Source of the DNA: Sulfitobacter sp. M05
GTDB lineage: Bacteria; Pseudomonadota; Alphaproteobacteria; Rhodobacterales; Rhodobacteraceae
Direction: 5' to 3'
Assembly (NCBI RefSeq): GCF_029285175.1
Contig: NZ_JABEDH010000002.1
Span: 1,054,001-1,118,000, forward strand
DNA length: 64,000 nt
Position numbers and translations under genes: made by a program. Shown one piece after another: positions 1 to 64,000 of this stretch (positions are counted from its first letter, which is position 1; every line of letters starts with the position of its first letter). The notes below the pieces were generated by a model. It saw only the letters and a program-made list of their open reading frames with translations. It was not told the DNA's origin and did not search any database.

Positions 1-2
1 CA

Positions 3-1115
3 GCGCGGGCCCTTGGGTCAAGCCCGTGGGCCGCGTTTTTCAAAGTCAGCCTGCCACTGGCCCGTCCCGCGATTGCGGCGGGTGTTTTGCTGGCGGTGAT
101 GGAAACAATCGCGGATTTTGGCACGGTGGCCTATTTCGGTGTACAGACCTTTGCCACCGGCATCTATACCGCGTGGTTCTCGTTGTTTGACCGAACGGGG
201 GCGGCGCAACTGGCCCTGTGTTTGCTGAGTTTCGCCCTGCTGTTGGCGATGCTGGAGCGGATGCAACGGGGGCGTGCCAAGTACCACGATCCGGCGCGAC
301 AGGCACAACAAATGGCACCGATCGAATTGACTGGCTGGCCGGCGCTTTGTGCGCAGGTGCTATGCGGTGTGCCGGTGCTGTTCGGGGCGGTATTACCGAT
401 ATTTGTGCTGTTCAGCATGGGGTTGGGATCAGAGCAGAACCTGCTCAGCCCGCGTTACCTTGGATTCATTCGCAATTCGTTGACGCTGGCGGCGGTCGCG
501 GCAATTGTGACGGTGGCCGCGGCGATTGCTGTCGGGTTTTTCCAGCGGCTGAGGCCGGGACGTGTGTCGCGCAGTACCGGTTATGTTGCGCGTTTGGGCT
601 ATGCGGTGCCGGGCGGGGTGATCGCTGTGGGGTTGATGGTGCCCTTTGCGATGTTTGACAATGCGCTGGATGCCTGGATGCGCGCCACATTTGACATCTC
701 GACCGGGCTGCTGGTCACCGGTTCAATATGGTTGCTGGTTGCGGCCTATATGGTGCGGTTTCTGGCGGCGGCACTGGGGGCTTATGAGGGCGGACAGGCG
801 ATGGTGCATGTCAATATGGATGCCGCCGCCCGTTCGCTTGGGCAGACGCCGGTAGGTACATTGCGCCGCGTGCATTTGCCGATACTTGCGCCGTCTTTGC
901 TGACCGCGCTGTTGATCGTCTTTGTCGACGTGATGAAGGAACTGCCCGCGACGTTGATCATGAGGCCGTTCAACTTTGACACATTGGCCGTGCAGGCTTA
1001 CCGGCTGGCAAGCGATGAACGGCTGGACGGGGCAGCCGTGCCATCACTGGTGATCGTGGCCATGGGGTTGCTGCCGGTGATCTTGATTTGCCGTCAGGTG
1101 GGACGCCGTCGATAG
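3..1115 (+). CDS. Iron(III)-type ABC transporter permease, 5'-truncated by the window edge
   Basis: This is an inner-membrane permease of the FbpB/AfuB class, which moves ferric iron from a periplasmic binding protein into the cytoplasm with an ATPase partner. The open frame runs from base 3 with no start codon, so the N-terminus lies outside the window. The visible part opens with the segment MET-IADFGTVAYFGVQTF typical of the first half of fused FbpB permeases. It contains at least six hydrophobic segments and a second permease half with the cytoplasmic-loop pattern around residues AARSLGQTPVGTLRRVHLP, the EAA-type loop that docks the ATPase. The substrate is inferred from family resemblance; thiamine-type permeases are related. 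The binding protein and ATPase are not in view. The gene ends ten bases before the convergent GNAT gene. Confidence 0.8.
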   Translation, partial: ARALGSSPWAAFFKVSLPLARPAIAAGVLLAVMETIADFGTVAYFGVQTFATGIYTAWFSLFDRTGAAQLALCLLSFALLLAMLERMQRGRAKYHDPARQAQQMAPIELTGWPALCAQVLCGVPVLFGAVLPIFVLFSMGLGSEQNLLSPRYLGFIRNSLTLAAVAAIVTVAAAIAVGFFQRLRPGRVSRSTGYVARLGYAVPGGVIAVGLMVPFAMFDNALDAWMRATFDISTGLLVTGSIWLLVAAYMVRFLAAALGAYEGGQAMVHVNMDAAARSLGQTPVGTLRRVHLPILAPSLLTALLIVFVDVMKELPATLIMRPFNFDTLAVQAYRLASDERLDGAAVPSLVIVAMGLLPVILICRQVGRRR

Positions 1116-1124
1116 GTGCGGCGA

Positions 1125-1676
1125 TCAGGCCTGTGCGGCGGTACGCTGTTGCCATGTCGCGCGCTCTACCACCCAGCTTTGCCAGGTGCCATCCTTGCCG
1201 TTCAACCGCAGCGCCCCTTCACTGACACGTGTTGCGCCCAGTTTGGCGGTGGCCCGTTGCGAGCGGATGTTGCCCGGATCAATATGCAGCCAGACACGAT
1301 CCACTTGGGCGAAAGCATGGCCAAGCATGAGCGATTTCATCTCAAGGTTACTGGCACCGCCCCACCAGTCACGGCCCAGAAACGTAAAGCCGATAGAGAT
1401 GCCACCGTCCTGTTGCGGGGGCGTGTAATAACGGGAACAGCCGATCACCCGACCTGTAGTGATAAGGGTGGCGGCCAGTGTGGATTGGCTGTCTAGCAGC
1501 ATGTCGAAATAGGGGGTGAATACCGTCCGCTGATGACGATCCTTGGCGGGGTGGCCGGCCCAGACTGCGGGATCTTTGGCCACGTCATAAAGCGGGTCAA
1601 GGTCATCACCATGCAGGGGGCGCATGTGCAGGGTTGCGCCGGTGAGGGTTGGTTGTGGATCAAAAGCGGGGTGCAT
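1125..1676 (-). CDS. GNAT family N-acetyltransferase (RimJ/RimL-like)
   Basis: This is a single-domain acetyltransferase of the GNAT_3 (RimJ/RimL) type, which transfers acetyl groups from acetyl-CoA to an amine; the substrate cannot be told from sequence. The start is placed at the Met before PAFDPQPTLTG, about ten residues before the first domain strand (TLHMRPL). An upstream in-frame Met at 1739 would add 21 residues that do not look like part of the fold, and neither start has a convincing ribosome site. The motif GFTFLGRDWWGGASNLEMK followed by HIDPGNIRSQRATAKLGA matches the strand 4, CoA-loop and helix region of this family, where an Asn, here in the NIRSQR stretch, is usual. It lies downstream of the yghU-like gene on the same strand and may be cotranscribed with it. 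Confidence 0.75.
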   Translation of the reverse strand: MHPAFDPQPTLTGATLHMRPLHGDDLDPLYDVAKDPAVWAGHPAKDRHQRTVFTPYFDMLLDSQSTLAATLITTGRVIGCSRYYTPPQQDGGISIGFTFLGRDWWGGASNLEMKSLMLGHAFAQVDRVWLHIDPGNIRSQRATAKLGATRVSEGALRLNGKDGTWQSWVVERATWQQRTAAQA

Positions 1677-1776
1677 CACGTCATCCATGAAAAAGGGGCA
1701 CACCATTTGCGGCGCACCCCTGACACTGAAACGCGACATACGCCCCGTCTATTGTTTTTTGTACCATTACGCCGGT

Positions 1777-2655
1777 TCAGCCCTTGGCGGCTTCGATCTT
1801 GTCCTGCGTTTTGGTGTCAAAGTCCGAAGCGTCGTGACGTTCGTGCAGTTGCAGTGACAGGTCATCTCCAAAGGCCCGATTGACCATGCGCCCGCGTGTG
1901 GTGGCGGGACGGGCATCAATCGCTTCGGCCCACCGCATGACGTTTTTGTATGAGGTCACATCAAGGAATTCAGCCGCGGAATAGAGCCGGCCCAGCACCA
2001 GCTGTCCATACCATGCCCAGATCGCGATATCGGCAATGGAATAACCGCCAGAGAAATATTCGTTTTCGGCAAGATGGCGGTCCATCACGTCAAGCTGGCG
2101 TTTGGTTTCCATCGCGAAACGGTTGATCGGGTATTCAAACTTTTCGGGCGCATAGGCGTAAAAATGGCCAAAACCGCCACCCAGATAGGGCGCGCTGCCC
2201 ATTTGCCAGAACAGCCAGCTAAGCGCTTCGGTGCGTTGCGCCGGGTCGGTTGGCAGGAAGGCCCCGAATTTTTCCGCAAGATAAAGCAGGATCGAGCCGG
2301 ATTCGAACACCCGTTGCGGGGTGTCGCCGCTGTGATCCATCAGTGCAGGAATTTTGGAGTTGGGGTTTACGTCGACAAAGCCGGAACCGAACTGGTCTCC
2401 GCTGGAAATATCAATGATCCATGCGTCATATTCCGCACCGTTGTGGCCTGCCGCCAGCAGCTCTTCCAACATCATCGTGGCTTTGACGCCGTTTGGTGTG
2501 GCGAGGGAGTAAAGCTGCAACGGGTGTTTGCCCACAGGCAGGTCTTTTTCAGAGGTGGCTCCGGCGATGGGGCGGTTGATCGAGGCGAATTTGCCACCTG
2601 ATTCAGAATCCCATGTCCAGACTTTCGGCGGGGTATATTCGGGGGTGTCGGTCAT
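1777..2655 (-). CDS. yghU: YghU-type glutathione-dependent disulfide-bond oxidoreductase
   Basis: This is a cytosolic glutathione transferase homologue of the YghU/Nu class, which in E. coli reduces disulfides and organic hydroperoxides using two bound glutathiones. At 292 residues it is close to the E. coli protein (288). The thioredoxin-like half contains LYSLATPNGVKATMMLEEL, where the Thr-Pro-Asn cluster corresponds to the glutathione-activating site in this class. It then has NPNSKIPAL with the cis-Pro and ESGSILLYLAEKFG, the gamma-glutamyl binding segment. The helical C-terminal half includes SIADIAIWAWYG, the usual N-capping box. The long N-terminal extension (VWTWDSESGGKFASINRP) is also typical of YghU. 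No stress-response site was seen upstream. Confidence 0.88.
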   Translation of the reverse strand: MTDTPEYTPPKVWTWDSESGGKFASINRPIAGATSEKDLPVGKHPLQLYSLATPNGVKATMMLEELLAAGHNGAEYDAWIIDISSGDQFGSGFVDVNPNSKIPALMDHSGDTPQRVFESGSILLYLAEKFGAFLPTDPAQRTEALSWLFWQMGSAPYLGGGFGHFYAYAPEKFEYPINRFAMETKRQLDVMDRHLAENEYFSGGYSIADIAIWAWYGQLVLGRLYSAAEFLDVTSYKNVMRWAEAIDARPATTRGRMVNRAFGDDLSLQLHERHDASDFDTKTQDKIEAAKG

Positions 2656-2912
2656 CGCGGCCTCGCTTGGGTTATGTGTTCCACTGCAACTTGCATGGTT
2701 CGGTTGCGAAGGGCCAGAGGGGTTGGTGGAAAGGGCTGCTCAAGATTATGTGTTGAGGTAAGGGGCGGTCTGGTGAGGTGGTGGATTGAGCCAATGGCGG
2801 CGGCCGATGACGCGCACTTTTGGTTTGGGGGTGATCCGCGTTTTACCGCGAACCACTTTCGATGTCTGATGCTCAAGCCCGTCTTAGCAACGTGCAGGGC
2901 GGCATCATTGCT

Positions 2913-3995
2913 TTACCTTCTGATGCCTTTGAGCTTTTTGATGTCACGAACCATTTTGCCGAATGATTTGTCGCGCGACCTGCGTTCGGCGAGGCTGGCC
3001 GAGTTAAACGCATCTTCCGCCAAAAGTTTGCGCCATCTTGTCAGCCGTGCGGCTTCTAAGGCACCGCTTTGGATGGCTTGCAACACCGCGCAATCCGGTT
3101 CTGTCTCGTGCTGACAGTTCTTGAACCGACATTGCACGGCCAGCTCTTGGATATCGGCGAACAGGTCATTAATGCCATCTGCCGCATCGGTCAGCTGTAG
3201 CTCTCTCATGCCGGGGGTGTCGAGGATCAGGCAGCCATTCTGCATCGCATGAAGTTCGCGCCGCGTTGTCGTATGGCGGCCTTTGGCATCGTCCTCGCGG
3301 ATCGTTTGGGTTTGGATGGATTGACCGTCAAGCAGTGCATTGGCCAGCGTGGATTTACCGACCCCGGACGAGCCGAGAAATGCAACGGTTTTTGCCGGCC
3401 TGCACCAATTGGCCAGATCGCTTTTCGGTGCGCTCCCGCGGGCATCAAGGGCCAGCACATCGACCATCTCTGACACGCCGCGCGCCGCCTCGATATACCC
3501 TTGCGAGTCAGAGGTGAGGTCGGCCTTTGTTAGAACAATAACCGGTGTGATTTGCGCCTCAAACGCCAAGGCGACATAGCGTTCGAGCCGGGCAATGTTG
3601 AAATCCAGATTGCACGACGTAACGATAAAAGCCGTGTCGATGTTTGCCGCGATTAGCTGTTCCTGACGGTCCGTGCCCGGTGCGCGGCGTTTGATCAGGC
3701 TTTTGCGCTCAAGAACCTTGCTGGAACGCGGGCGCGCGGGGTCCAGCATCAGCCAGTCACCGACGGTTACATCGGATCTGGGGGGCAGGGATGTGTCAAT
3801 ATCTTCGCCAAGGACATGCACCGCGTTGCGATGCACTTCCACAACGCGGACAGGTGGTGTGGAGGTCAGGTCATCGACGCTGACCTGTTGGGCAAAGAAT
3901 GGCTGCCAGCCTAGGGATTGCAAGGGGTCAGCCGCGGTGTTGGTTTCAGCGCCCGGTGGACGCGCAAAAAGGAAATGGGAGTAATCCCGTGTCAT
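2913..3995 (-). CDS. rsgA: Small ribosomal subunit biogenesis GTPase RsgA
   Basis: RsgA is a late 30S assembly factor with 30S-stimulated GTPase activity. At 360 residues it has the expected three parts: an N-terminal OB fold (about 45-100), a circularly permuted GTPase domain and a C-terminal zinc finger. The permutation is visible directly. The G4 motif TKAD (156-159) comes before the P-loop GSSGVGKS (208-215), then the switch I segment GRHTTT (239-244) and the G3 motif DTPG (259-262). The zinc ligands are Cys289, Cys294, His296 and Cys302. It is transcribed alone, with about 370 bases of apparently non-coding DNA upstream. No unusual feature was seen. Confidence 0.95.
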   Translation of the reverse strand: MTRDYSHFLFARPPGAETNTAADPLQSLGWQPFFAQQVSVDDLTSTPPVRVVEVHRNAVHVLGEDIDTSLPPRSDVTVGDWLMLDPARPRSSKVLERKSLIKRRAPGTDRQEQLIAANIDTAFIVTSCNLDFNIARLERYVALAFEAQITPVIVLTKADLTSDSQGYIEAARGVSEMVDVLALDARGSAPKSDLANWCRPAKTVAFLGSSGVGKSTLANALLDGQSIQTQTIREDDAKGRHTTTRRELHAMQNGCLILDTPGMRELQLTDAADGINDLFADIQELAVQCRFKNCQHETEPDCAVLQAIQSGALEAARLTRWRKLLAEDAFNSASLAERRSRDKSFGKMVRDIKKLKGIRR

Positions 3996-4364
3996 GGTAG
4001 GTCAACTTTCATGTCTCGGTCACAAGTTGGGCTTGCGCCGTGCTGGTAAGGAGGGAATTGCAAATCAACGGGCACCGTCAAAACAGAGTGACGGTGTCAT
4101 TTTTGAACGTTTGATTTACACCGGGAGGCGCGCTGCCTCCCTTCCTTACCGGGACATGAAATCTCCATTTCAGACAGCGGTGATATATCTTGTACAGATG
4201 GGCGATACAACTGGATCGTTGCCTTGCGATCAGAGGCCACCCCAGGAAAGAGCGGCCTGTTTCAAGTTTTTCGTATCAGGCCGAGTGGTTCCGCCCGTAA
4301 TGCCGCAGGATTACCCCTGACAGGTTTTGAATTCCTATCTTGCGTCCCCATTGCCTTTGTCGTG
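3996..4364. other. Intergenic region upstream of rsgA
   Basis: This 369-base stretch lies between the start of rsgA and the end of the PfpI-like gene, both on the minus strand. The open frames that cross it have no ribosome site or recognisable product. A small hairpin is visible at about 4074-4098 (ACCGTC pairing with GACGGT across a ten-base loop), followed on the plus strand by a short T run. No gene lies upstream of it on that strand, so its role is unclear. The rsgA promoter must lie here, but no convincing -35/-10 pair was identified. Confidence 0.4.
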
Positions 4365-5081
4365 TCACCCGTGGGCCTTTCGCGCCTTGCTTATCGCCTT
4401 GCGCCAAACCAGCTTGCTGAGGGCAACAGCGTTCATTGGATTGCGTGACAATTTTGCCATCTCGGCGCGCGCTGTCTCCGCGACATCTGCAGTGGCTTTC
4501 GACATATGGCCTGCGTCTTGAGGCGGTTGGGGGTCGTATTCGATAATGAGCTGAATGCGCTCGGCTGTTTCGCGGCCTGCAATGACCTCGACCAAGGAGA
4601 AAGCAAGGTCGATTCCCGCTGAAACCCCTGCCGCGGTCCAGATATTGCCAGAGGTTACGACCCGCTTGTCTGGCTGTGGAATGGCACCGAAACGGTTCAA
4701 TACGTCCATGGCCGCCCAGTGGGTTGTCGCGGGCAGACCTTTCAGCAATCCGGCGGCGCCCAAGACGACAGCACCGGAACAGACCGAGGTGGTAAACCGT
4801 GTTCCAACATGGGCTTGGCGCAGCCATTTGGTAAGGGTGCCGTCAGCGGCGGCTATGGCGGTTTGCGCTTCTGATCCGGGCACCAGAACCATATCAGGTG
4901 CAGGGGTTTCATCGAAAGTATGGGTTGCGGCAACGACGAGGATGCCGCGGTCGGTGACCACCGGGCCGACCTCGTGGGCGACAAAGCGCAGATCGACGCC
5001 GGGAAGCATCTTGAGTACCTCATAAGGGCCGAGTACGTCGAGAGCGGTAAAGCCGGGATAGAGAACAAGAGCGATTTGCAT
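4365..5081 (-). CDS. DJ-1/PfpI family protein (isonitrile-hydratase-like)
   Basis: This is a cytosolic protein of the DJ-1/PfpI class-I glutaminase-like fold. It has 238 residues from the chosen start, a Met preceded by GAGTTTCTCT and immediately before QIALVLYPGFTALD. A longer frame to 5141 would run into the divergent regulator's upstream DNA. The nucleophile elbow TTSVCSGA places Cys101 as the catalytic residue. Asp15 in LYPGFTALDVLGP and the following THWAAMD segment match the isonitrile hydratase (InhA)/ThiJ subgroup rather than the protease-like PfpI proteins. The reaction is inferred from the subgroup only; many members are annotated as transcription-factor-like or of unknown substrate. 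It is transcribed away from a TetR regulator 107 bases off, a common regulator-target layout. Confidence 0.8.
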   Translation of the reverse strand: MQIALVLYPGFTALDVLGPYEVLKMLPGVDLRFVAHEVGPVVTDRGILVVAATHTFDETPAPDMVLVPGSEAQTAIAAADGTLTKWLRQAHVGTRFTTSVCSGAVVLGAAGLLKGLPATTHWAAMDVLNRFGAIPQPDKRVVTSGNIWTAAGVSAGIDLAFSLVEVIAGRETAERIQLIIEYDPQPPQDAGHMSKATADVAETARAEMAKLSRNPMNAVALSKLVWRKAISKARKAHG

Positions 5082-5188
5082 AGAGAAACTCACATTAATA
5101 GAACGGTCGTGCTTTTTTAATGGTTCGGTCACAATACGCAAGCCACAGCGCGCAGGCGGGGCTGGTAGCTCTGGGGAAGGAGCAGTTG

Positions 5189-5803
5189 ATGCAAGAAAAC
5201 GGAAGTTCCGGATCGCCGACGAAAGCCGAGCGGACCCGTGCGCGGATATTGGATATTGCCCAGCGTGAGGCGAGTCTGATTGGTATAGATTCTCTTACCC
5301 TTGGTGGGTTGGCCCAGTCCTGCGGGCTTTCCAAGAGCGGGCTGAACGCGCATTTCGGATCAAAAGAGGCCTTGCAGATCGCGGTTATTGACGCCGTCGC
5401 AGGCCGCTTTCGATCTGAGGTTGCGGAACCTGCTTTGGCGTATCAGGCCGGTAAAAAGCGTTTGGAGGCGATTATGGCCTGCTGGATTGCATGGTCTCAA
5501 CATGCTGACCGCCCCGGGGGATGTCAGTTTATCGCGGCCACCTTTGATTTTGATGGTTTGGACGGTCGGGTGAGGGACCGGCTTGAGCATTGGATGACGA
5601 TATGGCGCGGCGTGATCATTCGGACTGTGGAGGAGGCGAACACGGCGCAAGCCCTTGGCCATGATCCGGAAAACACTGCCAGCCTCGCGTTTGGATTGTA
5701 CATGGCGCAGCATATGGAGCGCCAGCTGCTTGGGGATGACACGGCTGGCGACCGTGCGCTTGGCCAGTGGCGCGAGAGGATTGCGGGCCAGCCGCAGAAA
5801 TAG
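5189..5803 (+). CDS. TetR/AcrR family transcriptional regulator
   Basis: This is a 204-residue one-component repressor. The start is the ATG at 5189, because GGGGAAGGAG lies six bases upstream; an in-frame GTG at 5120 has no such site. The N-terminal helix-turn-helix is clear: RTRARILDIAQREASLIG, then LTLGGLAQSCGLSKSGLNAHF, with the recognition helix ending in the family signature (K/F)xxKE as FGSKEAL. The rest is a helical ligand-binding domain resembling TetR_C_33 types (WIAWSQHADRPGGCQFIAA). It is divergent from the PfpI-like gene, which it probably regulates; the ligand is unknown. A strong bidirectional terminator lies downstream. Confidence 0.85.
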   Translation: MQENGSSGSPTKAERTRARILDIAQREASLIGIDSLTLGGLAQSCGLSKSGLNAHFGSKEALQIAVIDAVAGRFRSEVAEPALAYQAGKKRLEAIMACWIAWSQHADRPGGCQFIAATFDFDGLDGRVRDRLEHWMTIWRGVIIRTVEEANTAQALGHDPENTASLAFGLYMAQHMERQLLGDDTAGDRALGQWRERIAGQPQK

Positions 5804-5920
5804 GCGGCATCACAGCCACAAAAGCCAAGATTGGCAGAGGAAAGTCGCAGTGTTTGGCCAGATTGCAGGTTGGCGCTGTCGGCAGTACTACTGCGGTCCG
5901 CAGTCAGTAACCCCACAGCA

Positions 5921-5951
5921 AAAAGGCCGCCCCAAGCAGGAGCAGCCTTTT
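5921..5951. terminator. Bidirectional rho-independent terminator between the tetR gene and rpmJ
   Basis: On the minus strand this reads as a 13-base-pair stem (AAAAGGCTGCTCC with GGGGCGGCCTTTT, including a few G-T pairs) closing a five-base loop and followed by a further T. The A/T flanks make it work on both strands. It would stop rpmJ transcripts running left and the tetR transcript running right. Confidence 0.8.
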
Positions 5952-6000
5952 GTAAGTTAACCTATCAGGCGGAAAGGATCAGCCCGAGATAAACGCGGGA

Positions 6001-6126
6001 TCAACCCTGGCGGGCTTTGAACCGGCGCTGCGTTTTATTGATCACGTAAACGCGGCCCTTGCGACGCACAACGCGGCAATCACGGTGCCGGTTCTTGAGC
6101 GAGCGGAGCGAATTGCGAACTTTCAT
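6001..6126 (-). CDS. rpmJ: 50S ribosomal protein L36 (bL36)
   Basis: This is a 41-residue ribosomal protein, too short for most gene finders. The translation begins [20 protein letters not shown] and continues with [21 protein letters not shown], the form of bL36 carrying the alphaproteobacterial C-terminal extension. Only one Cys of the usual zinc set is present (in HRDCRVV), so this is the C-minus, zinc-independent paralogue type. AAAGG lies eight bases before the ATG. It stands alone between a terminator and tRNA-Val. The zinc-independent form is often Zur-regulated in bacteria, but no Zur site was recognised here. Confidence 0.95.
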
Positions 6127-6238
6127 GTTCCAACCTTTCCATCTTTGGCCCCGCCTTCGTCATAAGACGAGGACCAGCGCCGGGTTACGGGCGACCCCGC
6201 CAACCTTCCCAGGAAGGCGTTGGGGCCAGTGAATTTCG

Positions 6239-6313
6239 TGGTGGGCGATACTGGGATCGAACCAGTGACCCCTTCGATGTCAACGAAGTGCTCTACCGCT
6301 GAGCTAATCACCC
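6239..6313 (-). tRNA. tRNA-Val (GAC)
   Basis: The 75-base gene, including an encoded CCA, folds as a full cloverleaf. The acceptor is GGGTGAT pairing with ATCGCCC, the D-arm GCTCAGCGGTAGAGC, the anticodon stem CTTCG/CGAAG around the loop TTGACAT, and the T-arm has GGTTCGATCCC-type pairing. The loop gives anticodon GAC, reading valine codons GUC and GUU. Confidence 0.97.
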
Positions 6314-6724
6314 ACTTTCCTGCGCAAATCTCTGGCCCCAAAAAAAACGGGGCGCGAAATACCGCGCCGGTTGGGTCGCTATAAAAGGTTGCGGCGCGAC
6401 GATCAAGAGGGCTTTTGGCATTCCCTGAAATTGGATGGCTTTCGGCACAGGGCCGGTTGATCTTGTGAGCGTCACAGTCAAACTGCGCAACGCCACCAGG
6501 GCAAGCTCCACAGGGATCAGCGCGTGTTTTGCAGGGTTTCAGGGCAATTGCAGTAACTTGTAAAAATACCGCCTTAGCGTATCCGATTCCCCTTATGATC
6601 TACATTGCATCTGCTTAGAATAGCCGCATTATTCGATTATTGATGCGTCCTGTTTTCAGGCGAATCCCAATAAACGGGCGGCGCAAGACCGATCAAGCCT
6701 GAGCAAAGGCACAGAGGGGAAACT
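6314..6724. other. Intergenic region upstream of the N-formylglutamate amidohydrolase-like gene
   Basis: This 411-base region contains no supported gene. The right half is AT-richer than its surroundings (about 6560-6660) and probably holds the promoter of the downstream gene; the hexamer TTGCAT at 6605 is a weak -35 candidate. The left end must contain the tRNA-Val promoter on the minus strand. AGAGGGGA at 6713-6720 is the ribosome site of the next gene. Confidence 0.4.
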
Positions 6725-7585
6725 ATGCCCAAGTCAGCATATGACGTCGTTTTACCGGTAAAAGACCGTTCTTGCGTGGTTTTCGCCTCGCCCCACTCTG
6801 GGCGCGACTATCCTTGGACGTTTTTGCGCTCAACCATGCTGGATCAACATGTGATCCGCTCTTCCGAGGACGCATTTGTGGATCAGATGTTCGATTGCGC
6901 CCCGGAATACGGGGCAGCCTTTATCAAAGCAGGGGCACCGCGGGCTTTTGTCGATCTTAATCGGTCGGCTGGCGAACTGGATCCCGCCCTGATCGAAGGG
7001 GTGCGCCGGCGCGGGCATAATCCGCGTATTGCGTCAGGGTTGGGAGTGATTCCCCGCGTTGTGGCCAACGGGCGTGCCATTTATCGCGGCAAGCTGACCC
7101 TTGCAGAGGCGCAGCGGCGAATCGAATCTTATTGGCATCCCTACCATCAAAAGCTGCAATCCCTGTTGGATGCGGCCCATCAGCGACATGGGCAGGCGGT
7201 GTTGATTGATTGCCATTCCATGCCGCACGAGGCGATGGACAGCGTTGCACGGTCCGGGGTGAAACGTCCTGACATTGTGCTGGGCGACCGGTTCGGCACC
7301 GCAGCCGCAGGAGAGGTTGTCGACCGTGTCGAGGCCGCTCTATGTGCTGCGGGCTTTGTTGTCACCCGCAACACGCCTTTTGCCGGGGCCTATATCACCC
7401 AGGCCTACGGGCGTCCGGCGCAGGCCCAGCATGCGGTGCAGGTGGAAATTGATCGCTCGCTTTATATGAACGAAAAGCTGATTCGCCCGAATGGGGATTT
7501 CGAAACCGTGCAGCGTGCCCTGCGGGAGGTCGTGGCCAAGGTGGCGCAAATCGGGCTCGGGCGGGTGCCACTGGCCGCTGAATAA
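6725..7585 (+). CDS. N-formylglutamate amidohydrolase family protein
   Basis: This 286-residue cytosolic hydrolase is homologous to HutG-type N-formylglutamate deformylases, which release formate and glutamate in one histidine-degradation route. Recognisable family segments are FASPHSGRDYP near the N-terminus (metal-ligand His), SSEDAFVD, AFVDLNRSAGELDP, and IDCHSMPHE with the second conserved His/Asp group. AGAGGGGA six bases upstream fixes the ATG. No other hut gene lies nearby, so it may act on another N-formyl or N-acyl amino acid. The assignment to the family is firm; the substrate is not. Confidence 0.85.
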   Translation: MPKSAYDVVLPVKDRSCVVFASPHSGRDYPWTFLRSTMLDQHVIRSSEDAFVDQMFDCAPEYGAAFIKAGAPRAFVDLNRSAGELDPALIEGVRRRGHNPRIASGLGVIPRVVANGRAIYRGKLTLAEAQRRIESYWHPYHQKLQSLLDAAHQRHGQAVLIDCHSMPHEAMDSVARSGVKRPDIVLGDRFGTAAAGEVVDRVEAALCAAGFVVTRNTPFAGAYITQAYGRPAQAQHAVQVEIDRSLYMNEKLIRPNGDFETVQRALREVVAKVAQIGLGRVPLAAE

Positions 7586-7589
7586 CGGA

Positions 7590-8087
7590 TCAGCTGCGGT
7601 TCAGCCGTGTGAACCCGACACCGATGCACAAAACCGCCACGCCCGTCGCAACGGTGCGCATCTGGTTCCAGAACTGCCAGTCGGGCGAATAGGCCAACCA
7701 CAGTGCGCGCGCGGTATCTATGTCCTGAGGGATGGTGATTCGCGCAAGTTCTTCGTTCATGGGCACGTTGATGGCCATTGTAAGAGCCACGCCAAGCAGG
7801 GCCGATAAGGCCGTAGCCATCGCGAACCAAGGCCATGCGCCACGTTGGGAGGTGGCCGCCAGCAAGGCCGTGGTAACCAGCAGGGCAACCGGCGTGCCGA
7901 AAAACGCCGGCGCAAAGACCGCGTTGCGCACCGAGCCATTCATCGCCTGCATCGCGGCGATTGCCACACGTGGATCAGCCGCGTCCAACCCCCACATGGT
8001 TGAACAGACCCAAGCATAAAAGAAACCGAACAGCGCCGCCGTTAACAAAAGGCTGATCAGGCAAAGGGGCATCGTGAGGGATTTCAT
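7590..8087 (-). CDS. DUF1772 (anthrone oxygenase-like) membrane protein
   Basis: This is a 165-residue inner-membrane protein with four predicted hydrophobic helices (about residues 5-27, 55-78, 86-108 and 140-160). The segment TMAINVPMNEELA near residue 107 is the recurrent NVPxN motif of DUF1772/anthrone-oxygenase family proteins. Bacterial members have no established function. GGAGA lies seven bases before the ATG. It is divergent from a TetR gene with an inverted repeat between them, so it is probably that regulator's target. It ends four bases after the convergent amidohydrolase stop. Confidence 0.75.
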   Translation of the reverse strand: MKSLTMPLCLISLLLTAALFGFFYAWVCSTMWGLDAADPRVAIAAMQAMNGSVRNAVFAPAFFGTPVALLVTTALLAATSQRGAWPWFAMATALSALLGVALTMAINVPMNEELARITIPQDIDTARALWLAYSPDWQFWNQMRTVATGVAVLCIGVGFTRLNRS

Positions 8088-8129
8088 CTGGCATCTCCAA
8101 TAGCCGTATTAATGTGTACGTCTTTACAT

Positions 8130-8151
8130 ATCCGTATCGTTATGTACGGAT
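8130..8151. promoter_or_regulatory. Probable TetR operator (inverted repeat)
   Basis: ATCCGTA at 8130-8136 is repeated in inverted form as TACGGAT at 8145-8151 with an eight-base spacer. The flanking ACAT and GTTTGT extend the dyad imperfectly. It sits between the divergent DUF1772 gene and TetR gene, where an autoregulating TetR protein would bind. A third partial copy (GCCGTATTAATGTGTACG) lies just to the left. Confidence 0.55.
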
Positions 8152-8179
8152 GTTTGTCAAGCGATGCAGGGATATAGGA

Positions 8180-8794
8180 ATGCGCACAGAGAAACGGCAG
8201 GCACGGCAGGCCCAGATAGAGGAAGAGGCTTATGCGCTGTTCGATACTTTGGGATTCGATGGCACTTCCATGTTGGCGGTGGCCAAACGCGCCAAGGCAT
8301 CGAATGAAACCCTGTACCGTTGGTATGGTGACAAACACGGGTTGTTCGAAAGCATGGTGCAAGCGAATGCCGATTTGGTTCGCAAGCAGCTGACAAAAGC
8401 GGCGGAGGGGCACGCCGACCCAATGACGCGGCTGACACAGGTTGCACCGGTGCTGCTGGGGATGTTGTTGGGGCCACGGGCGATTGCGTTGAACCGTGCG
8501 GCGGCTTCTGACCCGACAGGCGCCTTGGGGCAGCTTTTGGCAAAGGGCGGGCGCGAGGATGTCTTGCCTCTCATCAAAGATCTATTGGCGCAGGCCATCC
8601 GCGAAGGGCAACTGCAACCGCCCCAAGACGGGGACATCGGCGGGGTGTTCATGCATTTGCTCGTAGGGGATCGTCAAATCCGGCGGGTGATTGGCACCTT
8701 GCCGCCTCCGACCGAAGTGGAAATCGCCGAAATCACGCGGATCGCCTTGGCGCAGTTTACCGCCCTATGCGCTAGCGCAAAGCCCGTCCCTTGA
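8180..8794 (+). CDS. TetR/AcrR family transcriptional regulator
   Basis: This is a 204-residue repressor. The ATG at 8180 has AGGGA seven bases upstream; a longer frame from 8114 would start inside the presumed operator. The helix-turn-helix reads AYALFDTLGFDGTSMLAVAKRAKASNETLYRWY followed by GDKHGLFE, a clear TetR signature. The C-terminal domain (KPPTEVEIAEITRIALAQF-like end) resembles the AefR/TetR_C_7 class. It is divergent from the DUF1772 membrane gene and probably represses it and itself. The effector molecule is unknown. Its last codons run up to the convergent dinB stop with a 22-base overlap. Confidence 0.85.
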   Translation: MRTEKRQARQAQIEEEAYALFDTLGFDGTSMLAVAKRAKASNETLYRWYGDKHGLFESMVQANADLVRKQLTKAAEGHADPMTRLTQVAPVLLGMLLGPRAIALNRAAASDPTGALGQLLAKGGREDVLPLIKDLLAQAIREGQLQPPQDGDIGGVFMHLLVGDRQIRRVIGTLPPPTEVEIAEITRIALAQFTALCASAKPVP

Positions 8795-10025
8795 CGATGG
8801 CCTTAGCCCCGAAGCGGGACCGGATGGCATCTGTGGCTCGTTCCGCTTTGCTGCGCTGGCCGGCGTCCGGATCCAGCAAATCACCAGCCATATCCGCCCC
8901 TTCGGCAGGGCATAAGTCGGAGATACCCACTCCGATCAACCGGTAGGGGCCGGTTTCGTCCAATTGATCAAACAGGGCGCGGGCGGTGCGGTAAATCCGG
9001 TCAGCCAGCTGCGTCGGGTCGCTTAGGGTGACGCGCCGCGTCAGACCGGTGAAGTTTCCCCGTTTCAGTTTCAGCGTGACAATGCGCCCGGCAATCTCCT
9101 TGGCTTTGGCCCTGTCAGCCACCTGTTCGGACAGCCGCCACAAGTGCCCGTCAAGGATATCGGGATCGGAGGTGTCTTGGTTAAAGGTGGTTTCCTTGGA
9201 AACAGATTTCACCGGATCATTGGCCGATATCCGGCGGTGATCCTGCCCGCGCGCCAGATGCCAAAGGCGTTCGCCCATGCCGCCAAACCGCGCGACGAGA
9301 TCAGCCTTGTCCCAGCGCAGCAGATCGGAAAATGTGCGGATGCCGGCCTTGTCCAGTGACATCTGTGACACGGCACCGACGCCCCAGATCAGTTTTACCG
9401 GACGATCCCGCAGGAAATCGGCGGTTTCTGCCTTGCCGATGACGGAAAACCCGTGCGGCTTGTCGAGGTCCGACGCGACCTTGGCGAGGAATTTATTGTG
9501 GCTCAGACCAATCGAACCGGTCAGCCCCAGTTCGTCTTTCATCCGCCGCACCAACCGCGCCAGCATCACCGCAGGTGGCGCGCCATGCAAACGGGCGGTG
9601 CCGGTCATGTCCAGAAAGGCTTCGTCCAGTGACAGGGGTTCGATGGCGGGGGTCAGTTCCCCCATCATCGCGCGGATGGCACGGGATGCCTCGACATAGG
9701 CATCCATGCGGGGCTTGATGATTACAGCCTCGGGGCACAGCTTGAGCGCCTGAAACATTGGCATGGCCGAGCGCACCCCGCGAATTCGCGCAACATAGCA
9801 GGCCGTCGAGACCACGCCGCGCCGGCCGCCGCCGATGATCACCGGTTTGCCGTTCAGCGCGGGGTTGTCACGTTTTTCAACTGAGGCATAAAAGGCGTCA
9901 CAATCCATATGCGCGATACACAGGCTGTCGAGTTCGTCATGCACCAGAACACGCGGGCTGCCACAGGCGGGACAGCGTCGTGCCGGGGCAATCTGGGACA
10001 GGCAATCGCGGCAAAGGGCAGCCAT
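8772..10025 (-). CDS. dinB: DNA polymerase IV with an N-terminal Cys4 zinc-ribbon-like extension
   Basis: This is a Y-family translesion polymerase of 417 residues from the chosen start, the ATG of MAALCRDC. The frame stays open to 10328, but that part overlaps the divergent Nudix gene and shows no homology. The catalytic palm begins at HMDCDAFYASVEKRD (Asp41), followed by the SLDEAFLDM motif with the second and third catalytic acids and the fingers segment KPVIIGGGRRGVVSTACYVAR. The C-terminal little-finger domain is complete. The first 25 residues carry Cys5, Cys8, Cys18 and Cys21, a small zinc-ribbon arrangement seen in roseobacter DinB proteins and absent from E. coli DinB. No LexA box was recognised. 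Confidence 0.93.
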   Translation of the reverse strand: MAALCRDCLSQIAPARRCPACGSPRVLVHDELDSLCIAHMDCDAFYASVEKRDNPALNGKPVIIGGGRRGVVSTACYVARIRGVRSAMPMFQALKLCPEAVIIKPRMDAYVEASRAIRAMMGELTPAIEPLSLDEAFLDMTGTARLHGAPPAVMLARLVRRMKDELGLTGSIGLSHNKFLAKVASDLDKPHGFSVIGKAETADFLRDRPVKLIWGVGAVSQMSLDKAGIRTFSDLLRWDKADLVARFGGMGERLWHLARGQDHRRISANDPVKSVSKETTFNQDTSDPDILDGHLWRLSEQVADRAKAKEIAGRIVTLKLKRGNFTGLTRRVTLSDPTQLADRIYRTARALFDQLDETGPYRLIGVGISDLCPAEGADMAGDLLDPDAGQRSKAERATDAIRSRFGAKAIVKGRALR

Positions 10026-10085
10026 GGCGGGACACCGGAATAAGACAAGAAGGTTCACGCGCAAGGTTAACGGGGACGGCGAGGA

Positions 10086-10637
10086 ATGAACACAGAGGAT
10101 GAAACGGGATTTACCGGCGCAAAAATGGCCTTGTTTTTGGGGCAGCGGCTTGTGGTGATCCTGCGTGACGATCTGCCGGGATTGCCGTTTGCAGGCCAGT
10201 GGGACCTGCCCGGGGGCGGTCGCGAAGGGCAGGAAACGCTGTTTAATTGCGTGCAACGTGAATGCCACGAAGAGCTGGGCCTGACCGTGTTGCCCGAAAA
10301 TGTCCTGTGGAAGCGACGATTTTTGCAAGAAAACACAGGTGATCCGGTGTGGTTCTTTGTGGCCCGCCTGCGCTCTGATGCGTCAGAAAGGATTGTGTTT
10401 GGCGATGAAGGGCAGGAATGGCGGATGATGGAGGTTGCAGAGTTTCTGCGTCATCCCAAAGGGATAACAGCCTTCCAAGACCGCTTGCGTCTTTACTTTG
10501 AGCAGATGGGCGAACTGCCTGCCAAGAAAAGCCCCCGCTGCCTTAAGCGGGGGAAAGGTGACGAACATCAGGAAGATCGAGTTCGTCGGGGAGTATCACC
10601 TGTTAAAAGCGTAGCACCAACACGGCCAATCACATAG
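10086..10637 (+). CDS. Nudix hydrolase
   Basis: This is a 183-residue protein with a standard Nudix box at residues 44-66: GGGREGQETLFNCVQRE followed by CHEELGL. It matches G-x5-E-x7-R-E-U-x-E-E-x-G-U and binds the catalytic metal. Such enzymes hydrolyse nucleoside diphosphates linked to another moiety; the preceding GQWDLPGG is typical of mutator/8-oxo-dGTP types, but the substrate is not determinable. The fold ends near residue 145 (LRLYFEQMGELPAKK). The remaining 38 residues are basic and low in structure, and they cover a hairpin that works as a terminator for the opposite strand. The ATG is directly preceded by GAGGA, with short spacing. Confidence 0.85.
   Translation: MNTEDETGFTGAKMALFLGQRLVVILRDDLPGLPFAGQWDLPGGGREGQETLFNCVQRECHEELGLTVLPENVLWKRRFLQENTGDPVWFFVARLRSDASERIVFGDEGQEWRMMEVAEFLRHPKGITAFQDRLRLYFEQMGELPAKKSPRCLKRGKGDEHQEDRVRRGVSPVKSVAPTRPIT
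10527..10553 (-). terminator. Rho-independent terminator for pyrF, inside the 3' end of the Nudix gene
   Basis: On the minus strand CCCCCGCT pairs with AGCGGGGG (10546-10553 with 10532-10539) around a six-base loop and is followed by CTTTTCTT. It is oriented to end the pyrF transcript, whose stop codon is about 155 bases upstream. It lies within the coding tail of the convergent Nudix gene. Confidence 0.65.
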
Positions 10638-10708
10638 CCAGGATTTCCTGACCAAGGGGTCAATTCGACCATTGTGCTGTTATTGCTACAGTCAGAGGTT
10701 GAATTTTT

Positions 10709-11413
10709 TCAGGCCGAAAGCTCGTCAATAATGGCGCTGGCGGCGGCGGCTGGATCGGTTGCTTGCCAGATCGGGCGGCCCACAACGATGTGATCAACCC
10801 CGTTTGCGATGGCCTGTGCCGGTGTCGCAACGCGCTTTTGATCGCCAAGCTCGGCCCCTTGCGGGCGCACACCGGGTGTGACGATTAGCTTGCCCTGGGC
10901 CTCGGGCAGAGCGCGGATTGCGGCAGCTTCCTGAGGGGAGGCAATGACACCGTCGGCACCGGCATCCAGCGCACGGGCGGCGCGGGTCAGCACCAGATCG
11001 GCCAGATCGCCATGCTGGATCAGAGAGGCGTCCAGATCAGAGCGGTCCAGCGACGTCAGGATGGTTACGCCGAGGATTTTCAGATTGCTGCCTGCGGCAC
11101 CTTCCTTGGCGGCGCGCACCACATGCGGGTCACCATGCACGGTCAGGAAATCCAGATCGAATTGTGCAAGCCCCCGCACTGCGGCCTCAACAGTTGCACC
11201 GATGTCGAACAGTTTCATATCCAGAAAAATACGTTTGCCCTGTTCCTGTTTCAACTCATTGGCCAGCGCCAGCCCGCCACCGGTCAGCATGCCCAATCCG
11301 ATTTTGTAAAATGAAACAGCATCGCCAAGCCGCGCGGCAAGATCAAGCCCGGCAACAGCGTTGGGAACATCAAGGGCAACGATCAGGCGGTCATCGGATA
11401 CGGGGGTAGACAT
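10709..11413 (-). CDS. pyrF: Orotidine-5'-phosphate decarboxylase
   Basis: PyrF catalyses the last step of UMP synthesis, decarboxylating orotidine 5'-phosphate. The protein has 234 residues from the ATG at 11413, which has AGGAG nine bases upstream; an extended frame to 11512 adds no family sequence. The TIM barrel motifs are present: IVALDVPN near the N-terminus, and IFLDMKLFDIGATVEAAV, which contains the catalytic D-x-K-x-x-D array. ILGVTILTSLD, TPGVRPQGAELGDQKRV and DHIVVGRPI form the phosphate-binding end. It is a stand-alone gene with its own terminator on the opposite strand of the Nudix gene. Confidence 0.95.
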   Translation of the reverse strand: MSTPVSDDRLIVALDVPNAVAGLDLAARLGDAVSFYKIGLGMLTGGGLALANELKQEQGKRIFLDMKLFDIGATVEAAVRGLAQFDLDFLTVHGDPHVVRAAKEGAAGSNLKILGVTILTSLDRSDLDASLIQHGDLADLVLTRAARALDAGADGVIASPQEAAAIRALPEAQGKLIVTPGVRPQGAELGDQKRVATPAQAIANGVDHIVVGRPIWQATDPAAAASAIIDELSA

Positions 11414-11576
11414 GGGGCAGGCTCCTGCTGGGAAATGTGCAAACGGCCCCGACATACGTGTCGGCGGCGGAACTGTCCATTGCCATGCCCCAGAAAAGCC
11501 GTGGCCGGCCACGTATAATGACCGGCCAAATGTAGATGTGAGGAAGATGCGTGCTGTGGCCGCGCGCGAACGCGGT

Positions 11577-11855
11577 TCAGGCGGCAGTTTTCAGGTGTTG
11601 ACCTTCTGCTGTCAGCTCGGCTTGCGCGGTGTGTTCCTCTCTGTAGGTGTGCAGGCTGTCGCCGTCCGCGTGGCGGTGTTTGGCCTGCTGTGTCAGCTTG
11701 AATGCCGCCATGGCCAAGGGCATCATCAGCGCCCCCTCAACCGCACAGGGGTAGTGGTATACGCTGCTGTCCGCCCTGAGTTCGACATTCGCCTCGAACA
11801 TATTGGTGACGGGATTGTACCTGATCATTTCAGGGGTAACTTTCGTGATCTGCAT
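11577..11855 (-). CDS. Small conserved hypothetical protein
   Basis: This is a 92-residue protein of unknown function. The start at 11855 is chosen because GGAGG lies six bases upstream; the frame extends to 11900 with an Arg-rich stretch that looks non-coding. The sequence is compact and soluble (ITKVTPEMIRYNPVTNMFEA, then AVEGALMMPLAMAAFKLTQQA), with a beta-rich N-terminal part and one central helix. There is no signal peptide or membrane segment. It resembles roseobacter orphan proteins that I cannot tie to a named family. It is transcribed alone. Confidence 0.6.
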   Translation of the reverse strand: MQITKVTPEMIRYNPVTNMFEANVELRADSSVYHYPCAVEGALMMPLAMAAFKLTQQAKHRHADGDSLHTYREEHTAQAELTAEGQHLKTAA

Positions 11856-11993
11856 TTTACGCCTCCGGTGCCTGACCCTTTTGTTGGGCCTTAGGGTCAC
11901 TCTGCGCCAAGGCTCCGGGGTGAGATAAGGGGAAAAAGCTCTGGTTTGTGCCCCTGAGCAGAGGCGCGGGATAAAGGAGGGCTGAACTCAGGG

Positions 11994-12233
11994 TTGGAGA
12001 GGCCGGCGCGAAATTGCCCTGATTTTATCGGGTGGTTAGGATTTTACGTTCGTTTAACCCAGCAGAAATTTGGGCGCATGTTGTACCCAATGAAAATGCC
12101 CCTAACCTTCATTGATAACGAGACCACGGCGATTAACGATGTGGTGACGGCGGATGTTGTTTCGCACTTGGGTGATATGGCATCGCATATCATAAAGGTA
12201 TATCCCGAAGGTGATCTTATCGCTTTGGGGTGA
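11994..12233 (+). CDS. Possible small hypothetical protein
   Basis: This short open frame of up to 79 codons may be real from the internal Met before KMPLTFIDNET, giving about 47 residues ending HIIKVYPEGDLIALG. Third-position base use looks coding-like in the second half. No good ribosome site precedes any of the possible starts, and no family was recognised. It could equally be chance; the surrounding DNA carries the clpB promoter region. Confidence 0.25.
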   Translation: MERPARNCPDFIGWLGFYVRLTQQKFGRMLYPMKMPLTFIDNETTAINDVVTADVVSHLGDMASHIIKVYPEGDLIALG

Positions 12234-12295
12234 CGTTCGGCCCTGCTTGCGCGGGAGGCGCGGGCGGAAAATGACCAGATTTACAGGTTGGTCTA

Positions 12296-12323
12296 CTTGA
12301 ACCTGCGGGCGGGCTTCCCAAAT
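12296..12323 (+). promoter_or_regulatory. Candidate sigma-32 (RpoH) heat-shock promoter of clpB
   Basis: CTTGAA at 12296-12301 and CCCAAAT at 12317-12323 are separated by 15 bases. This resembles the RpoH pattern CTTGAAA-(13-15)-CCCCATNT. It lies about 80 bases before the clpB start, and clpB is a standard RpoH target. Confidence 0.45.
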
Positions 12324-12400
12324 TAATCATGAGGCCCAAAAATATGCGTGCCGCCAAGCGGGCGCAACACAACCGGGCGCTTGTAAAAAGGAGAGATACC

Positions 12401-15016
12401 ATGGACTTGAGCAAGTTCACGGAGCGGTCGCGCGGGTTCATCCAAGCGGCGCAAACCATCGCAACACGCGAGAACCACCAACGGCTGACACCCGAGCATA
12501 TCCTACAGGCTTTGCTGGATGATGATCAGGGGCTGGCCAGCAATCTTATTTCTGCCTCAGGTGCGGATGCCAATCGGGTACGCGAGGCACTACAGCTGTC
12601 GATGGGCAAACTGCCCAAGGTGACGGGTGATGCGGCGCAGGTCTATCTGGACAATGCAACCACCAAGGTTCTGGCCGAGGCGGAGGCGTTGGCGAAAAAG
12701 GCTGGTGATAGCTTTGTGCCGGTCGAACGCATCCTGATGGCGCTGTGCATGATCAAATCCGGCGCCAAGGCGGCGCTTGAGGCGGGCAAGGTCACGGCGC
12801 AGGGGTTGAACACTGCGATCAATGACATTCGCAAAGGGCGCACGGCAGATACTGCAAGTGCTGAAGACGGTTATGAGGCGTTAAAGAAATACAGCACCGA
12901 TTTGACGGCGCGGGCCGAAGAGGGCCGGATTGATCCAATTATCGGGCGCGACGAGGAAATCCGCCGCGCAATGCAGGTCTTGAGCCGTCGTACCAAGAAC
13001 AATCCGGTGCTTATCGGGGAGCCGGGCGTGGGTAAGACCGCGATTGCCGAGGGTATGGCCCTGCGCATTGTCAACGGTGACGTGCCAGAGTCCTTGCGCA
13101 ACAAGAAGCTGCTGAGCCTCGATATGGGCGCATTGATTGCTGGGGCGAAATATCGCGGCGAGTTCGAAGAACGGCTGAAAGCGGTGCTGACCGAAGTGAC
13201 CGAAGCGGCGGGCGAGATCGTCTTGTTCATCGACGAGATGCATACGCTGGTGGGCGCAGGCAAAGCGGATGGCGCGATGGATGCGTCCAACCTGCTGAAG
13301 CCGGCGCTGGCGCGGGGTGAGCTGCACTGTATCGGTGCGACCACGCTGGACGAATATCGCAAACATGTTGAAAAAGACGCAGCCCTTGCGCGGCGTTTCC
13401 AGCCAGTGATTGTGCAGGAGCCAACGGTGGAAGACACGATTTCCATCCTGCGCGGCATCAAAGAGAAATACGAGCTGCACCATGGTGTGCGCATTGCCGA
13501 CAGTGCTTTGGTTGCGGCGGCAACGCTTTCGCATCGCTACATCACCGACCGGTTCCTGCCGGACAAGGCGATCGACCTGATGGACGAGGCCGCCAGCCGG
13601 TTGCGCATGGAAGTGGACAGCAAGCCCGAAGAGCTTGACGCGCTGGACCGCCAGATCATGCAATTGCAGATCGAAGAGGCGGCGCTGAAGCTGGAGGATG
13701 ATCAGGCGTCGAAAGACCGGCTTGAGACCTTGCAAAAGGATCTGGCCGATTTGCAGGAGAAATCCGCCGAGATGACGGCAAGCTGGCAGGCTGAACGCGA
13801 CAAGCTGGCCGGTGCCCGTGACATCAAGGAAAAGCTGGATCAGGCCCGCGCCGAGTTGGAAATTGCCAAACGTGAAAGCAATCTGGCGAAGGCGGGCGAG
13901 CTGTCTTACGGGGTGATCCCGCAGCTTGAAAAAGACCTTGAGGCGGCGGAGTCCCGCGAAGAGGGAATGATGGTCGAAGAGGCCGTACGCCCTGACCAGA
14001 TCGCCAGTGTTGTTGAACGCTGGACAGGTATTCCGGCGGGCAAGATGCTGGAAGGTGAGCGGGACAAGCTTTTGCGGATGGAAGACCAGTTGCATGGTCG
14101 TGTGATCGGGCAGAATTCTGCGGTGACGGCGGTGGCCAATGCGGTGCGCCGTGCGCGGGCTGGTCTGAACGATGAAAACCGCCCGCTGGGCAGCTTCCTG
14201 TTCCTTGGGCCAACTGGCGTGGGTAAGACCGAGCTGACCAAGGCGGTGGCCGAGTTCCTGTTTGATGACGACAACGCGATGGTGCGGATTGATATGTCGG
14301 AGTTCATGGAGAAACACGCGGTGGCCCGGCTGATCGGTGCGCCTCCCGGCTATGTCGGGTATGACGAGGGCGGTGTTTTGACCGAAGCGGTGCGGCGCAG
14401 GCCCTATCAGGTTGTGCTGTTTGATGAGGTCGAAAAGGCCCACCCGGATGTGTTCAACGTTCTGTTGCAGGTCTTGGACGATGGGGTGCTGACCGATGGT
14501 CAGGGCCGCACGGTTGATTTCAAGCAGACGCTGATCATTCTGACGTCGAACCTTGGGGCGCAAGCGCTGAGCCAACTGCCCGATGGCGGTGATATGGCGG
14601 CCGCAAAGCGCGACGTGATGGATGCGGTGCGGGCGCACTTCCGCCCCGAGTTTCTGAACCGTCTGGACGAGACTGTGATCTTTGACCGTCTGGCCCGCGA
14701 GGACATGGCAGGGATCGTCGATATCCAGTTGGGTCGTTTGCTGAAACGGCTTGCCGGTCGCAAGATTGATCTGGCTTTGGACGATGGTGCGCGACAGTGG
14801 TTGGCTGATGAAGGCTATGATCCGGTATTCGGTGCGCGGCCTTTGAAACGGGTCATTCAGCGGACGCTACAGAACCCGCTTGCCGAGATGCTGTTGTCGG
14901 GTGATGTACGCGATGGCGACCGGATCGAGGTCAGTGCAGGTGCGGACGGGTTGATCATTGGCGACCGGATCGCGGCCAGTAACCGGCCCAAACCTGACGA
15001 TGCCACCGTGCATTAA
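12401..15016 (+). CDS. clpB: ATP-dependent chaperone ClpB
   Basis: ClpB is the hexameric AAA+ disaggregase that pulls polypeptides from aggregates together with DnaK. The start at 12401 ([10 protein letters not shown]) has AAGGAG seven bases upstream. It gives 871 residues, near the usual 860-870. In order there are an N-terminal Clp-N repeat domain, the first AAA+ module (Walker A GEPGVGKT, Walker [15 protein letters not shown]), a long coiled-coil middle domain (about 410-525), the second AAA+ module ([21 protein letters not shown]) and the C-terminal D2-small domain. The middle domain identifies it as ClpB rather than ClpA or ClpC. A sigma-32-like promoter precedes it and a strong terminator follows. 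Confidence 0.97.
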
Positions 15017-15037
15017 TCCTCTCGACACATAGGAAAG

Positions 15038-15067
15038 AAAGGCCGGCGGATTACGTCGGCCTTTTTT
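15038..15067 (+). terminator. Rho-independent terminator of clpB
   Basis: AAAGGCCG (15038-15045) pairs with CGGCCTTT (15057-15064), and the T run continues to 15067. It lies 21 bases after the clpB stop. Confidence 0.85.
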
Positions 15068-15103
15068 GTGGTGCCAAGGGGCATGTTGTGGTTTGAGGTC
15101 CCT

Positions 15104-15751
15104 ATGTGGAAAGCAAAATATGTATTATTCGATTGTGATGGCGTTCTGGTCGACAGCGAGACGTTGACGCATAACTTGTTGTCGCAAGAGCTGGGCCGGT
15201 ATGGTCTGGCTATCCCCGCGCAGGAGGTGGGGCGGATGTTTGTCGGCGGCACCATGGCGGGTGTCATGCAGACCGCGCGGCAGATGGGGGCGGAATTGCC
15301 GTCGGATTGGGTGGCGCAGTTCAACCAAAAACTGTTCGCGCGATTGGCTGCCGACTGCGAGATCATTCCGGGTGTTGTGCTCTTGTTGGACAGGTTGGAT
15401 GCGGCGGGTATCGGCTATGCGACATGTTCAAACGGGCCGATCGCAAAGATGGACGTGACATTGGGCCGGTGCGGGGTGAAGAACCGTTTGGCAGGTCGGA
15501 TCTTTAGCGCGCATGACTGTGCTGCTGCAAAACCGGCCCCTGATGTTTATCTCAAGGCTGCGGATGTTGCCGGGGTTGATCCGGCAGACTGTGCGGTCAT
15601 TGAAGACAGTGCGACAGGTGCGCGGGCAGGGGCGGCTGCGGGAATGCGGTGTTTCGGGTTTTGCGCCGAGACGGATGCGGAAAATCTGTCGCCCCATTGC
15701 ACGGCATTATTTGACGATATGGACCAGCTGCCAGGGTTGCTTGGCCTGTGA
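15104..15751 (+). CDS. HAD-superfamily phosphatase (phosphoglycolate phosphatase / beta-phosphoglucomutase-like)
   Basis: This is a 215-residue cytosolic haloacid-dehalogenase-type hydrolase. Motif I is FDCDGVLVDSE near residue 8, with the nucleophile and acid/base aspartates. The alpha-helical cap follows. Motif II is TCSNGP, motif III the Lys in AAAKPAPDVYLKA, and motif IV VIEDSATGARAG. The start is taken at 15104 (MWKAKYVLFD); upstream in-frame starts at 15068 and 15083 lie in or near the clpB terminator. The cap type fits sugar-phosphate or phosphoglycolate phosphatases. The specific substrate cannot be told. Confidence 0.85.
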   Translation: MWKAKYVLFDCDGVLVDSETLTHNLLSQELGRYGLAIPAQEVGRMFVGGTMAGVMQTARQMGAELPSDWVAQFNQKLFARLAADCEIIPGVVLLLDRLDAAGIGYATCSNGPIAKMDVTLGRCGVKNRLAGRIFSAHDCAAAKPAPDVYLKAADVAGVDPADCAVIEDSATGARAGAAAGMRCFGFCAETDAENLSPHCTALFDDMDQLPGLLGL

Positions 15752-15853
15752 CATCTGACAATCCGGTGTGGTTATTGAAATGATCGGCGAAATCCTTGGT
15801 CAAAGCCGGCGCAGCTCTTAGGTTCTTGGGGACACGCAAAAGGAGCATTCCGC

Positions 15854-16759
15854 ATGGCGCACCGTTGGACCAATACACTTACCCATAGCGATATCACCCC
15901 GCACCGGGCATTTCTGAACCGGCGGCAGGTGATGGCGGGACTGGCGGCCGGTGTCGGATTGGCGGGCATTGGCAGAGCGGCGCAGGCCGCAGACGCGCTT
16001 GAGCCCAACAGCTATGAAGATATCACCCAGTACAATAATTTTTACGAGTTCGGCACCGGCAAGACCGATCCGGCCCGCAATGCCCATACGCTGACCACTT
16101 CGCCCTGGAAGGTCACGATTGACGGGATGGTCGACAAGCCGGGTGATTATTCCATGGAAAGCATCATGGAGGCGATGACCATCGAGGAACGGATTTACCG
16201 GTTCCGCTGTGTTGAGGCATGGTCGATGGTGATCCCGTGGAATGGTTTTGAACTGGCCGACCTGCTGACGATGGCCGGTGTGCAGTCGGATGCGAAATAC
16301 GTTGCCTTCGAAACCGCGAACCGTCCGGACGAGATGCCCGGCGTGCGTTTCCCTGCGCTGGACTGGCCCTATGTCGAAGGATTGCGGCTGGACGAGGCGA
16401 TGCACCCCCTGACGATTATGGCAACGGGGATTTTCGGCAAACCGATCCCGAACCAGAACGGCGCACCCATGCGGTTGGTGGTGCCGTGGAAATACGGATT
16501 CAAATCCATCAAGTCGATTGTGCGGATCACCCTGACCGACCAAGAGCCGCCGACCAGCTGGAACAAGGCGAATGCGCGCGAATACGGGTTCTATAGTAAT
16601 GTGAACCCCGAAGTGAGCCACCCACGCTGGTCTCAAGCAAGTGAACGGGCCGTCGGCGGGGGATTGTTTGCGCGCCGTCAGCCGACGTTAATGTTTAACG
16701 GCTATGAGAAAGAGGTTGCGGCCCTTTATGACGGCATGGACCTGAAGACGAATTTTTAA
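15854..16759 (+). CDS. msrP: Protein-methionine-sulfoxide reductase catalytic subunit MsrP
   Basis: MsrP (YedY) is a periplasmic molybdopterin enzyme that reduces methionine sulfoxide in oxidised envelope proteins. The 301-residue precursor has a twin-arginine signal, [19 protein letters not shown], with the arginines at 23-24. The Mo ligand is Cys119 in [11 protein letters not shown]. The oxidoreductase molybdopterin domain continues through [19 protein letters not shown], the cofactor-binding segment. AAGGAG eight bases before the ATG supports the start. Its membrane partner msrQ follows 51 bases downstream and would deliver electrons from the respiratory chain. Confidence 0.95.
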
Positions 16760-16810
16760 CGCATATATATAGTATAGGCGGGAACGGTCGCAGGGGCGCG
16801 GATAGGGCTG

Positions 16811-17422
16811 ATGGACAGGATCAAAGATCAGATCAACGCAAATGCGCGGCGCGTCCCGACATGGGCCGTCTATATTCTATGTCTTCTGCCCGCGCCTTAC
16901 TTCTTCTATCTCGCGGTGACGGGCAGCCTTGGCCCCGATCCTGTCAAACCGCTTGAGCATAAATATGGCGAGCTGGCCTTGCAGCTGTTGATTGCCGGAT
17001 TATGCATCACGCCGCTGCGCCAGCATCTTGGGATCAACCTGATCAAGTTCCGCCGGAGCTTGGGCGTGCTGGCTTTTACCTATGCTGCGTTTCATCTGTT
17101 GATCTGGGCGGTGTTGGATGTCCAATCACTGGGACGTGTGATCGAGGATGTGATTAAACGTCCCTATATCACCATCGGTATGGCGGGGTTTGCCCTGTTG
17201 CTGCCCCTGGCGATCACATCAAACAACTATTCGGTGCGTAAGCTGGGGCCGACATGGCGCAAACTGCACAAGCTGACCTATCCCGCGGTGTTGCTGGGCG
17301 GGGTGCATTACATATGGTTGGTAAAGGGCATCCAGATCGAACCGTTGATCTATTTAGCGGTGATCCTTGGATTGTTGGCACTGCGATATTGGCCCAAGCG
17401 GCGCGCCAGATCCCCCGCGTAG
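16811..17422 (+). CDS. msrQ: Heme-binding membrane subunit MsrQ
   Basis: MsrQ (YedZ) is a ferric-reductase-like b-type haem protein of the inner membrane that passes electrons from quinol or flavin reductase to MsrP. The 203 residues contain about six hydrophobic helices. Conserved histidines that can ligate haem are visible in AAFHLLIWAVL, WRKLHKLTYPAVLLGGVHYIW and nearby. It forms an operon with msrP and ends at a clear terminator. Confidence 0.95.
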   Translation: MDRIKDQINANARRVPTWAVYILCLLPAPYFFYLAVTGSLGPDPVKPLEHKYGELALQLLIAGLCITPLRQHLGINLIKFRRSLGVLAFTYAAFHLLIWAVLDVQSLGRVIEDVIKRPYITIGMAGFALLLPLAITSNNYSVRKLGPTWRKLHKLTYPAVLLGGVHYIWLVKGIQIEPLIYLAVILGLLALRYWPKRRARSPA

Positions 17423-17448
17423 AGGGACAATATATATAGTGAAGCTGT

Positions 17449-17474
17449 AAAAGCCGTCCCAAGGGGCGGCTTTT
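17449..17474 (+). terminator. Rho-independent terminator of msrPQ
   Basis: AAAAGCCGTCCC pairs with GGGGCGGCTTTT around a short loop, with one mismatch, and ends in four T residues. It starts 26 bases after the msrQ stop. Confidence 0.8.
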
Positions 17475-17590
17475 CGCGTTTGGGGCGAAGGCTGGGGCGA
17501 TTCCATGGAATTCTGGCGAAAGATCGGTCCGGAATCAGGCGCTGCGGATCGAATCTTGGGCATTCTGCGGAGTCATTTTGACCACCTTTC

Positions 17591-17612
17591 CGGTGAATCG
17601 CCCGATTCACCG
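17591..17612. repeat. Nine-base perfect inverted repeat
   Basis: CGGTGAATC at 17591-17599 and GATTCACCG at 17604-17612 are separated by four bases. Further partial copies of the GAATCGG/CCGATTC unit follow to 17652. No T run follows, so it is not an obvious terminator. It may be a protein-binding site or the remnant of a mobile-element end. Confidence 0.5.
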
Positions 17613-17707
17613 ATTCACTTCACCGGAATCGGAGTGTGTTTGGTGTGAATCGGAGCGTTTGTGTTGGGGATTTTGGTGTGCGTCTTTGTTTGTCTTGTTG
17701 GTAAGTC

Positions 17708-17716
17708 TGTGGATAA
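17708..17716 (-). promoter_or_regulatory. Perfect DnaA box (single)
   Basis: The minus strand reads TTATCCACA, the consensus high-affinity DnaA nonamer. No cluster of further boxes was seen nearby, so there is no case for an origin here. It could be a regulatory or titration site upstream of the rRNA promoter, or chance. Confidence 0.4.
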
Positions 17717-17874
17717 CACAAGATGTGCGTTTGTTGGTGTGAGTGCTGCCCTTTGGTCAGGGCAATAAAGCTGCTTGTTGTTAGGTGTTTGCGCAAGAAT
17801 TGGGATGCAAGGGGCTGAAAACATGGGAAAAACGTTTTGCGTTACAAAAACTTCGCATTTCTGGAAAAAAGCGC

Positions 17875-17903
17875 TTGCGGGTCTGAGCCAGTAACACTAG
17901 AAC
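17875..17903 (+). promoter_or_regulatory. Candidate rRNA operon promoter
   Basis: TTGCGG at 17875-17880 and TAGAAC at 17898-17903 are separated by exactly 17 bases. The A-rich stretch just upstream (17864-17870) and C/G-rich sequence just after fit roseobacter rRNA promoters. The mature 16S begins about 400 bases downstream. Confidence 0.6.
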
Positions 17904-18310
17904 CCCCCTTACCGGACGAGCAGCGACGCTCCAACGGGACGCCGGACGGGCCAGACGGAAGCGGAGACGCAGACAGAGGCCAAGAGGCGGATAAGAAATT
18001 TTGAGGTATTTGAGGCGGGGCGCGCCAGTAAGTTAGGGCGCATCCAGTCACTTTTGTCTCTACGCTGTTTGAAAATTAAATATCTGAAGAGATATGTGGG
18101 CGGTTTGGTTCATTCGATGGATCAACCTCTACATATCACGCTCCTAGGCTTCGGCTGATTATGGAGTGTCAGCTTCACTGTTTGTAGGGTTTCTGGTTAC
18201 TTTGGTAACTTGAAGCACACAAACAGAGAAAATGTTCAATAGGTTTCAGTAAGGCCTATTGGATGATGTGCAGAGGTTCGACGTCAAGGATATGATCGTA
18301 AGATCATTTC

Positions 18311-19779
<1,469 letters not shown>

Positions 19780-19943
19780 GTTCCTAGCCATGATTGTTCG
19801 CAATCATCATGGAACACTTAGCAGAACAGCAAACAAAGCTGTTCATATATGAAAGCATCGCAAGATGACTTTCGAACCGAGCCGTCCTCATATCTCTTCA
19901 GAATAATAGGTCCTGCGCAGTTGTGCGTAGGGTTCCAAAGTTT

Positions 19944-20019
19944 GGGGCCTTAGCTCAGCTGGGAGAGCGCCTGATTTGCATTCAGGAGGTCAGGAGTTCG
20001 ATCCTCCTAGGCTCCACCA
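19944..20019 (+). tRNA. tRNA-Ala (TGC)
   Basis: This is a 76-base cloverleaf with encoded CCA. The acceptor GGGGCCT pairs with AGGCTCC. The anticodon stem CCTGA/TCAGG encloses the loop TTTGCAT, giving anticodon TGC. It is the first tRNA of the 16S-23S spacer. Confidence 0.97.
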
Positions 20020-20111
20020 AGTGTTTTACGCAGTAAAGCACGTCGCCCTGGCAGTCGTTGCGCAGCAACGATGAGAAGGGCAACCCGGCCAGTTACTGGT
20101 CCAACCAAGAT

Positions 20112-20188
<77 letters not shown>

Positions 20189-20699
20189 TCAACTTGATTA
20201 GATCAGCAAGCAGTCAACAGACTGTTTGCTCGTCCAATCGGACGACGGGGACTTCTTCGGAAGTCCTCTGACATCGTAAAGAGAGATACAGTTACTTTAA
20301 GAGTAATCTTGAAGTAACAAACAACATTGTTTGATCATACCGAGTAAGGTGTTGATCTTCGTTGCTGCCCTTCGGGGCCGGTATTTAGCGGACTGTTTCC
20401 TCGGTCTTCTAGATATATCGCGACGAAAACGAACGTGTTGTCCAAGTCAAGTACACTAACCAGAGGTATGACGGTGTTTGCCCGCACGGCTGACACCTAT
20501 CTGCATGCCTCGTTGTCTGGATTTAGAATCCAGGCGGGAAAAAGTATGCTTTTGACCAGAATAAGGATTGGCAGTTTCTTACCAGCTTCTGCCGGTCGCG
20601 CAGGTTTGTTGTTCTATGCGGTGACGTTATGAAGGGATGTAAATAGTCCTCAAGTAGCGAAGCGGTAGGACATAAAACAAGTCTTGCTTTTTCTGGATC
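20189..20699. other. Spacer between tRNA-Ile and 23S rRNA
   Basis: This segment of about 510 bases has no gene. It holds the 5' processing stem of 23S at its right end: GGATCAAATCAAGC (20695-20708) is exactly complementary to GCTTGATTTGATCC at the 3' side (23523-23536). The small open frames here have no coding character. Confidence 0.6.
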
Positions 20700-23531
<2,832 letters not shown>

Positions 23532-23762
23532 GATCCAGTAGAAGCAAGACTTCACTACTCAAATCAAAAGCATACACAGTACATTAGATGTACATGACTT
23601 GGACAAGTTCGATGTCCTCGGTAGGAAAGCCGGGGATGTCAGTTTGTATCGCAAACACACCTCTAACGTTCCATCCGGAATAGCGAGGGAGTGGGAACGC
23701 GCACTTCATGCGCTGATACCCACCCAACGTATTTGTATACAAACACGTTGAAGTCTTTTTTT

Positions 23763-23880
23763 GGTTTGGTGATCATAGCGAGAGCAAAACACCTGGTTCC
23801 ATCCCGAACCCAGCCGTTAAGTGCCTTAGCGCCGATGGTACTGCGTCTTAAGGCGTGGGAGAGTAGGTCATCGCCAAACC
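23763..23880 (+). rRNA. 5S ribosomal RNA
   Basis: The terminal stem pairs GGTTTGG (23763) with CCAAACC (to 23880), giving about 118 bases. The conserved internal parts CACCTGGTTCCATCCCGAACCCAG and CCGATGGTACTGCGTC are present. Outside it TTGAAGTCTTT (23748-23758) is perfectly complementary to AAAGACTTCAA (23885-23895), a processing stem. No tRNA follows before the next gene. Confidence 0.95.
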
Positions 23881-24057
23881 TAATAAAGACTTCAATTCAA
23901 AACGTATCTCTCTACGATGAAAAATCAATAATCCAAAATTACCGTAGTCATACACCGATGAAACACACACCGCGGGTCAACGGTTTTTGCTTGACCCGAA
24001 ACACCGGATTGCGGATGCCTTGTGCAAACCCTGGCCACAATCCAAGTGAGACGTTTC

Positions 24058-25038
24058 ATGACTTCCAAGGTAAAAATCGGCGCGGTGGTCATCGGTCGCA
24101 ATGAGGGCACCCGATTGGTTAACTGCCTGATGTCTTTGCAAGACGAGGTTGATCTGGTGGTTTATGTGGATAGTGGATCGACCGATGCTTCGCTTGAAAA
24201 TGCTACCCGACTTGGCGCTGAAATCGTGTTGTTGGATGAAAGTGTCCCGTTCACCGCGGCCCGCGCGCGAAATGCCGGGTTCGAACGGATCATGGACCGC
24301 GGCGATCCACCGGCCATGGTTCAGTTTCTCGATGGAGATTGCCGTTTAGAGCCGGGATATCTTTCCCAAGCGGTGGCAGAGCTGGAAGGGCAGGATAGCC
24401 TTGGTGTCGTGACCGGTTGGCGGGCTGAAATTTATCCTGATGCCAGCGTCTATAATCAAATGTGCGATCATGAGTGGCACGGGCCGGTGGGGGACATTGC
24501 CGCTTGCGGTGGTGATATGATGGTGAAAGCCGCAGTATTTCAACAGGTTGGCGGGTTCAATCCGCAGGTGATTGCCGCCGAGGACGACGAGTTTTGCACC
24601 CGGCTGCGCAAGGCGGGATGGTCGTTATGCCGTTTGCCCCTCGCGATGACGCATCACGACGCAAATATGATGCACTTCAGCCAATGGTGGAGCAGAGCGG
24701 TGCGCACCGGGCATGGGTTCGAACAAGTGAACGATCTGCATCCCGAGTATTTCCAGAGGGAACGCAAACGCATGTGGATTTATGGCGCTGTGCTTCCCGC
24801 GCTTGGGTTGGTCGGGCTGCTGTTCTTTTGGCCGCTTCTTGTGCTGGTGCTTTTGCTGTTTGCGGTTTCCTACATGCGGACGGTGCTGGGGTTGATCCGG
24901 TCGGGCCTGCCCAGATTGCGGGCCGCCCATCATGGTTTCTACTTATTTCTGTCGAAGTTCCCGAATATCGTTGGCGCAGCGACCTATCACATGCGCAAAC
25001 GCAAGGGCGCAGATATGGTGATTATCGAATATAAGTGA
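24058..25038 (+). CDS. Family 2 glycosyltransferase with C-terminal membrane segments
   Basis: This 326-residue enzyme has the GT-A fold. The start at 24058 (MTSKVKIGAVVIGRNEG) is chosen because it directly precedes the first domain strand and has a weak GTGAGA site; an in-frame Met lies 36 bases upstream. The nucleotide-binding motifs are VYVDSGSTD and QFLDGDCRLEPGYL, the latter containing the DxD metal site. EDDEFCTRLRKAGW matches the catalytic-base region. Two hydrophobic helices near residues 240-280 (LPALGLVGLLFFWPLLVLVLL) anchor it to the membrane. The substrate is not predictable; a role in surface polysaccharide or glycolipid synthesis is likely. It is followed eight bases later by a sugar-modifying fusion protein, with which it probably forms an operon. 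Confidence 0.85.
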   Translation: MTSKVKIGAVVIGRNEGTRLVNCLMSLQDEVDLVVYVDSGSTDASLENATRLGAEIVLLDESVPFTAARARNAGFERIMDRGDPPAMVQFLDGDCRLEPGYLSQAVAELEGQDSLGVVTGWRAEIYPDASVYNQMCDHEWHGPVGDIAACGGDMMVKAAVFQQVGGFNPQVIAAEDDEFCTRLRKAGWSLCRLPLAMTHHDANMMHFSQWWSRAVRTGHGFEQVNDLHPEYFQRERKRMWIYGAVLPALGLVGLLFFWPLLVLVLLLFAVSYMRTVLGLIRSGLPRLRAAHHGFYLFLSKFPNIVGAATYHMRKRKGADMVIIEYK

Positions 25039-25045
25039 GCCGGGA

Positions 25046-27139
25046 ATGAGCAAGAAAACACGTGTTGGCATCATCGGGGCGGGGTATATTTCCGATTGGC
25101 ATGCGGATGCCATCAAGGCGACGGATCGAGCGGAGCTGACATGTGTGGTGGATAGTAATCCGGCAGCGGCGCAGGAATTTGCCGCACGGCGTGGAATTGC
25201 CGCCTTTGGTTCGGTGCAGGAGATGCTGGCGGCTGGCGCGGCGGATGCCGTACATGTATTGACCCCGCCAGAATACCACCGCGCGGTGTGCGAGGAATGC
25301 GTGGCCGGCGGCCTTCATGTGTTGGTAGAGAAACCTGTTGCCCTTTCTGCGTCCGATGTGACCGCCATGGTTTCAGCGGCAGAGGGGGCTGGCGTACAAT
25401 TTGCCGCGGGGCATAACTTTCTGGCACTTCCGTCTTATCAACGGCTTAAAGCATTGAAAGAAAGCGGAAAACTGGGGCGGGTGTCGACTGCCGAGATCAG
25501 CTGGTGCTTTCCATTGGGGCCGCTACGTTCGGGGCCGTATGGTATCTGGATGATGCGGAAAACCGGGAATCTCTTGCAGGAACTTGGTCCGCATCTCTAT
25601 GCGTTTATGCAGGATCTGTTTGGCGACATCGAGGTTCTGCACCTTCAGACATCCAATGAAATTGCGCTGCCGGGCGGCGGCACCCGACCGCAAGGCTGGC
25701 AGATTCTGGCGCGGGCAGGGGGTGTTGATGTGACCTTGAACCTTGCGCTGGTGGAAACCTTTGATGATCGGTCTGTAGTCGTGCGGGGATCTTCGGCAAT
25801 GGCGCGGCTGGATTATGCCAAGGACAGTTTGGTTGTGTCGGGGGTGAATACCTCTGATCTGGTGCTTAATCCGTTGCGTGATGCCTTGGGGCAAAGCCTC
25901 GGGCATCTGCGCGAGGGGGCGGTGAATGCGGCACGACAGCTTACATCACTGAACCAGAAATCCCCCTATGGGCTGAGCTTTCGTGGCATTTGCGATGCGG
26001 TTTATTCCGCGCTTGCGGAAGGTCGCCCGGTTGACGCGCGGTTCAGCGGCGCCAGCGCGATCAAAGTGATGCGGGCGATTGATGAAACTCTGGCCTTGCT
26101 GCCAGAACAGCCGGTGACGACCAAACCGGAAGGCATACCGCAACCGACCGCCCTTGTAATTGGCGGCACCGGATTTATCGGTCGGGCGTTGACGCGGCGG
26201 CTGGCGCAGGGCGGAACCCATGTGCGGGTATTGTCGCGGGGCAAGACTGGGCCGTTTGATGATATCGCGGATAAGGTCGAAACCGTTGCGGTTTCCCTGC
26301 GGGATGCGCAGGGGCTTGAGGCGGCAATGCAGGGGATCACACATGTGTATCACCTTGCCAAATCAGAAGATAAGACATGGGCGGCAGCGTTGGAAAATGA
26401 CGTGGCCGTGACCGAACGAATTGCGCAGGCGGCGCTGAATGCCGGCGTGAAACGACTGATCTATACCGGCACAATTGCGTCTTATGATCTGTCTGACCCA
26501 CAGGTCACCATCACCGAAGCTTCGGGGTTTGGCGAGGATATGGAAAGCCGCAACATCTATGCCCGGTCCAAGGCTGAATGCGAGGCGCGCTTGATGGCAA
26601 TGCACCGTGACAAGGGGTTGCCGGTGACGATTGCGCGCCCCGGCATCGTTGTTGGCGCTGGCGGCCCGTTGCAGCATTGGGGCATCGGGCGCTGGCATGG
26701 CGCGGGGGCCGTCAAAATCTGGGGCAGCGGCGAAAATATACTGCCTTTTGTCCTGATTGATGATGTTGCGGATGGCCTGATCCTGATGGCTAGGCACGAG
26801 GCTGCGCTTGGCGAAAGCTTTAATCTGATCGGCGAACCGATGCTGTCTGCACGTGGGTATTTTGATGCAATCCATCAGGCACTGGGCGCGCGGATCAAGG
26901 TTTCCTCGGGGCCTCTGGGGCTTCTCTATGCTACGGATGCGGTGAAGTTCTTCCTGAAAACTAAGGTGTTGCGCCGTGGTGGTCTGTCAAAACCCAGCCT
27001 GCGGGATTGGAAAAGCCGCGCGCATTATTCGCCGTTTGACAACAGCAAACCCAAAGCGAAACTTGGCTGGACACCCGAAGGGCGCAAGGATGCCTTTATC
27101 AAAGCGGCGATTACGGATGCAGGGCTGCTGGGGTTCTGA
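25046..27139 (+). CDS. Fusion of Gfo/Idh/MocA oxidoreductase and NAD-dependent sugar epimerase/dehydratase
   Basis: This 697-residue cytosolic protein has two NAD(P)-binding enzymes in one chain. Residues 1-350 are a Gfo/Idh/MocA dehydrogenase: the Rossmann motif GIIGAGYISDWHADAI is at the N-terminus, and HVLVEKPVALS carries the EKP signature with the catalytic Lys. Residues 367-697 are an extended short-chain dehydrogenase: LVIGGTGFIGRALTRRL is its Rossmann motif, with IYTGTIASYD near the Ser/Thr position and NIYARSKAECEARL giving the YxxxK catalytic pair. The two parts together suggest successive oxidation/epimerisation steps on a nucleotide sugar. No frameshift marks the junction, so the fusion is real in this DNA. 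It follows the glycosyltransferase and probably makes its donor sugar. Confidence 0.85.
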   Translation: MSKKTRVGIIGAGYISDWHADAIKATDRAELTCVVDSNPAAAQEFAARRGIAAFGSVQEMLAAGAADAVHVLTPPEYHRAVCEECVAGGLHVLVEKPVALSASDVTAMVSAAEGAGVQFAAGHNFLALPSYQRLKALKESGKLGRVSTAEISWCFPLGPLRSGPYGIWMMRKTGNLLQELGPHLYAFMQDLFGDIEVLHLQTSNEIALPGGGTRPQGWQILARAGGVDVTLNLALVETFDDRSVVVRGSSAMARLDYAKDSLVVSGVNTSDLVLNPLRDALGQSLGHLREGAVNAARQLTSLNQKSPYGLSFRGICDAVYSALAEGRPVDARFSGASAIKVMRAIDETLALLPEQPVTTKPEGIPQPTALVIGGTGFIGRALTRRLAQGGTHVRVLSRGKTGPFDDIADKVETVAVSLRDAQGLEAAMQGITHVYHLAKSEDKTWAAALENDVAVTERIAQAALNAGVKRLIYTGTIASYDLSDPQVTITEASGFGEDMESRNIYARSKAECEARLMAMHRDKGLPVTIARPGIVVGAGGPLQHWGIGRWHGAGAVKIWGSGENILPFVLIDDVADGLILMARHEAALGESFNLIGEPMLSARGYFDAIHQALGARIKVSSGPLGLLYATDAVKFFLKTKVLRRGGLSKPSLRDWKSRAHYSPFDNSKPKAKLGWTPEGRKDAFIKAAITDAGLLGF

Positions 27140-27179
27140 CGGGACCTTAACGATTTTTACATAATTCGGATTACCGGAA

Positions 27180-28058
27180 TCACAGCTTGCCTTCGGCCAA
27201 CCACTGGTCCAGCTGTTTGCGACTGATTTCAAAGTGCATACTGTCCTCGCGACGCCATGATGCCCCCCAAACCCAGCCTTCGGTGCGGAAAAAATCGGCC
27301 AGAATGGTCAGACCCAGCTGGGTCTTGCCGTCGCCCAGCGTATCAAGCTTGCCGTCGATGTTCAGATCGACGGCCAACCCGAATGCATGTGTTGAAATGC
27401 GGTTTTTCGTGCCACGAATGCGGCGCACACAAAGGGCGCCGGCGGTGTTGATCCGTGCATAAAGATCGGGATCGGTGACACGAACGTTTTCAAACACGCG
27501 GGCCAGTGAATCCAGCGCAGGTTGCAGCATCGTCACCCGGATGGGGCCGACACGTTGAGTCTTAAGCTTGGGTTTCAGGCGCGGATTTGTCATTGCCTCG
27601 CATTTGTCGCTTAGCACTTCTCGCGGCCTGCCCAATTTCTGGGCAAGGTAGGTCGGACCGGCGGTTTTCAGACCCTTGTTCACATTCCTGCGATCCCCGA
27701 TCACAACCACCTGTGCATAGGCGTCGATAATATCGTTGGTGCCATTTCGTTCGAAAACTTCGGCACCGTCGTTTGGTGCGATCTGGCCGCTTAAGCCAGT
27801 GCTGGGCATCTGGCGCTGGAATGCAGGGCGGTTGCGCACCTCTTGCCCCAAGGCGGACATCCCTTCGCGGATGTCCTCAAGCCGAAGGCGGATATCTTCA
27901 ACCTGTTGGTTTAAAACCTCAATTTCAATCCTTGCCTGACTGTCGATGGCGGGCCCCCTGCCGCCATTGTCTGTCCCGAGGATCATCGGAATAGTGAACC
28001 ATAAAATAGGGGCCAGAATAATGGCGACGGCAAGTATGATGGCTGGAATTAACCGCAT
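27180..28058 (-). CDS. Membrane-anchored M15-type peptidoglycan peptidase (VanY/CwlK-like)
   Basis: This is a 292-residue protein with an N-terminal membrane anchor (about residues 4-28) and no clear cleavage site. A short coiled coil follows (about 42-75), and then a periplasmic metallopeptidase domain. The zinc site of the M15 family is complete: STHAFGLAVD gives His224 and Asp231, and DSMHFEI gives His275. Such enzymes cut D,D or L,D bonds in peptidoglycan stem peptides. It is divergent from the OmpA-like gene and ppkA, at the edge of the T6SS locus. Acinetobacter TagX, a membrane-anchored VanY-type endopeptidase that opens the wall for T6SS assembly, is a functional precedent. That role is inferred here, not shown. 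Confidence 0.75.
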   Translation of the reverse strand: MRLIPAIILAVAIILAPILWFTIPMILGTDNGGRGPAIDSQARIEIEVLNQQVEDIRLRLEDIREGMSALGQEVRNRPAFQRQMPSTGLSGQIAPNDGAEVFERNGTNDIIDAYAQVVVIGDRRNVNKGLKTAGPTYLAQKLGRPREVLSDKCEAMTNPRLKPKLKTQRVGPIRVTMLQPALDSLARVFENVRVTDPDLYARINTAGALCVRRIRGTKNRISTHAFGLAVDLNIDGKLDTLGDGKTQLGLTILADFFRTEGWVWGASWRREDSMHFEISRKQLDQWLAEGKL

Positions 28059-28206
28059 GAATAAAACTTTCAGAAAATAAAATGTTCTGTACTTGGGAAA
28101 GTCTAGGCCATGGTGGCCGTCGGCGTCAAAACCGTTGTGACCGGTGCCCGTGTCGTATACCTTGGAAACAATATATTTAATGAACTACTTTTTGAAAGGA
28201 GGAGAT

Positions 28207-28767
28207 ATGTTTTTCCTGCGTACCCTCACTGTGGCAACTATGGCCGCGACGCTGGCTTTGATTGGTCAATCGGCGGTTGCCCAGTCCTCGCTGACCGCGG
28301 ATGAAATCAAAGACGCTTTCAACAAGCAAAAAACCCGTGGTCTGGTTATCGTGCCGGCTGGCGATGCGGCTCAGCAGCCTGAGGCACAGGCTGAGGTGGC
28401 CAAGAAAGAAGACTATGTCGCGGTTGAAAAAGCCGATCAGGTAAACGTCAAGATCAGCTTTGATTTTGACAGCGCGGCGCTGCGCGACGACGAAAAGCCG
28501 AAACTTGCCAGCCTGTGTGAAGCGATGAAATCCGTCGATGTGGCGGTGTTCCAGATCATTGGCCATACCGATAGTTCCGGCTCTGCCAGCTATAATGAAA
28601 ACCTGTCCCTGTTGCGCGCCCAAGAGGTCAAACGTCATATGGTGGCAAGTTGCGGCATTGGCGAAAACCGATTGCAGGCCATCGGCATGGGTGAAAGCGC
28701 GCCTTTTGATGCTGATGATCCGCGCAGCGATGCGAACCGCCGGGTTGAATTTCAGGCGCTTGGATAA
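28207..28767 (+). CDS. Small OmpA-family envelope protein
   Basis: This is a 186-residue exported protein. The start at 28207 (MFFLRTLTVATMAA) has GGAGG six bases upstream, so the in-frame Met codons further upstream are rejected. A signal peptide ends near AVAQS (residue 25/26). The C-terminal half is an OmpA-like peptidoglycan-binding domain: ISFDFDSAALRDDEKP, QIIGHTDSSGSASYNENLSL (with Asp and Arg ligands for diaminopimelate) and SDANRRVEF. The segment between them is short and unstructured. It immediately precedes ppkA (40 bases) on the same strand, as accessory OmpA proteins do in several T6SS loci. It might help anchor the secretion apparatus. Confidence 0.8.
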   Translation: MFFLRTLTVATMAATLALIGQSAVAQSSLTADEIKDAFNKQKTRGLVIVPAGDAAQQPEAQAEVAKKEDYVAVEKADQVNVKISFDFDSAALRDDEKPKLASLCEAMKSVDVAVFQIIGHTDSSGSASYNENLSLLRAQEVKRHMVASCGIGENRLQAIGMGESAPFDADDPRSDANRRVEFQALG

Positions 28768-28807
28768 ACGCGCGCTGCACCATTATTTGGGCTGACTGGA
28801 TTGACCT

Positions 28808-30994
28808 ATGACTGACCCCCGCCCCGGCGATGCGTTTCAAATCGGTGATGTTCTTAACAATACCTACCGGATCGAGGCGCTTTTGGGGCGCGGCGGTACG
28901 TCCGATGTCTATCGTGCGCGCAACGAAATTTCCGGGCGCCTGATTGCAATCAAGGTGTTGAAGGCCGAATTTTCTGGCAACGATGATTTCCTTGTACTGA
29001 TGACCCGCGAAGAGGAAGTCCGCGAGATCCGGCACGATGCCATTGTGCGTTATTCCGAAAACCATCGCACGTCGGAAGGGCTGGTTTATCTGGTCATGGA
29101 TTATATCGACGGGCCGGGCCTTGATGCCAAGCTGCGCCAGGGGCCGATGCCGCCGGAAGACCTGTTGATCCTGTGCAAGCGGGTCAGCGAGGGGTTGAAG
29201 GTGGCGCATGACCGCTCGATTGTTCACCGGGATCTTTCCCCCGACAACATCATTCTGCGCGATGGCGATCCGGCCAAAGCCGTGGTCATTGATTTCGGTA
29301 TTGCCAAGGATACCAACCCCGGTGCGGAAACCATTGTCGGGAATGAATTCGCCGGAAAATATGCCTATGCCGCGCCTGAACAGCTCAGCGGGAACACCGA
29401 CGCGCGGTCTGACATCTATTCTCTGGGTGCGTTGTTGCTGGCCAATTTCAGAGGTGAAAAACCTCAGATCGGCAACAATCCGATGGAGGTTGTAAAGAAC
29501 AAGGCCATGCCGTTGGATACCACGGGTGTGCCCGAGCCGCTGAAGGGGTTGCTGGACCGGATGACCGCACCCTTACCGGATGCGCGGTTTCAATCCATGG
29601 ACGAGGTTCTGCGTTATATCGCCGGGGATGAAACGGAGGATGTGCTTTCGGATGCAACCGTTGTTGTGGCACCGCCCAAGACACTTGATCCGGCTCCGCC
29701 CGTAACGCAAACGCCTGCTGCGGCGCCGCCTGCAAAGCCGACGAAACCGGATACGCTCAAACCAAAGCCGGCAAAAACCGGTGGCGGCTCTGGCGGAATA
29801 CTGGCTGCAATTGCTGCGGTTGTGGTGATTGGTGGCGGGGCTGCGGCGTGGTTCGGCGGGCTGTTTGGTGATGCCGCACCGGTGCTTCCCAAAGCGGCGC
29901 CTTTTGCGCTGGTCATTGCCGATCCTGAAAATGGTGCGGCATCGGCCAGTGGTTTTGTCCCTAGTGCCCAGATGCAAGAGACCCTGTCGGCGCGGGTGCG
30001 TGATCTGGGGGGAGAGGCCAGTTTGACGCTGGCGTCGGGGGATATCGCGGCAAGTTGGGGCGATGATGTCTTGTCCGTTCTGGATGATGTCGATGACCTT
30101 GATACCTGGCAGCTGTCGCTTCGGGGGAACGAGGTGGCGATCACCGGCAGCACGTCTGACGCCGATCTGCTGGACCGTTTGACGTCGAAATACCCGGATG
30201 AATGGCCCGGTGCCCTTGGCGGGACCATTGATGTGGCCCTGACCTCACTGTTTCTGGACGCTGTAGAGGTGGAATACCTGCTTGCGCAATATGCCGATTG
30301 TGGCCCGCTGACGCAGGCCAGCCACCCGGGCCCTGTGGGATATGGGCCCGAAGATGCGGTCCTGATTTCCGGTAAACTTGCCGGTGCTGCAACTGTCGCG
30401 GCCTTGCAGGAAGCGATTGAGGATATTGCCGAAGACCGTTTTGTCGTCATTGATGCAGAGGTGCTGAACCCGACGCTTTGTCTGGTTGAAAACTATCTGC
30501 CGCAGGCCCCGAAAAGCGAAATCGAGATTGTATTTACCGAAGGTGTCAGTGGCGCGACCGTGCCAGATGGTCGGTTTCTGGTTGGGCAAAATCCGGTGAT
30601 TGACCTGATGATCCCTGAAAGCGTGACCACCGGTTATATTTCGGCCTCTATTCTGGATGTCTCGGGCAATGTTTTTCACCTGCTGCCCAACAACGGGCGG
30701 CCTGATAATTCGGTGGAAACACTGCGTCAGGGTCGCAATGGTAAGGTTCCGCTGCGGGTGACATTCGACTTGGACAAACCGGATCGGAACGAGGGCGAAC
30801 TGGCGTTTGAGATTGACGACTCTTCGCTGGGCAAGAGCAAGATTTTGGTGCTGCACTCCTATGCGCCGCTGTTCCGGCAGATGCGCCCGCGTCAGGAATC
30901 CGCTGTCGGTTTCACCGAAGCGCTAAGTGAACGTTCGGCAGATGAACTGATCCAGTCGCTGGATTCGTGGATTTTCACCATCGCGGACGAATAG
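28808..30994 (+). CDS. ppkA: T6SS-associated Ser/Thr protein kinase PpkA (TagE)
   Basis: This is a 728-residue inner-membrane kinase of the T6SS threonine-phosphorylation pathway. The cytoplasmic kinase domain (about 15-275) has the glycine loop LGRGGTSDVYRA, Lys49 in AIKVLK, the catalytic loop VHRDLSPDNIIL (Asp142) and DFGIAKD (Asp162). A Pro/Lys-rich linker (290-325) leads to one membrane helix (about 329-352). The periplasmic part (355-728) ends in a DUF4384-like region, with DVSGNVFHLLPN as its marker. The FHA protein, phosphatase PppA and TagF are encoded next door on the other strand. Its periplasmic architecture resembles that of the TonB-like protein at 62251-63642, so the two may sense or bind the same thing. 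Confidence 0.92.
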   Translation: MTDPRPGDAFQIGDVLNNTYRIEALLGRGGTSDVYRARNEISGRLIAIKVLKAEFSGNDDFLVLMTREEEVREIRHDAIVRYSENHRTSEGLVYLVMDYIDGPGLDAKLRQGPMPPEDLLILCKRVSEGLKVAHDRSIVHRDLSPDNIILRDGDPAKAVVIDFGIAKDTNPGAETIVGNEFAGKYAYAAPEQLSGNTDARSDIYSLGALLLANFRGEKPQIGNNPMEVVKNKAMPLDTTGVPEPLKGLLDRMTAPLPDARFQSMDEVLRYIAGDETEDVLSDATVVVAPPKTLDPAPPVTQTPAAAPPAKPTKPDTLKPKPAKTGGGSGGILAAIAAVVVIGGGAAAWFGGLFGDAAPVLPKAAPFALVIADPENGAASASGFVPSAQMQETLSARVRDLGGEASLTLASGDIAASWGDDVLSVLDDVDDLDTWQLSLRGNEVAITGSTSDADLLDRLTSKYPDEWPGALGGTIDVALTSLFLDAVEVEYLLAQYADCGPLTQASHPGPVGYGPEDAVLISGKLAGAATVAALQEAIEDIAEDRFVVIDAEVLNPTLCLVENYLPQAPKSEIEIVFTEGVSGATVPDGRFLVGQNPVIDLMIPESVTTGYISASILDVSGNVFHLLPNNGRPDNSVETLRQGRNGKVPLRVTFDLDKPDRNEGELAFEIDDSSLGKSKILVLHSYAPLFRQMRPRQESAVGFTEALSERSADELIQSLDSWIFTIADE

Positions 30995-31049
30995 GCGCGG
31001 CCTGTTATTGCACCCGACCTTAACGGTGAATTGCGTGTTCGCAGTCTCA

Positions 31050-31066
31050 CCCTTTGGGCGAAAGGG
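31050..31066. terminator. Weak hairpin between convergent ppkA and pppA
   Basis: CCCTTT pairs with AAAGGG around a five-base loop in the 106-base gap between the two stop codons. There is no T run on either strand, so it may only be a weak or Rho-assisted end. It is the only stem seen at this junction. Confidence 0.3.
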
Positions 31067-31100
31067 AATGCGTGATGTCTGAGGTTAAACCGGAAAAGGG

Positions 31101-31817
31101 CTAGATGATATCAATCACAGCAGTGGTGATGTTGTCGCCGCCACCGCCGGCAAGCGCGATTTGGATCAGGTGATCACAGATGACTTCGATCGGTTGCGTG
31201 CTAAGGCTTTGGCGCAGCATGTCGAAAGTGGCATATTTCGTCAGCCCGTCCGAACAGATCAGGAAACGGTCACCGGGAGCGATATCACCTCTGATCTTTT
31301 CCAGCTCCAGTTCATCGCCGACGCCCACAGCGCGGGTGATCGCATTTGACTGCGGGTGGTGTTCGGCTTCATCCCAGCTGAGATGACCTGCCTCGACAAG
31401 AGCGGCGACCACGGAGTGATCGGTGGTCAACATTTCGATTTCACCGTCGCGCAGCCGGTATAACCTACTGTCGCCGGCCCAGATCGCCGCGAAATGCCCC
31501 TCGGCGAGCAAGAGCGCAACAACCGTGGCCCCGATCACATCGAACCCCTGCGCGGCGGCCTCCGCGCGGATCAGCCGATGCGCCTCATGCAATGTATCCC
31601 GCAGCGCCTGCAACCGGTCGCCAGGGGCCAGATCCAGCGGAATACCTGCCGCCATATCGGCAATCAGCCGGCTGGCGTAATCACCGGCGGCATGACCGCC
31701 CATGCCATCAGAAACCAGCCAGACGTTCAGTTCGGGCAAGGCCAGGACCGCGTCCTCGTTCACCTTTCGCTTGAGGCCCACGTGGGTCTGCACGGAATAG
31801 CGGGTTCGCAGGGTCAT
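31101..31817 (-). CDS. pppA: T6SS-associated PP2C-type protein phosphatase PppA
   Basis: This 238-residue phosphatase reverses PpkA phosphorylation. The start at 31817 makes an ATGA overlap with the tagF stop, the usual coupled arrangement; an earlier in-frame Met at 31841 would overlap tagF further. PP2C metal motifs are present: VNEDAVLA (Glu21-Asp22), VSDGMGGHAAGD (Asp37 onward), AIWAGDSRLYRLRDG, and the C-terminal GGGDNITT. It is the last gene of the long minus-strand T6SS operon and is convergent with ppkA. Confidence 0.92.
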   Translation of the reverse strand: MTLRTRYSVQTHVGLKRKVNEDAVLALPELNVWLVSDGMGGHAAGDYASRLIADMAAGIPLDLAPGDRLQALRDTLHEAHRLIRAEAAAQGFDVIGATVVALLLAEGHFAAIWAGDSRLYRLRDGEIEMLTTDHSVVAALVEAGHLSWDEAEHHPQSNAITRAVGVGDELELEKIRGDIAPGDRFLICSDGLTKYATFDMLRQSLSTQPIEVICDHLIQIALAGGGGDNITTAVIDII

Positions 31818-32497
31818 GTGATGGGCCTCGCTTCGCGCCACAAGGGGGCATTCAGATCAAAAAGGGCGCGCGATTGATGGGCATCAGGCATCCCGTCGCA
31901 AACCATAGCGCGCCGTGTATCATCCACAAGAGTGGTCCACAAACAGGGGGCCGCCATGCCAGTGCCCACCAGCCCTGCGGCAAGCGCGGGCGCGGTGCCC
32001 TGAAAGTCGGCAGGGCTAAGCACCAATGCGTTTCCTACCCTGCGCACGGGTGTATAGGGTGGCGGCGCGGGAGGGCGAATTTCCGTCAGTGCCGCGGCCA
32101 GTCGATCCCGGTCCATCCCGTCATCGAGACAGGAAAGCGCAAGGTCCTCAAGCCGTTCAAAGGTTGTATCCTGTGTCAGATGGTCAAATGCTGCCGGCCC
32201 TTCGTGATCCAGCGCGGCCATCAAGGCCAGCGGGAAACGCCGCCCGACACGATCAACCGAGGGCATCACAATGCCCAACACCTTGGTGGCCCCCGCAACC
32301 CCGGGTGACAGCGTAAAACGCCAGATCGGGGCAGACATATATTGGTCATCCCAAGCGCCGCCGCCCGCTTGCGCCGCGGTCATCATCGCGCCCTGCAACC
32401 AGTCATCCCACACCCTGACAAACCCCTGCGGGGTGTTCAGGTGAAAGAAATCGCCCAAGGCGGGCATCTTTCCGAAGGCACCGAAACCCTGCCCCAT
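31814..32497 (-). CDS. tagF: T6SS-associated protein TagF
   Basis: TagF is a cytoplasmic post-translational repressor of T6SS in Pseudomonas and Agrobacterium, acting on the Fha protein. The 227 residues start with FGAFGKMPALGDFFHLNTP, followed by WDDWLQGAM and the SAPIWRF-LSPG segment, which are diagnostic of the TagF/ImpM family. Its start overlaps the tssM stop by one base (TAATG), so translation is coupled. In some species TagF is fused to PppA; here they are separate but overlap by four bases. Confidence 0.92.
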   Translation of the reverse strand: MGQGFGAFGKMPALGDFFHLNTPQGFVRVWDDWLQGAMMTAAQAGGGAWDDQYMSAPIWRFTLSPGVAGATKVLGIVMPSVDRVGRRFPLALMAALDHEGPAAFDHLTQDTTFERLEDLALSCLDDGMDRDRLAAALTEIRPPAPPPYTPVRRVGNALVLSPADFQGTAPALAAGLVGTGMAAPCLWTTLVDDTRRAMVCDGMPDAHQSRALFDLNAPLWREARPIT

Positions 32498-35400
32498 TAA
32501 AACGTCTTGGGGCAGCTGAATTTGGTAAGCGCAGGGAGTGCAAATGGATTGATAACGGATCCTGACTGTAGTTGGAAAATTGCAATACGACCCGCGACGT
32601 TAAAGATGACGCGTTTGCGGTCTGATACATTGGTGCGCCGGATTTCAGCGGCATCCAACAGGCGGAACCATGCCCAAGGTCCATCCTTGGCCAGTTGGCT
32701 TTCTCCGTTGCTGAGCGCGGGTTGAAATACTACACCGGCCAGCCCGACACTGCCCGGCCATGTGATGGCAACGGGTGTGTTGTTGGGCCGTCTGGTTTCA
32801 AACAGAACGTTTTGTGATCCGATGGTCAGTTGAACGGACTGCGCCTTGGGGTCCAGCGCCTCGGGGGTGATCTGGAAATTGACCTGCGGGTTCGGGGCAC
32901 CGGCAAAAAACGCATCACGGATTTCCGCCGCATATTGCATCTGTTGCAATACCGCCGGCGAAATGCCCAGATCGACATCATTCACCTTTTTCCACGACCA
33001 TGGCCGGGCACCGGTATCCACGAATTTCGACAAGTTCTCGCCAAAGAACACGTCGATCATGCCACCGGGGGCAAACAGTTTTTGAAAGTCCGACATCGAA
33101 ACATCTGCCCGCGCACGGCGGTTGAACGGATAACGGTTTTCCAGTGCCTGTGTGCAGAACGGCAGCACATTAGACTGCCATTTGGCATTGATCGACGAAC
33201 GGGTGCCATCTGCGGTAATGCCGGTTGAGCTGCTGGTGATCTGGCTGGCCCAACGTTCAAGCGGGCCGGGAATGCGGCTGGCCATCTGCTGGAACCGCTG
33301 GGTTGCGGTGCCCCCTTCGGCTGCCGTGGCTGCAACGCCGCTGAACGACATTTTGTTCAGCTCCTGATACACTTCCTGCAATGTGCCGACCAAGAGATCC
33401 AGCTGGCTGTCTTGCCCCTCTGGGCGCTCGACCAAAGTGTGCAGCCACTCAAACCGGTCCTCGACATAAGAGCCGGGCGGTTTGGGGGGGGCACCGTTCG
33501 CTTGGGCCTGTGCGGAGTTTTGCAGCGCGCTCAGCAAAATTTCACCTTGAATGCTGAGGTTGGAACGCGCCTCAAGTTGGGCGATGCGGCCCACCCCTTC
33601 GGCCACCTCATCCCCCCCAAGAACGCCCGCGCGCGACTCGGTTAGTTTGGTTTCCTTGGAGATTTCGGTGAGGATATTCACAATTGGCGAGGTGGGGCCG
33701 GACAGCACATTTGTCACCTCAACCGCATGGCTAAGCGACTCCAACGGGATCACGTCAATGTCTCCCAGAATGGCGTCATATCGCGCAATATAGTCGTTGT
33801 AATAGAGATCAAGCACATCGCGGCTGAGGGCGGTCAACGCGGCATCGGTTTGCTCTGCCTCGCCGCGTGGGCCAAGAACCCAGCTGTCTCCCTGAATGCG
33901 TTTCGCCACCCCCAAAGCTTCGCCCAGGAACACATCGTTGAACCCTTCATAGGTAAAGATACCTTCGACGCCCTCATTCAGAGCCTTGCCGGAAGAGCGG
34001 ACCAGAACACGGGTGACCGCAGGCCCGCCCGCTTCGGTGATGCGCCATTCGGGCAGGCTGGTGGCGGAGGGGCTGTTGATGATGCCGTTATAGACCCGCT
34101 GCGCCAGTGGCATTTCCGACAGGATACCTTGCACCTGCTCGACCAGCGGACCATTCAACGCGATCTTTTCCATTGGCTGGGACAGCATCGTATCAAGGTG
34201 AAAGGCCAGATCGTCACGCAGCCCGGCGCGGTTGGCCCCGGCGTAGGTGATCGACCAGTCGATATCCATCCATTCCTGCACCAGCTCGCTGTTCATGGGT
34301 CCCTCAAGACCCAGCATCAGATAGATTTTCAACGCTTCGTACAGAAGATCGGGGTTGTTCACATTGCCGGTAATCTGCTCCTCAAGCCGCAACAAAAGAC
34401 GGGGCAGAAAGCGCTGGTTCAGGGCGGAGCGATAGGTTTGCGCCGCCTGCGTGCCGATGACCTCGCCTTGATAGAGACCATAGGTCAGCCGCCCCTCAGG
34501 GTCAGGATCGCCAAGCGCGGGGTTGGTCGGCATGTCGCGCAGGATGTTCAGCGCATCAACCACAGGCGGCAGATCAGTGTCGCCCAAGGGGCTGCCGGGC
34601 AAGGTAGAGCTGACCTGCTGATAGCTGTCGACATAGGTTGATGCCTGTTCGATCAGTTCCTGATTTCCCAGATAGCTGCGGGTGAACAGGGTGCCGGTCA
34701 ACAGGGCGACAAGGACTGTGGCGGCAATGGCGGCGCGTTTGGTCCAGCGATAACGGCGCTCGACCTTGTCATCGGCCGAGACAAGACCCGCCTCAGGAAA
34801 GATAACCTGTTCAAACAGACGGGTCAGGAAATAGGAACGCCCCTGCCCTTGCCCTGTACCAATGGCCTGACGTCCAATACCAAAGGTCCGCGCCATGCCC
34901 AGCATCAGGCGGTCAATTGGCGTGCCTTCCTGCGTGCCAGAGGTAAAATAGATACCGCGCAGCATGTGGCGCTGTTCATAGCGGTTGTCCTGAAACACTT
35001 CGGCCAGAAAGTTGTGCGCGACGGTGCGCATGGCGGCAACCTGACTGGGGAAACCCGCGACCAGCGAACGGCGCTGCGGGTCGATCTCGGTTTGCATCCG
35101 TTCCAGAGATTGTGCGTTAAGCTGCCCCAGCAACAGGCCAAACTCCGCATCGAAAGACGCGACTGGCGAAACCTCGCCCTTAGAGCTGTCCAGTGGCAGG
35201 GTAAAGCCCCATACCTGTTCCCGGTCTTCCTTACCCAGATTGTCATAGAATTCTGAGAAACCGGCAATCAGATCGGCCTTGGTGAACAGCACATAGACCG
35301 GGAAACGTACGCCCAGTTTCTCGCGCAGCTCATTCAGCCGGCGGCGCACGGCCAAGGCGTGACCGGCCTGCGTGACCTCATCCTGTTGCAGAAGGTCACT

Positions 35401-36078
35401 GAGCGAAATCGCAATCATCGCCCCGTTGATCGGCTGGCGTTTGCGGTATTTCTTGAGCAGCCCGAGGAAACCGATCCAGCCGGCATTGTCGGTTTCCTGA
35501 TCGCTTTCCTGTGTGGTGTAGCGCCCCGCCGTATCAATCAACACCGCGTCATTGGTGAACCACCAGTCGCAGTTGCGCGTGCCGCCAACGCCACCAATGG
35601 CGGTTTTGCCCATGCTTTCGGCCAGTGGGAATTTCAGGCCAGAGTTCACAATCGCGGTGGTTTTGCCGGCACCGGGCGGGCCGATCATGACATACCACGG
35701 CAATTCGTTCAGGTGCTTGCGCCCGCTGCCGGATTTGCGCAATTCCGCCATCGCCGTTTTCAATTTGTCGCGCAATTCACCCAGTTCGGCGGTTGTGACG
35801 TCATCACCGGCTGAATCTATCTGTTCGGCAATTTCCTCGGTCATCGCCTTTTCCTTGCGACGGCGCCGCAAGAAAATGAACAGACCCAAACCAAAGAAGA
35901 AGAACCATATGCCCCCGATAAAGATGGCTCGCGAGGTGATGCTGTCAAAGGGGTGCCAGGTGTCGCTGCCGATAAACGGGGCAAGGAACCAGACAGCCAA
36001 AGAAAGGGCGGCGGCCACAAGGATCAGGATCGTGTAGATCGACCGGAACATCATGATAAAGAAGCGGCGGACGTACAT
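32497..36078 (-). CDS. tssM: T6SS membrane complex protein TssM (IcmF)
   Basis: TssM is the large inner-membrane ring component that spans the periplasm. The 1193 residues contain two N-terminal membrane helices (about 14-37 and 50-70), a cytoplasmic NTPase-like domain with Walker A GPPGAGKTT (133-141), a third membrane helix near 455, and a long periplasmic part with the IcmF-related and TssM C-terminal domains. The P-loop is intact, as in Agrobacterium TssM. Its start overlaps the tssL stop (TAATG). With no TssJ lipoprotein gene in the window, its periplasmic end must connect to the outer membrane in another way or through a distant gene. Confidence 0.95.
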   Translation of the reverse strand: MYVRRFFIMMFRSIYTILILVAAALSLAVWFLAPFIGSDTWHPFDSITSRAIFIGGIWFFFFGLGLFIFLRRRRKEKAMTEEIAEQIDSAGDDVTTAELGELRDKLKTAMAELRKSGSGRKHLNELPWYVMIGPPGAGKTTAIVNSGLKFPLAESMGKTAIGGVGGTRNCDWWFTNDAVLIDTAGRYTTQESDQETDNAGWIGFLGLLKKYRKRQPINGAMIAISLSDLLQQDEVTQAGHALAVRRRLNELREKLGVRFPVYVLFTKADLIAGFSEFYDNLGKEDREQVWGFTLPLDSSKGEVSPVASFDAEFGLLLGQLNAQSLERMQTEIDPQRRSLVAGFPSQVAAMRTVAHNFLAEVFQDNRYEQRHMLRGIYFTSGTQEGTPIDRLMLGMARTFGIGRQAIGTGQGQGRSYFLTRLFEQVIFPEAGLVSADDKVERRYRWTKRAAIAATVLVALLTGTLFTRSYLGNQELIEQASTYVDSYQQVSSTLPGSPLGDTDLPPVVDALNILRDMPTNPALGDPDPEGRLTYGLYQGEVIGTQAAQTYRSALNQRFLPRLLLRLEEQITGNVNNPDLLYEALKIYLMLGLEGPMNSELVQEWMDIDWSITYAGANRAGLRDDLAFHLDTMLSQPMEKIALNGPLVEQVQGILSEMPLAQRVYNGIINSPSATSLPEWRITEAGGPAVTRVLVRSSGKALNEGVEGIFTYEGFNDVFLGEALGVAKRIQGDSWVLGPRGEAEQTDAALTALSRDVLDLYYNDYIARYDAILGDIDVIPLESLSHAVEVTNVLSGPTSPIVNILTEISKETKLTESRAGVLGGDEVAEGVGRIAQLEARSNLSIQGEILLSALQNSAQAQANGAPPKPPGSYVEDRFEWLHTLVERPEGQDSQLDLLVGTLQEVYQELNKMSFSGVAATAAEGGTATQRFQQMASRIPGPLERWASQITSSSTGITADGTRSSINAKWQSNVLPFCTQALENRYPFNRRARADVSMSDFQKLFAPGGMIDVFFGENLSKFVDTGARPWSWKKVNDVDLGISPAVLQQMQYAAEIRDAFFAGAPNPQVNFQITPEALDPKAQSVQLTIGSQNVLFETRRPNNTPVAITWPGSVGLAGVVFQPALSNGESQLAKDGPWAWFRLLDAAEIRRTNVSDRKRVIFNVAGRIAIFQLQSGSVINPFALPALTKFSCPKTF

Positions 36079-37493
36079 TATTGGGTCTCCTGCACAAGCA
36101 ACACTTCGATACGGCGGTTTTTGGCCCGCCCGTCACGTGTGCCGTTGTCGGCAATGGGTTCTTTTTCGGCGCGTCCTTCCGCACTCAGGCGGTCGGTGTC
36201 TTTGATGGTTTTTGCCATCGACGCCATCACCGATTTTGCCCGTGCCAGACTAAGGTGCATGTTTGAGGGAAAGCGCGACGATTTGATCGGTACATTGTCG
36301 GAATGGCCGGTGATGATCACGGGGCCGGGTTCGTCATTCAGTGCCACGGCCACCCGCGCAATCGGATCAGCAAATTTTGCCGTCAGCGTATCCGATCCGG
36401 AGCCAAACATATTGGACCCCGCGATCCGGATCACCAAAGTGTTGCCCTTTTGAAAGACATTCACGATGCCCTCGTCGATCTCTTTTTGAAGGAAGGCGAC
36501 GACCTTTTTCAGCCTGACTTCTTCGGAAGAGGCGGGCGGTGTTGGCGGCGGCGGCGGTGCGCGGCGTTGCAACTCGGCCACTGGACCGCTGTCGATGACC
36601 GAAAGCTGCCCGATCAACCGTTCTGTCTGCGTGCCCAGCAGATAGGAAAACCCGGTGAATTGCAGTGCCAGAAGTGCGGCTGTTACGCCAAGGGCGATCC
36701 AGACCAGCCGCCATGCCGACAGCGCTTTGAAGGGTTTGTTTTCGCCTTCCCAATGGGGCGAAAGATCACGTTCGACATCGCCACGCTGGCCCCGAATGAT
36801 CCGCGCCAGACCTTGCCGGATTTGCAGGTGCTTATCCGATCCACCTTGTTCAACACGCAACCGCCCCTCGAACCCCAGCGACAGGCACATGTAAATAAAC
36901 TCAAGCACATCAAGGTTATTGCCCGGCTCTTTTTCAAGCCGCGCCAGCAGGTCGTAAAACCGATCACCACCCACGGTTTCGCGGTGGAATGTACCAACCA
37001 TGGATTGCAAACCCCAGCTGGATTGCCCACCCCATGGCGTATTCAACACCACATCATCCAATGTTGCACAAAGGGAATACCGTGCAATTTTAACGGTTTG
37101 CGCTGGTACGCCAGCCTGCAAGGCGCGGTTTTCAAAGGCCCGCACCTCGGCCACAACAGAAGAGCGCAGCTTGTCAGGGTCCATATGTTGTGCGCGGTTG
37201 CGGATACGGCTGATCAGGGAGAACAGCGGTGCCGCGCAGGCAGTTAACTGGTTCATGCCGGTGTGGACCATTTCGGTCTCTTGGGCACCGTCGCGTTTGG
37301 TGGCTTGTGGGGCGGCGGCCGCAGCCGGAATGCCCATAGCACCCGTTGGTTGTTGCGCGGGGGCGGCCATCGGTTCGGCCATCACCGCAGCGCTCGCCGG
37401 TGGCGTCGCGGCGGTGCGCCGTCCGCCCGGATTGGGGCGGATTACCGTTTTGTCTGTATCCTCGGGTTCTGCAAACGGGTCGTCAGATGACAT
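36078..37493 (-). CDS. tssL: T6SS membrane complex protein TssL with OmpA-like domain
   Basis: TssL (DotU/IcmH) is the inner-membrane partner of TssM. This 471-residue protein has an N-terminal disordered tail with DKTVIRPNPGGRR (Thr16), then the cytoplasmic DotU hook domain (about 75-255), a membrane helix (262-285), a Pro-rich stretch (310-320) and a C-terminal OmpA-like domain (about 340-471) with IITGHSDNVPI and LSLARAKSV. The OmpA domain binds peptidoglycan in related 'evolved' TssL proteins. The Thr motif corresponds to the site that PpkA phosphorylates in Agrobacterium TssL and that Fha then reads. AGGAAAAGGGG lies upstream of the ATG. Confidence 0.95.
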   Translation of the reverse strand: MSSDDPFAEPEDTDKTVIRPNPGGRRTAATPPASAAVMAEPMAAPAQQPTGAMGIPAAAAAPQATKRDGAQETEMVHTGMNQLTACAAPLFSLISRIRNRAQHMDPDKLRSSVVAEVRAFENRALQAGVPAQTVKIARYSLCATLDDVVLNTPWGGQSSWGLQSMVGTFHRETVGGDRFYDLLARLEKEPGNNLDVLEFIYMCLSLGFEGRLRVEQGGSDKHLQIRQGLARIIRGQRGDVERDLSPHWEGENKPFKALSAWRLVWIALGVTAALLALQFTGFSYLLGTQTERLIGQLSVIDSGPVAELQRRAPPPPPTPPASSEEVRLKKVVAFLQKEIDEGIVNVFQKGNTLVIRIAGSNMFGSGSDTLTAKFADPIARVAVALNDEPGPVIITGHSDNVPIKSSRFPSNMHLSLARAKSVMASMAKTIKDTDRLSAEGRAEKEPIADNGTRDGRAKNRRIEVLLVQETQ

Positions 37494-37514
37494 TGCTTGC
37501 CCCTTTTCCTAATT

Positions 37515-38855
37515 CTACGAGTTACGGATCGCCCAAAGTTCCATGTTCAGGCCGGGATATTGACCTGAAACATGCACAGCGATACCGCCTGACGTTGTCA
37601 TTTTGCCCCAATATGGGCTGTCAGCGGCGAGTTCGAAATAAACGACACCTGCGTGATAGGGGATCTGGCGCGGCGCGACTGGCATCGGACGCAGTGTGAT
37701 CCCCGGCAAGGCGGAATTGACCAATTGGCGGATTTCCTCAACTGGACCGATCTTGGCCTGTCCTGCGAAATGGCGGCGTACATCTTCGGCTGGAATTTCC
37801 GCCTGCACGGCAAGGACAAAACCCGCGGTGCTGATCAGCTTGCGGTCTGAAATGACGCCAACGCTGACGCCGTATTTGCGGGCCTCCAGCGGGATCGAAA
37901 TCGCCGTCTGTTCCAGAACCGAGCTGAGGTATTGCCGCAGGGTGCGGATCACCGGCGCAAAGCTAGTCGACAGGTTATCATGTTGATAGGGCGGGAATTC
38001 CGGTGGCTGTTTGTTGGTGGTCATAAAGACCGACAATTCCCCGGCCAGCGCCACACAATGGCGATAGGCGTCTTCTGGGTGCAGATTTTCCAGCGTGGTC
38101 AGATGGCGGAACACCGGGATCATCCGGTTGATCACTGTCAGCAACAGGAAATCCGAAACTTCGGCCACCGCTTTTGCGGCACCCCCTTCTGACAGGCGGC
38201 CAGCAAGGGCGGTCATGCGGTGCGACAGCAATCCCTCGACTTCGCGAATGAACCCCTCAAGTGGGGGGGCGGCACGCAGGTCGATACAGCTGGGAATAAA
38301 GCTGCGGTCCAGAATGATCTCTTTGTCGGGACGCACCTCGATGATCCGCGCAATCGGAATTGCCAGCATATCGGCCAACTCGTCTACCGCGAGGGCGAAT
38401 TGCAAACGCATTTTGCCAACCCCGATGGTCACCGGTTTCTGGTCGCGGCCCATGGTGTCGGTGATTTCAAGTTCCGCAGGGCGCAGCCGGCTGACCGATT
38501 GTTCCGCGCCGCTCAGGTCAACTTCAACTGCGCCTTGGCGGCGTTGCGGCACGGTCAGGTAGACCACGCAATCCTTGATGGTTTCGGGCACTTCCAATGC
38601 CGGCGGATGATCTTCGGTTTGCGGCACGCGAAACACCATGCCGTCATGGGTCAGACCCGAACAGCCTTTCAGCGCGAATTGCCCGACCTTCAGCACCTCT
38701 TCGTCAATCTCTAATGCATTAACGCCCCAGCCGTAGGGCCGGATGCGGCGCGCCAGCCCTGCAATCAACGCCTCTTTATGACGATCCGCCTGCTGGAAAT
38801 GGTGGGGCTGCAAAAACAACCCCTCCGTCCAAAGCACTTTACTGTCCCAGGACAC
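37515..38855 (-). CDS. tssK: T6SS baseplate protein TssK
   Basis: TssK joins the baseplate wedge (TssF/TssG) to the membrane complex. The 446 residues begin with SWDSKVLWTEGLFLQPHHFQQ, the family's hallmark N-terminus. The start codon is GTG, with AGGGAGA six bases upstream. The C-terminal receptor-like domain ends in the expected hydrophobic strands (YHAGVVYFELA). It lies between tagH and tssL in the same order as in related clusters. Confidence 0.95.
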   Translation of the reverse strand: MSWDSKVLWTEGLFLQPHHFQQADRHKEALIAGLARRIRPYGWGVNALEIDEEVLKVGQFALKGCSGLTHDGMVFRVPQTEDHPPALEVPETIKDCVVYLTVPQRRQGAVEVDLSGAEQSVSRLRPAELEITDTMGRDQKPVTIGVGKMRLQFALAVDELADMLAIPIARIIEVRPDKEIILDRSFIPSCIDLRAAPPLEGFIREVEGLLSHRMTALAGRLSEGGAAKAVAEVSDFLLLTVINRMIPVFRHLTTLENLHPEDAYRHCVALAGELSVFMTTNKQPPEFPPYQHDNLSTSFAPVIRTLRQYLSSVLEQTAISIPLEARKYGVSVGVISDRKLISTAGFVLAVQAEIPAEDVRRHFAGQAKIGPVEEIRQLVNSALPGITLRPMPVAPRQIPYHAGVVYFELAADSPYWGKMTTSGGIAVHVSGQYPGLNMELWAIRNS

Positions 38856-38895
38856 ATAATTCTCCCTGTGTCGTCAGCCCCGCATCGAGGCCGTA

Positions 38896-40365
38896 CTATT
38901 TTAACTTTTCGAGCTGGTCTTTATATGCCCGCGCAAATTCGCGGCTGAACAGTTCGTGAAAATCATTCTCGGCCTGATCTGCGATCTGGCCATACATTTT
39001 TTCGTATACTTCCCAATAGCGGGCTTTTTTGCCTTTTAATAGATCACTAAAGCTGCCGCCGGTTTCAATCTGCGCGCCCAACACCTCGGGATCAAGCTTG
39101 GCCAGAATACCTTTTAATGCGGCTTCCATGCCGGTCACCATGGCGACCTCATGTGCTTTGATATCGTTCAGCGCTTGTTCGGTTGCGGTTTCCGACCCAA
39201 GATAGCCGCGCGATTTCGGTTTGATCAACGCCTCGATTGCCTGATCCGGACTGATCGAGAATTTCAACGGATTGTTGCCACCCGAACTGATCATCGTCTG
39301 TTCAATGCGAAACTCGGATTTGATCGAAGTGCGCGTCATCAGGATTTCACGCAGGCCGGTGATCATGGTGCGCATGACCCGCCCCATACGGCCCATAGAG
39401 GTGTGTAAATCTTCGTCCGGAATTTCCAACCCTTCGACGTCAAGCGCATCGAAGAACGCGCGTGCGGCGGCCTGATCACCTGTTGCAATCACCTGTTGCG
39501 CAGTCCGGTCTGTCGTGGCCGGTGGGGCCGTGCTGTCGTCTTTGCCAGCGGTGGGTGGCTTTGTCGGGTCGGTGTCCGGTTGTGCCACAGCAGACGGTGC
39601 CGCCTCAGGCGGGGCGGGAACCGGTTTCTGGGTGGTCACAGGTTCCGGTTTTGCCACCGGCTCGGGCTTGGAAGGGGACAGCAGATCATCGTCCCAATCA
39701 TCCGGGATCACCGCAGGCCCGCTGGAATGCGCCGGGCGGAAACTGTCACTGCCGCTGGTGTTGTGCATCGCCTGACTGGGCCCCAGATCATCGTTCAACC
39801 CGTCGGAGGGTTTGGCAAAAAACGGGTCTTCCTCTTCGCCCAAAGGTGGCAGAAGGTCGTCGATGGGGTCTGCCGTGTTAATCTGGCTTGGCCCTTTTGG
39901 TCCTTCGGGTGACCCCAGCAGATCATCAAGGAAATCACCGCCCGGCCCGACATCATCCATCAGATCCAGCGGATCAGGCGCATTATCCGCCTGCCCGTGC
40001 GACACTTGGTTATGGCCTACCGGGTCAGGGATCGGGGCGGCCAGTGCCTCGGTAATCTCGACCAGTAATTCGTAGCTGCCAACAGACAGGATATCACCGT
40101 TGTTAATCGGCGTAGGAATGCGGCCCAATGGGGTTTTGGAATAGTTCAAAAAGGTGCCGTTGGTGGAAAAATCAACCAGCACGACATTGCCGTTGTGGTC
40201 TTCGATCACACAGTGACTTTTGGACAGCTGGCGTTCGGGATCGGGCAAGACGATGTCATTGGCTGGCCCCCGTCCGATACTGAGGGATCCGCCCATAGGC
40301 ATCTGCATCGGACCAACATCACCGGGCATTGTGCCCGAAGACTGGAAAGAAAGTTTAACCGGCAT
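38896..40365 (-). CDS. tagH: T6SS FHA-domain protein TagH (Fha)
   Basis: This 489-residue cytoplasmic scaffold reads phosphothreonine. The FHA domain is residues 15-100, with GRGPANDIVLPD (Arg32), LSKSHC (Ser48, His51) and STNGTFLN (Asn69), the phosphothreonine-binding set. The middle (120-330) is acidic and disordered, with DFLDDLLGS, DPIDDLLPPL and WDDDLLS motifs, and then a Pro-rich part. The C-terminal 170 residues form the T6SS FHA-associated domain (MGRVMRTMITGLREILMTRTS). The start at 40365 (MPVKLSFQSS) is used because an upstream Met would overlap the PAAR gene and lacks homology. The acidic LDxLL motifs recur in the TssB/TssC-like fusion upstream. Confidence 0.92.
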   Translation of the reverse strand: MPVKLSFQSSGTMPGDVGPMQMPMGGSLSIGRGPANDIVLPDPERQLSKSHCVIEDHNGNVVLVDFSTNGTFLNYSKTPLGRIPTPINNGDILSVGSYELLVEITEALAAPIPDPVGHNQVSHGQADNAPDPLDLMDDVGPGGDFLDDLLGSPEGPKGPSQINTADPIDDLLPPLGEEEDPFFAKPSDGLNDDLGPSQAMHNTSGSDSFRPAHSSGPAVIPDDWDDDLLSPSKPEPVAKPEPVTTQKPVPAPPEAAPSAVAQPDTDPTKPPTAGKDDSTAPPATTDRTAQQVIATGDQAAARAFFDALDVEGLEIPDEDLHTSMGRMGRVMRTMITGLREILMTRTSIKSEFRIEQTMISSGGNNPLKFSISPDQAIEALIKPKSRGYLGSETATEQALNDIKAHEVAMVTGMEAALKGILAKLDPEVLGAQIETGGSFSDLLKGKKARYWEVYEKMYGQIADQAENDFHELFSREFARAYKDQLEKLK

Positions 40366-40373
40366 ACCTGACG

Positions 40374-40685
40374 CTAACCTCCGATCAGAACAGTGGGGCA
40401 ACAGGGCGGTATCATCATGCCCCCGCAAGCGACATTATCGGTAACCCGCGCCGCAGGCAGGAAATTGACCAACACGGTAGCAGAGCCTTTCACAATCGGA
40501 TGCGGCACGCCAAGGGGCGACATATCCGTCATCCGGGCGGCAGGCAGAAAGTTGATCAGGACCGTCGGACAGCAGGGCGTCAGGATTGGCATCGGCACCC
40601 CGGGCGGCGGCACCGGCGGCGCAGGAGGGGGGGCAGGCATCAGGCACAGATGCATATCCGTCATCCGGGCGGCGGGTAATGTCAT
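40374..40685 (-). CDS. PAAR-domain spike-tip protein
   Basis: PAAR proteins sharpen the VgrG spike and can carry effectors. This 103-residue protein has two nearly identical LPAARMTDM segments and a third LPAARVTDN, separated by Pro/Gly-rich parts and two CCPTVLI segments. Its size is just a minimal PAAR domain with no attached toxin. It overlaps the stop of the preceding gene by four bases (ATGA). The stretch of six prolines in PAPPPAPPVPPPGVP is unusual. Confidence 0.85.
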   Translation of the reverse strand: MTLPAARMTDMHLCLMPAPPPAPPVPPPGVPMPILTPCCPTVLINFLPAARMTDMSPLGVPHPIVKGSATVLVNFLPAARVTDNVACGGMMIPPCCPTVLIGG

Positions 40686-41296
40686 GGTGTCGCCTCCTCC
40701 ATCTTGTCCTTGTTTTCCATCCGCCCGTTTCCGCCGCGGGCGATGTCGACGGCACGGTCAATCAACATCTGGCCATACTCCTCAAACCTATCAGAGTTTT
40801 TGTCCAACGCTACGATATTCATGGCAAAAGCACTGGTTTCCGCGGCCCCAGCCGGTGCCGGATACTCTGCCAGATCTGCCGGCCCGAGGGTGCCATCGGA
40901 ATAGACGACCGACAGGGCGATATTCACGGTGTCATCGTCAATATAGGCCTCGTCCATCGACAGGCGGGCACGTTCGCGGTTCTCCTCAGTGGGTTTGAAC
41001 ACCCAATCCTCGGATGCGGTCAGCGACTTGGGGTCGTTCTTTGACTTTGGCCCGACATAGTCCCGCGCGGCCATACAGGCCCACCAAACCCGTTCGCGCG
41101 GTGGCAAAAGGATGGACAGCAGGCGGATCAGATCAATCATCGCGCCTTTCTCATCCAGTTCTTCCAGCACCACATCAGGTAGGGCAGCGACGGGTGCGGT
41201 AATAGGTGTATCGAGCCGGGTGTTCGCCATGGACAGCAACTTTGCCGCCGGCTCTTTTGGCACTTTCACCATATTTGTGAATCGATTTCCCATCAT
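40682..41296 (-). CDS. T6SS-linked protein of unknown function (DUF6931-like)
   Basis: This 204-residue cytoplasmic protein has no signal or membrane segment. It resembles the DUF6931 family, proteins found beside VgrG and PAAR genes, through the central segment LLPPRERVWWACMAARDYVG. This assignment is from memory of the family and should be treated as tentative. The position between vgrG and the PAAR gene is where spike-loading adaptors are usually encoded, so a chaperone/adaptor role is possible. No ADP-ribosylating, nuclease or lipase motif was seen. Confidence 0.7.
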   Translation of the reverse strand: MMGNRFTNMVKVPKEPAAKLLSMANTRLDTPITAPVAALPDVVLEELDEKGAMIDLIRLLSILLPPRERVWWACMAARDYVGPKSKNDPKSLTASEDWVFKPTEENRERARLSMDEAYIDDDTVNIALSVVYSDGTLGPADLAEYPAPAGAAETSAFAMNIVALDKNSDRFEEYGQMLIDRAVDIARGGNGRMENKDKMEEATP

Positions 41297-41302
41297 TCCG
41301 CC

Positions 41303-43402
41303 CTAGTTAATCTTCGTCAGTGAGCCCTTCAGGGTCAACAACCCCGAAGCTTGTGCGGTGACCAAAGGCGCTTCCATTTTTGCGGTCCCCGTCCCCTTGA
41401 TAGCGACGCCGGCCTGGGTGATTTCAATCGAACTTCCCCCCACCTTAAGCGTGATCTTCTGCATCGCCTCCATCGTAATCGTCGTGGCCGCTTTGACGTT
41501 GATCTTGCCCGCATCGGCATCAACACTGATGTTCCCGCTTTTGACCTGAACGGATTTGTTGCCGGTATCGACAACCTCTGAATAATTTCCGGTCCGTACC
41601 GTTTCGGTCATGTTGCCCTCGACAATCAGGTCCAGCGTGCCGGTGTCCACCGTTTCCAGTTTGTTGCCTTCCTGAACCATCTCGGTCACGTCCTGCTTAA
41701 CAGTTTGCAACAGACTGCCGGCTGCGACTGAATGGGCATCAGGGGCAACGTTCACGCCATCATCACCGATGGTGATTTGTGCGCTATCCTTAACAACCAT
41801 TTGGTAGTCTTTTTGTGACTGAAAATGCGTGTACTCCTTGCCGGCATCATCTTCGAACACCAGCGCATTGTAATCGGTTTCACCGCCACTCGGCGACGTC
41901 CGGGTCATCAGGCCGGTGCGGGTCGGTTTCTGCGGATCGACATAGGGCGGCATCTTGTCCTTGTTATACATCATTCCGGTGACAATCGGGCGGTCGGGAT
42001 CGCCGTCTTCGAATTGTACCACAACTTCCTGACCAATGCGCGGGATCGACAAGAGACCCCAATTGTTGCCGGACCATTGGGTCACAACCCTGATCCAGCA
42101 AGAGGCCGTGTCGTCTGGCGGATTGATCCTGTCCCATCGGAACCGGACCTTGATCCGGCCATACTCATCCGTATGTATTTCCTTGCCTGCCGGTCCGACG
42201 ACCTCGCCGATCTGGATGCCTGGGATTTCCGGCCAAGGCGTCGTAAAAGGCGCGCGGAATTGTTTGACCTTGGCCACCGCGCCAAAGGTAAAGGAATAAT
42301 CGTTTTTGATTTCCTCATCGATGTTGATGTTCTGGGGACGCAGCGCCAGCCAGACCTCATTTTCCTGTTTCTTCATCTCGTCGGAATCAAGGATCGTGTG
42401 TTCCGCCTCGGTGATCAGATAATCGGTGTTATTTGCGTCTTCGGGATGCTCGGAAAGCTTGAACAGGAAACCGGTGCCAAAGTGGCGCACGTCACCTGCG
42501 CCCCTATACAAAAGGTGCTGGATCGCATCGGCCTCTACCCGCACGCGGGTACGTGTGTCGCCCAGACGTTTTTCTCCGCGATAGTGCCCCGGCAGATCGT
42601 AGTATTCCTTTTCTTTGTACTGATGGTTGCCCTTGGGCATACTGGTGGTTTCCATCTGGCGCACAGAGGGCTTCTCAAAGTCATAATCCGCCAGACTGAC
42701 CTTGCCGCGTGTCACACTGTTTGCCGCCGCCCATTCGCTGATGGTCATCTGAGTTTTTGTGTCACTGCCATCGCGCGGCTTGAACTTCAGCTCCGCTTCA
42801 TCATCGATCACCTTATGAGCAGAGACACCGTCGCAAATGATCAGTTTTTCGTTTTTCATATGCGCGTCGGAATGGTCAAAAAAGTAATACATCCCCTCTT
42901 CTTCCATCAGCCGCGACAGAAAAGCGAAATCGGTTTCACGGTACTGCACGCAATAGTCACGCTTTTCATAGGTTTCCGATGTCTTGATCTGGAAATCCGA
43001 GAACCCGTGTTTGCCCAGCACGTCCTCAATGATTTCCTTGACCGACATTTCCTGAAACACCCGTGTGTTGCGTTCGATGGTCAACATCCAGAACCAGGGC
43101 CGGATCTGCGCAACATAGTGGTCGTCGCCGTCGCGCATTCCCATGCCTTCAACCGAAATGCAGGTGCCCGTAAACATCCGTCCGTTTTCGCCCGCACTGT
43201 CCTGTTGCACATGAACGGTCATCAGTTGGCCGACAAAATCGGCTAGTTTCACATTTGTCTTGCGGGCCAGAAATTCGATTGTGGTCTCCGTAAGGGTTGA
43301 AAGTTTCTCTTTGACCACGGCCTGTTTCAGCCGAAGCTTTTTGGTTGTGTACGTCCCCGACATCCATGTCGAAGCGTCGTCTCTTGGTTTGCTAATCGTC
43401 AT
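41303..43402 (-). CDS. vgrG: T6SS spike protein VgrG (TssI)
   Basis: VgrG forms the trimeric spike at the end of the Hcp tube. The 699 residues comprise gp27-like domains (about 1-380, with YCVQYRETDFAFLSRLMEEEG), the gp5 OB fold (DEYGRIKVRFRWDR and WGNNWGLLSIPRIGQEVVV-like text), and a C-terminal beta-helix needle with repeated SVQVKSGNISV-type strands. The chain ends just after the needle (LLTLKGSLTKIN), so no effector domain is fused to it. GAGGAA six bases before the ATG supports the start. The PAAR gene two genes downstream would cap it. Confidence 0.95.
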   Translation of the reverse strand: MTISKPRDDASTWMSGTYTTKKLRLKQAVVKEKLSTLTETTIEFLARKTNVKLADFVGQLMTVHVQQDSAGENGRMFTGTCISVEGMGMRDGDDHYVAQIRPWFWMLTIERNTRVFQEMSVKEIIEDVLGKHGFSDFQIKTSETYEKRDYCVQYRETDFAFLSRLMEEEGMYYFFDHSDAHMKNEKLIICDGVSAHKVIDDEAELKFKPRDGSDTKTQMTISEWAAANSVTRGKVSLADYDFEKPSVRQMETTSMPKGNHQYKEKEYYDLPGHYRGEKRLGDTRTRVRVEADAIQHLLYRGAGDVRHFGTGFLFKLSEHPEDANNTDYLITEAEHTILDSDEMKKQENEVWLALRPQNINIDEEIKNDYSFTFGAVAKVKQFRAPFTTPWPEIPGIQIGEVVGPAGKEIHTDEYGRIKVRFRWDRINPPDDTASCWIRVVTQWSGNNWGLLSIPRIGQEVVVQFEDGDPDRPIVTGMMYNKDKMPPYVDPQKPTRTGLMTRTSPSGGETDYNALVFEDDAGKEYTHFQSQKDYQMVVKDSAQITIGDDGVNVAPDAHSVAAGSLLQTVKQDVTEMVQEGNKLETVDTGTLDLIVEGNMTETVRTGNYSEVVDTGNKSVQVKSGNISVDADAGKINVKAATTITMEAMQKITLKVGGSSIEITQAGVAIKGTGTAKMEAPLVTAQASGLLTLKGSLTKIN

Positions 43403-43453
43403 TAAATGTTCCTCAAAAATGGCGCGGCCGTTGCAGGGCGTAATTTCCCTTGC

Positions 43454-46400
43454 TCAAAGATCGGCCAGCAGCGCAGCCAGTTCGGCATCCATGTGTTCAT
43501 CATCAATAATATCTTCGTCAGTATCATCCGCATCGAGATCAAAACCTGACAGCAAATCGTCCAGATCATCGTCATCCCCAGCGGCATCGTTGTCGTGTCC
43601 GTCCGCACCACCGGATGTGGCTTTGGGCGGTTGTGGTGCAGAGGGCGGCGGCGGTTGCTCGCCACTCCAGGGGCCCAAAATATCGCCCCCTCCCAACGAC
43701 TGGAAAGAAGCCAGCCGGATTTCGTCACGCCCCTTGATCGACACCACAGGCAGGTAACCCCGCCCTAAAACGGTCTCGACCTTGTCCAGTGTCAGGTTGC
43801 GTTCGGTACAGGGCAATGCCACCTGATCGCCAAAACGGTCCAACACAAAATGGTAGGGCATATCGCCAAGCGACATGATTTTCCCTAACGCCATCGACGG
43901 GCCATTCTCCTTGAAGGAGCGCGCCAGCAAAATGGCAACCAGAACAACCGGGTTCCCCCATAGCATACCAGACAATCCGGCACTTTGGGTGAATTCTTCA
44001 AAATCAAACTCGTATATAGGTTCTGTTTTGGCACCATATGGCCGGCGCATCAAGAAGCGCGGTGTGGCCAACGCCAGATGCCGCGCCTCAGGCATCGCCC
44101 GCAACCTGTCCCATTCGGCAGCCACCAGCGGATGACGGTCCGGTTTCGCCGTTTCGATAAAACCCGGCGTGATGGCGGCAAAGAACGGCGCATCGATATG
44201 TGCCGCAACCCGTGCGATACGGCCCAAAAGCTGCGCATGGGGTGGTGTTTCCTCAAAGGTGTACATGCCGATTAAGGCAGAATAGGCTCCACGCCCGAAC
44301 TCCTCGTCCATTGGCCCTTCGGTCAACAGCCGAGCAAGACCGCTGTTTGACAGGTCATCCGATTGCGTCAGGTCTGCCGCGATTTCCTCGGCTGAAATAT
44401 CGTACAGCACCACCTCAAGCGTATCATCGGTCTCCACACTGCGGGCGATCAGATCAAGCGCGCGCCACTGCGCTTCGACCGACTGGAACTCGGGGTGATG
44501 CAGGACCATGCGCATCGCCCCCGACAGGGCATCATCGACCGCGCCCGCCATTGCGGTCGCATCTGGATCAGGCAGTTTGCGAATATGCGGCCCCACAACA
44601 CGGGCCATCAGTTCATCCACTGGCGAAGGCTGTGCCAAGGTCTTTTGCGTATCGCCAATCAGCTGTTGAAAATCACTTAACTTGAGATCAGCGCGTACCG
44701 TGTTGCCGCCAGATGTCGCCCGCGCCGGTGCAACCGCGCGCCCGTGCTGTTCGCCCCAAGCGACCAGCGATTTGGCCGCGTTTTCCGCTGTGCCGCCCGC
44801 GCCCAATTGCGCCTTGAGCCCCTTCAGCGCCGCAAACAGTTCAACATTTTCATAAAGCTCGTCCGGATGCAGATCGTCCAAGCCACCCAGCTTGACCTCG
44901 ACCCCGGCGCCATCCTTGCCAATGGGCAGAACAAGTGTGGTGGCAAACCCTTCGATGACATCCTCAACTGTATCTGTATCCAAGATAATCGGCTTGCGTG
45001 CCGCAAGTGTGTCACCGACCTCGATCAGCCCATGCGCCGCACGTCCGGTAAAATCCCCAAGCAAGGCGATACGAAAGCGTTTGCGTTCCAGTTTCTGCGC
45101 ATCAGGGCGTTCACCACTCATGGTGCCAAAGGCCAGTTCGGGCTCTGCGCTGAGGGTCGCCTTGGCCGTCTTGACCTCTGTTTCAGCTGGCATATCGCTC
45201 TTTCCCTCTTCTGCTGTCGCCGCCTCGGCATCTTTGTCCTCAGAGACTTCAGTGTCCAAACCATCAAGCAGGGCGTCCAGATCGTCTCCCTGCGCCGCAG
45301 GCTCCTCATGCAGAGTTTCGGGTGTCACGTCGCCGGAGGGTTCGCTTTCAACCCGGTCGGGCTGTGGCACTATGGGTGCAGGCTCTGTCGTGGCTGCGTC
45401 ACTCTGTTCCGGCGTGTCATCTTCTTCTGCCTCGATCATGTCGTCTTGCAAGCCAGCAAGCAGCGCATCCAGATCATCAACTGCAGGGGGCGCTGGCTCC
45501 TCTTCCTGCGGCTCCTCAAGTGCCCCCAATAGGGCGTCAAGATCATCGTCTTCCTCGTCTGGCACGTCAGGCTGCAAATCCGCGAGGATCGCTTCCATCT
45601 CCAGAGCGGCCTGCGCTTCCTCTTCGGCGGCAAGGGCCTCCGCTGCGTCAGGCTCCGTTCCCTCTGTCAGCGCAGGAGGGGCCGCTTCAACCTTCGGTGC
45701 CTCAGAAACAGGGTCGACCAGCGCTGGTGTATCAGGGTCCGCGTCGGGGGCCGATGGTTCGACATCCGCCAACAGATCCCCGACATCCTCATCAGCGGCC
45801 TGCGCAGTATCGTCACCGCCCAGATCATCCAACAATGCCTCCAGATCGTCCGGCATGGTCTCCACCGCTTCAGGTGCGTCAAGGTCAGACAGGATGGCAT
45901 CCAGATCGTCGGCTTCCTCGATCTGCTCGGGCGCTTCCAAACCGGCAAGGGTCGCTTCGATATCGTCCGTTTCCGGCGCATCTTCGACGCGTTCGAGATC
46001 GGCGAGGATGGTGTCTGAGGTGTCCTCGGCGGCGTCTTCTTCTACCGCCTCAATTGTGGCCAGCACATCAGTTGCGTCCGGCGTGGTCTCCACCGCGCCA
46101 GGTGCGTCAAGGTCAGACAGGATGGCATCCAGATCGTCGGCTTCCTCGACCTGCTCGGGTGCTTCCAAACCGGCAAGGGTCGCTTCGATATCGTCCGTTT
46201 CCGGCGTATCCTCGACGCGTTCAAGCTCAGCTAGGATGCTGTCGGAGGTGTCCTCAATCTCTTCGACTTCGATGGCTTCGATGTTGGAGAGGATGTCATC
46301 GGCCTTCGGGCCCGTATCGGCCTCAGGCTGCTCTGCCATACGCAGCGCATCGAGGGCCTCTGTCGCATCATCGGCAAGGGTGCCCCCCTCTGCGCCGATT

Positions 46401-46906
46401 TCCACCGTACGGAGGGCATCCAAAGCTGCAGCGCTGTCGTCGGCGGTTGGACTGTCGGGAACAGCCATCGTGCGCAGACCATCCAGAACAGAACCGCTGG
46501 TGTCCTCTTCCGGCTCAGGCAGTTTGATCGCCCGCAGCGCATCCAGCGCATTTGCCTGCTCATCAATTTCAGGCACAGAGTCAGATGTGGCACCGTCCAT
46601 ATAGGCGAGCAGGTCGGCGAATTCGGGACGGTCCACCAGTAGCTGCCGCAGGGTGTCAGCGCGCGCGGCCTTTGCATTGGGATCAAGGTCGGTCAGATCG
46701 CTAAACCCTTCCACATCGATTTCGAAGAACCCGCGGTCCTCAATAGAACGGGCATCAATCTGTGCAGGATCGCAAAGGTCGCTGAGAACCCCCAGAACGA
46801 AGGGCAGCTGTGCCGGTTTGACAGGTTCGTAAAGCGCCAATTCGTAGGCTGTATGCGCACGGGGTGCCGCATTGCTGTGGATGAATTTCTGCGCCTTGCC
46901 CGCCAT
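43454..46906 (-). CDS. TssB-like/acidic repeat/TssC-like fusion protein of the T6SS
   Basis: This is a 1150-residue cytoplasmic protein. Residues 1-108 match the start of TssB (AQKFIHSNAAPRAHTAYELA, LPFVLGVLSDL, FEIDVEGFSD), side by side with the cluster's own TssB. Residues 109-600 are very acidic and disordered, with DLDAIL or DLDALL motifs at 258, 334, 354, 455, 478 and 542 and a duplicated 76-residue unit. Residues 605-720 are a second TssB/VipA-like domain (FRIALLGDFTGRA). Residues 760-1085 are TssC-like (LMARVVGPHIRKLPDPD, PRFLMRRPYGAKTEPIYEF). The acidic tail ends LDDLLSGFDLD. Canonical tssB and tssC also exist here, so this is an extra sheath-related protein, perhaps a sheath end, a ClpV partner or a regulator. 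Function unknown. Confidence 0.85.
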   Translation of the reverse strand: MAGKAQKFIHSNAAPRAHTAYELALYEPVKPAQLPFVLGVLSDLCDPAQIDARSIEDRGFFEIDVEGFSDLTDLDPNAKAARADTLRQLLVDRPEFADLLAYMDGATSDSVPEIDEQANALDALRAIKLPEPEEDTSGSVLDGLRTMAVPDSPTADDSAAALDALRTVEIGAEGGTLADDATEALDALRMAEQPEADTGPKADDILSNIEAIEVEEIEDTSDSILAELERVEDTPETDDIEATLAGLEAPEQVEEADDLDAILSDLDAPGAVETTPDATDVLATIEAVEEDAAEDTSDTILADLERVEDAPETDDIEATLAGLEAPEQIEEADDLDAILSDLDAPEAVETMPDDLEALLDDLGGDDTAQAADEDVGDLLADVEPSAPDADPDTPALVDPVSEAPKVEAAPPALTEGTEPDAAEALAAEEEAQAALEMEAILADLQPDVPDEEDDDLDALLGALEEPQEEEPAPPAVDDLDALLAGLQDDMIEAEEDDTPEQSDAATTEPAPIVPQPDRVESEPSGDVTPETLHEEPAAQGDDLDALLDGLDTEVSEDKDAEAATAEEGKSDMPAETEVKTAKATLSAEPELAFGTMSGERPDAQKLERKRFRIALLGDFTGRAAHGLIEVGDTLAARKPIILDTDTVEDVIEGFATTLVLPIGKDGAGVEVKLGGLDDLHPDELYENVELFAALKGLKAQLGAGGTAENAAKSLVAWGEQHGRAVAPARATSGGNTVRADLKLSDFQQLIGDTQKTLAQPSPVDELMARVVGPHIRKLPDPDATAMAGAVDDALSGAMRMVLHHPEFQSVEAQWRALDLIARSVETDDTLEVVLYDISAEEIAADLTQSDDLSNSGLARLLTEGPMDEEFGRGAYSALIGMYTFEETPPHAQLLGRIARVAAHIDAPFFAAITPGFIETAKPDRHPLVAAEWDRLRAMPEARHLALATPRFLMRRPYGAKTEPIYEFDFEEFTQSAGLSGMLWGNPVVLVAILLARSFKENGPSMALGKIMSLGDMPYHFVLDRFGDQVALPCTERNLTLDKVETVLGRGYLPVVSIKGRDEIRLASFQSLGGGDILGPWSGEQPPPPSAPQPPKATSGGADGHDNDAAGDDDDLDDLLSGFDLDADDTDEDIIDDEHMDAELAALLADL
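45861..46258 (-). repeat. Two tandem copies of a 228-base unit inside the TssB/TssC-like fusion gene
   Basis: The block beginning TCCACCGC at 46089 recurs at 45861 (period 228 bases, 76 codons). About 165 bases of each copy are nearly identical, with around ten differences. The protein copies are residues 219-274 and 295-350. Such units can expand or shrink by recombination. Confidence 0.8.
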
Positions 46907-46914
46907 CGAAAATC

Positions 46915-47772
46915 CTAGCCCCCCTTCTTGCCGTTGGCCGCATTGATCTCGGCACGCAGGGCTTTGACCTCTTCCATCAACGCCATGACATTGCGGTCCA
47001 CGGTGTCGGTCTCGTCACGCACCAATTGGCGCAGGTTGTCGAACTCGGCCTCGGTTTCTTCCTCCACCGCGTCTTGCATCGTGTTGACCAGCAGACCGAT
47101 GAACAGGTTCAGAACCGAAAACGCGGTGATGATGATAAAGGGCACAAAGAATGCCCATGCCGAGGGGAATTCCTCCATCACCGGGCGCACGATCCCCATT
47201 GACCAGCTTTCCAATGTCATAATCTGGAACAGGGAATACAGTGAGCGACCCAAGGTGCCGAACCAATCGGGGAAGGCCGTGCCATACATCAAGGTCGCCA
47301 TGACGCCAAAGACGTAGAACACGATAGAAATCATTACGATAACCGCGCCCATGCCCGGCAAGGCATCCAGCAGTGCCTGAACGACGGCCCGCATCTGGGG
47401 CACAACCGACAGCAGGCGCATGGCACGGATCACCCGCAAGCCGCGCAGCGCTGAAAGGCCTTCCTGACTTGGCAACAGGCCAAGGCCAACGACCATGAGG
47501 TCAAAAATATTCCATGCGTTTTTGAAGAACGCCATGCGGTAGGCGAAGAACTTGAGCAGCAATTCAGCGACAAAGATGACCAGTACAAGATTGTCGACAA
47601 CAGATAAAATGCCGCCGATCCGATCCATCAGATAGCCCGATGTCGACATGCCAAGGGTGATCGCATTGAAGATGATAATGCCCAGAATGGTGTTTTTGAA
47701 CCGGTCACCTTCAACCAGATCATAGACCCGCGCACGGGCTGCGCTCATCTTTGGTTTGTCCAGTTCTGCCAA
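46915..47772 (-). CDS. Bacterial voltage-gated sodium channel (NaChBac/NavAb type)
   Basis: This 285-residue inner-membrane protein has six transmembrane helices. S4 (about 107-128) carries arginines 110, 113, 116 and 119 at three-residue spacing. The pore segment reads TLESWSMG (186-193), the same filter as NavAb and typical of sodium channels. S6 follows (LNLFIGLLVNTMQDAV), then an acidic C-terminal neck and a coiled coil (about 245-275), as in known tetramers. The start codon is TTG with GGAG seven bases upstream. It lies inside the T6SS operon, 101 bases after clpV and eight bases before the TssB/TssC-like fusion. Its presence there has no accepted explanation. Confidence 0.93.
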   Translation of the reverse strand: MAELDKPKMSAARARVYDLVEGDRFKNTILGIIIFNAITLGMSTSGYLMDRIGGILSVVDNLVLVIFVAELLLKFFAYRMAFFKNAWNIFDLMVVGLGLLPSQEGLSALRGLRVIRAMRLLSVVPQMRAVVQALLDALPGMGAVIVMISIVFYVFGVMATLMYGTAFPDWFGTLGRSLYSLFQIMTLESWSMGIVRPVMEEFPSAWAFFVPFIIITAFSVLNLFIGLLVNTMQDAVEEETEAEFDNLRQLVRDETDTVDRNVMALMEEVKALRAEINAANGKKGG

Positions 47773-47873
47773 GGTTTTCTCCGTTGGATCGGTTGCGGAT
47801 ATGTCAGGGGCACCGCGTGGAAATGCCCCTGATGATTATGTGCAGGGCTGATGCCGCCCCTGTGGCGACACCG

Positions 47874-50582
47874 TCAGTTGAACGAATAGGTAAAGTTGCT
47901 ATCGGTCACGTCGATTGAAACCTTGTCGATGGACTTACCCTCCATCATGCGGCGCAGGAACTCTGCCGAGATATCCGGCAACATGGTGTTGGTCACAATC
48001 GCGTCGATCATGCGCCCGCCGCTTTCCAGTTCCTGACACCGGTCCACAATCAGGTCGACAACCGCATCTGAGTATTCGAACGGCACATCATGTGTGCTTT
48101 CGACGCGTTTCTTGATCCGGCCCAATTGCAGCTTGGTAATCTCTGCAATCATATGTGGGCTAAGCGGATAATAAGGGATCGTCACCAAACGGCCCAAAAG
48201 GGCGGCGGGAAAGATCTTCAGCAAAGGGTCACGCAGGGCTTTGGCAATGCCCTCGGGTTCGGGCAACAGATCGGGGTCACTGCACAGGTCCATGATCAGA
48301 TCGGACCCGGCATTCGACGTCAGCAGGATCAGCGTGTTCTTGAAATCAATTGTGCGGCCCTCGCCGTCTTCCATCACGCCCTTGTCAAACACCTGAAAGA
48401 AAATCTCGTGGACATCAGGGTGGGCTTTTTCCACCTCGTCCAACAATACGACAGAGTATGGTTTGCGCCGCACCGCTTCGGTCAGCACGCCGCCCTCGCC
48501 ATACCCGACATAGCCGGGAGGCGCCCCTTTCAGGGAGCTGACGCTATGCGCTTCCTGATATTCGGACATGTTGATGGTGATGACGTTCTGTTCGCCGCCA
48601 TAAAGCACCTCAGCCAGCGCCAATGCGGTTTCCGTCTTACCAACACCAGAAGTCCCGGCCAGCATGAAAACACCGATCGGTTTGTTAGGGTTATCAAGGC
48701 CGGCACGGCTGGTCTGGATACGTTTGGCGATCATCGCCATTGCATGATCCTGCCCGATGACCCGTTTGCCCAGATGTTCCTCAAGGCTAAGGACCGTGGC
48801 CAGCTCGTCCGACACCATGCGCCCGACAGGAATGCCTGTCCAATCGCCGACCACGCTGGCGACCGCCTGTTCATCGACAATCGGCAGGATCAGCGGGCTT
48901 TCGCCCTGTGCCTCATGCAGTTTGGCATTTGCCGCTTTAAGCTTTTCCATCACCTCGGCGCGGGCCGCATCGTCCAGCGCGTCATCGCCGCCTTCGGGGG
49001 CAATTTCGGCCCCCTCTTCCACTGGTGCGCCACCTGCGCGCAGTTGCGACCGGAGGTCCAGAATTTCGGCAACGATCTCTTTTTCCACATCCCATGCCGC
49101 TTGCAGTCCGGTCAGACGTTCCGCCACTTCGGCTTTCTCGGCCTCTACTTTGGCGCGGCGCTCGCTGACATCATATCCGGCGGTTTCGTCCCGCCCAATG
49201 ATCTCAAGCTCTGTTTCCAGCGCTTCGATCCTGCGTTGCGCATCATCCACTTGTGCAGGCACCGCATGTTGACTGACCGCTACGCGCGCGCAGGCCGTAT
49301 CCAGAACGCTCACAGATTTATCGGGCAGTTGCCGGGCCGGAATGTAACGGGCCGAAAGCGCAACGGCTGCCTCGATCCCCTCGTCCAGCACCTGCACCTT
49401 GTGGTGGTTTTCCAGCATCGACGCGATGCCGCGCATCATCATGACGGCCTTGGGCACATCCGGTTCATCGACCTGCACCACCTGAAAGCGGCGGGTCAGC
49501 GCAGGGTCTTTTTCAATGTATTTCTTATATTCGGCCCATGTGGTCGCGCCGATCGTGCGCAGCGTGCCCCGCGCCAGCGCCGGTTTCAGCAGGTTCGCCG
49601 CATCACCCGTGCCCGCGGCACCGCCTGCCCCGACAAGCGTGTGCGTTTCATCCACAAACATGATGATCGGTGTCGGGCTTGATTGCACCTCGTCAATGAC
49701 CGAGCGCAGGCGGTTTTCAAACTCGCCCTTCATACTGGCACCTGCCTGCAACAGCCCCACATCCAGCACCAGCAGGCGCACATCCTGCAAGGCGGGCGGC
49801 ACATCACCGCGCGAAATGCGCAGGGCAAACCCTTCGACCACTGCGGTTTTGCCGACACCCGCCTCACCTGTCAGGATCGGATTGTTCTGACGACGACGCA
49901 TCAGCACGTCGACAATCTGGCGAATTTCCTCGTCTCGGCCAACAATCGGGTCAATCTCGCCATTGCGGGCTTGTTCTGTCAGGTCAGTACAATATTGCTC
50001 AAGCGCCTCACCCTTGCCCATTTGGGCCGGTGACATGGCATCTGATGCCTCGCCGGGGACCGCGCCGCCACCCGTGGTTGATCCGTCCTGCGCGCCCATG
50101 CGCTCTTCCGGAGAGCCATCAGTCGCCTCATGGAAATTCTCGGCCAGATCATCATGTTTGATCTTGGCAAGCTCGGGCGAAATGCCGGTCAGGATGTTGC
50201 GCAGGGCCGGCGTTTTCAACATGCCCAGCAGCAAATGTCCCGTGCGCACATTGGAAGAGCTGAACAGCAGCGATCCGAAAACCCAGCCGCGCTCCATTGC
50301 ATCCATCAGATGGTCTGACAGATCGGAAATCGCAGAGGCACCGCGCGGCAGCCCATCCAGATTGCGGGTCATTTCAGCGGCAATCTTGCCCACATCCAGA
50401 TCATAGTGATCGACAATCCGGTGCAGATCACTGTCTTGTCCCTGCAAAATCTGGTGCATCCAATGCACGACTTCAACATAGGGGTTGCCACGCATTTTGC
50501 AAAAGACGGTGGCACCTTCTACGGCTTTATATCCAAGACTGTTCAGCTTACCGAACAATGCGACTCTGCTAATCTCGCTCAC
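47874..50582 (-). CDS. clpV: T6SS sheath disassembly ATPase ClpV (TssH)
   Basis: ClpV removes and recycles contracted TssB/TssC sheath. The 902 residues have the ClpV N-terminal domain (1-160), two AAA+ modules (first Walker A GEAGVGKT at 239-246; second GTSGVGKT) and a shortened middle domain rather than the ClpB propeller. The start codon is GTG, with GAGGGG eight bases upstream. It differs clearly from the ClpB at 12401. Downstream lie the sodium channel and the TssB/TssC-like fusion, so all three may be co-expressed. Confidence 0.95.
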   Translation of the reverse strand: MSEISRVALFGKLNSLGYKAVEGATVFCKMRGNPYVEVVHWMHQILQGQDSDLHRIVDHYDLDVGKIAAEMTRNLDGLPRGASAISDLSDHLMDAMERGWVFGSLLFSSSNVRTGHLLLGMLKTPALRNILTGISPELAKIKHDDLAENFHEATDGSPEERMGAQDGSTTGGGAVPGEASDAMSPAQMGKGEALEQYCTDLTEQARNGEIDPIVGRDEEIRQIVDVLMRRRQNNPILTGEAGVGKTAVVEGFALRISRGDVPPALQDVRLLVLDVGLLQAGASMKGEFENRLRSVIDEVQSSPTPIIMFVDETHTLVGAGGAAGTGDAANLLKPALARGTLRTIGATTWAEYKKYIEKDPALTRRFQVVQVDEPDVPKAVMMMRGIASMLENHHKVQVLDEGIEAAVALSARYIPARQLPDKSVSVLDTACARVAVSQHAVPAQVDDAQRRIEALETELEIIGRDETAGYDVSERRAKVEAEKAEVAERLTGLQAAWDVEKEIVAEILDLRSQLRAGGAPVEEGAEIAPEGGDDALDDAARAEVMEKLKAANAKLHEAQGESPLILPIVDEQAVASVVGDWTGIPVGRMVSDELATVLSLEEHLGKRVIGQDHAMAMIAKRIQTSRAGLDNPNKPIGVFMLAGTSGVGKTETALALAEVLYGGEQNVITINMSEYQEAHSVSSLKGAPPGYVGYGEGGVLTEAVRRKPYSVVLLDEVEKAHPDVHEIFFQVFDKGVMEDGEGRTIDFKNTLILLTSNAGSDLIMDLCSDPDLLPEPEGIAKALRDPLLKIFPAALLGRLVTIPYYPLSPHMIAEITKLQLGRIKKRVESTHDVPFEYSDAVVDLIVDRCQELESGGRMIDAIVTNTMLPDISAEFLRRMMEGKSIDKVSIDVTDSNFTYSFN

Positions 50583-50606
50583 TTTAATATCCCCTCATTA
50601 TACATT

Positions 50607-51638
50607 TTACGCGGCCCGCCCCCGAGGCGTCAGAAACAAATCCTCGGCATCAGGGCGCGGTGTGTCATCCTCGCGCTTTAAATCGATCCAGGATGTCTGA
50701 CCCAGACGGGTGGTTCCGCCCAGCACCGACCGTGGCACCTCGTCACCCTTGAGGATCAGCTGCACATCCCAATCAAGGCTGTCGCCCACATAGGTGCGCA
50801 CAATGGACTCCAGCCGGTCAAACCCGTCCGTCCCCGGCATAAACCGCTCGTAACGTTCGCGGCTGAGCGGGCCAATACGGATGCGGAATTTCGATGCCCG
50901 GCTCCAGACTTTGCTGCCCACACTTGTGGTTTGGCCCAGACCCACGGTGCTGCCCAGTTCCCAGCAATCATCCGGTTCAAGATGCAGCCATGCGCCGACA
51001 AACTGGTCGATCTCTGCGGGCACATCAAAGAAATGGCTGATCAATGAAATCAGCCCATCCGGGTTTTTGGTCCCCTGCGACATATAGGCGGCAAAATGGC
51101 GACGCGCGACATCGGGCATCGCGTCACGTTCCTGAAACCCGTCCCCGCGATATCCCGCAATTGCCGCAACACGGCGTTCAAAAACATCGTCGCCCCGGTC
51201 ATAGCTGGGGGCCGGACTGCCGCTGCGCCATGCGCGATAAAGCAGGCTCATCATTCGGTGGGTCAGCATATTCGCGAAGGCCACAATCGTGTTATCGCGG
51301 TGGTTGCGCTGCCGGTTGCGGGCATATTCCGTCAGGTGCAACGGCAGCGGCCCTTGCGGCCCGAACAACCCGAAAAACCGACTGATCATGGTACCGGGCA
51401 CCTTGTCAGTGCCGGGTTTGAAACTGCGGATGGTAGAGGGCGGAAAGGACAGTTCAGCCTCTTGGCCCAGACGTACGCGGTCTTCGCGGGGTCGGCGCGA
51501 TTCACCCAGACGCGGCGCATCCGGATAGGCCGCATCAATTACGCGCATTGCCTGAAAAACATGATGTTCTTCAGGGTTTTCCACCAGCTTGGCGAAATGT
51601 CCTAGAGTGTCTGGCCCAGGCCGCTTGTCGGTCGCCAT
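50607..51638 (-). CDS. tssG: T6SS baseplate protein TssG
   Basis: TssG forms the wedge with two TssF. The 343 residues include FPPSTIRSFKPGT, FFGLFGPQGPLPLHLTEYA, LSLLYRAWRSGSPAPSYDR-like text and GQTSWIDLK, which are diagnostic of the ImpH/VasB family. Its first 37 bases overlap the 3' end of tssF, a common feature of this gene pair. Confidence 0.93.
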   Translation of the reverse strand: MATDKRPGPDTLGHFAKLVENPEEHHVFQAMRVIDAAYPDAPRLGESRRPREDRVRLGQEAELSFPPSTIRSFKPGTDKVPGTMISRFFGLFGPQGPLPLHLTEYARNRQRNHRDNTIVAFANMLTHRMMSLLYRAWRSGSPAPSYDRGDDVFERRVAAIAGYRGDGFQERDAMPDVARRHFAAYMSQGTKNPDGLISLISHFFDVPAEIDQFVGAWLHLEPDDCWELGSTVGLGQTTSVGSKVWSRASKFRIRIGPLSRERYERFMPGTDGFDRLESIVRTYVGDSLDWDVQLILKGDEVPRSVLGGTTRLGQTSWIDLKREDDTPRPDAEDLFLTPRGRAA

Positions 51639-53479
51639 CTGGCGATTTCCCCCCGTCGTTCGGTCTTCAAGACCGTCTCAGTAAAACTGTTGATGGTTGT
51701 GTATTTGCGGAAAAACCGCTCCATTACGGCGCCCAGCACATAAACGCTGGTGCCTTCAAAAAAGGTTTCGTCAAATTCGATTGTAATCTCTAATCCGCGC
51801 ACCGCGGTGGACAGCACCTCGTCACTCATCCGGCGCACAATAGGCCGGCTGGATACATTGGTGATGCCTTCCAACTGCTTTTCGGTCACGCGGTTGCCAA
51901 GCGGCGCATAGATCCCGATCAACTCGCGCAGCGCCTCAGCGGAACTGCCATCAGTGGTCTGCGCAATCGACAGGTAATTCAGCGACAAATGGCTGATCAG
52001 CCGCCAAGCGGTATCGCCCTGCGCCAGCGTTGGATGTGGGCGTGTCGGCGAAATCGGAGTGCGCACTGTTTTGACCGGCCCGCCATCGGGCAGGTGGAAA
52101 ACATTGTCATCTCCGACCGACAAAAGCATCGGCAAATCACGGTTGGTACAAAGAGCGGTGACCGCCAGTTGATCCAGCTTGGCCGAATAGGGCGCCTGTT
52201 TTCGATCCACCAACGACAGATACACTTCGGAACCAAGATAGGAGGTGCGCACACCGCGCAGCCGTTCTTTCTCGCTGCGTTGGCGCATTTTGCGGCTTTG
52301 CGTATAGTAGGTTGCGTGCATGTCACCGGCGGCGGTGAAATCAGTGGCGGAATAGAACGGACGGAAATCCACATCATCAGCCCCGTCGCCACTGATGCCA
52401 GTCACGGATTCTATATTGTAAATCTCGAAGTCCAGCCCCGCCGTGCGGTTTGGCACAACATGTTGTTCTGTGTCCCGCGCTGTGACGTGCAACCGGTCAC
52501 AGCGTTTGCGAAAAAGATTGACCGCAGGTACAGCATTCAGCCCAAAAGCGTCCGGTGTGATGGCAGGTGCCAGATCCTTGTTGCCATCCCCCAGCAGGAT
52601 GTAAATGTCGACCTCGCCGCCCTTGGCCTTGCGCAAGGCCGGTTGCAAGCCGCCGAGGTTCACAAACATGAACCGCTCGGGCATTGCGAAATATTCCTGC
52701 AACAGGCGGTAGCCGTCGAATGTGCGTCGTGGTGTTGGCAGTAACGCCTCTTCCGGCGTCAGCCCGACCTGTTTCAAGGCCCCCTGCGGCAATCCCAACG
52801 TCCAGTCGGCCCGCCGGTCAGCCGAACGTCCGGCGACCCCTACGGTTTGCGTGCAAAGCAATTCGTGCAGCTGCCAGCTGCGCCCGGACTGGCGATCCAG
52901 ATACAGGGTCAGATCATCCATGCTGAGTTCTGAAATCGGATCCCCGTCCAGCCGCTTTAACCGCAACCGGATGCCAGCGCGGGCCTTGCTGCTGGTGGCG
53001 ACACCTGCGGCAACCAGACCGCCACGGCTGTCGATATACTCCGCTTCGGAAATCTCGATTGGCCACATGGTGATCGGATGCGCGGTACGAAATTCACAGG
53101 CGGTCTGTTCACCCTCCAACAAACGGCTGCGTACGGTTGTATGGCGCGGCAGGACATAACCGGTCTTCATCCCGGCATTGGCAAGATCGGGTGTAAACTG
53201 TGCAATCATCATCGACGGCGTCGGTGCCAGATAATGCGGATAGATGATCTCCAGCAGATGCGAGGTGAAAACCGGAAACTGCATTTCCAGCTCCAGCTGG
53301 ACTCGGGCAGACAGAAACGCGACCCCTTCCAACAGGCGCTCGACATAGGGGTCCATGACCTCGACGCCTTCCATCCCCAGACGGGCGGCAATCTTGGGAT
53401 AGGCATCGGCAAATTCCGCCCCCATATCCCGCATATAGGACAGTTCGTTTTCGTAATGTCTGAGCAGTCGGGTATCCAT
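51602..53479 (-). CDS. tssF: T6SS baseplate protein TssF
   Basis: TssF is the large wedge subunit of the baseplate. The 625 residues start with RLLRHYENELSYMRDMGAEFADAYPKIA, the family hallmark, followed by DPYVERLLEGVAFLSARVQLELE. The length matches VasA/ImpG proteins (about 590-630). It lies six bases downstream of tssE. Confidence 0.95.
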   Translation of the reverse strand: MDTRLLRHYENELSYMRDMGAEFADAYPKIAARLGMEGVEVMDPYVERLLEGVAFLSARVQLELEMQFPVFTSHLLEIIYPHYLAPTPSMMIAQFTPDLANAGMKTGYVLPRHTTVRSRLLEGEQTACEFRTAHPITMWPIEISEAEYIDSRGGLVAAGVATSSKARAGIRLRLKRLDGDPISELSMDDLTLYLDRQSGRSWQLHELLCTQTVGVAGRSADRRADWTLGLPQGALKQVGLTPEEALLPTPRRTFDGYRLLQEYFAMPERFMFVNLGGLQPALRKAKGGEVDIYILLGDGNKDLAPAITPDAFGLNAVPAVNLFRKRCDRLHVTARDTEQHVVPNRTAGLDFEIYNIESVTGISGDGADDVDFRPFYSATDFTAAGDMHATYYTQSRKMRQRSEKERLRGVRTSYLGSEVYLSLVDRKQAPYSAKLDQLAVTALCTNRDLPMLLSVGDDNVFHLPDGGPVKTVRTPISPTRPHPTLAQGDTAWRLISHLSLNYLSIAQTTDGSSAEALRELIGIYAPLGNRVTEKQLEGITNVSSRPIVRRMSDEVLSTAVRGLEITIEFDETFFEGTSVYVLGAVMERFFRKYTTINSFTETVLKTERRGEIARWRPTSGLGQTL

Positions 53480-53484
53480 CGCGC

Positions 53485-53982
53485 CTACCCCACCCTGTCG
53501 AGCGAAATCTCACCCGTGGTTACGTCGACCTTGCTGCGCAGATACAGTTCAAGCGGCACCGGCTGAGCCCACATGTCTGCATGGATATCAAATGCAATCT
53601 GTGTCTCTCCCTTGGCCTGTTCGGTGCGCAGTTCGACGGCTGTCGACCCCGCGATGATCCGCGGTTCATGTACCGAAATGGCGTTCAGAATGGACTTGCG
53701 GATCAGCTCTGCGCGCACGGATGTCGAATATTCCCCCGCCACCTCGCGCACGCCATAATTTAAGACCGATTTCGAAACACTCGGGTATTTCTCAGGGTCC
53801 AGCCTGCCGCCAAGGCTATGGGTGTTCAACAGCCATGAAAGATCCCGTTTGATGATCTCGCGCAGGCGCGTGATGTCGATGGCGCGATGGGCACGGCTTT
53901 CTTGCTTTTGGGTTGGTTCCTCGTCGGTTAGCCGGTCCAGAAGGGACGGCTGCAACCGTTCAGCAAGCATCTTATCAGCCAT
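53485..53982 (-). CDS. tssE: T6SS baseplate protein TssE (gp25-like)
   Basis: TssE is the gp25-like lysozyme-fold baseplate protein that starts sheath polymerisation. The 165 residues from the ATG at 53982 (MADKMLAERLQPSLLDRL) fit the usual length; the frame continues upstream but that part has no homology. The start overlaps the tagJ stop by eight bases. The conserved EPR motif of gp25 proteins is present in SVHEPRIIAG. DLSWLLNTHS near the N-terminus is also typical. Confidence 0.93.
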   Translation of the reverse strand: MADKMLAERLQPSLLDRLTDEEPTQKQESRAHRAIDITRLREIIKRDLSWLLNTHSLGGRLDPEKYPSVSKSVLNYGVREVAGEYSTSVRAELIRKSILNAISVHEPRIIAGSTAVELRTEQAKGETQIAFDIHADMWAQPVPLELYLRSKVDVTTGEISLDRVG

Positions 53983-54799
53983 TCTGTGCAGCCTCTTCCG
54001 GCTCGTCCGGGCCATGATCAAAGACCAGTTCGCGCACATCAAGCAGGGCGACGTCATCCTGATCAGTTGCAAACAACCGCTGGCCAACTCCGACAAACGT
54101 CTCGCCACCGGCATCCATCCAATTGGTTGAACGGGAAAGTTTCTCAGCATCGCCACCGTTTTCCGGCGTTCCTGCATAACGGGTCGGGATCAGGGCAACC
54201 ACTTCGCCACCATTGCGCAGGGTCACTGTTGCGGCGGTCCAGACCGCGTCGCGCAAATCGGCGGGTTCCTCGATCGCCAGCTTTGAAACCTGTGCAAACG
54301 GCAGCCAGAAATAGCGCCCGTTGATCACAATTTCCAAGACCGGCCCCATGCGCATGTCCGCATCCGCAATCCATTCGAACGCCGCACCATTCACCGTTCC
54401 TGAACTGGCCGGTGCCTGATCAAATGCCTGTGTGCGCAGCGCTGCAGCCTCGTCTGGTTTGCCCTGTGCCAGCATCTTTTGGGCCTCAATCAACAGGGCA
54501 AGCCATGGCTCTGGCTCGCCAAAAACCATCGGCTCTTTTTCGCCTTTAAACACCTTTTCGCGGTAGACCTCGCAAATGATCCCCTCGCGATAGGTCTGGG
54601 CCATCATCAAAGCTAGCGGGTCCATTTCACCGCTCAGCTTCAACTGGTTGATCGCCCGTTTCCAATCCCCCAGCACACACAAGAGTTGAAACAGGAAAAT
54701 CCGCAGCTTGGCATCCGCAGGTTCGGCACGCACCCGGTCCTGCAAGGCGGTAAGAGTGGCAGCCAGATCGCCGGATTTAAGATGTTCTTCGGGCGTCAT
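53975..54799 (-). CDS. tagJ: T6SS accessory protein TagJ (ImpE/HsiE-like)
   Basis: TagJ binds the N-terminus of TssB and ClpV in some T6SS and modulates sheath turnover. This 274-residue protein has N-terminal helical repeats (LRIFLFQLLCVLGDWKRAINQL) followed by the ImpE core (FEWIADADMRMGPVLEIVINGRYFWLPF). GGAGG eight bases before the ATG supports the start. It lies between hcp and tssE. Confidence 0.9.
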   Translation of the reverse strand: MTPEEHLKSGDLAATLTALQDRVRAEPADAKLRIFLFQLLCVLGDWKRAINQLKLSGEMDPLALMMAQTYREGIICEVYREKVFKGEKEPMVFGEPEPWLALLIEAQKMLAQGKPDEAAALRTQAFDQAPASSGTVNGAAFEWIADADMRMGPVLEIVINGRYFWLPFAQVSKLAIEEPADLRDAVWTAATVTLRNGGEVVALIPTRYAGTPENGGDAEKLSRSTNWMDAGGETFVGVGQRLFATDQDDVALLDVRELVFDHGPDEPEEAAQNG

Positions 54800-54892
54800 A
54801 AGACAGCCTCCGCTCGGGTTAGGATACGAGGAAAAAGCGCGCAGTTAAAATTAGAGGAGGTCGCGCGCGGTACCCCGCGCGCGACACCGTTA

Positions 54893-55408
54893 TCAATCGC
54901 CGGAATAGGTTTCCATTTTGCCGGAACGCAGGTTCCAAAGGAACTCGTTCTCTTTGGCAAGAGCGCCTGTCGCCTGATCGGTGTGGTGGTATTCCATTTT
55001 CACACCCACATAGGCCAGCGCCCATGTTTCTTCTGGAATGCCATCCGCACTTGCCGAAATGCTGTATTTATCGACAATCACGTTCTTGAAGGTCCAGATG
55101 GCAAAAGGCTTTAGCCCTTCGCCATCGCCGTCACCCGCACGACACCAGTGCATCGTCACGGAATCCTTTACCGTGCCGTTGGCCACGGCCAGCGCCAACA
55201 GGTTCGACGCTTTGCCGACCTGGGATGTCAGTTCAATTTTCTGGAAGTTCGTGTTTGCGTGCGAACGCTGGTTCGAGCCCAGATCGGTCATGTCCACCGC
55301 GCGCTCCAGTTCAAAAGAAGCAGATTCCAAAACGATCCAGTTTTTGTGGTTCCCTTCGGTGCCGTCACCGGGGATTTTGTCGATTTCCATGAACATGTTA
55401 GCAGCCAT
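54893..55408 (-). CDS. hcp: T6SS tube protein Hcp (TssD)
   Basis: Hcp forms hexameric rings that stack into the inner tube. The 171 residues include FMEIDKIPGDGTEGNHKNWI, FELERAVDMTDLGSNQRSHA, and AYVGVKMEYHHTDQATGA, typical of the Hcp/VipB-secreted family. AAAGGA precedes the ATG. It sits 74 bases after tssC, where a small spacing could allow separate regulation for its high expression. Confidence 0.95.
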   Translation of the reverse strand: MAANMFMEIDKIPGDGTEGNHKNWIVLESASFELERAVDMTDLGSNQRSHANTNFQKIELTSQVGKASNLLALAVANGTVKDSVTMHWCRAGDGDGEGLKPFAIWTFKNVIVDKYSISASADGIPEETWALAYVGVKMEYHHTDQATGALAKENEFLWNLRSGKMETYSGD

Positions 55409-55482
55409 TGTGCTATTCCTTTCAAAAAGTCAGTTAAGATTAAGTTAGACGGTAGTGGCGGACCCCAAGCTAATTCGAGGGA

Positions 55483-56979
55483 TCAGGCGCCTTTTTCAGA
55501 AGGGAGCTTGGACACAAGCCGCAATGAAACCGAAAGACCTTCCAACTGGTAATGTGGGCGCAGGAAGAACTTCGACGTATAATATCCGGGATTGCCTTCC
55601 ACCTCTTCGACAACAACTTCTGCTGCTGCGAGCGGCTTCCGCGCCTTCTCATTTTCCGACGAAATGTCGGCATTGAAATCAACGTAATTGTTGATCCACT
55701 CTTGCAGCCACCGTTCCATGTCCTGACGGCTTTTGAACGAACCGACTTTATCGCGCACCATGCATTTCAGGTAATGTGCAAAACGGCATGTGGCGAACAG
55801 GTAAGGCAGGCGAGCTGCAAGATTTGCGTTGGCCGTCGCGTCCGGGTCATCATACTCTGCCGGCTTATGCAGGGATTGAGCGCCCATAAAGGTGGCGACG
55901 TCCGTGTTTTTCCGGTGGATCAGCGGCATCATGCCATTCTTGGCAAGCTCCGCTTCGCGCCGGTCGTCGATGGCAATTTCTGTGGGACATTTCTGATCCA
56001 CGCCACCGTCTGTTGTTGGAAAAGTATGCGAAGGCAGGTTTTCCAACGTACCGCCGGATTCAACGCCACGAATGCGCGAACACCAGCCGTATTCCTTGAA
56101 TGAACGGTTAATATTAACCGCCATGCCGTAGGCCGCGTTGATCCAGCCGTACTTGCTGTGATCCGAGCCATCAGTGTCTTCTTCAAATGCAAAGGCCTCG
56201 ACAGGCTCGGTTTTCGCACCATAAGGCAAACGCCCCAGAAAGCGCGGCATCGCAAGGCCGACATATTTGGAATCCTCGCTTTCACGCAGGGATTTCCACG
56301 ACGCATATTCCGGTGTCTGGAAAATCTTGGTCAAATCGCGCGGGTTGCTCAGCTCTGACCAGCTGTCCATCTGGAACAATTCGGGCTTGGCCCCTGTGAT
56401 CAATGGCGCATGGCCAGCCGCGGCAATCTTGGCCATCTCGCCCAACAGCTCAACATCCTGCGGGCTGTGGTCAAAATGGTAATCCGCCACCAGAGAACCG
56501 TAAGGTTCGCCGCCCAGTTGCGAGAACTCTTCCGTATAAAGCTTCTTAAAGATCGGCGATTGATCCCATGCGGTACCTTTGAATTTGCGCAGGGTCTTGT
56601 GCATCTCTTTCTTGGAAATGCTCATGAACCGGATTTTCAGGTTCTCATCTGATTCAGTGTTGTTGACCAGATAATGCATCCCGCGCCACGCGCTTTCCAT
56701 TTGCTGGAACTCTTCGTGGTGCAGGATCAGGTTCACCTGCTCTGTCAACTTTTTGTCAATCTCGGCGACGATGCCTTCGATAGACCGCAGGGCATCGTCA
56801 GAAATCAGTGCGGTATTGCTCAGCGCTTGTTCCGCCAGTGCTTTGACCGCAGATTCAACCGCCGTCTTGGCCTGATCGGACTTTGGGCGGAATTCCTTTT
56901 GCAGCAGGCTTTCGAACTCAGAGGAGCCAAAAGCCGTTTCACCGCCAGCTGCTTCTACTTGGACGTCTTCTTCGGCCAT
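55483..56979 (-). CDS. tssC: T6SS sheath large subunit TssC (VipB)
   Basis: TssC and TssB make the contractile sheath. The 498 residues match the VipB family: QMESAWRGMHYLV, FRMS-like sections, PRFLGRLPYGAKTEPVEAF and the C-terminal CRFAHYLKCMVRDKVG. Near the N-terminus (19-29) SEFESLLQKEF resembles the short helix of VipB that ClpV binds. GAGGAGGA precedes the ATG. It lies three bases from tssB. Confidence 0.96.
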   Translation of the reverse strand: MAEEDVQVEAAGGETAFGSSEFESLLQKEFRPKSDQAKTAVESAVKALAEQALSNTALISDDALRSIEGIVAEIDKKLTEQVNLILHHEEFQQMESAWRGMHYLVNNTESDENLKIRFMSISKKEMHKTLRKFKGTAWDQSPIFKKLYTEEFSQLGGEPYGSLVADYHFDHSPQDVELLGEMAKIAAAGHAPLITGAKPELFQMDSWSELSNPRDLTKIFQTPEYASWKSLRESEDSKYVGLAMPRFLGRLPYGAKTEPVEAFAFEEDTDGSDHSKYGWINAAYGMAVNINRSFKEYGWCSRIRGVESGGTLENLPSHTFPTTDGGVDQKCPTEIAIDDRREAELAKNGMMPLIHRKNTDVATFMGAQSLHKPAEYDDPDATANANLAARLPYLFATCRFAHYLKCMVRDKVGSFKSRQDMERWLQEWINNYVDFNADISSENEKARKPLAAAEVVVEEVEGNPGYYTSKFFLRPHYQLEGLSVSLRLVSKLPSEKGA

Positions 56980-56982
56980 GGG

Positions 56983-57492
56983 TTATTCCTCCTCTTTCGC
57001 GTCAGGCTTTGGCTGTGCTGCCAATGTCTTAAGCAGCGCCGGATCCTGCATGATCTTGCTGATCAGATCCTCGGCACCGGATTTACCATCCATATAGGTC
57101 ATCAGATTGCTAAGCTGGGTGCGCGCATCCAGCAGCTCGGCCAACGGTTCGACCTTGGCCGCGATGGCGGCAGGTGAAAAATCATCCATGCTGTTGAATG
57201 TGATATCGACGGCCATATTGCCCTCACCTGTCAGCGTATTGGGCACGGTAAAGGCGGCGCGCGGGGCGATCGATTTCATCCGGTCATCAAAATTGTCGAC
57301 ATCAATCTCAAGGAACTTGCGATCCGCGACGGCGGGCTGTTCTACCTCGGATTTTCCGGCAAGGTCACTCATCACACCCATGACGAACGGCAGCTGCACT
57401 TTTTTCTCTGCGCCATACAGTTCGACATCGTATTCGATCTGGACGCGGGGGGCCCTATTGCGAGCAATGAATTTCTGGGAACTACCGGCCAT
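56983..57492 (-). CDS. tssB: T6SS sheath small subunit TssB (VipA)
   Basis: The 169 residues begin SSQKFIARNRAPRVQIEYDVE and include LPFVMGVMSDLAG and FLEIDVDNFDDRM, the standard VipA start. The C-terminal helical part (ELLDARTQLSNLMTYMDG) is present. AAGGAG eight bases before the ATG supports the start. It directly precedes tssC. Confidence 0.96.
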   Translation of the reverse strand: MAGSSQKFIARNRAPRVQIEYDVELYGAEKKVQLPFVMGVMSDLAGKSEVEQPAVADRKFLEIDVDNFDDRMKSIAPRAAFTVPNTLTGEGNMAVDITFNSMDDFSPAAIAAKVEPLAELLDARTQLSNLMTYMDGKSGAEDLISKIMQDPALLKTLAAQPKPDAKEEE

Positions 57493-57569
57493 GAAGGGCT
57501 CCTTGGTCTTGAATAAATGAATGCAGGAACAAGCCTGCGGTGAAAATAAACTCTGGGTCGGCGGACGGG

Positions 57570-58595
57570 TCAGTCACCCTTGATCCCTCCGACATTCTTC
57601 GCCTGCTCTAATCCCTGCGGCGCAATTTCTTTCATGATTGTCAGGAAATCCGCACCGACCAGTTTCTTTGCCCGCTCCAACAGGATCGGCATCGGGCTGG
57701 AGGGTTCCTGACGTTCGTAATAGCTGATGATCCGGTCCAATGCGTTTGACACATCAGAGGGGGATTGAATGCCCGCCGGCGCGCTGGCCGCAACCGGTGC
57801 TGCGCCCTCGGCCGGTGCCTCACCCGCGGCGCCCTCGCCACCCTCTTCGGGCACAACCGCGTCTCCGCCAACCGCTTCGGATAGCCGGCGCACAACCTGG
57901 TTCAGCACCTTTTGCACGTCTTCCAGATCAGGACCCTGCCCCGGCGTTTTCTCGACAAAAATAGCGTCGATTGCTTTGAAATCAGCCTGCGCACTGAGCG
58001 CAGCGGCCAGAAAATCCGACAAAACCTGCGAATCGGTGTCCTGAAATGCCGCGCTGATTGCCGCACTGTCGGGCACTTCCGTCATGCTGGCTGGTGCCGC
58101 TGACACCCCTTCTGCAATCTCGATCATCCGCAAACCCAAACTGCCGAACATCCGGCTTTCGGTCAGCGGGGCCTTGCGCAGGGCGCGGATTACAGTGTCG
58201 GTGCCATTGAACCCCTGAACCGCGTTGATCCGCATGGTGGGGTCATTGTCATCATCTTCGTCCAGCTCGGGGTGGCAACTGTCCCAATATGTCTCCAGAC
58301 AACCGCGCACAAATGCCGTCGCTTGGGCAAAGCCGGTCAGGCCCTTGGTATGCAACACCGCTTCAGCAAAAAACACAGCAGCACGAATGTCGTGGCTGCG
58401 CTCCATGACCGCGACGGCCTTTTTAACAACGTCGCCAAAATCAGGATCCTCGGCTTCAAGAATCTTGTCGCCTTCCTGCCGTTCCTCGCCGGGCTGAGCG
58501 GCCAGCTCCATGTCGACAAAACCCGGATCATATTCGAGGTTCTCACCGCTCGGCTCATCATCCCCATGGGGCTCAAGCAGTTTAGCAACGTCCAT
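57570..58595 (-). CDS. tssA: T6SS baseplate/sheath assembly protein TssA
   Basis: TssA starts and caps sheath-tube assembly. The 341 residues have the ImpA N-terminal domain (about 1-130) with GENLEYDPGFVDMELAAQ, then an Ala/Glu/Pro-rich linker (245-285) and a short C-terminal helical domain (about 285-341). This is the short TssA form. It is the first gene of the minus-strand operon and is divergent from the gene at 58813. Confidence 0.92.
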   Translation of the reverse strand: MDVAKLLEPHGDDEPSGENLEYDPGFVDMELAAQPGEERQEGDKILEAEDPDFGDVVKKAVAVMERSHDIRAAVFFAEAVLHTKGLTGFAQATAFVRGCLETYWDSCHPELDEDDDNDPTMRINAVQGFNGTDTVIRALRKAPLTESRMFGSLGLRMIEIAEGVSAAPASMTEVPDSAAISAAFQDTDSQVLSDFLAAALSAQADFKAIDAIFVEKTPGQGPDLEDVQKVLNQVVRRLSEAVGGDAVVPEEGGEGAAGEAPAEGAAPVAASAPAGIQSPSDVSNALDRIISYYERQEPSSPMPILLERAKKLVGADFLTIMKEIAPQGLEQAKNVGGIKGD

Positions 58596-58812
58596 TTGTA
58601 GCCCCCCAAAAGCTGGATTTTACGTCATCGGCAGCAGTGGAACAGTTCGAATTCTTAGGTCAAAAAATTTCAAACTGTTGAAAACAATAAATAAAAAAAC
58701 ACTTATACCCCCATCGAAATTGCGTGAAGGCAAATGCAAGCTTGACCTATAGTCAGCCTTATCGTCAATTCTATGTCAATGGCTTTCCACCGAAAAACGC
58801 GAGGAATCTAAA
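58596..58812. promoter_or_regulatory. Divergent promoter region between the two T6SS operons
   Basis: This 217-base gap is AT-rich in the middle (58655-58710). It contains the inverted repeat TTTCAA-ACTG-TTGAAA at 58668-58683 and the dyad GAACAGTTC at 58640-58648. It must contain promoters for tssA on the minus strand and the unknown 506-residue protein on the plus strand. No -24/-12 sigma-54 site was seen. Confidence 0.5.
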
Positions 58813-60333
58813 TTGGCCTATGTCCCGATGAAGACCGACGAGCTTAAAAAAATGGTGATGATGGGCAAAAAGCGCCCAATGAATTTTGCCTATAACCCCG
58901 GCCCCAAAGAAGAAGATCTGATGATCATTGACCGGATCAAACAGCCGGATGTCCTTGGTCGGATCGCGAAAAAAGAGGGCAAAGGCACCAAGGTGGCCGC
59001 CGGTACATTTGAGTTGGAAGGCAAGAAGTTTTCAATAAAAGTAGCCAAGGAATTGCCCGGTCTGGCCAAAAAGCTGCGCAAATATCTCAAGAAGCTGGAT
59101 TTTTCTTTCAGTATCGAAGTGCTTGATCTGGAAGGCGCGGTACTTGAGGCGGATTTGACCGACGAGGAACGGCAGGCGCAAGAAGCCAACACACCAACAC
59201 CGGAAACCCCACAGAAAACCGTAGAAAAGGCCGCGCCCGAAGACGACGGCCGGTTGACCCAAGTTCAGGACGGCAAACAGCCCGAAGCAAACATGCCCGA
59301 TCCCGAACCGGACACCACCGTCGCGACGGAAACCACCACCGAAGACCCCGAAATCGCCGCCCGCCGCGCCGCGTTGGGCACCCGGTTGCGCGGCTTGCAG
59401 GCCCCCATCGCCGATCTGGGTAAATCCGGGGTTCCATTGGGCAAGGCGGCAGGGGCTGTCGTCGCCCAAATCAAGGCCGGTTCCCTTGATACTGCCGATG
59501 CGACCCTAACCAAAATAGAAGCGGGTCTGGCGAAAGCACAGGCGCGCAAATCCGCAACCAATGACGCCAGCCAGACGGATCGACAAGCCGCCGAAGCCAC
59601 CCCAGCTGCAGAGGTGGAAAACACCGCGGATGAGCGCGTGCAACAAGCAGAGGCGGCGCAAGACACCGCGCCGGATGACGGCAAGGCCGCAGCCCGGGCA
59701 AAGCAGAAATGGGAGGCCATGTCGGGGCAAATCCAGACCGGTGTGGATACCGCGATGCAGGCCAATCGCGGAGACCTGGACAGCATTAACCGCGCCTTCA
59801 ACTTTGCGAAATCACAGGCCGATGCAGGGGAATATCAAAGCGCAATCGCAGCCGCGACCAATACCGTTAAACTGTTGAAAACAGCGGCCACCGCGCCCGC
59901 GAATGCCCGCACGCAAGAAGCCGAAGAAGGTGTACCGGACAACGTCATCGCCTATCGCAAATCTCGCATCGACTGGAGCAAGACCCGCACCGGCCTGCAA
60001 GCCGAATTGACCAAGCTCAAAATCGCGATCGAGGCCCAGACTAACGGGATCGAAGGGTTGGAAGAAGTTGCCAGCAACACAGAGGTTTTGTTCGACTACC
60101 TTGATGAAATTGATGCCTCACTTGAGGCGACGCTCGACGCCCTGCTTGCCACCCCCGACGGGCCAGCACGCGAGAAATTAAAGGACGAGGCGATCAAGAT
60201 CGTCGCAACCTACCGCGCCACATTGGACAATGATTTCTTTAAATCGGTGGATGACAATGGCTTCACCAATACCACCATTCGCACCACTGCTTTGACCGCG
60301 CTTTTTGGCGTTGAAACCGCTCTTGCGGCCTAA
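58813..60333 (+). CDS. Large T6SS-linked protein of unknown function
   Basis: This 506-residue protein is probably cytoplasmic (no signal or membrane segment). It starts at a TTG with AGGA about eight bases upstream. Residues 1-120 are basic and compact (FSIKVAKELPGLAKKLRKYL). Residues 120-185 are acidic and Pro-rich. The rest is mostly helical, with related short units such as LGTRLRGLQAPIADLGKSG, a Gln/Ala-rich stretch, SRIDWSKTRTGLQAELTKLK and a C-terminal helix pair. Similar helical proteins occur in other T6SS loci with unknown role; I do not recognise a toxin domain. It heads the plus-strand operon with the ExbB/ExbD-like genes. Confidence 0.75.
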   Translation: MAYVPMKTDELKKMVMMGKKRPMNFAYNPGPKEEDLMIIDRIKQPDVLGRIAKKEGKGTKVAAGTFELEGKKFSIKVAKELPGLAKKLRKYLKKLDFSFSIEVLDLEGAVLEADLTDEERQAQEANTPTPETPQKTVEKAAPEDDGRLTQVQDGKQPEANMPDPEPDTTVATETTTEDPEIAARRAALGTRLRGLQAPIADLGKSGVPLGKAAGAVVAQIKAGSLDTADATLTKIEAGLAKAQARKSATNDASQTDRQAAEATPAAEVENTADERVQQAEAAQDTAPDDGKAAARAKQKWEAMSGQIQTGVDTAMQANRGDLDSINRAFNFAKSQADAGEYQSAIAAATNTVKLLKTAATAPANARTQEAEEGVPDNVIAYRKSRIDWSKTRTGLQAELTKLKIAIEAQTNGIEGLEEVASNTEVLFDYLDEIDASLEATLDALLATPDGPAREKLKDEAIKIVATYRATLDNDFFKSVDDNGFTNTTIRTTALTALFGVETALAA

Positions 60334-60350
60334 GTACCAGAGGAGGTTCC

Positions 60351-60779
60351 ATGAGATTTCCAAGGATTATCAAAGGCCTGTGTCTGTGTCTCGCGTTGCT
60401 CTCGCCGATGACCCTTGCGGCGCAAACCAACGGGCTGACGGTTGAGCTGAACAAGGTCGAGCCCGCCGATTCAGGTGGATGCAGTGCGTTTTTCCTGTTT
60501 CGCAATGAGACGGAAAACAGCTTTGAAGGCTTTGAGATGTCGCTGGCAATTCTGGACACAAGCGGTGTGATTGATCGGTTGCTGTCAATTGATGCCGCTC
60601 CTCTGCCGGTCAACCGCACCACGTTAAAACTGTTCGAGATACCGGAAATCTCCTGTGAAAATATCTCTGAAATCCTGCTCCATGATCTGACGTCCTGCCG
60701 CCCGCAAAACGGTGATGAAATTGACTGCTTCCCCCTTCTGACCCTGCACAGCCGCGCCCCTGCGGCTTTGGTGAAATAG
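60351..60779 (+). CDS. Secreted small protein of unknown function
   Basis: This 142-residue protein has an N-terminal signal peptide with cleavage likely at LAAQT (residue 24/25), giving a periplasmic or outer-membrane protein. Four cysteines in the mature part (in GGCSAFF, ISCENIS, TSCRPQ, IDCFPL) could make two disulfides. No family was recognised. AGGAGG lies just before the ATG. It is followed two bases later by the ExbB-like gene and so is probably part of that machine. Confidence 0.7.
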   Translation: MRFPRIIKGLCLCLALLSPMTLAAQTNGLTVELNKVEPADSGGCSAFFLFRNETENSFEGFEMSLAILDTSGVIDRLLSIDAAPLPVNRTTLKLFEIPEISCENISEILLHDLTSCRPQNGDEIDCFPLLTLHSRAPAALVK

Positions 60780-60781
60780 CG

Positions 60782-61408
60782 ATGTCGTTTGATCCCGGAT
60801 CACTGGGTGCTGGCGGCATCATCATCGTGGTTCTGGGTCTGTTATCGGCCCTGTCGCTCACGATTATCCTTGTTAAGATCCTAGAACTGCTGCCTGCACG
60901 CACGGGTGCGGCGCGGCGGGAAACCGCGATTTCCCTTTGGGCCTCAGGCGATAAAGCACAGGCGCAAGAGACTGTGAACAATGGGAAAAGCCCGGCGGAT
61001 CGGGTAATGATCTATGCCATGACGTCGCTGACCAGCGGGTTCACCGGACCATTGTTAAACGCCGAATTGCTGCGCCGCGGGAATGAGGAATTCGCCAAAA
61101 TGAACAGCCTGATCCGCGTGCTGGAATTGATTGCGATGATCAGCCCGCTTTTGGGTTTGCTCGGCACAGTGTTGGGCATGATCCAGTCGTTTCAAGCGCT
61201 TGAGATGGCCCAAGGGGCCGCAAATGCGTCGATCCTTGCCGGCGGCATCTGGCAGGCGCTTTTGACCACTGCCGTGGGTTTGCTGGTTGCTATTCCCGCA
61301 GCGGTGGGGGCCACGCTCTTGTCGGCGCGTGCTGAAAGCGCCGCCCAGATGATTGAAAATTCGGTGGGCCGTTTGATGCTGGTCGAGGAAAACCCGAACG
61401 CCGTCTGA
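60782..61408 (+). CDS. MotA/TolQ/ExbB-type proton channel protein
   Basis: This 208-residue inner-membrane protein has three transmembrane segments (about residues 10-34, 115-140 and 158-183). The segment LELIAMISPLLGLLGTVLGMIQSF is the ExbB/TolQ signature, including LLGLLGTV before the second pair of helices. Such proteins form pentamers that use proton flow with two ExbD subunits to do work in the envelope. Here the partners are the two ExbD-like genes that follow. The link to T6SS comes from position only. Confidence 0.9.
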   Translation: MSFDPGSLGAGGIIIVVLGLLSALSLTIILVKILELLPARTGAARRETAISLWASGDKAQAQETVNNGKSPADRVMIYAMTSLTSGFTGPLLNAELLRRGNEEFAKMNSLIRVLELIAMISPLLGLLGTVLGMIQSFQALEMAQGAANASILAGGIWQALLTTAVGLLVAIPAAVGATLLSARAESAAQMIENSVGRLMLVEENPNAV

Positions 61409-61424
61409 ACCAGAGCGGAGCAGG

Positions 61425-61859
61425 ATGATGACCGAGAGCCCAGCCTTGATATTAAAGCGCCCGCCCCCGCCGCGTGCGCTGATCTCATTGGTTGCAATGA
61501 TTGATGTGTTGTTGATTTTATTGGTATTTTTCATGGTCACCTCAACCTATCTGGATCTTGATATGATCCCGGTCCTGTCACGGGACAGCGAACAGGGACA
61601 GGCAACACCGCAGAACAAGGCGCAGCCGCTGCTTGTACGGATCGGGGCCGATGGCGCGCCGGTTATCCGGGGGCAAACAGTGTCCTTTGAGCAGTTTGGC
61701 GCGCTTGTGCAGGCCCGGCTAAGTGCAGAGCCGACCTTGCCGGTGATGATCCTGCCCACCGGCGTGGCACAGACCCAGGCACTGGTTTCGGTGATGGATG
61801 CCGCCACCAAAGCAGGCGCACGGCAGGTTCGGGTGATCCGGCTGGAAGCGCGGCCATGA
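61425..61859 (+). CDS. ExbD/TolR-family protein (first copy)
   Basis: This 144-residue protein has a short cytoplasmic N-terminus, a single membrane helix ISLVAMIDVLLILLVFFMV with Asp27 (the proton-carrying residue), and a periplasmic domain. It forms part of the ExbB-ExbD-ExbD set. It overlaps the second copy by four bases. Confidence 0.9.
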   Translation: MMTESPALILKRPPPPRALISLVAMIDVLLILLVFFMVTSTYLDLDMIPVLSRDSEQGQATPQNKAQPLLVRIGADGAPVIRGQTVSFEQFGALVQARLSAEPTLPVMILPTGVAQTQALVSVMDAATKAGARQVRVIRLEARP

Positions 61860-62254
61860 GGTTGACGCGCCCTGCCCCGCGATCCGCGCCCGAAACGATC
61901 ATTCCGCTGATCGACGTGGTGTTCTTTTTGTTGGTGTTTTTCATGCTGATTGGCCGGATGGATGCCACCGCCCCCTTTACGGTCACCCCCCCCATCGCCG
62001 CCACCGGATCGGACATGCCCGCAGGTGGCATCACCCTGTCCGTCAGCGCATCTGGCGAAATGGCGGTGGACGGCACCGCAACCGATGCACCACTTGAGCA
62101 GATGCTTGACCGCATTACGAAAACGCCCGAAACGCTGGTGCGGATCAACGCCCATCATGCCGCTGAACTGCGTCATATCCTGCCGCTGATTGCGGCGCTT
62201 GAAGCTGCAGGCGCGCAGGATGTGGCGCTTGTGGTGACCCCTGCAAGCCAATGA
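61856..62254 (+). CDS. ExbD/TolR-family protein (second copy)
   Basis: This 132-residue protein has the membrane helix ETIIPLIDVVFFLLVFFML with the conserved Asp20, then a periplasmic domain ending RHILPLIAALEAAGAQDVALV. It shares little sequence with the first copy outside the helix, so the two may form a heterodimer. It overlaps both neighbours by four bases, which implies coupled translation. Confidence 0.9.
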   Translation: MRLTRPAPRSAPETIIPLIDVVFFLLVFFMLIGRMDATAPFTVTPPIAATGSDMPAGGITLSVSASGEMAVDGTATDAPLEQMLDRITKTPETLVRINAHHAAELRHILPLIAALEAAGAQDVALVVTPASQ

Positions 62255-63642
62255 GGAATTCAGCCGCCATATGGGTCTTGGGCGGCGCGGCCTCTGTCGT
62301 ATTAAACCTTGGCGCGGCAGCGGGATTATTGGCGGCGATGCAGCCACAGCCGGTCGTCGACCAACCTGCCGCCGCAAGCCGCCTGAACGTCACAGCACAG
62401 GAGGTCACCCGCAGCGATGCACGTCAAAGGCCCCCTGACAGCAAGGAGGCGCAAGAAACCACGACAGACGCAACCCGGTTGAATGGCGGCGCAATTGCGC
62501 ATTCTATGGCCAGCCCCGAAGCCACGCCATCCAAACCAGTGCGAACACAAGTGCCTCAACCCACCGCTGTGGCGCGTTTGCCTGCCCGCGCGCCAAACCT
62601 GACAGCCATGCAACCCCTTGTCCGCAAGACCGGCACCACAGCTTTGGCCACACAAGCGGCCGCCACAATGCAACCCGTTGTTTCCAAAACACACTCCACA
62701 CATCCCAAGCCAGCAAAGCTGACGCCAGGCACCCCTGTGGTTCTGGCCGGCTTGCCTCAACCGCCTGACACCCCCTCTGTGGTGCCACAGGCACCGACCA
62801 TAAATTCAGCACCGCAGCGGGCCCCAAAGGTCACAACCGGCACCGCCATGCTTGCCTTTCCCGCCAGTGGTCCGGTGGATCCGGTGTCCCTCGCCGCCTT
62901 TCAAAGCTTTACCCAGCCGGGCGCCGCCACCGGCGCCGCACTGCGCGACGATCTGCAACGCGCCTTGTCTCTGCCCTGTTCAAGGATGCAGGTAACATTT
63001 GATCCCGACACAACAACGCTAACGCTCAGCGGTCATGTGCCCGAGGCCAGCCAACGCGCGCCGGTTCTGGCCGCCTTACAGGCGCAGATGGGCAACGACA
63101 TAACCGTTGCCGGAAACCTCTTGGTCCTTCCTGCGCCGCAATGTGGCGCACTGAGCGGCATTGCCGATGTCGGGCTGGCGCAATCCACGGATCAGATCAC
63201 CAACAGCCTGATCGTCGGGGCCGACACCCACGCGCGCAGCTTTCGATATCTGGCCGGTGATCCTTTGGTGATGTCACTGACCGCGCCGGATTATCCCGCC
63301 TATGTTTATGTTGATTATTTTGATGCGGATGGGAACGTAATCCATCTGTCGCCCAATGACCAAACGCCGCTGCAAGCGGTGGCCGCGGAATCGGTCCTGA
63401 ACATCGGGGCAAACAGCGCTGATGCTCCGGGGCTATTCGTCACCATTGGTCCGCCCTACGGACAGGAAATTGCCGCTGCATTCGCGGCTTCGGTGCCACT
63501 TTATAACGGCAACCGCCCCTTGGTCGAACCGGCCGCCCCTTATCTGGACTGGCTGCGACAACGGGTGGCACGGGCGCGCGCAGAACATGCTGATTTCAAA
63601 GGGGAATGGGTCTATTTCTTTGTTACGACAGCACCGACTTAG
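62251..63642 (+). CDS. TonB-like anchored periplasmic protein with BON-like and DUF4384-like regions
   Basis: This 463-residue protein has one N-terminal membrane helix (about 5-30, WVLGGAASVVLNLGAAAG), a Pro/Ala-rich periplasmic spacer (35-205), a BON-like fold (about 230-295: LQRALSLPCSRMQVTF then NLLVLPAPQCGAL) and a C-terminal DUF4384-like domain (about 300-463: YPAYVYVDYFDADGNVIHLSPN). The order helix-proline spacer-C-terminal domain is that of TonB or TolA, but the TonB C-terminal domain is replaced. Its C-terminus resembles that of PpkA. The start overlaps the second ExbD gene by four bases. It ends convergently, overlapping the next gene by four bases. Confidence 0.75.
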   Translation: MRNSAAIWVLGGAASVVLNLGAAAGLLAAMQPQPVVDQPAAASRLNVTAQEVTRSDARQRPPDSKEAQETTTDATRLNGGAIAHSMASPEATPSKPVRTQVPQPTAVARLPARAPNLTAMQPLVRKTGTTALATQAAATMQPVVSKTHSTHPKPAKLTPGTPVVLAGLPQPPDTPSVVPQAPTINSAPQRAPKVTTGTAMLAFPASGPVDPVSLAAFQSFTQPGAATGAALRDDLQRALSLPCSRMQVTFDPDTTTLTLSGHVPEASQRAPVLAALQAQMGNDITVAGNLLVLPAPQCGALSGIADVGLAQSTDQITNSLIVGADTHARSFRYLAGDPLVMSLTAPDYPAYVYVDYFDADGNVIHLSPNDQTPLQAVAAESVLNIGANSADAPGLFVTIGPPYGQEIAAAFAASVPLYNGNRPLVEPAAPYLDWLRQRVARARAEHADFKGEWVYFFVTTAPT

Positions 63643-64000
63643 GCGGCGTTTCGCCCCGCCCCCAGATACATTTTCTGCATGTCGACAAACAATCCCTGCG
63701 TCAGACCGCGCCGCACCTCGGCCCATGCGTCCTGATTATCGGTGATCTCTACCAGCAACGCCTTGTTACACTCAAACGCCTGCAAGATGTCCTCGCTTGC
63801 GGTCTCGATCCAGACAAAACGCAATGCCGCGTCGGTCACATCCGTCACCCGCAGTTCCACCCCTGCACGCAGCGGCGCTTCGGGCAGACGGCGCAGCAGG
63901 TCCAGCTTGAGCATCTCGATCACCACATCATCCAGCCCCTGTTGGCGCAAAAACAGCTTTTCGCGCATTGCAGGCCAGCCAAAGGTCAGACGCGGCACTA
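63639..64000 (-). CDS. Hypothetical protein, possibly truncated by the window edge
   Basis: The visible 119 codons end at 63639, overlapping the TonB-like gene by four bases. A GTG at 63998 could be the start, but the frame is still open at the edge, so it may continue. The residues (REKLFLRQQGLDDVVIEMLK, LRVTDVTDAALRFVWIET) look like a small alpha/beta protein with no signal. I recognise no family. Confidence 0.5.
   Translation of the reverse strand, partial: VPRLTFGWPAMREKLFLRQQGLDDVVIEMLKLDLLRRLPEAPLRAGVELRVTDVTDAALRFVWIETASEDILQAFECNKALLVEITDNQDAWAEVRRGLTQGLFVDMQKMYLGAGRNAA

What the first reader, a model, noticed from the sequence alone, without database searches (positions are those of the whole stretch)
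43454..46906. A TssB-like/acidic-linker/TssC-like fusion coexists with normal TssB and TssC
One 1150-residue protein joins a TssB N-terminus (1-108), an acidic repeat region of about 490 residues, a second TssB/VipA-like domain (605-720) and a TssC-like core (760-1085). The cluster's own tssB and tssC are intact, so this is an additional sheath-type subunit. The long linker would hang outside or inside the sheath. It could define the end of the sheath, control its length or recruit ClpV. The gene order clpV, channel, fusion, vgrG suggests dedicated expression with ClpV and the spike.
Basis: partly seen in the sequence, partly recalled or inferred. Interest (0 to 1): 0.85.

Follow-up and report, generated by a model that had tools for sequence, protein, structure and literature searches.

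The report
Truncated pseudo-sheath protein of T6SS (TssCL)
This is a real, conserved accessory protein of a bacterial toxin-injecting machine that stitches parts of the two sheath proteins together but lacks the part that builds the sheath; it was reported in 2022 under the name TssCL, its job is still unknown, and relatives of its core turn up in more bacteria than that report found.

Summary
Window 43454-46906 (-) is one open 1150-aa ORF: TssB-like N-terminus (aa 1-108), about 480 aa of acidic repeats, a second TssB-like body (about 605-720) and a TssC-like domain (788-1071), beside intact tssB and tssC. It is not new: a 2022 paper (PMC9515649) describes the family as "TssCL" in roseobacters, function unknown. 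What I add: (1) the C-terminal half lacks the gp25-like domain PF18945 and the handshake strand, so it is a heterodimer body in one chain without the lattice domain; (2) seven of 50 complete relatives are core only, and core-only relatives occur in a betaproteobacterium and other families; (3) a C-terminal motif is in 59 of 59 cores and a helix at the TssC N-terminal-helix position in 56 of 59; (4) the N-terminal TssB is optional and decayed in the window copy, though its TagJ-anchor residues remain. Best reading: a sheath-associated pseudo-subunit working with TagJ/ClpV, not a normal sheath subunit; mechanism confidence about 0.4.

The parts
43454..46906 (-). TssCL-like fusion gene, 1150 aa
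46583..46906 (-). aa 1-108: N-terminal TssB-like segment, about 30 aa missing inside relative to relatives and to the local TssB
46859..46891 (-). aa 6-16 QKFIHSNAAPR: counterpart of the HsiB1 peptide bound by TagJ/HsiE1; K7, F8, R16 (HsiB1 K9, F10, R18) invariant in the 24 full-length fusions aligned
45140..46582 (-). aa 109-589: acidic repeat linker, predicted disordered with short helices (low confidence); 7 matches to [DE][LIVFMWA][DE]x[LIM][LM] against 0.37 expected in shuffles
44747..45094 (-). aa 605-720: second, diverged TssB-like body, without the N-terminal handshake strand
44654..44680 (-). aa 743-751 LSDFQQLIG: conserved predicted helix at the position of the TssC N-terminal (ClpV-type) helix (position judged by eye)
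43652..44554 (-). aa 785-1085: TssC N-terminal domain (PF05943); no PF18945 follows
43457..43630 (-). aa 1093-1150: acidic tail ending MDAELAALLADL
55483..56979 (-). tssC of the cluster, intact
56983..57492 (-). tssB of the cluster, intact
53975..54799 (-). tagJ (ImpE family), closest solved structure HsiE1, E 6e-84
47874..50582 (-). clpV (tssH), N domain closest to P. aeruginosa ClpV1, E 2e-64
46915..47772 (-). ion channel (PF00520) between clpV and the fusion
41303..43402 (-). vgrG downstream of the fusion

Best explanation
The protein is a member of the TssCL family: a sheath-derived accessory protein of an H1-like (TagJ-containing) type VI secretion system. Its C-terminal half is a TssB body and a TssC N-terminal domain in one chain, i.e. 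the middle and outer layers of a sheath heterodimer without the inner, lattice-forming domain 1 (shown by profiles and model). It therefore most likely does not polymerise as an ordinary sheath subunit but docks on the sheath or its base as a pseudo-subunit (inferred). In most complete relatives an N-terminal TssB, joined by a long acidic tether, would let it be built into the sheath next to real TssC and/or be held by TagJ through the conserved QKFI..N.APR peptide (inferred). The TssC-type N-terminal helix and the acidic LLxxL motifs in linker and tail would be bait for a sheath-processing partner, most simply ClpV or the TagJ-ClpV pair, so the protein would concentrate the disassembly machinery at the sheath (inferred, weakest step).
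For: Domain content and missing PF18945 in the window protein and in three relatives scanned, L114, L039, L085. Core model pLDDT 82.6, pTM 0.82; best match P. aeruginosa TssC1 5n8n_B, Z 26.9 over 304 residues, chain 63-402, and single-chain eCIS, phage and pyocin sheaths at Z about 13-17 whose alignments run from model residue about 15-23 to about 496. BLAST of the local TssC C-terminal domain against 59 cores: nothing below E 1.8. Handshake sheet made of TssB beta1 and TssC beta11-13 (PMC5807055). Synteny, counting only genes recognised by similarity to window genes: vgrG is next in 60 of 60 loci; channel or clpV is the one before in 50 of 50 with an upstream gene in view. C-terminal motif in 59 of 59 cores, LSxFxxL in 56 of 59, the other three with conservative changes. 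Among 19 cluster proteins the strict acidic-LL pattern hits only the fusion (linker 7, tail 1), TssC (1, EFESLLQKEF near its N-terminus) and TssK (1). TagJ close to HsiE1 and ClpV1-type N domain; TagJ present in 33 of 33 N-TssB loci where its place is in view, 7 more cut before it.
Against: The acidic-LL pattern was written after seeing the linker, and it has no match at all in 5 of the 49 complete relatives listed (L073, L074, L077, L079, L086). In P. [quoted passage not shown] A closely related T6SS lacks the protein (L103: clpV followed by vgrG), so the machine as such does not need it. N-TssB is missing in L094, L097 and seven core-only loci, although those core-only loci also have TagJ (5 of 5 in view), so tethering through TagJ is not universal. 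Three distant core homologues lack the acidic tail (L114, L122, L123), and two of these stand away from T6SS genes. The full-length model gives no confident fold for the N-terminal TssB (block means 27-38 for aa 1-70).
Confidence: 0.4

Rival explanations
1. Mosaic sheath subunit: the fusion is built into the TssBC lattice, through its N-terminal TssB, and marks the end or sets the length of the sheath; the linker hangs outside.
For: N-TssB is 69-81% identical to the same genome's TssB in L083, L095, L096, L098; 86% in Leisingera ANG-M7 by the paper. TssB and TssC pair in known T6SS sheaths.
Against: Window and L093 copies are only 33% and 39% identical to their own TssB, the window copy has lost about 30 aa of the body, and L094 and L097 have none; the C-terminal half lacks domain 1; total length varies from 570 to 1936 aa.
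Confidence: 0.25
2. Composite base ring: TssE is gp25-like, domain 1 only; the fusion core is domains 2-3 only. The two could complement each other into a first pseudo-sheath ring at the baseplate, like specialised sheath paralogues of extracellular injection systems (the last point recalled).
For: Complementary domain content; structural matches include sheath chains of AFP, PVC and PlPVC1 baseplate entries (6rao, 6j0n, 9qgl), though helical-sheath entries score alike; the gene lies next to vgrG, and next to tssK in L120 and tagH in L123. TagJ of short-TssA systems behaves like a baseplate component (PMC7896307, passages).
Against: No interaction evidence; a sister cluster with TssE does without the fusion (L103).
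Confidence: 0.15
3. Assembly chaperone or store: the core mimics half of the heterodimer and holds free TssB or TssC (or ClpV) until assembly.
For: TssB and TssC41 stabilise each other in Agrobacterium (PMC3702570, passages), so a binding mimic could buffer them; long linker of low predicted order.
Against: In the core the place of TssB is taken by the chain's own TssB-like body (inferred); no direct evidence.
Confidence: 0.12
4. Non-functional fusion left over from gene duplication.
For: The N-TssB of the window copy is degenerate.
Against: Core about 50-88% identical to the window's in 60 loci, with near-invariant motifs and fixed neighbours.
Confidence: 0.03

Closest known systems
TssCL of roseobacters (PMC9515649, Front Microbiol 2022)
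   Same: Two VipA domains and one VipB domain, separate tssB and tssC in the cluster; first VipA close to own TssB (86% in Leisingera ANG-M7), second VipA (26%) and VipB (31%) diverged.
   Different: Window copy is shorter (1150 aa against 1684) and its first VipA is degenerate (33% to own TssB). In the parts I read (abstract, found passages, all of section 12) the paper does not mention the missing PF18945, core-only relatives, the conserved motifs or core homologues outside Alphaproteobacteria.
TssC/VipB (TIGR03355)
   Same: PF05943 domain and fold (Z 26.9 to TssC1).
   Different: No PF18945; below the TIGR03355 cut-off (139.2 against 271.5 bits).
TssB/VipA (TIGR03358)
   Same: aa 1-79 46% identical to the local TssB; second TssB-like body.
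   Different: Neither TssB-like part in the window is a complete TssB; below the TIGR03358 cut-off (54.7 against 97.25 bits).
ImpD/TssC40 (second TssC of other Alphaproteobacteria)
   Same: Extra TssC-like protein in the cluster; not redundant and needed for Hcp secretion in Agrobacterium (PMC3702570, passages).
   Different: Three ImpD-type proteins read here continue into a TssC-like C-terminal part (by eye) and fall outside the fusion clade (with long-branch warnings). G205 and G544 each have two other TssC-type genes besides the fusion core (which of them is ImpD-type was not tested).

Membership tests
TssCL (PMC9515649) | Two VipA (PF05591) regions and one VipB (PF05943) in one protein | tested here: met
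   three PF05591 stretches and one PF05943; one search shows the N-terminal TssB matching HsiB1 in two pieces around the gap
TssCL (PMC9515649) | Coexists with separate tssB and tssC in the same cluster | tested here: met
TssCL (PMC9515649) | First VipA close to the cluster's own TssB (reported for ANG-M7; not stated as a criterion in what I read) | tested here: not met
   33% over 168 columns in the window; 69-81% in L083, L095, L096, L098. Filed as TssCL all the same because it is a description of one strain, not a definition
TssC sheath large subunit | PF05943 plus PF18945 C-terminal domain | tested here: not met
   PF05943 yes, no PF18945 at E<=1
TssB sheath small subunit | Full-length PF05591, above TIGR03358 cut-off | tested here: not met
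Sheath polymer subunit | Incorporation into or binding to the sheath | not testable with these tools
   Needs tagging or cryo-EM
TagJ ligand | TssB N-terminal peptide with K9, F10, R18 of HsiB1 | tested here: met
   K7, F8, R16 kept in the window and invariant in 24 aligned sequences; contacts from PMC4239648. Residues only; binding not tested
ClpV substrate or adaptor | Binding to ClpV | not testable with these tools
   Only motif resemblance

The most novel reading that the evidence does not exclude
An unrecognised T6SS component of wider range than TssCL: a single-chain TssB-TssC body without domain 1 that completes the gp25-like TssE into a first pseudo-sheath ring or TagJ-linked collar at the baseplate, and in Rhodobacterales gained a TssB-headed acidic tether carrying many copies of a ClpV/TagJ recruiting motif.
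Probability: 0.15. Interest if true: 0.75.

Novelty: new member of a known kind. Interest (0 to 1): 0.45.

Why it matters
The sheath is the motor of the type VI system and is normally made of two proteins only. A conserved third, sheath-derived protein that lacks the lattice domain would have to act on the sheath from outside or at an end, so it is a handle on how sheath assembly, stability or recycling is controlled in TagJ-type systems. The core-only homologues outside Alphaproteobacteria suggest that the trait is older or wider than the published TssCL, and the near-invariant C-terminal motif gives a short, testable binding element.

Tried and rejected
Considered and rejected: frameshift or misassembly (open frame in many genomes); identity with ImpD/TssC40; restriction of the family to Alphaproteobacteria (holds so far only for the long form). 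Tried without result: phrase search for a TssB-TssC fusion and for Rhodobacterales with TssB and TssC, zero papers each; 'TssCL' gives one paper; a further phrase search listed four papers, of which I followed only PMC9515649. That no later paper on its function is known to me rests, open-access full texts only. The full-length AlphaFold model is poor (pLDDT 54.0, pTM 0.47) and says nothing on how N-TssB packs. The tree of N-TssB against TssB does not resolve whether the fusion arose once (3 changes; 17 of 26 inner branches open). The root inside the fusion clade is unsure (stem 4.99, long-branch warnings), so whether core-only is ancestral or a loss is open. The TagH motif is suggestive and was not pursued. 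VIA-align lists no family other than sheath proteins in its 50 rows; that excludes nothing.

Rows and limits: the 69 rows include 9 loci (L001-L009) from the window's own genome and unnamed relatives, some of them near or exact copies of named loci; the counts of 60, 50 and 59 use L031-L092 only. L071 and L092 hold no fusion gene within the fetched DNA. L063 was left out of the 59 cores because its reference did not translate cleanly. L090's start was mis-set (shown as 1 aa); it counts among the 43 N-TssB forms, but is not used for lengths and is missing from the 49 rows listed. The genome-contig scan used six peptides of the window protein, two of them from the N-terminus and linker, so the share of core-only forms is not a census. 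In one search I fetched regions of six of the eight relatives with the fusion; G028 and G032 rest alone. A1 holds 39 of the 59 cores (under 88% identity to each other), A2 23 of the N-TssB forms, chosen for diversity. and 46 scored at most three candidates per genome.
Full report
What is there. The ORF at 43454-46906 (-) is 1150 aa and uninterrupted. Pfam finds VipA (PF05591, E 8e-17, three stretches) and the VipB N-terminal domain (PF05943, E 3e-42, aa 788-1071) but not the gp25-like C-terminal domain PF18945, which the cluster's own TssC has together with PF05943; the cluster's own TssB is a near full-length PF05591. Both NCBIfam sheath models hit below their cut-offs. phmmer against the PDB finds TssC1 of P. 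aeruginosa (5n8n_B, E 1e-36, aa 786-1071) and HsiB1 (4uqz_B, aa 4-69). The cluster resembles the H1 type: TagJ matches HsiE1 (E 6e-84), the ClpV N domain matches ClpV1 (E 2e-64), and TssA is 341 aa, which I take as the short form.

It is already in print. A 2022 study of squid symbionts (PMC9515649; [quoted passage not shown] It states that TssCL was not detected outside Alphaproteobacteria. A whole-word search for TssCL finds only this paper among 5.39 million open-access texts.

Anatomy. The C-terminal half (aa 590-1150), aligned with 39 relatives, gives a good AlphaFold model (pLDDT 82.6, pTM 0.82). VIA-align places TssC1 first (Z 26.9, rmsd 4.2, 304 residues, chain residues 63-402); after the T6SS sheaths come single-chain sheath proteins of eCIS, pyocin and phages (Z about 13-17) whose alignments begin in the TssB-like part and end near model residue 496 (Foldseek, best E 8e-17). 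So the half looks like one sheath body in one chain. In the P. aeruginosa sheath the lattice is held by a handshake sheet of TssC beta11-13 and TssB beta1 (PMC5807055, passages); that beta11-13 belong to the PF18945 part is my inference. The C-terminal half has no PF18945 (nor have L114, L039 and L085), and its TssB-like part starts after the beta1 region. A BLAST of the local TssC C-terminal domain against 59 cores gives nothing below E 1.8.

Relatives. Genome contigs gave 62 loci; in 60 the fusion gene is in the fetched DNA. Of these 60, 43 start with a TssB, 7 do not, 10 are cut by contig ends. The seven (L039, L073, L074, L075, L077, L085, L086) are 570-687 aa: core plus tail only. Among genes recognised by similarity to window genes, vgrG is next in 60 of 60 and the channel or clpV precedes in 50 of 50 with an upstream gene in view; unrecognised small genes can lie between, as in L121. 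The cores form one clade apart from TssC and ImpD (100/100). In 385 genomes of the class, 58 match the core profile, but only the window's own and G205 cover its TssB-like part. In 398 genomes of the phylum five pass E 1e-50: own, G544 and G748 cover the TssB-like part, G733 and G737 only the TssC part. The G544 copy sits beside tagH, tssK, tssL and tssM, and the same contig has two further TssC-type genes; within about 20 kb the G205 and G748 copies have no recognised T6SS neighbour. On plasmids, 23 of 435 records with a match cover 80% of the query: 22 bear roseobacter-type names (recalled as Alphaproteobacteria; one checked) and one is Eleftheria terrae, a betaproteobacterium, where the core-only gene follows tssK and ends in the same motif DMDAELAALLASLD. 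So the core is wider than the published TssCL. A related T6SS without the fusion also exists: in G035 (L103) clpV is followed by vgrG, and the genome has only a TssC-type match.

N-terminal TssB. In four genomes with both genes in view it is 69-81% identical to the genome's own TssB (L083, L095, L096, L098; the last over 130 aa), 39% in L093, 33% in the window, and absent in L094 and L097. The window copy lacks about 30 aa of the TssB body. It keeps the anchor residues of the peptide that TagJ/HsiE1 binds in P. aeruginosa: K9, F10 and R18 of HsiB1 (PMC4239648, passages) are K7, F8 and R16 here and are invariant in the 24 sequences aligned. The cluster's TagJ is close to HsiE1. TagJ is proposed to act at the baseplate in short-TssA systems (PMC7896307, passages). 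Against a strict link, core-only loci also have TagJ (5 of 5 in view).

Motifs. The C-terminal (D/E)L(A/D)ALLxxL is present in 59 of 59 cores, LSxFxxL in 56 of 59, three more being conservative variants. The latter lies where the TssC N-terminal helix would lie, and the local TssC has SEFESLLQKEF near its N-terminus (by eye). In the core homologues of G748 and G544 the same region reads SFLDSIMQETQ and SILDTMLAADR (by eye), like the LLDEII motif that ClpV recognises in V. cholerae (PMC4239648). The linker has 7 strict acidic-LL motifs against 0.37 expected in shuffles (maximum 3 of 200); the low-confidence full-length model shows it without a fold apart from short helices. The pattern was defined after seeing the linker, it is absent from 5 of 49 listed relatives, three distant cores lack the tail, and H1-type ClpV does not need the TssC helix in P. 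aeruginosa; the ClpV link is a lead only.

Verdict. Observation confirmed; interpretation partly supported; family known since 2022; function open. Most likely a sheath-associated pseudo-subunit working through TagJ/ClpV (0.4), with a mosaic sheath subunit (0.25) and a baseplate ring with TssE (0.15) as main rivals.

Noticed in passing
46915-47772 (-): A voltage-gated-type ion channel (PF00520) sits inside the T6SS cluster between clpV and the fusion; it is there in 40 of 49 related loci where clpV is in view upstream of the fusion (37 of 42 with N-TssB, 3 of 7 without). Its role in a T6SS is unexplained.
   Followed up: partly
38896-40428 (-): The linker of TagH (FHA protein) carries acidic DDLL-type motifs (for example DWDDDLL) like those of the fusion; a match of that type is in 24 of 56 complete relatives' TagH, mean 0.45 per protein against 0.03 in shuffles.
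   Followed up: partly
L120 31217-33316: In Eleftheria terrae six RebB-family R-body genes lie about 13 kb beyond the core-only homologue at the end of a T6SS cluster on a 784-kb plasmid.
   Followed up: no
G000 contig C14, about 25985-33129: The window's genome holds a second TssC-type gene with a ClpV/ClpB-type gene nearby, apparently a second T6SS; no fusion match there.
   Followed up: no
40682-41296 (-): A DUF6931 protein (PF22011) lies between vgrG and tagH; a relative follows vgrG in 60 of 60 loci among recognised genes. Function unknown.
   Followed up: no
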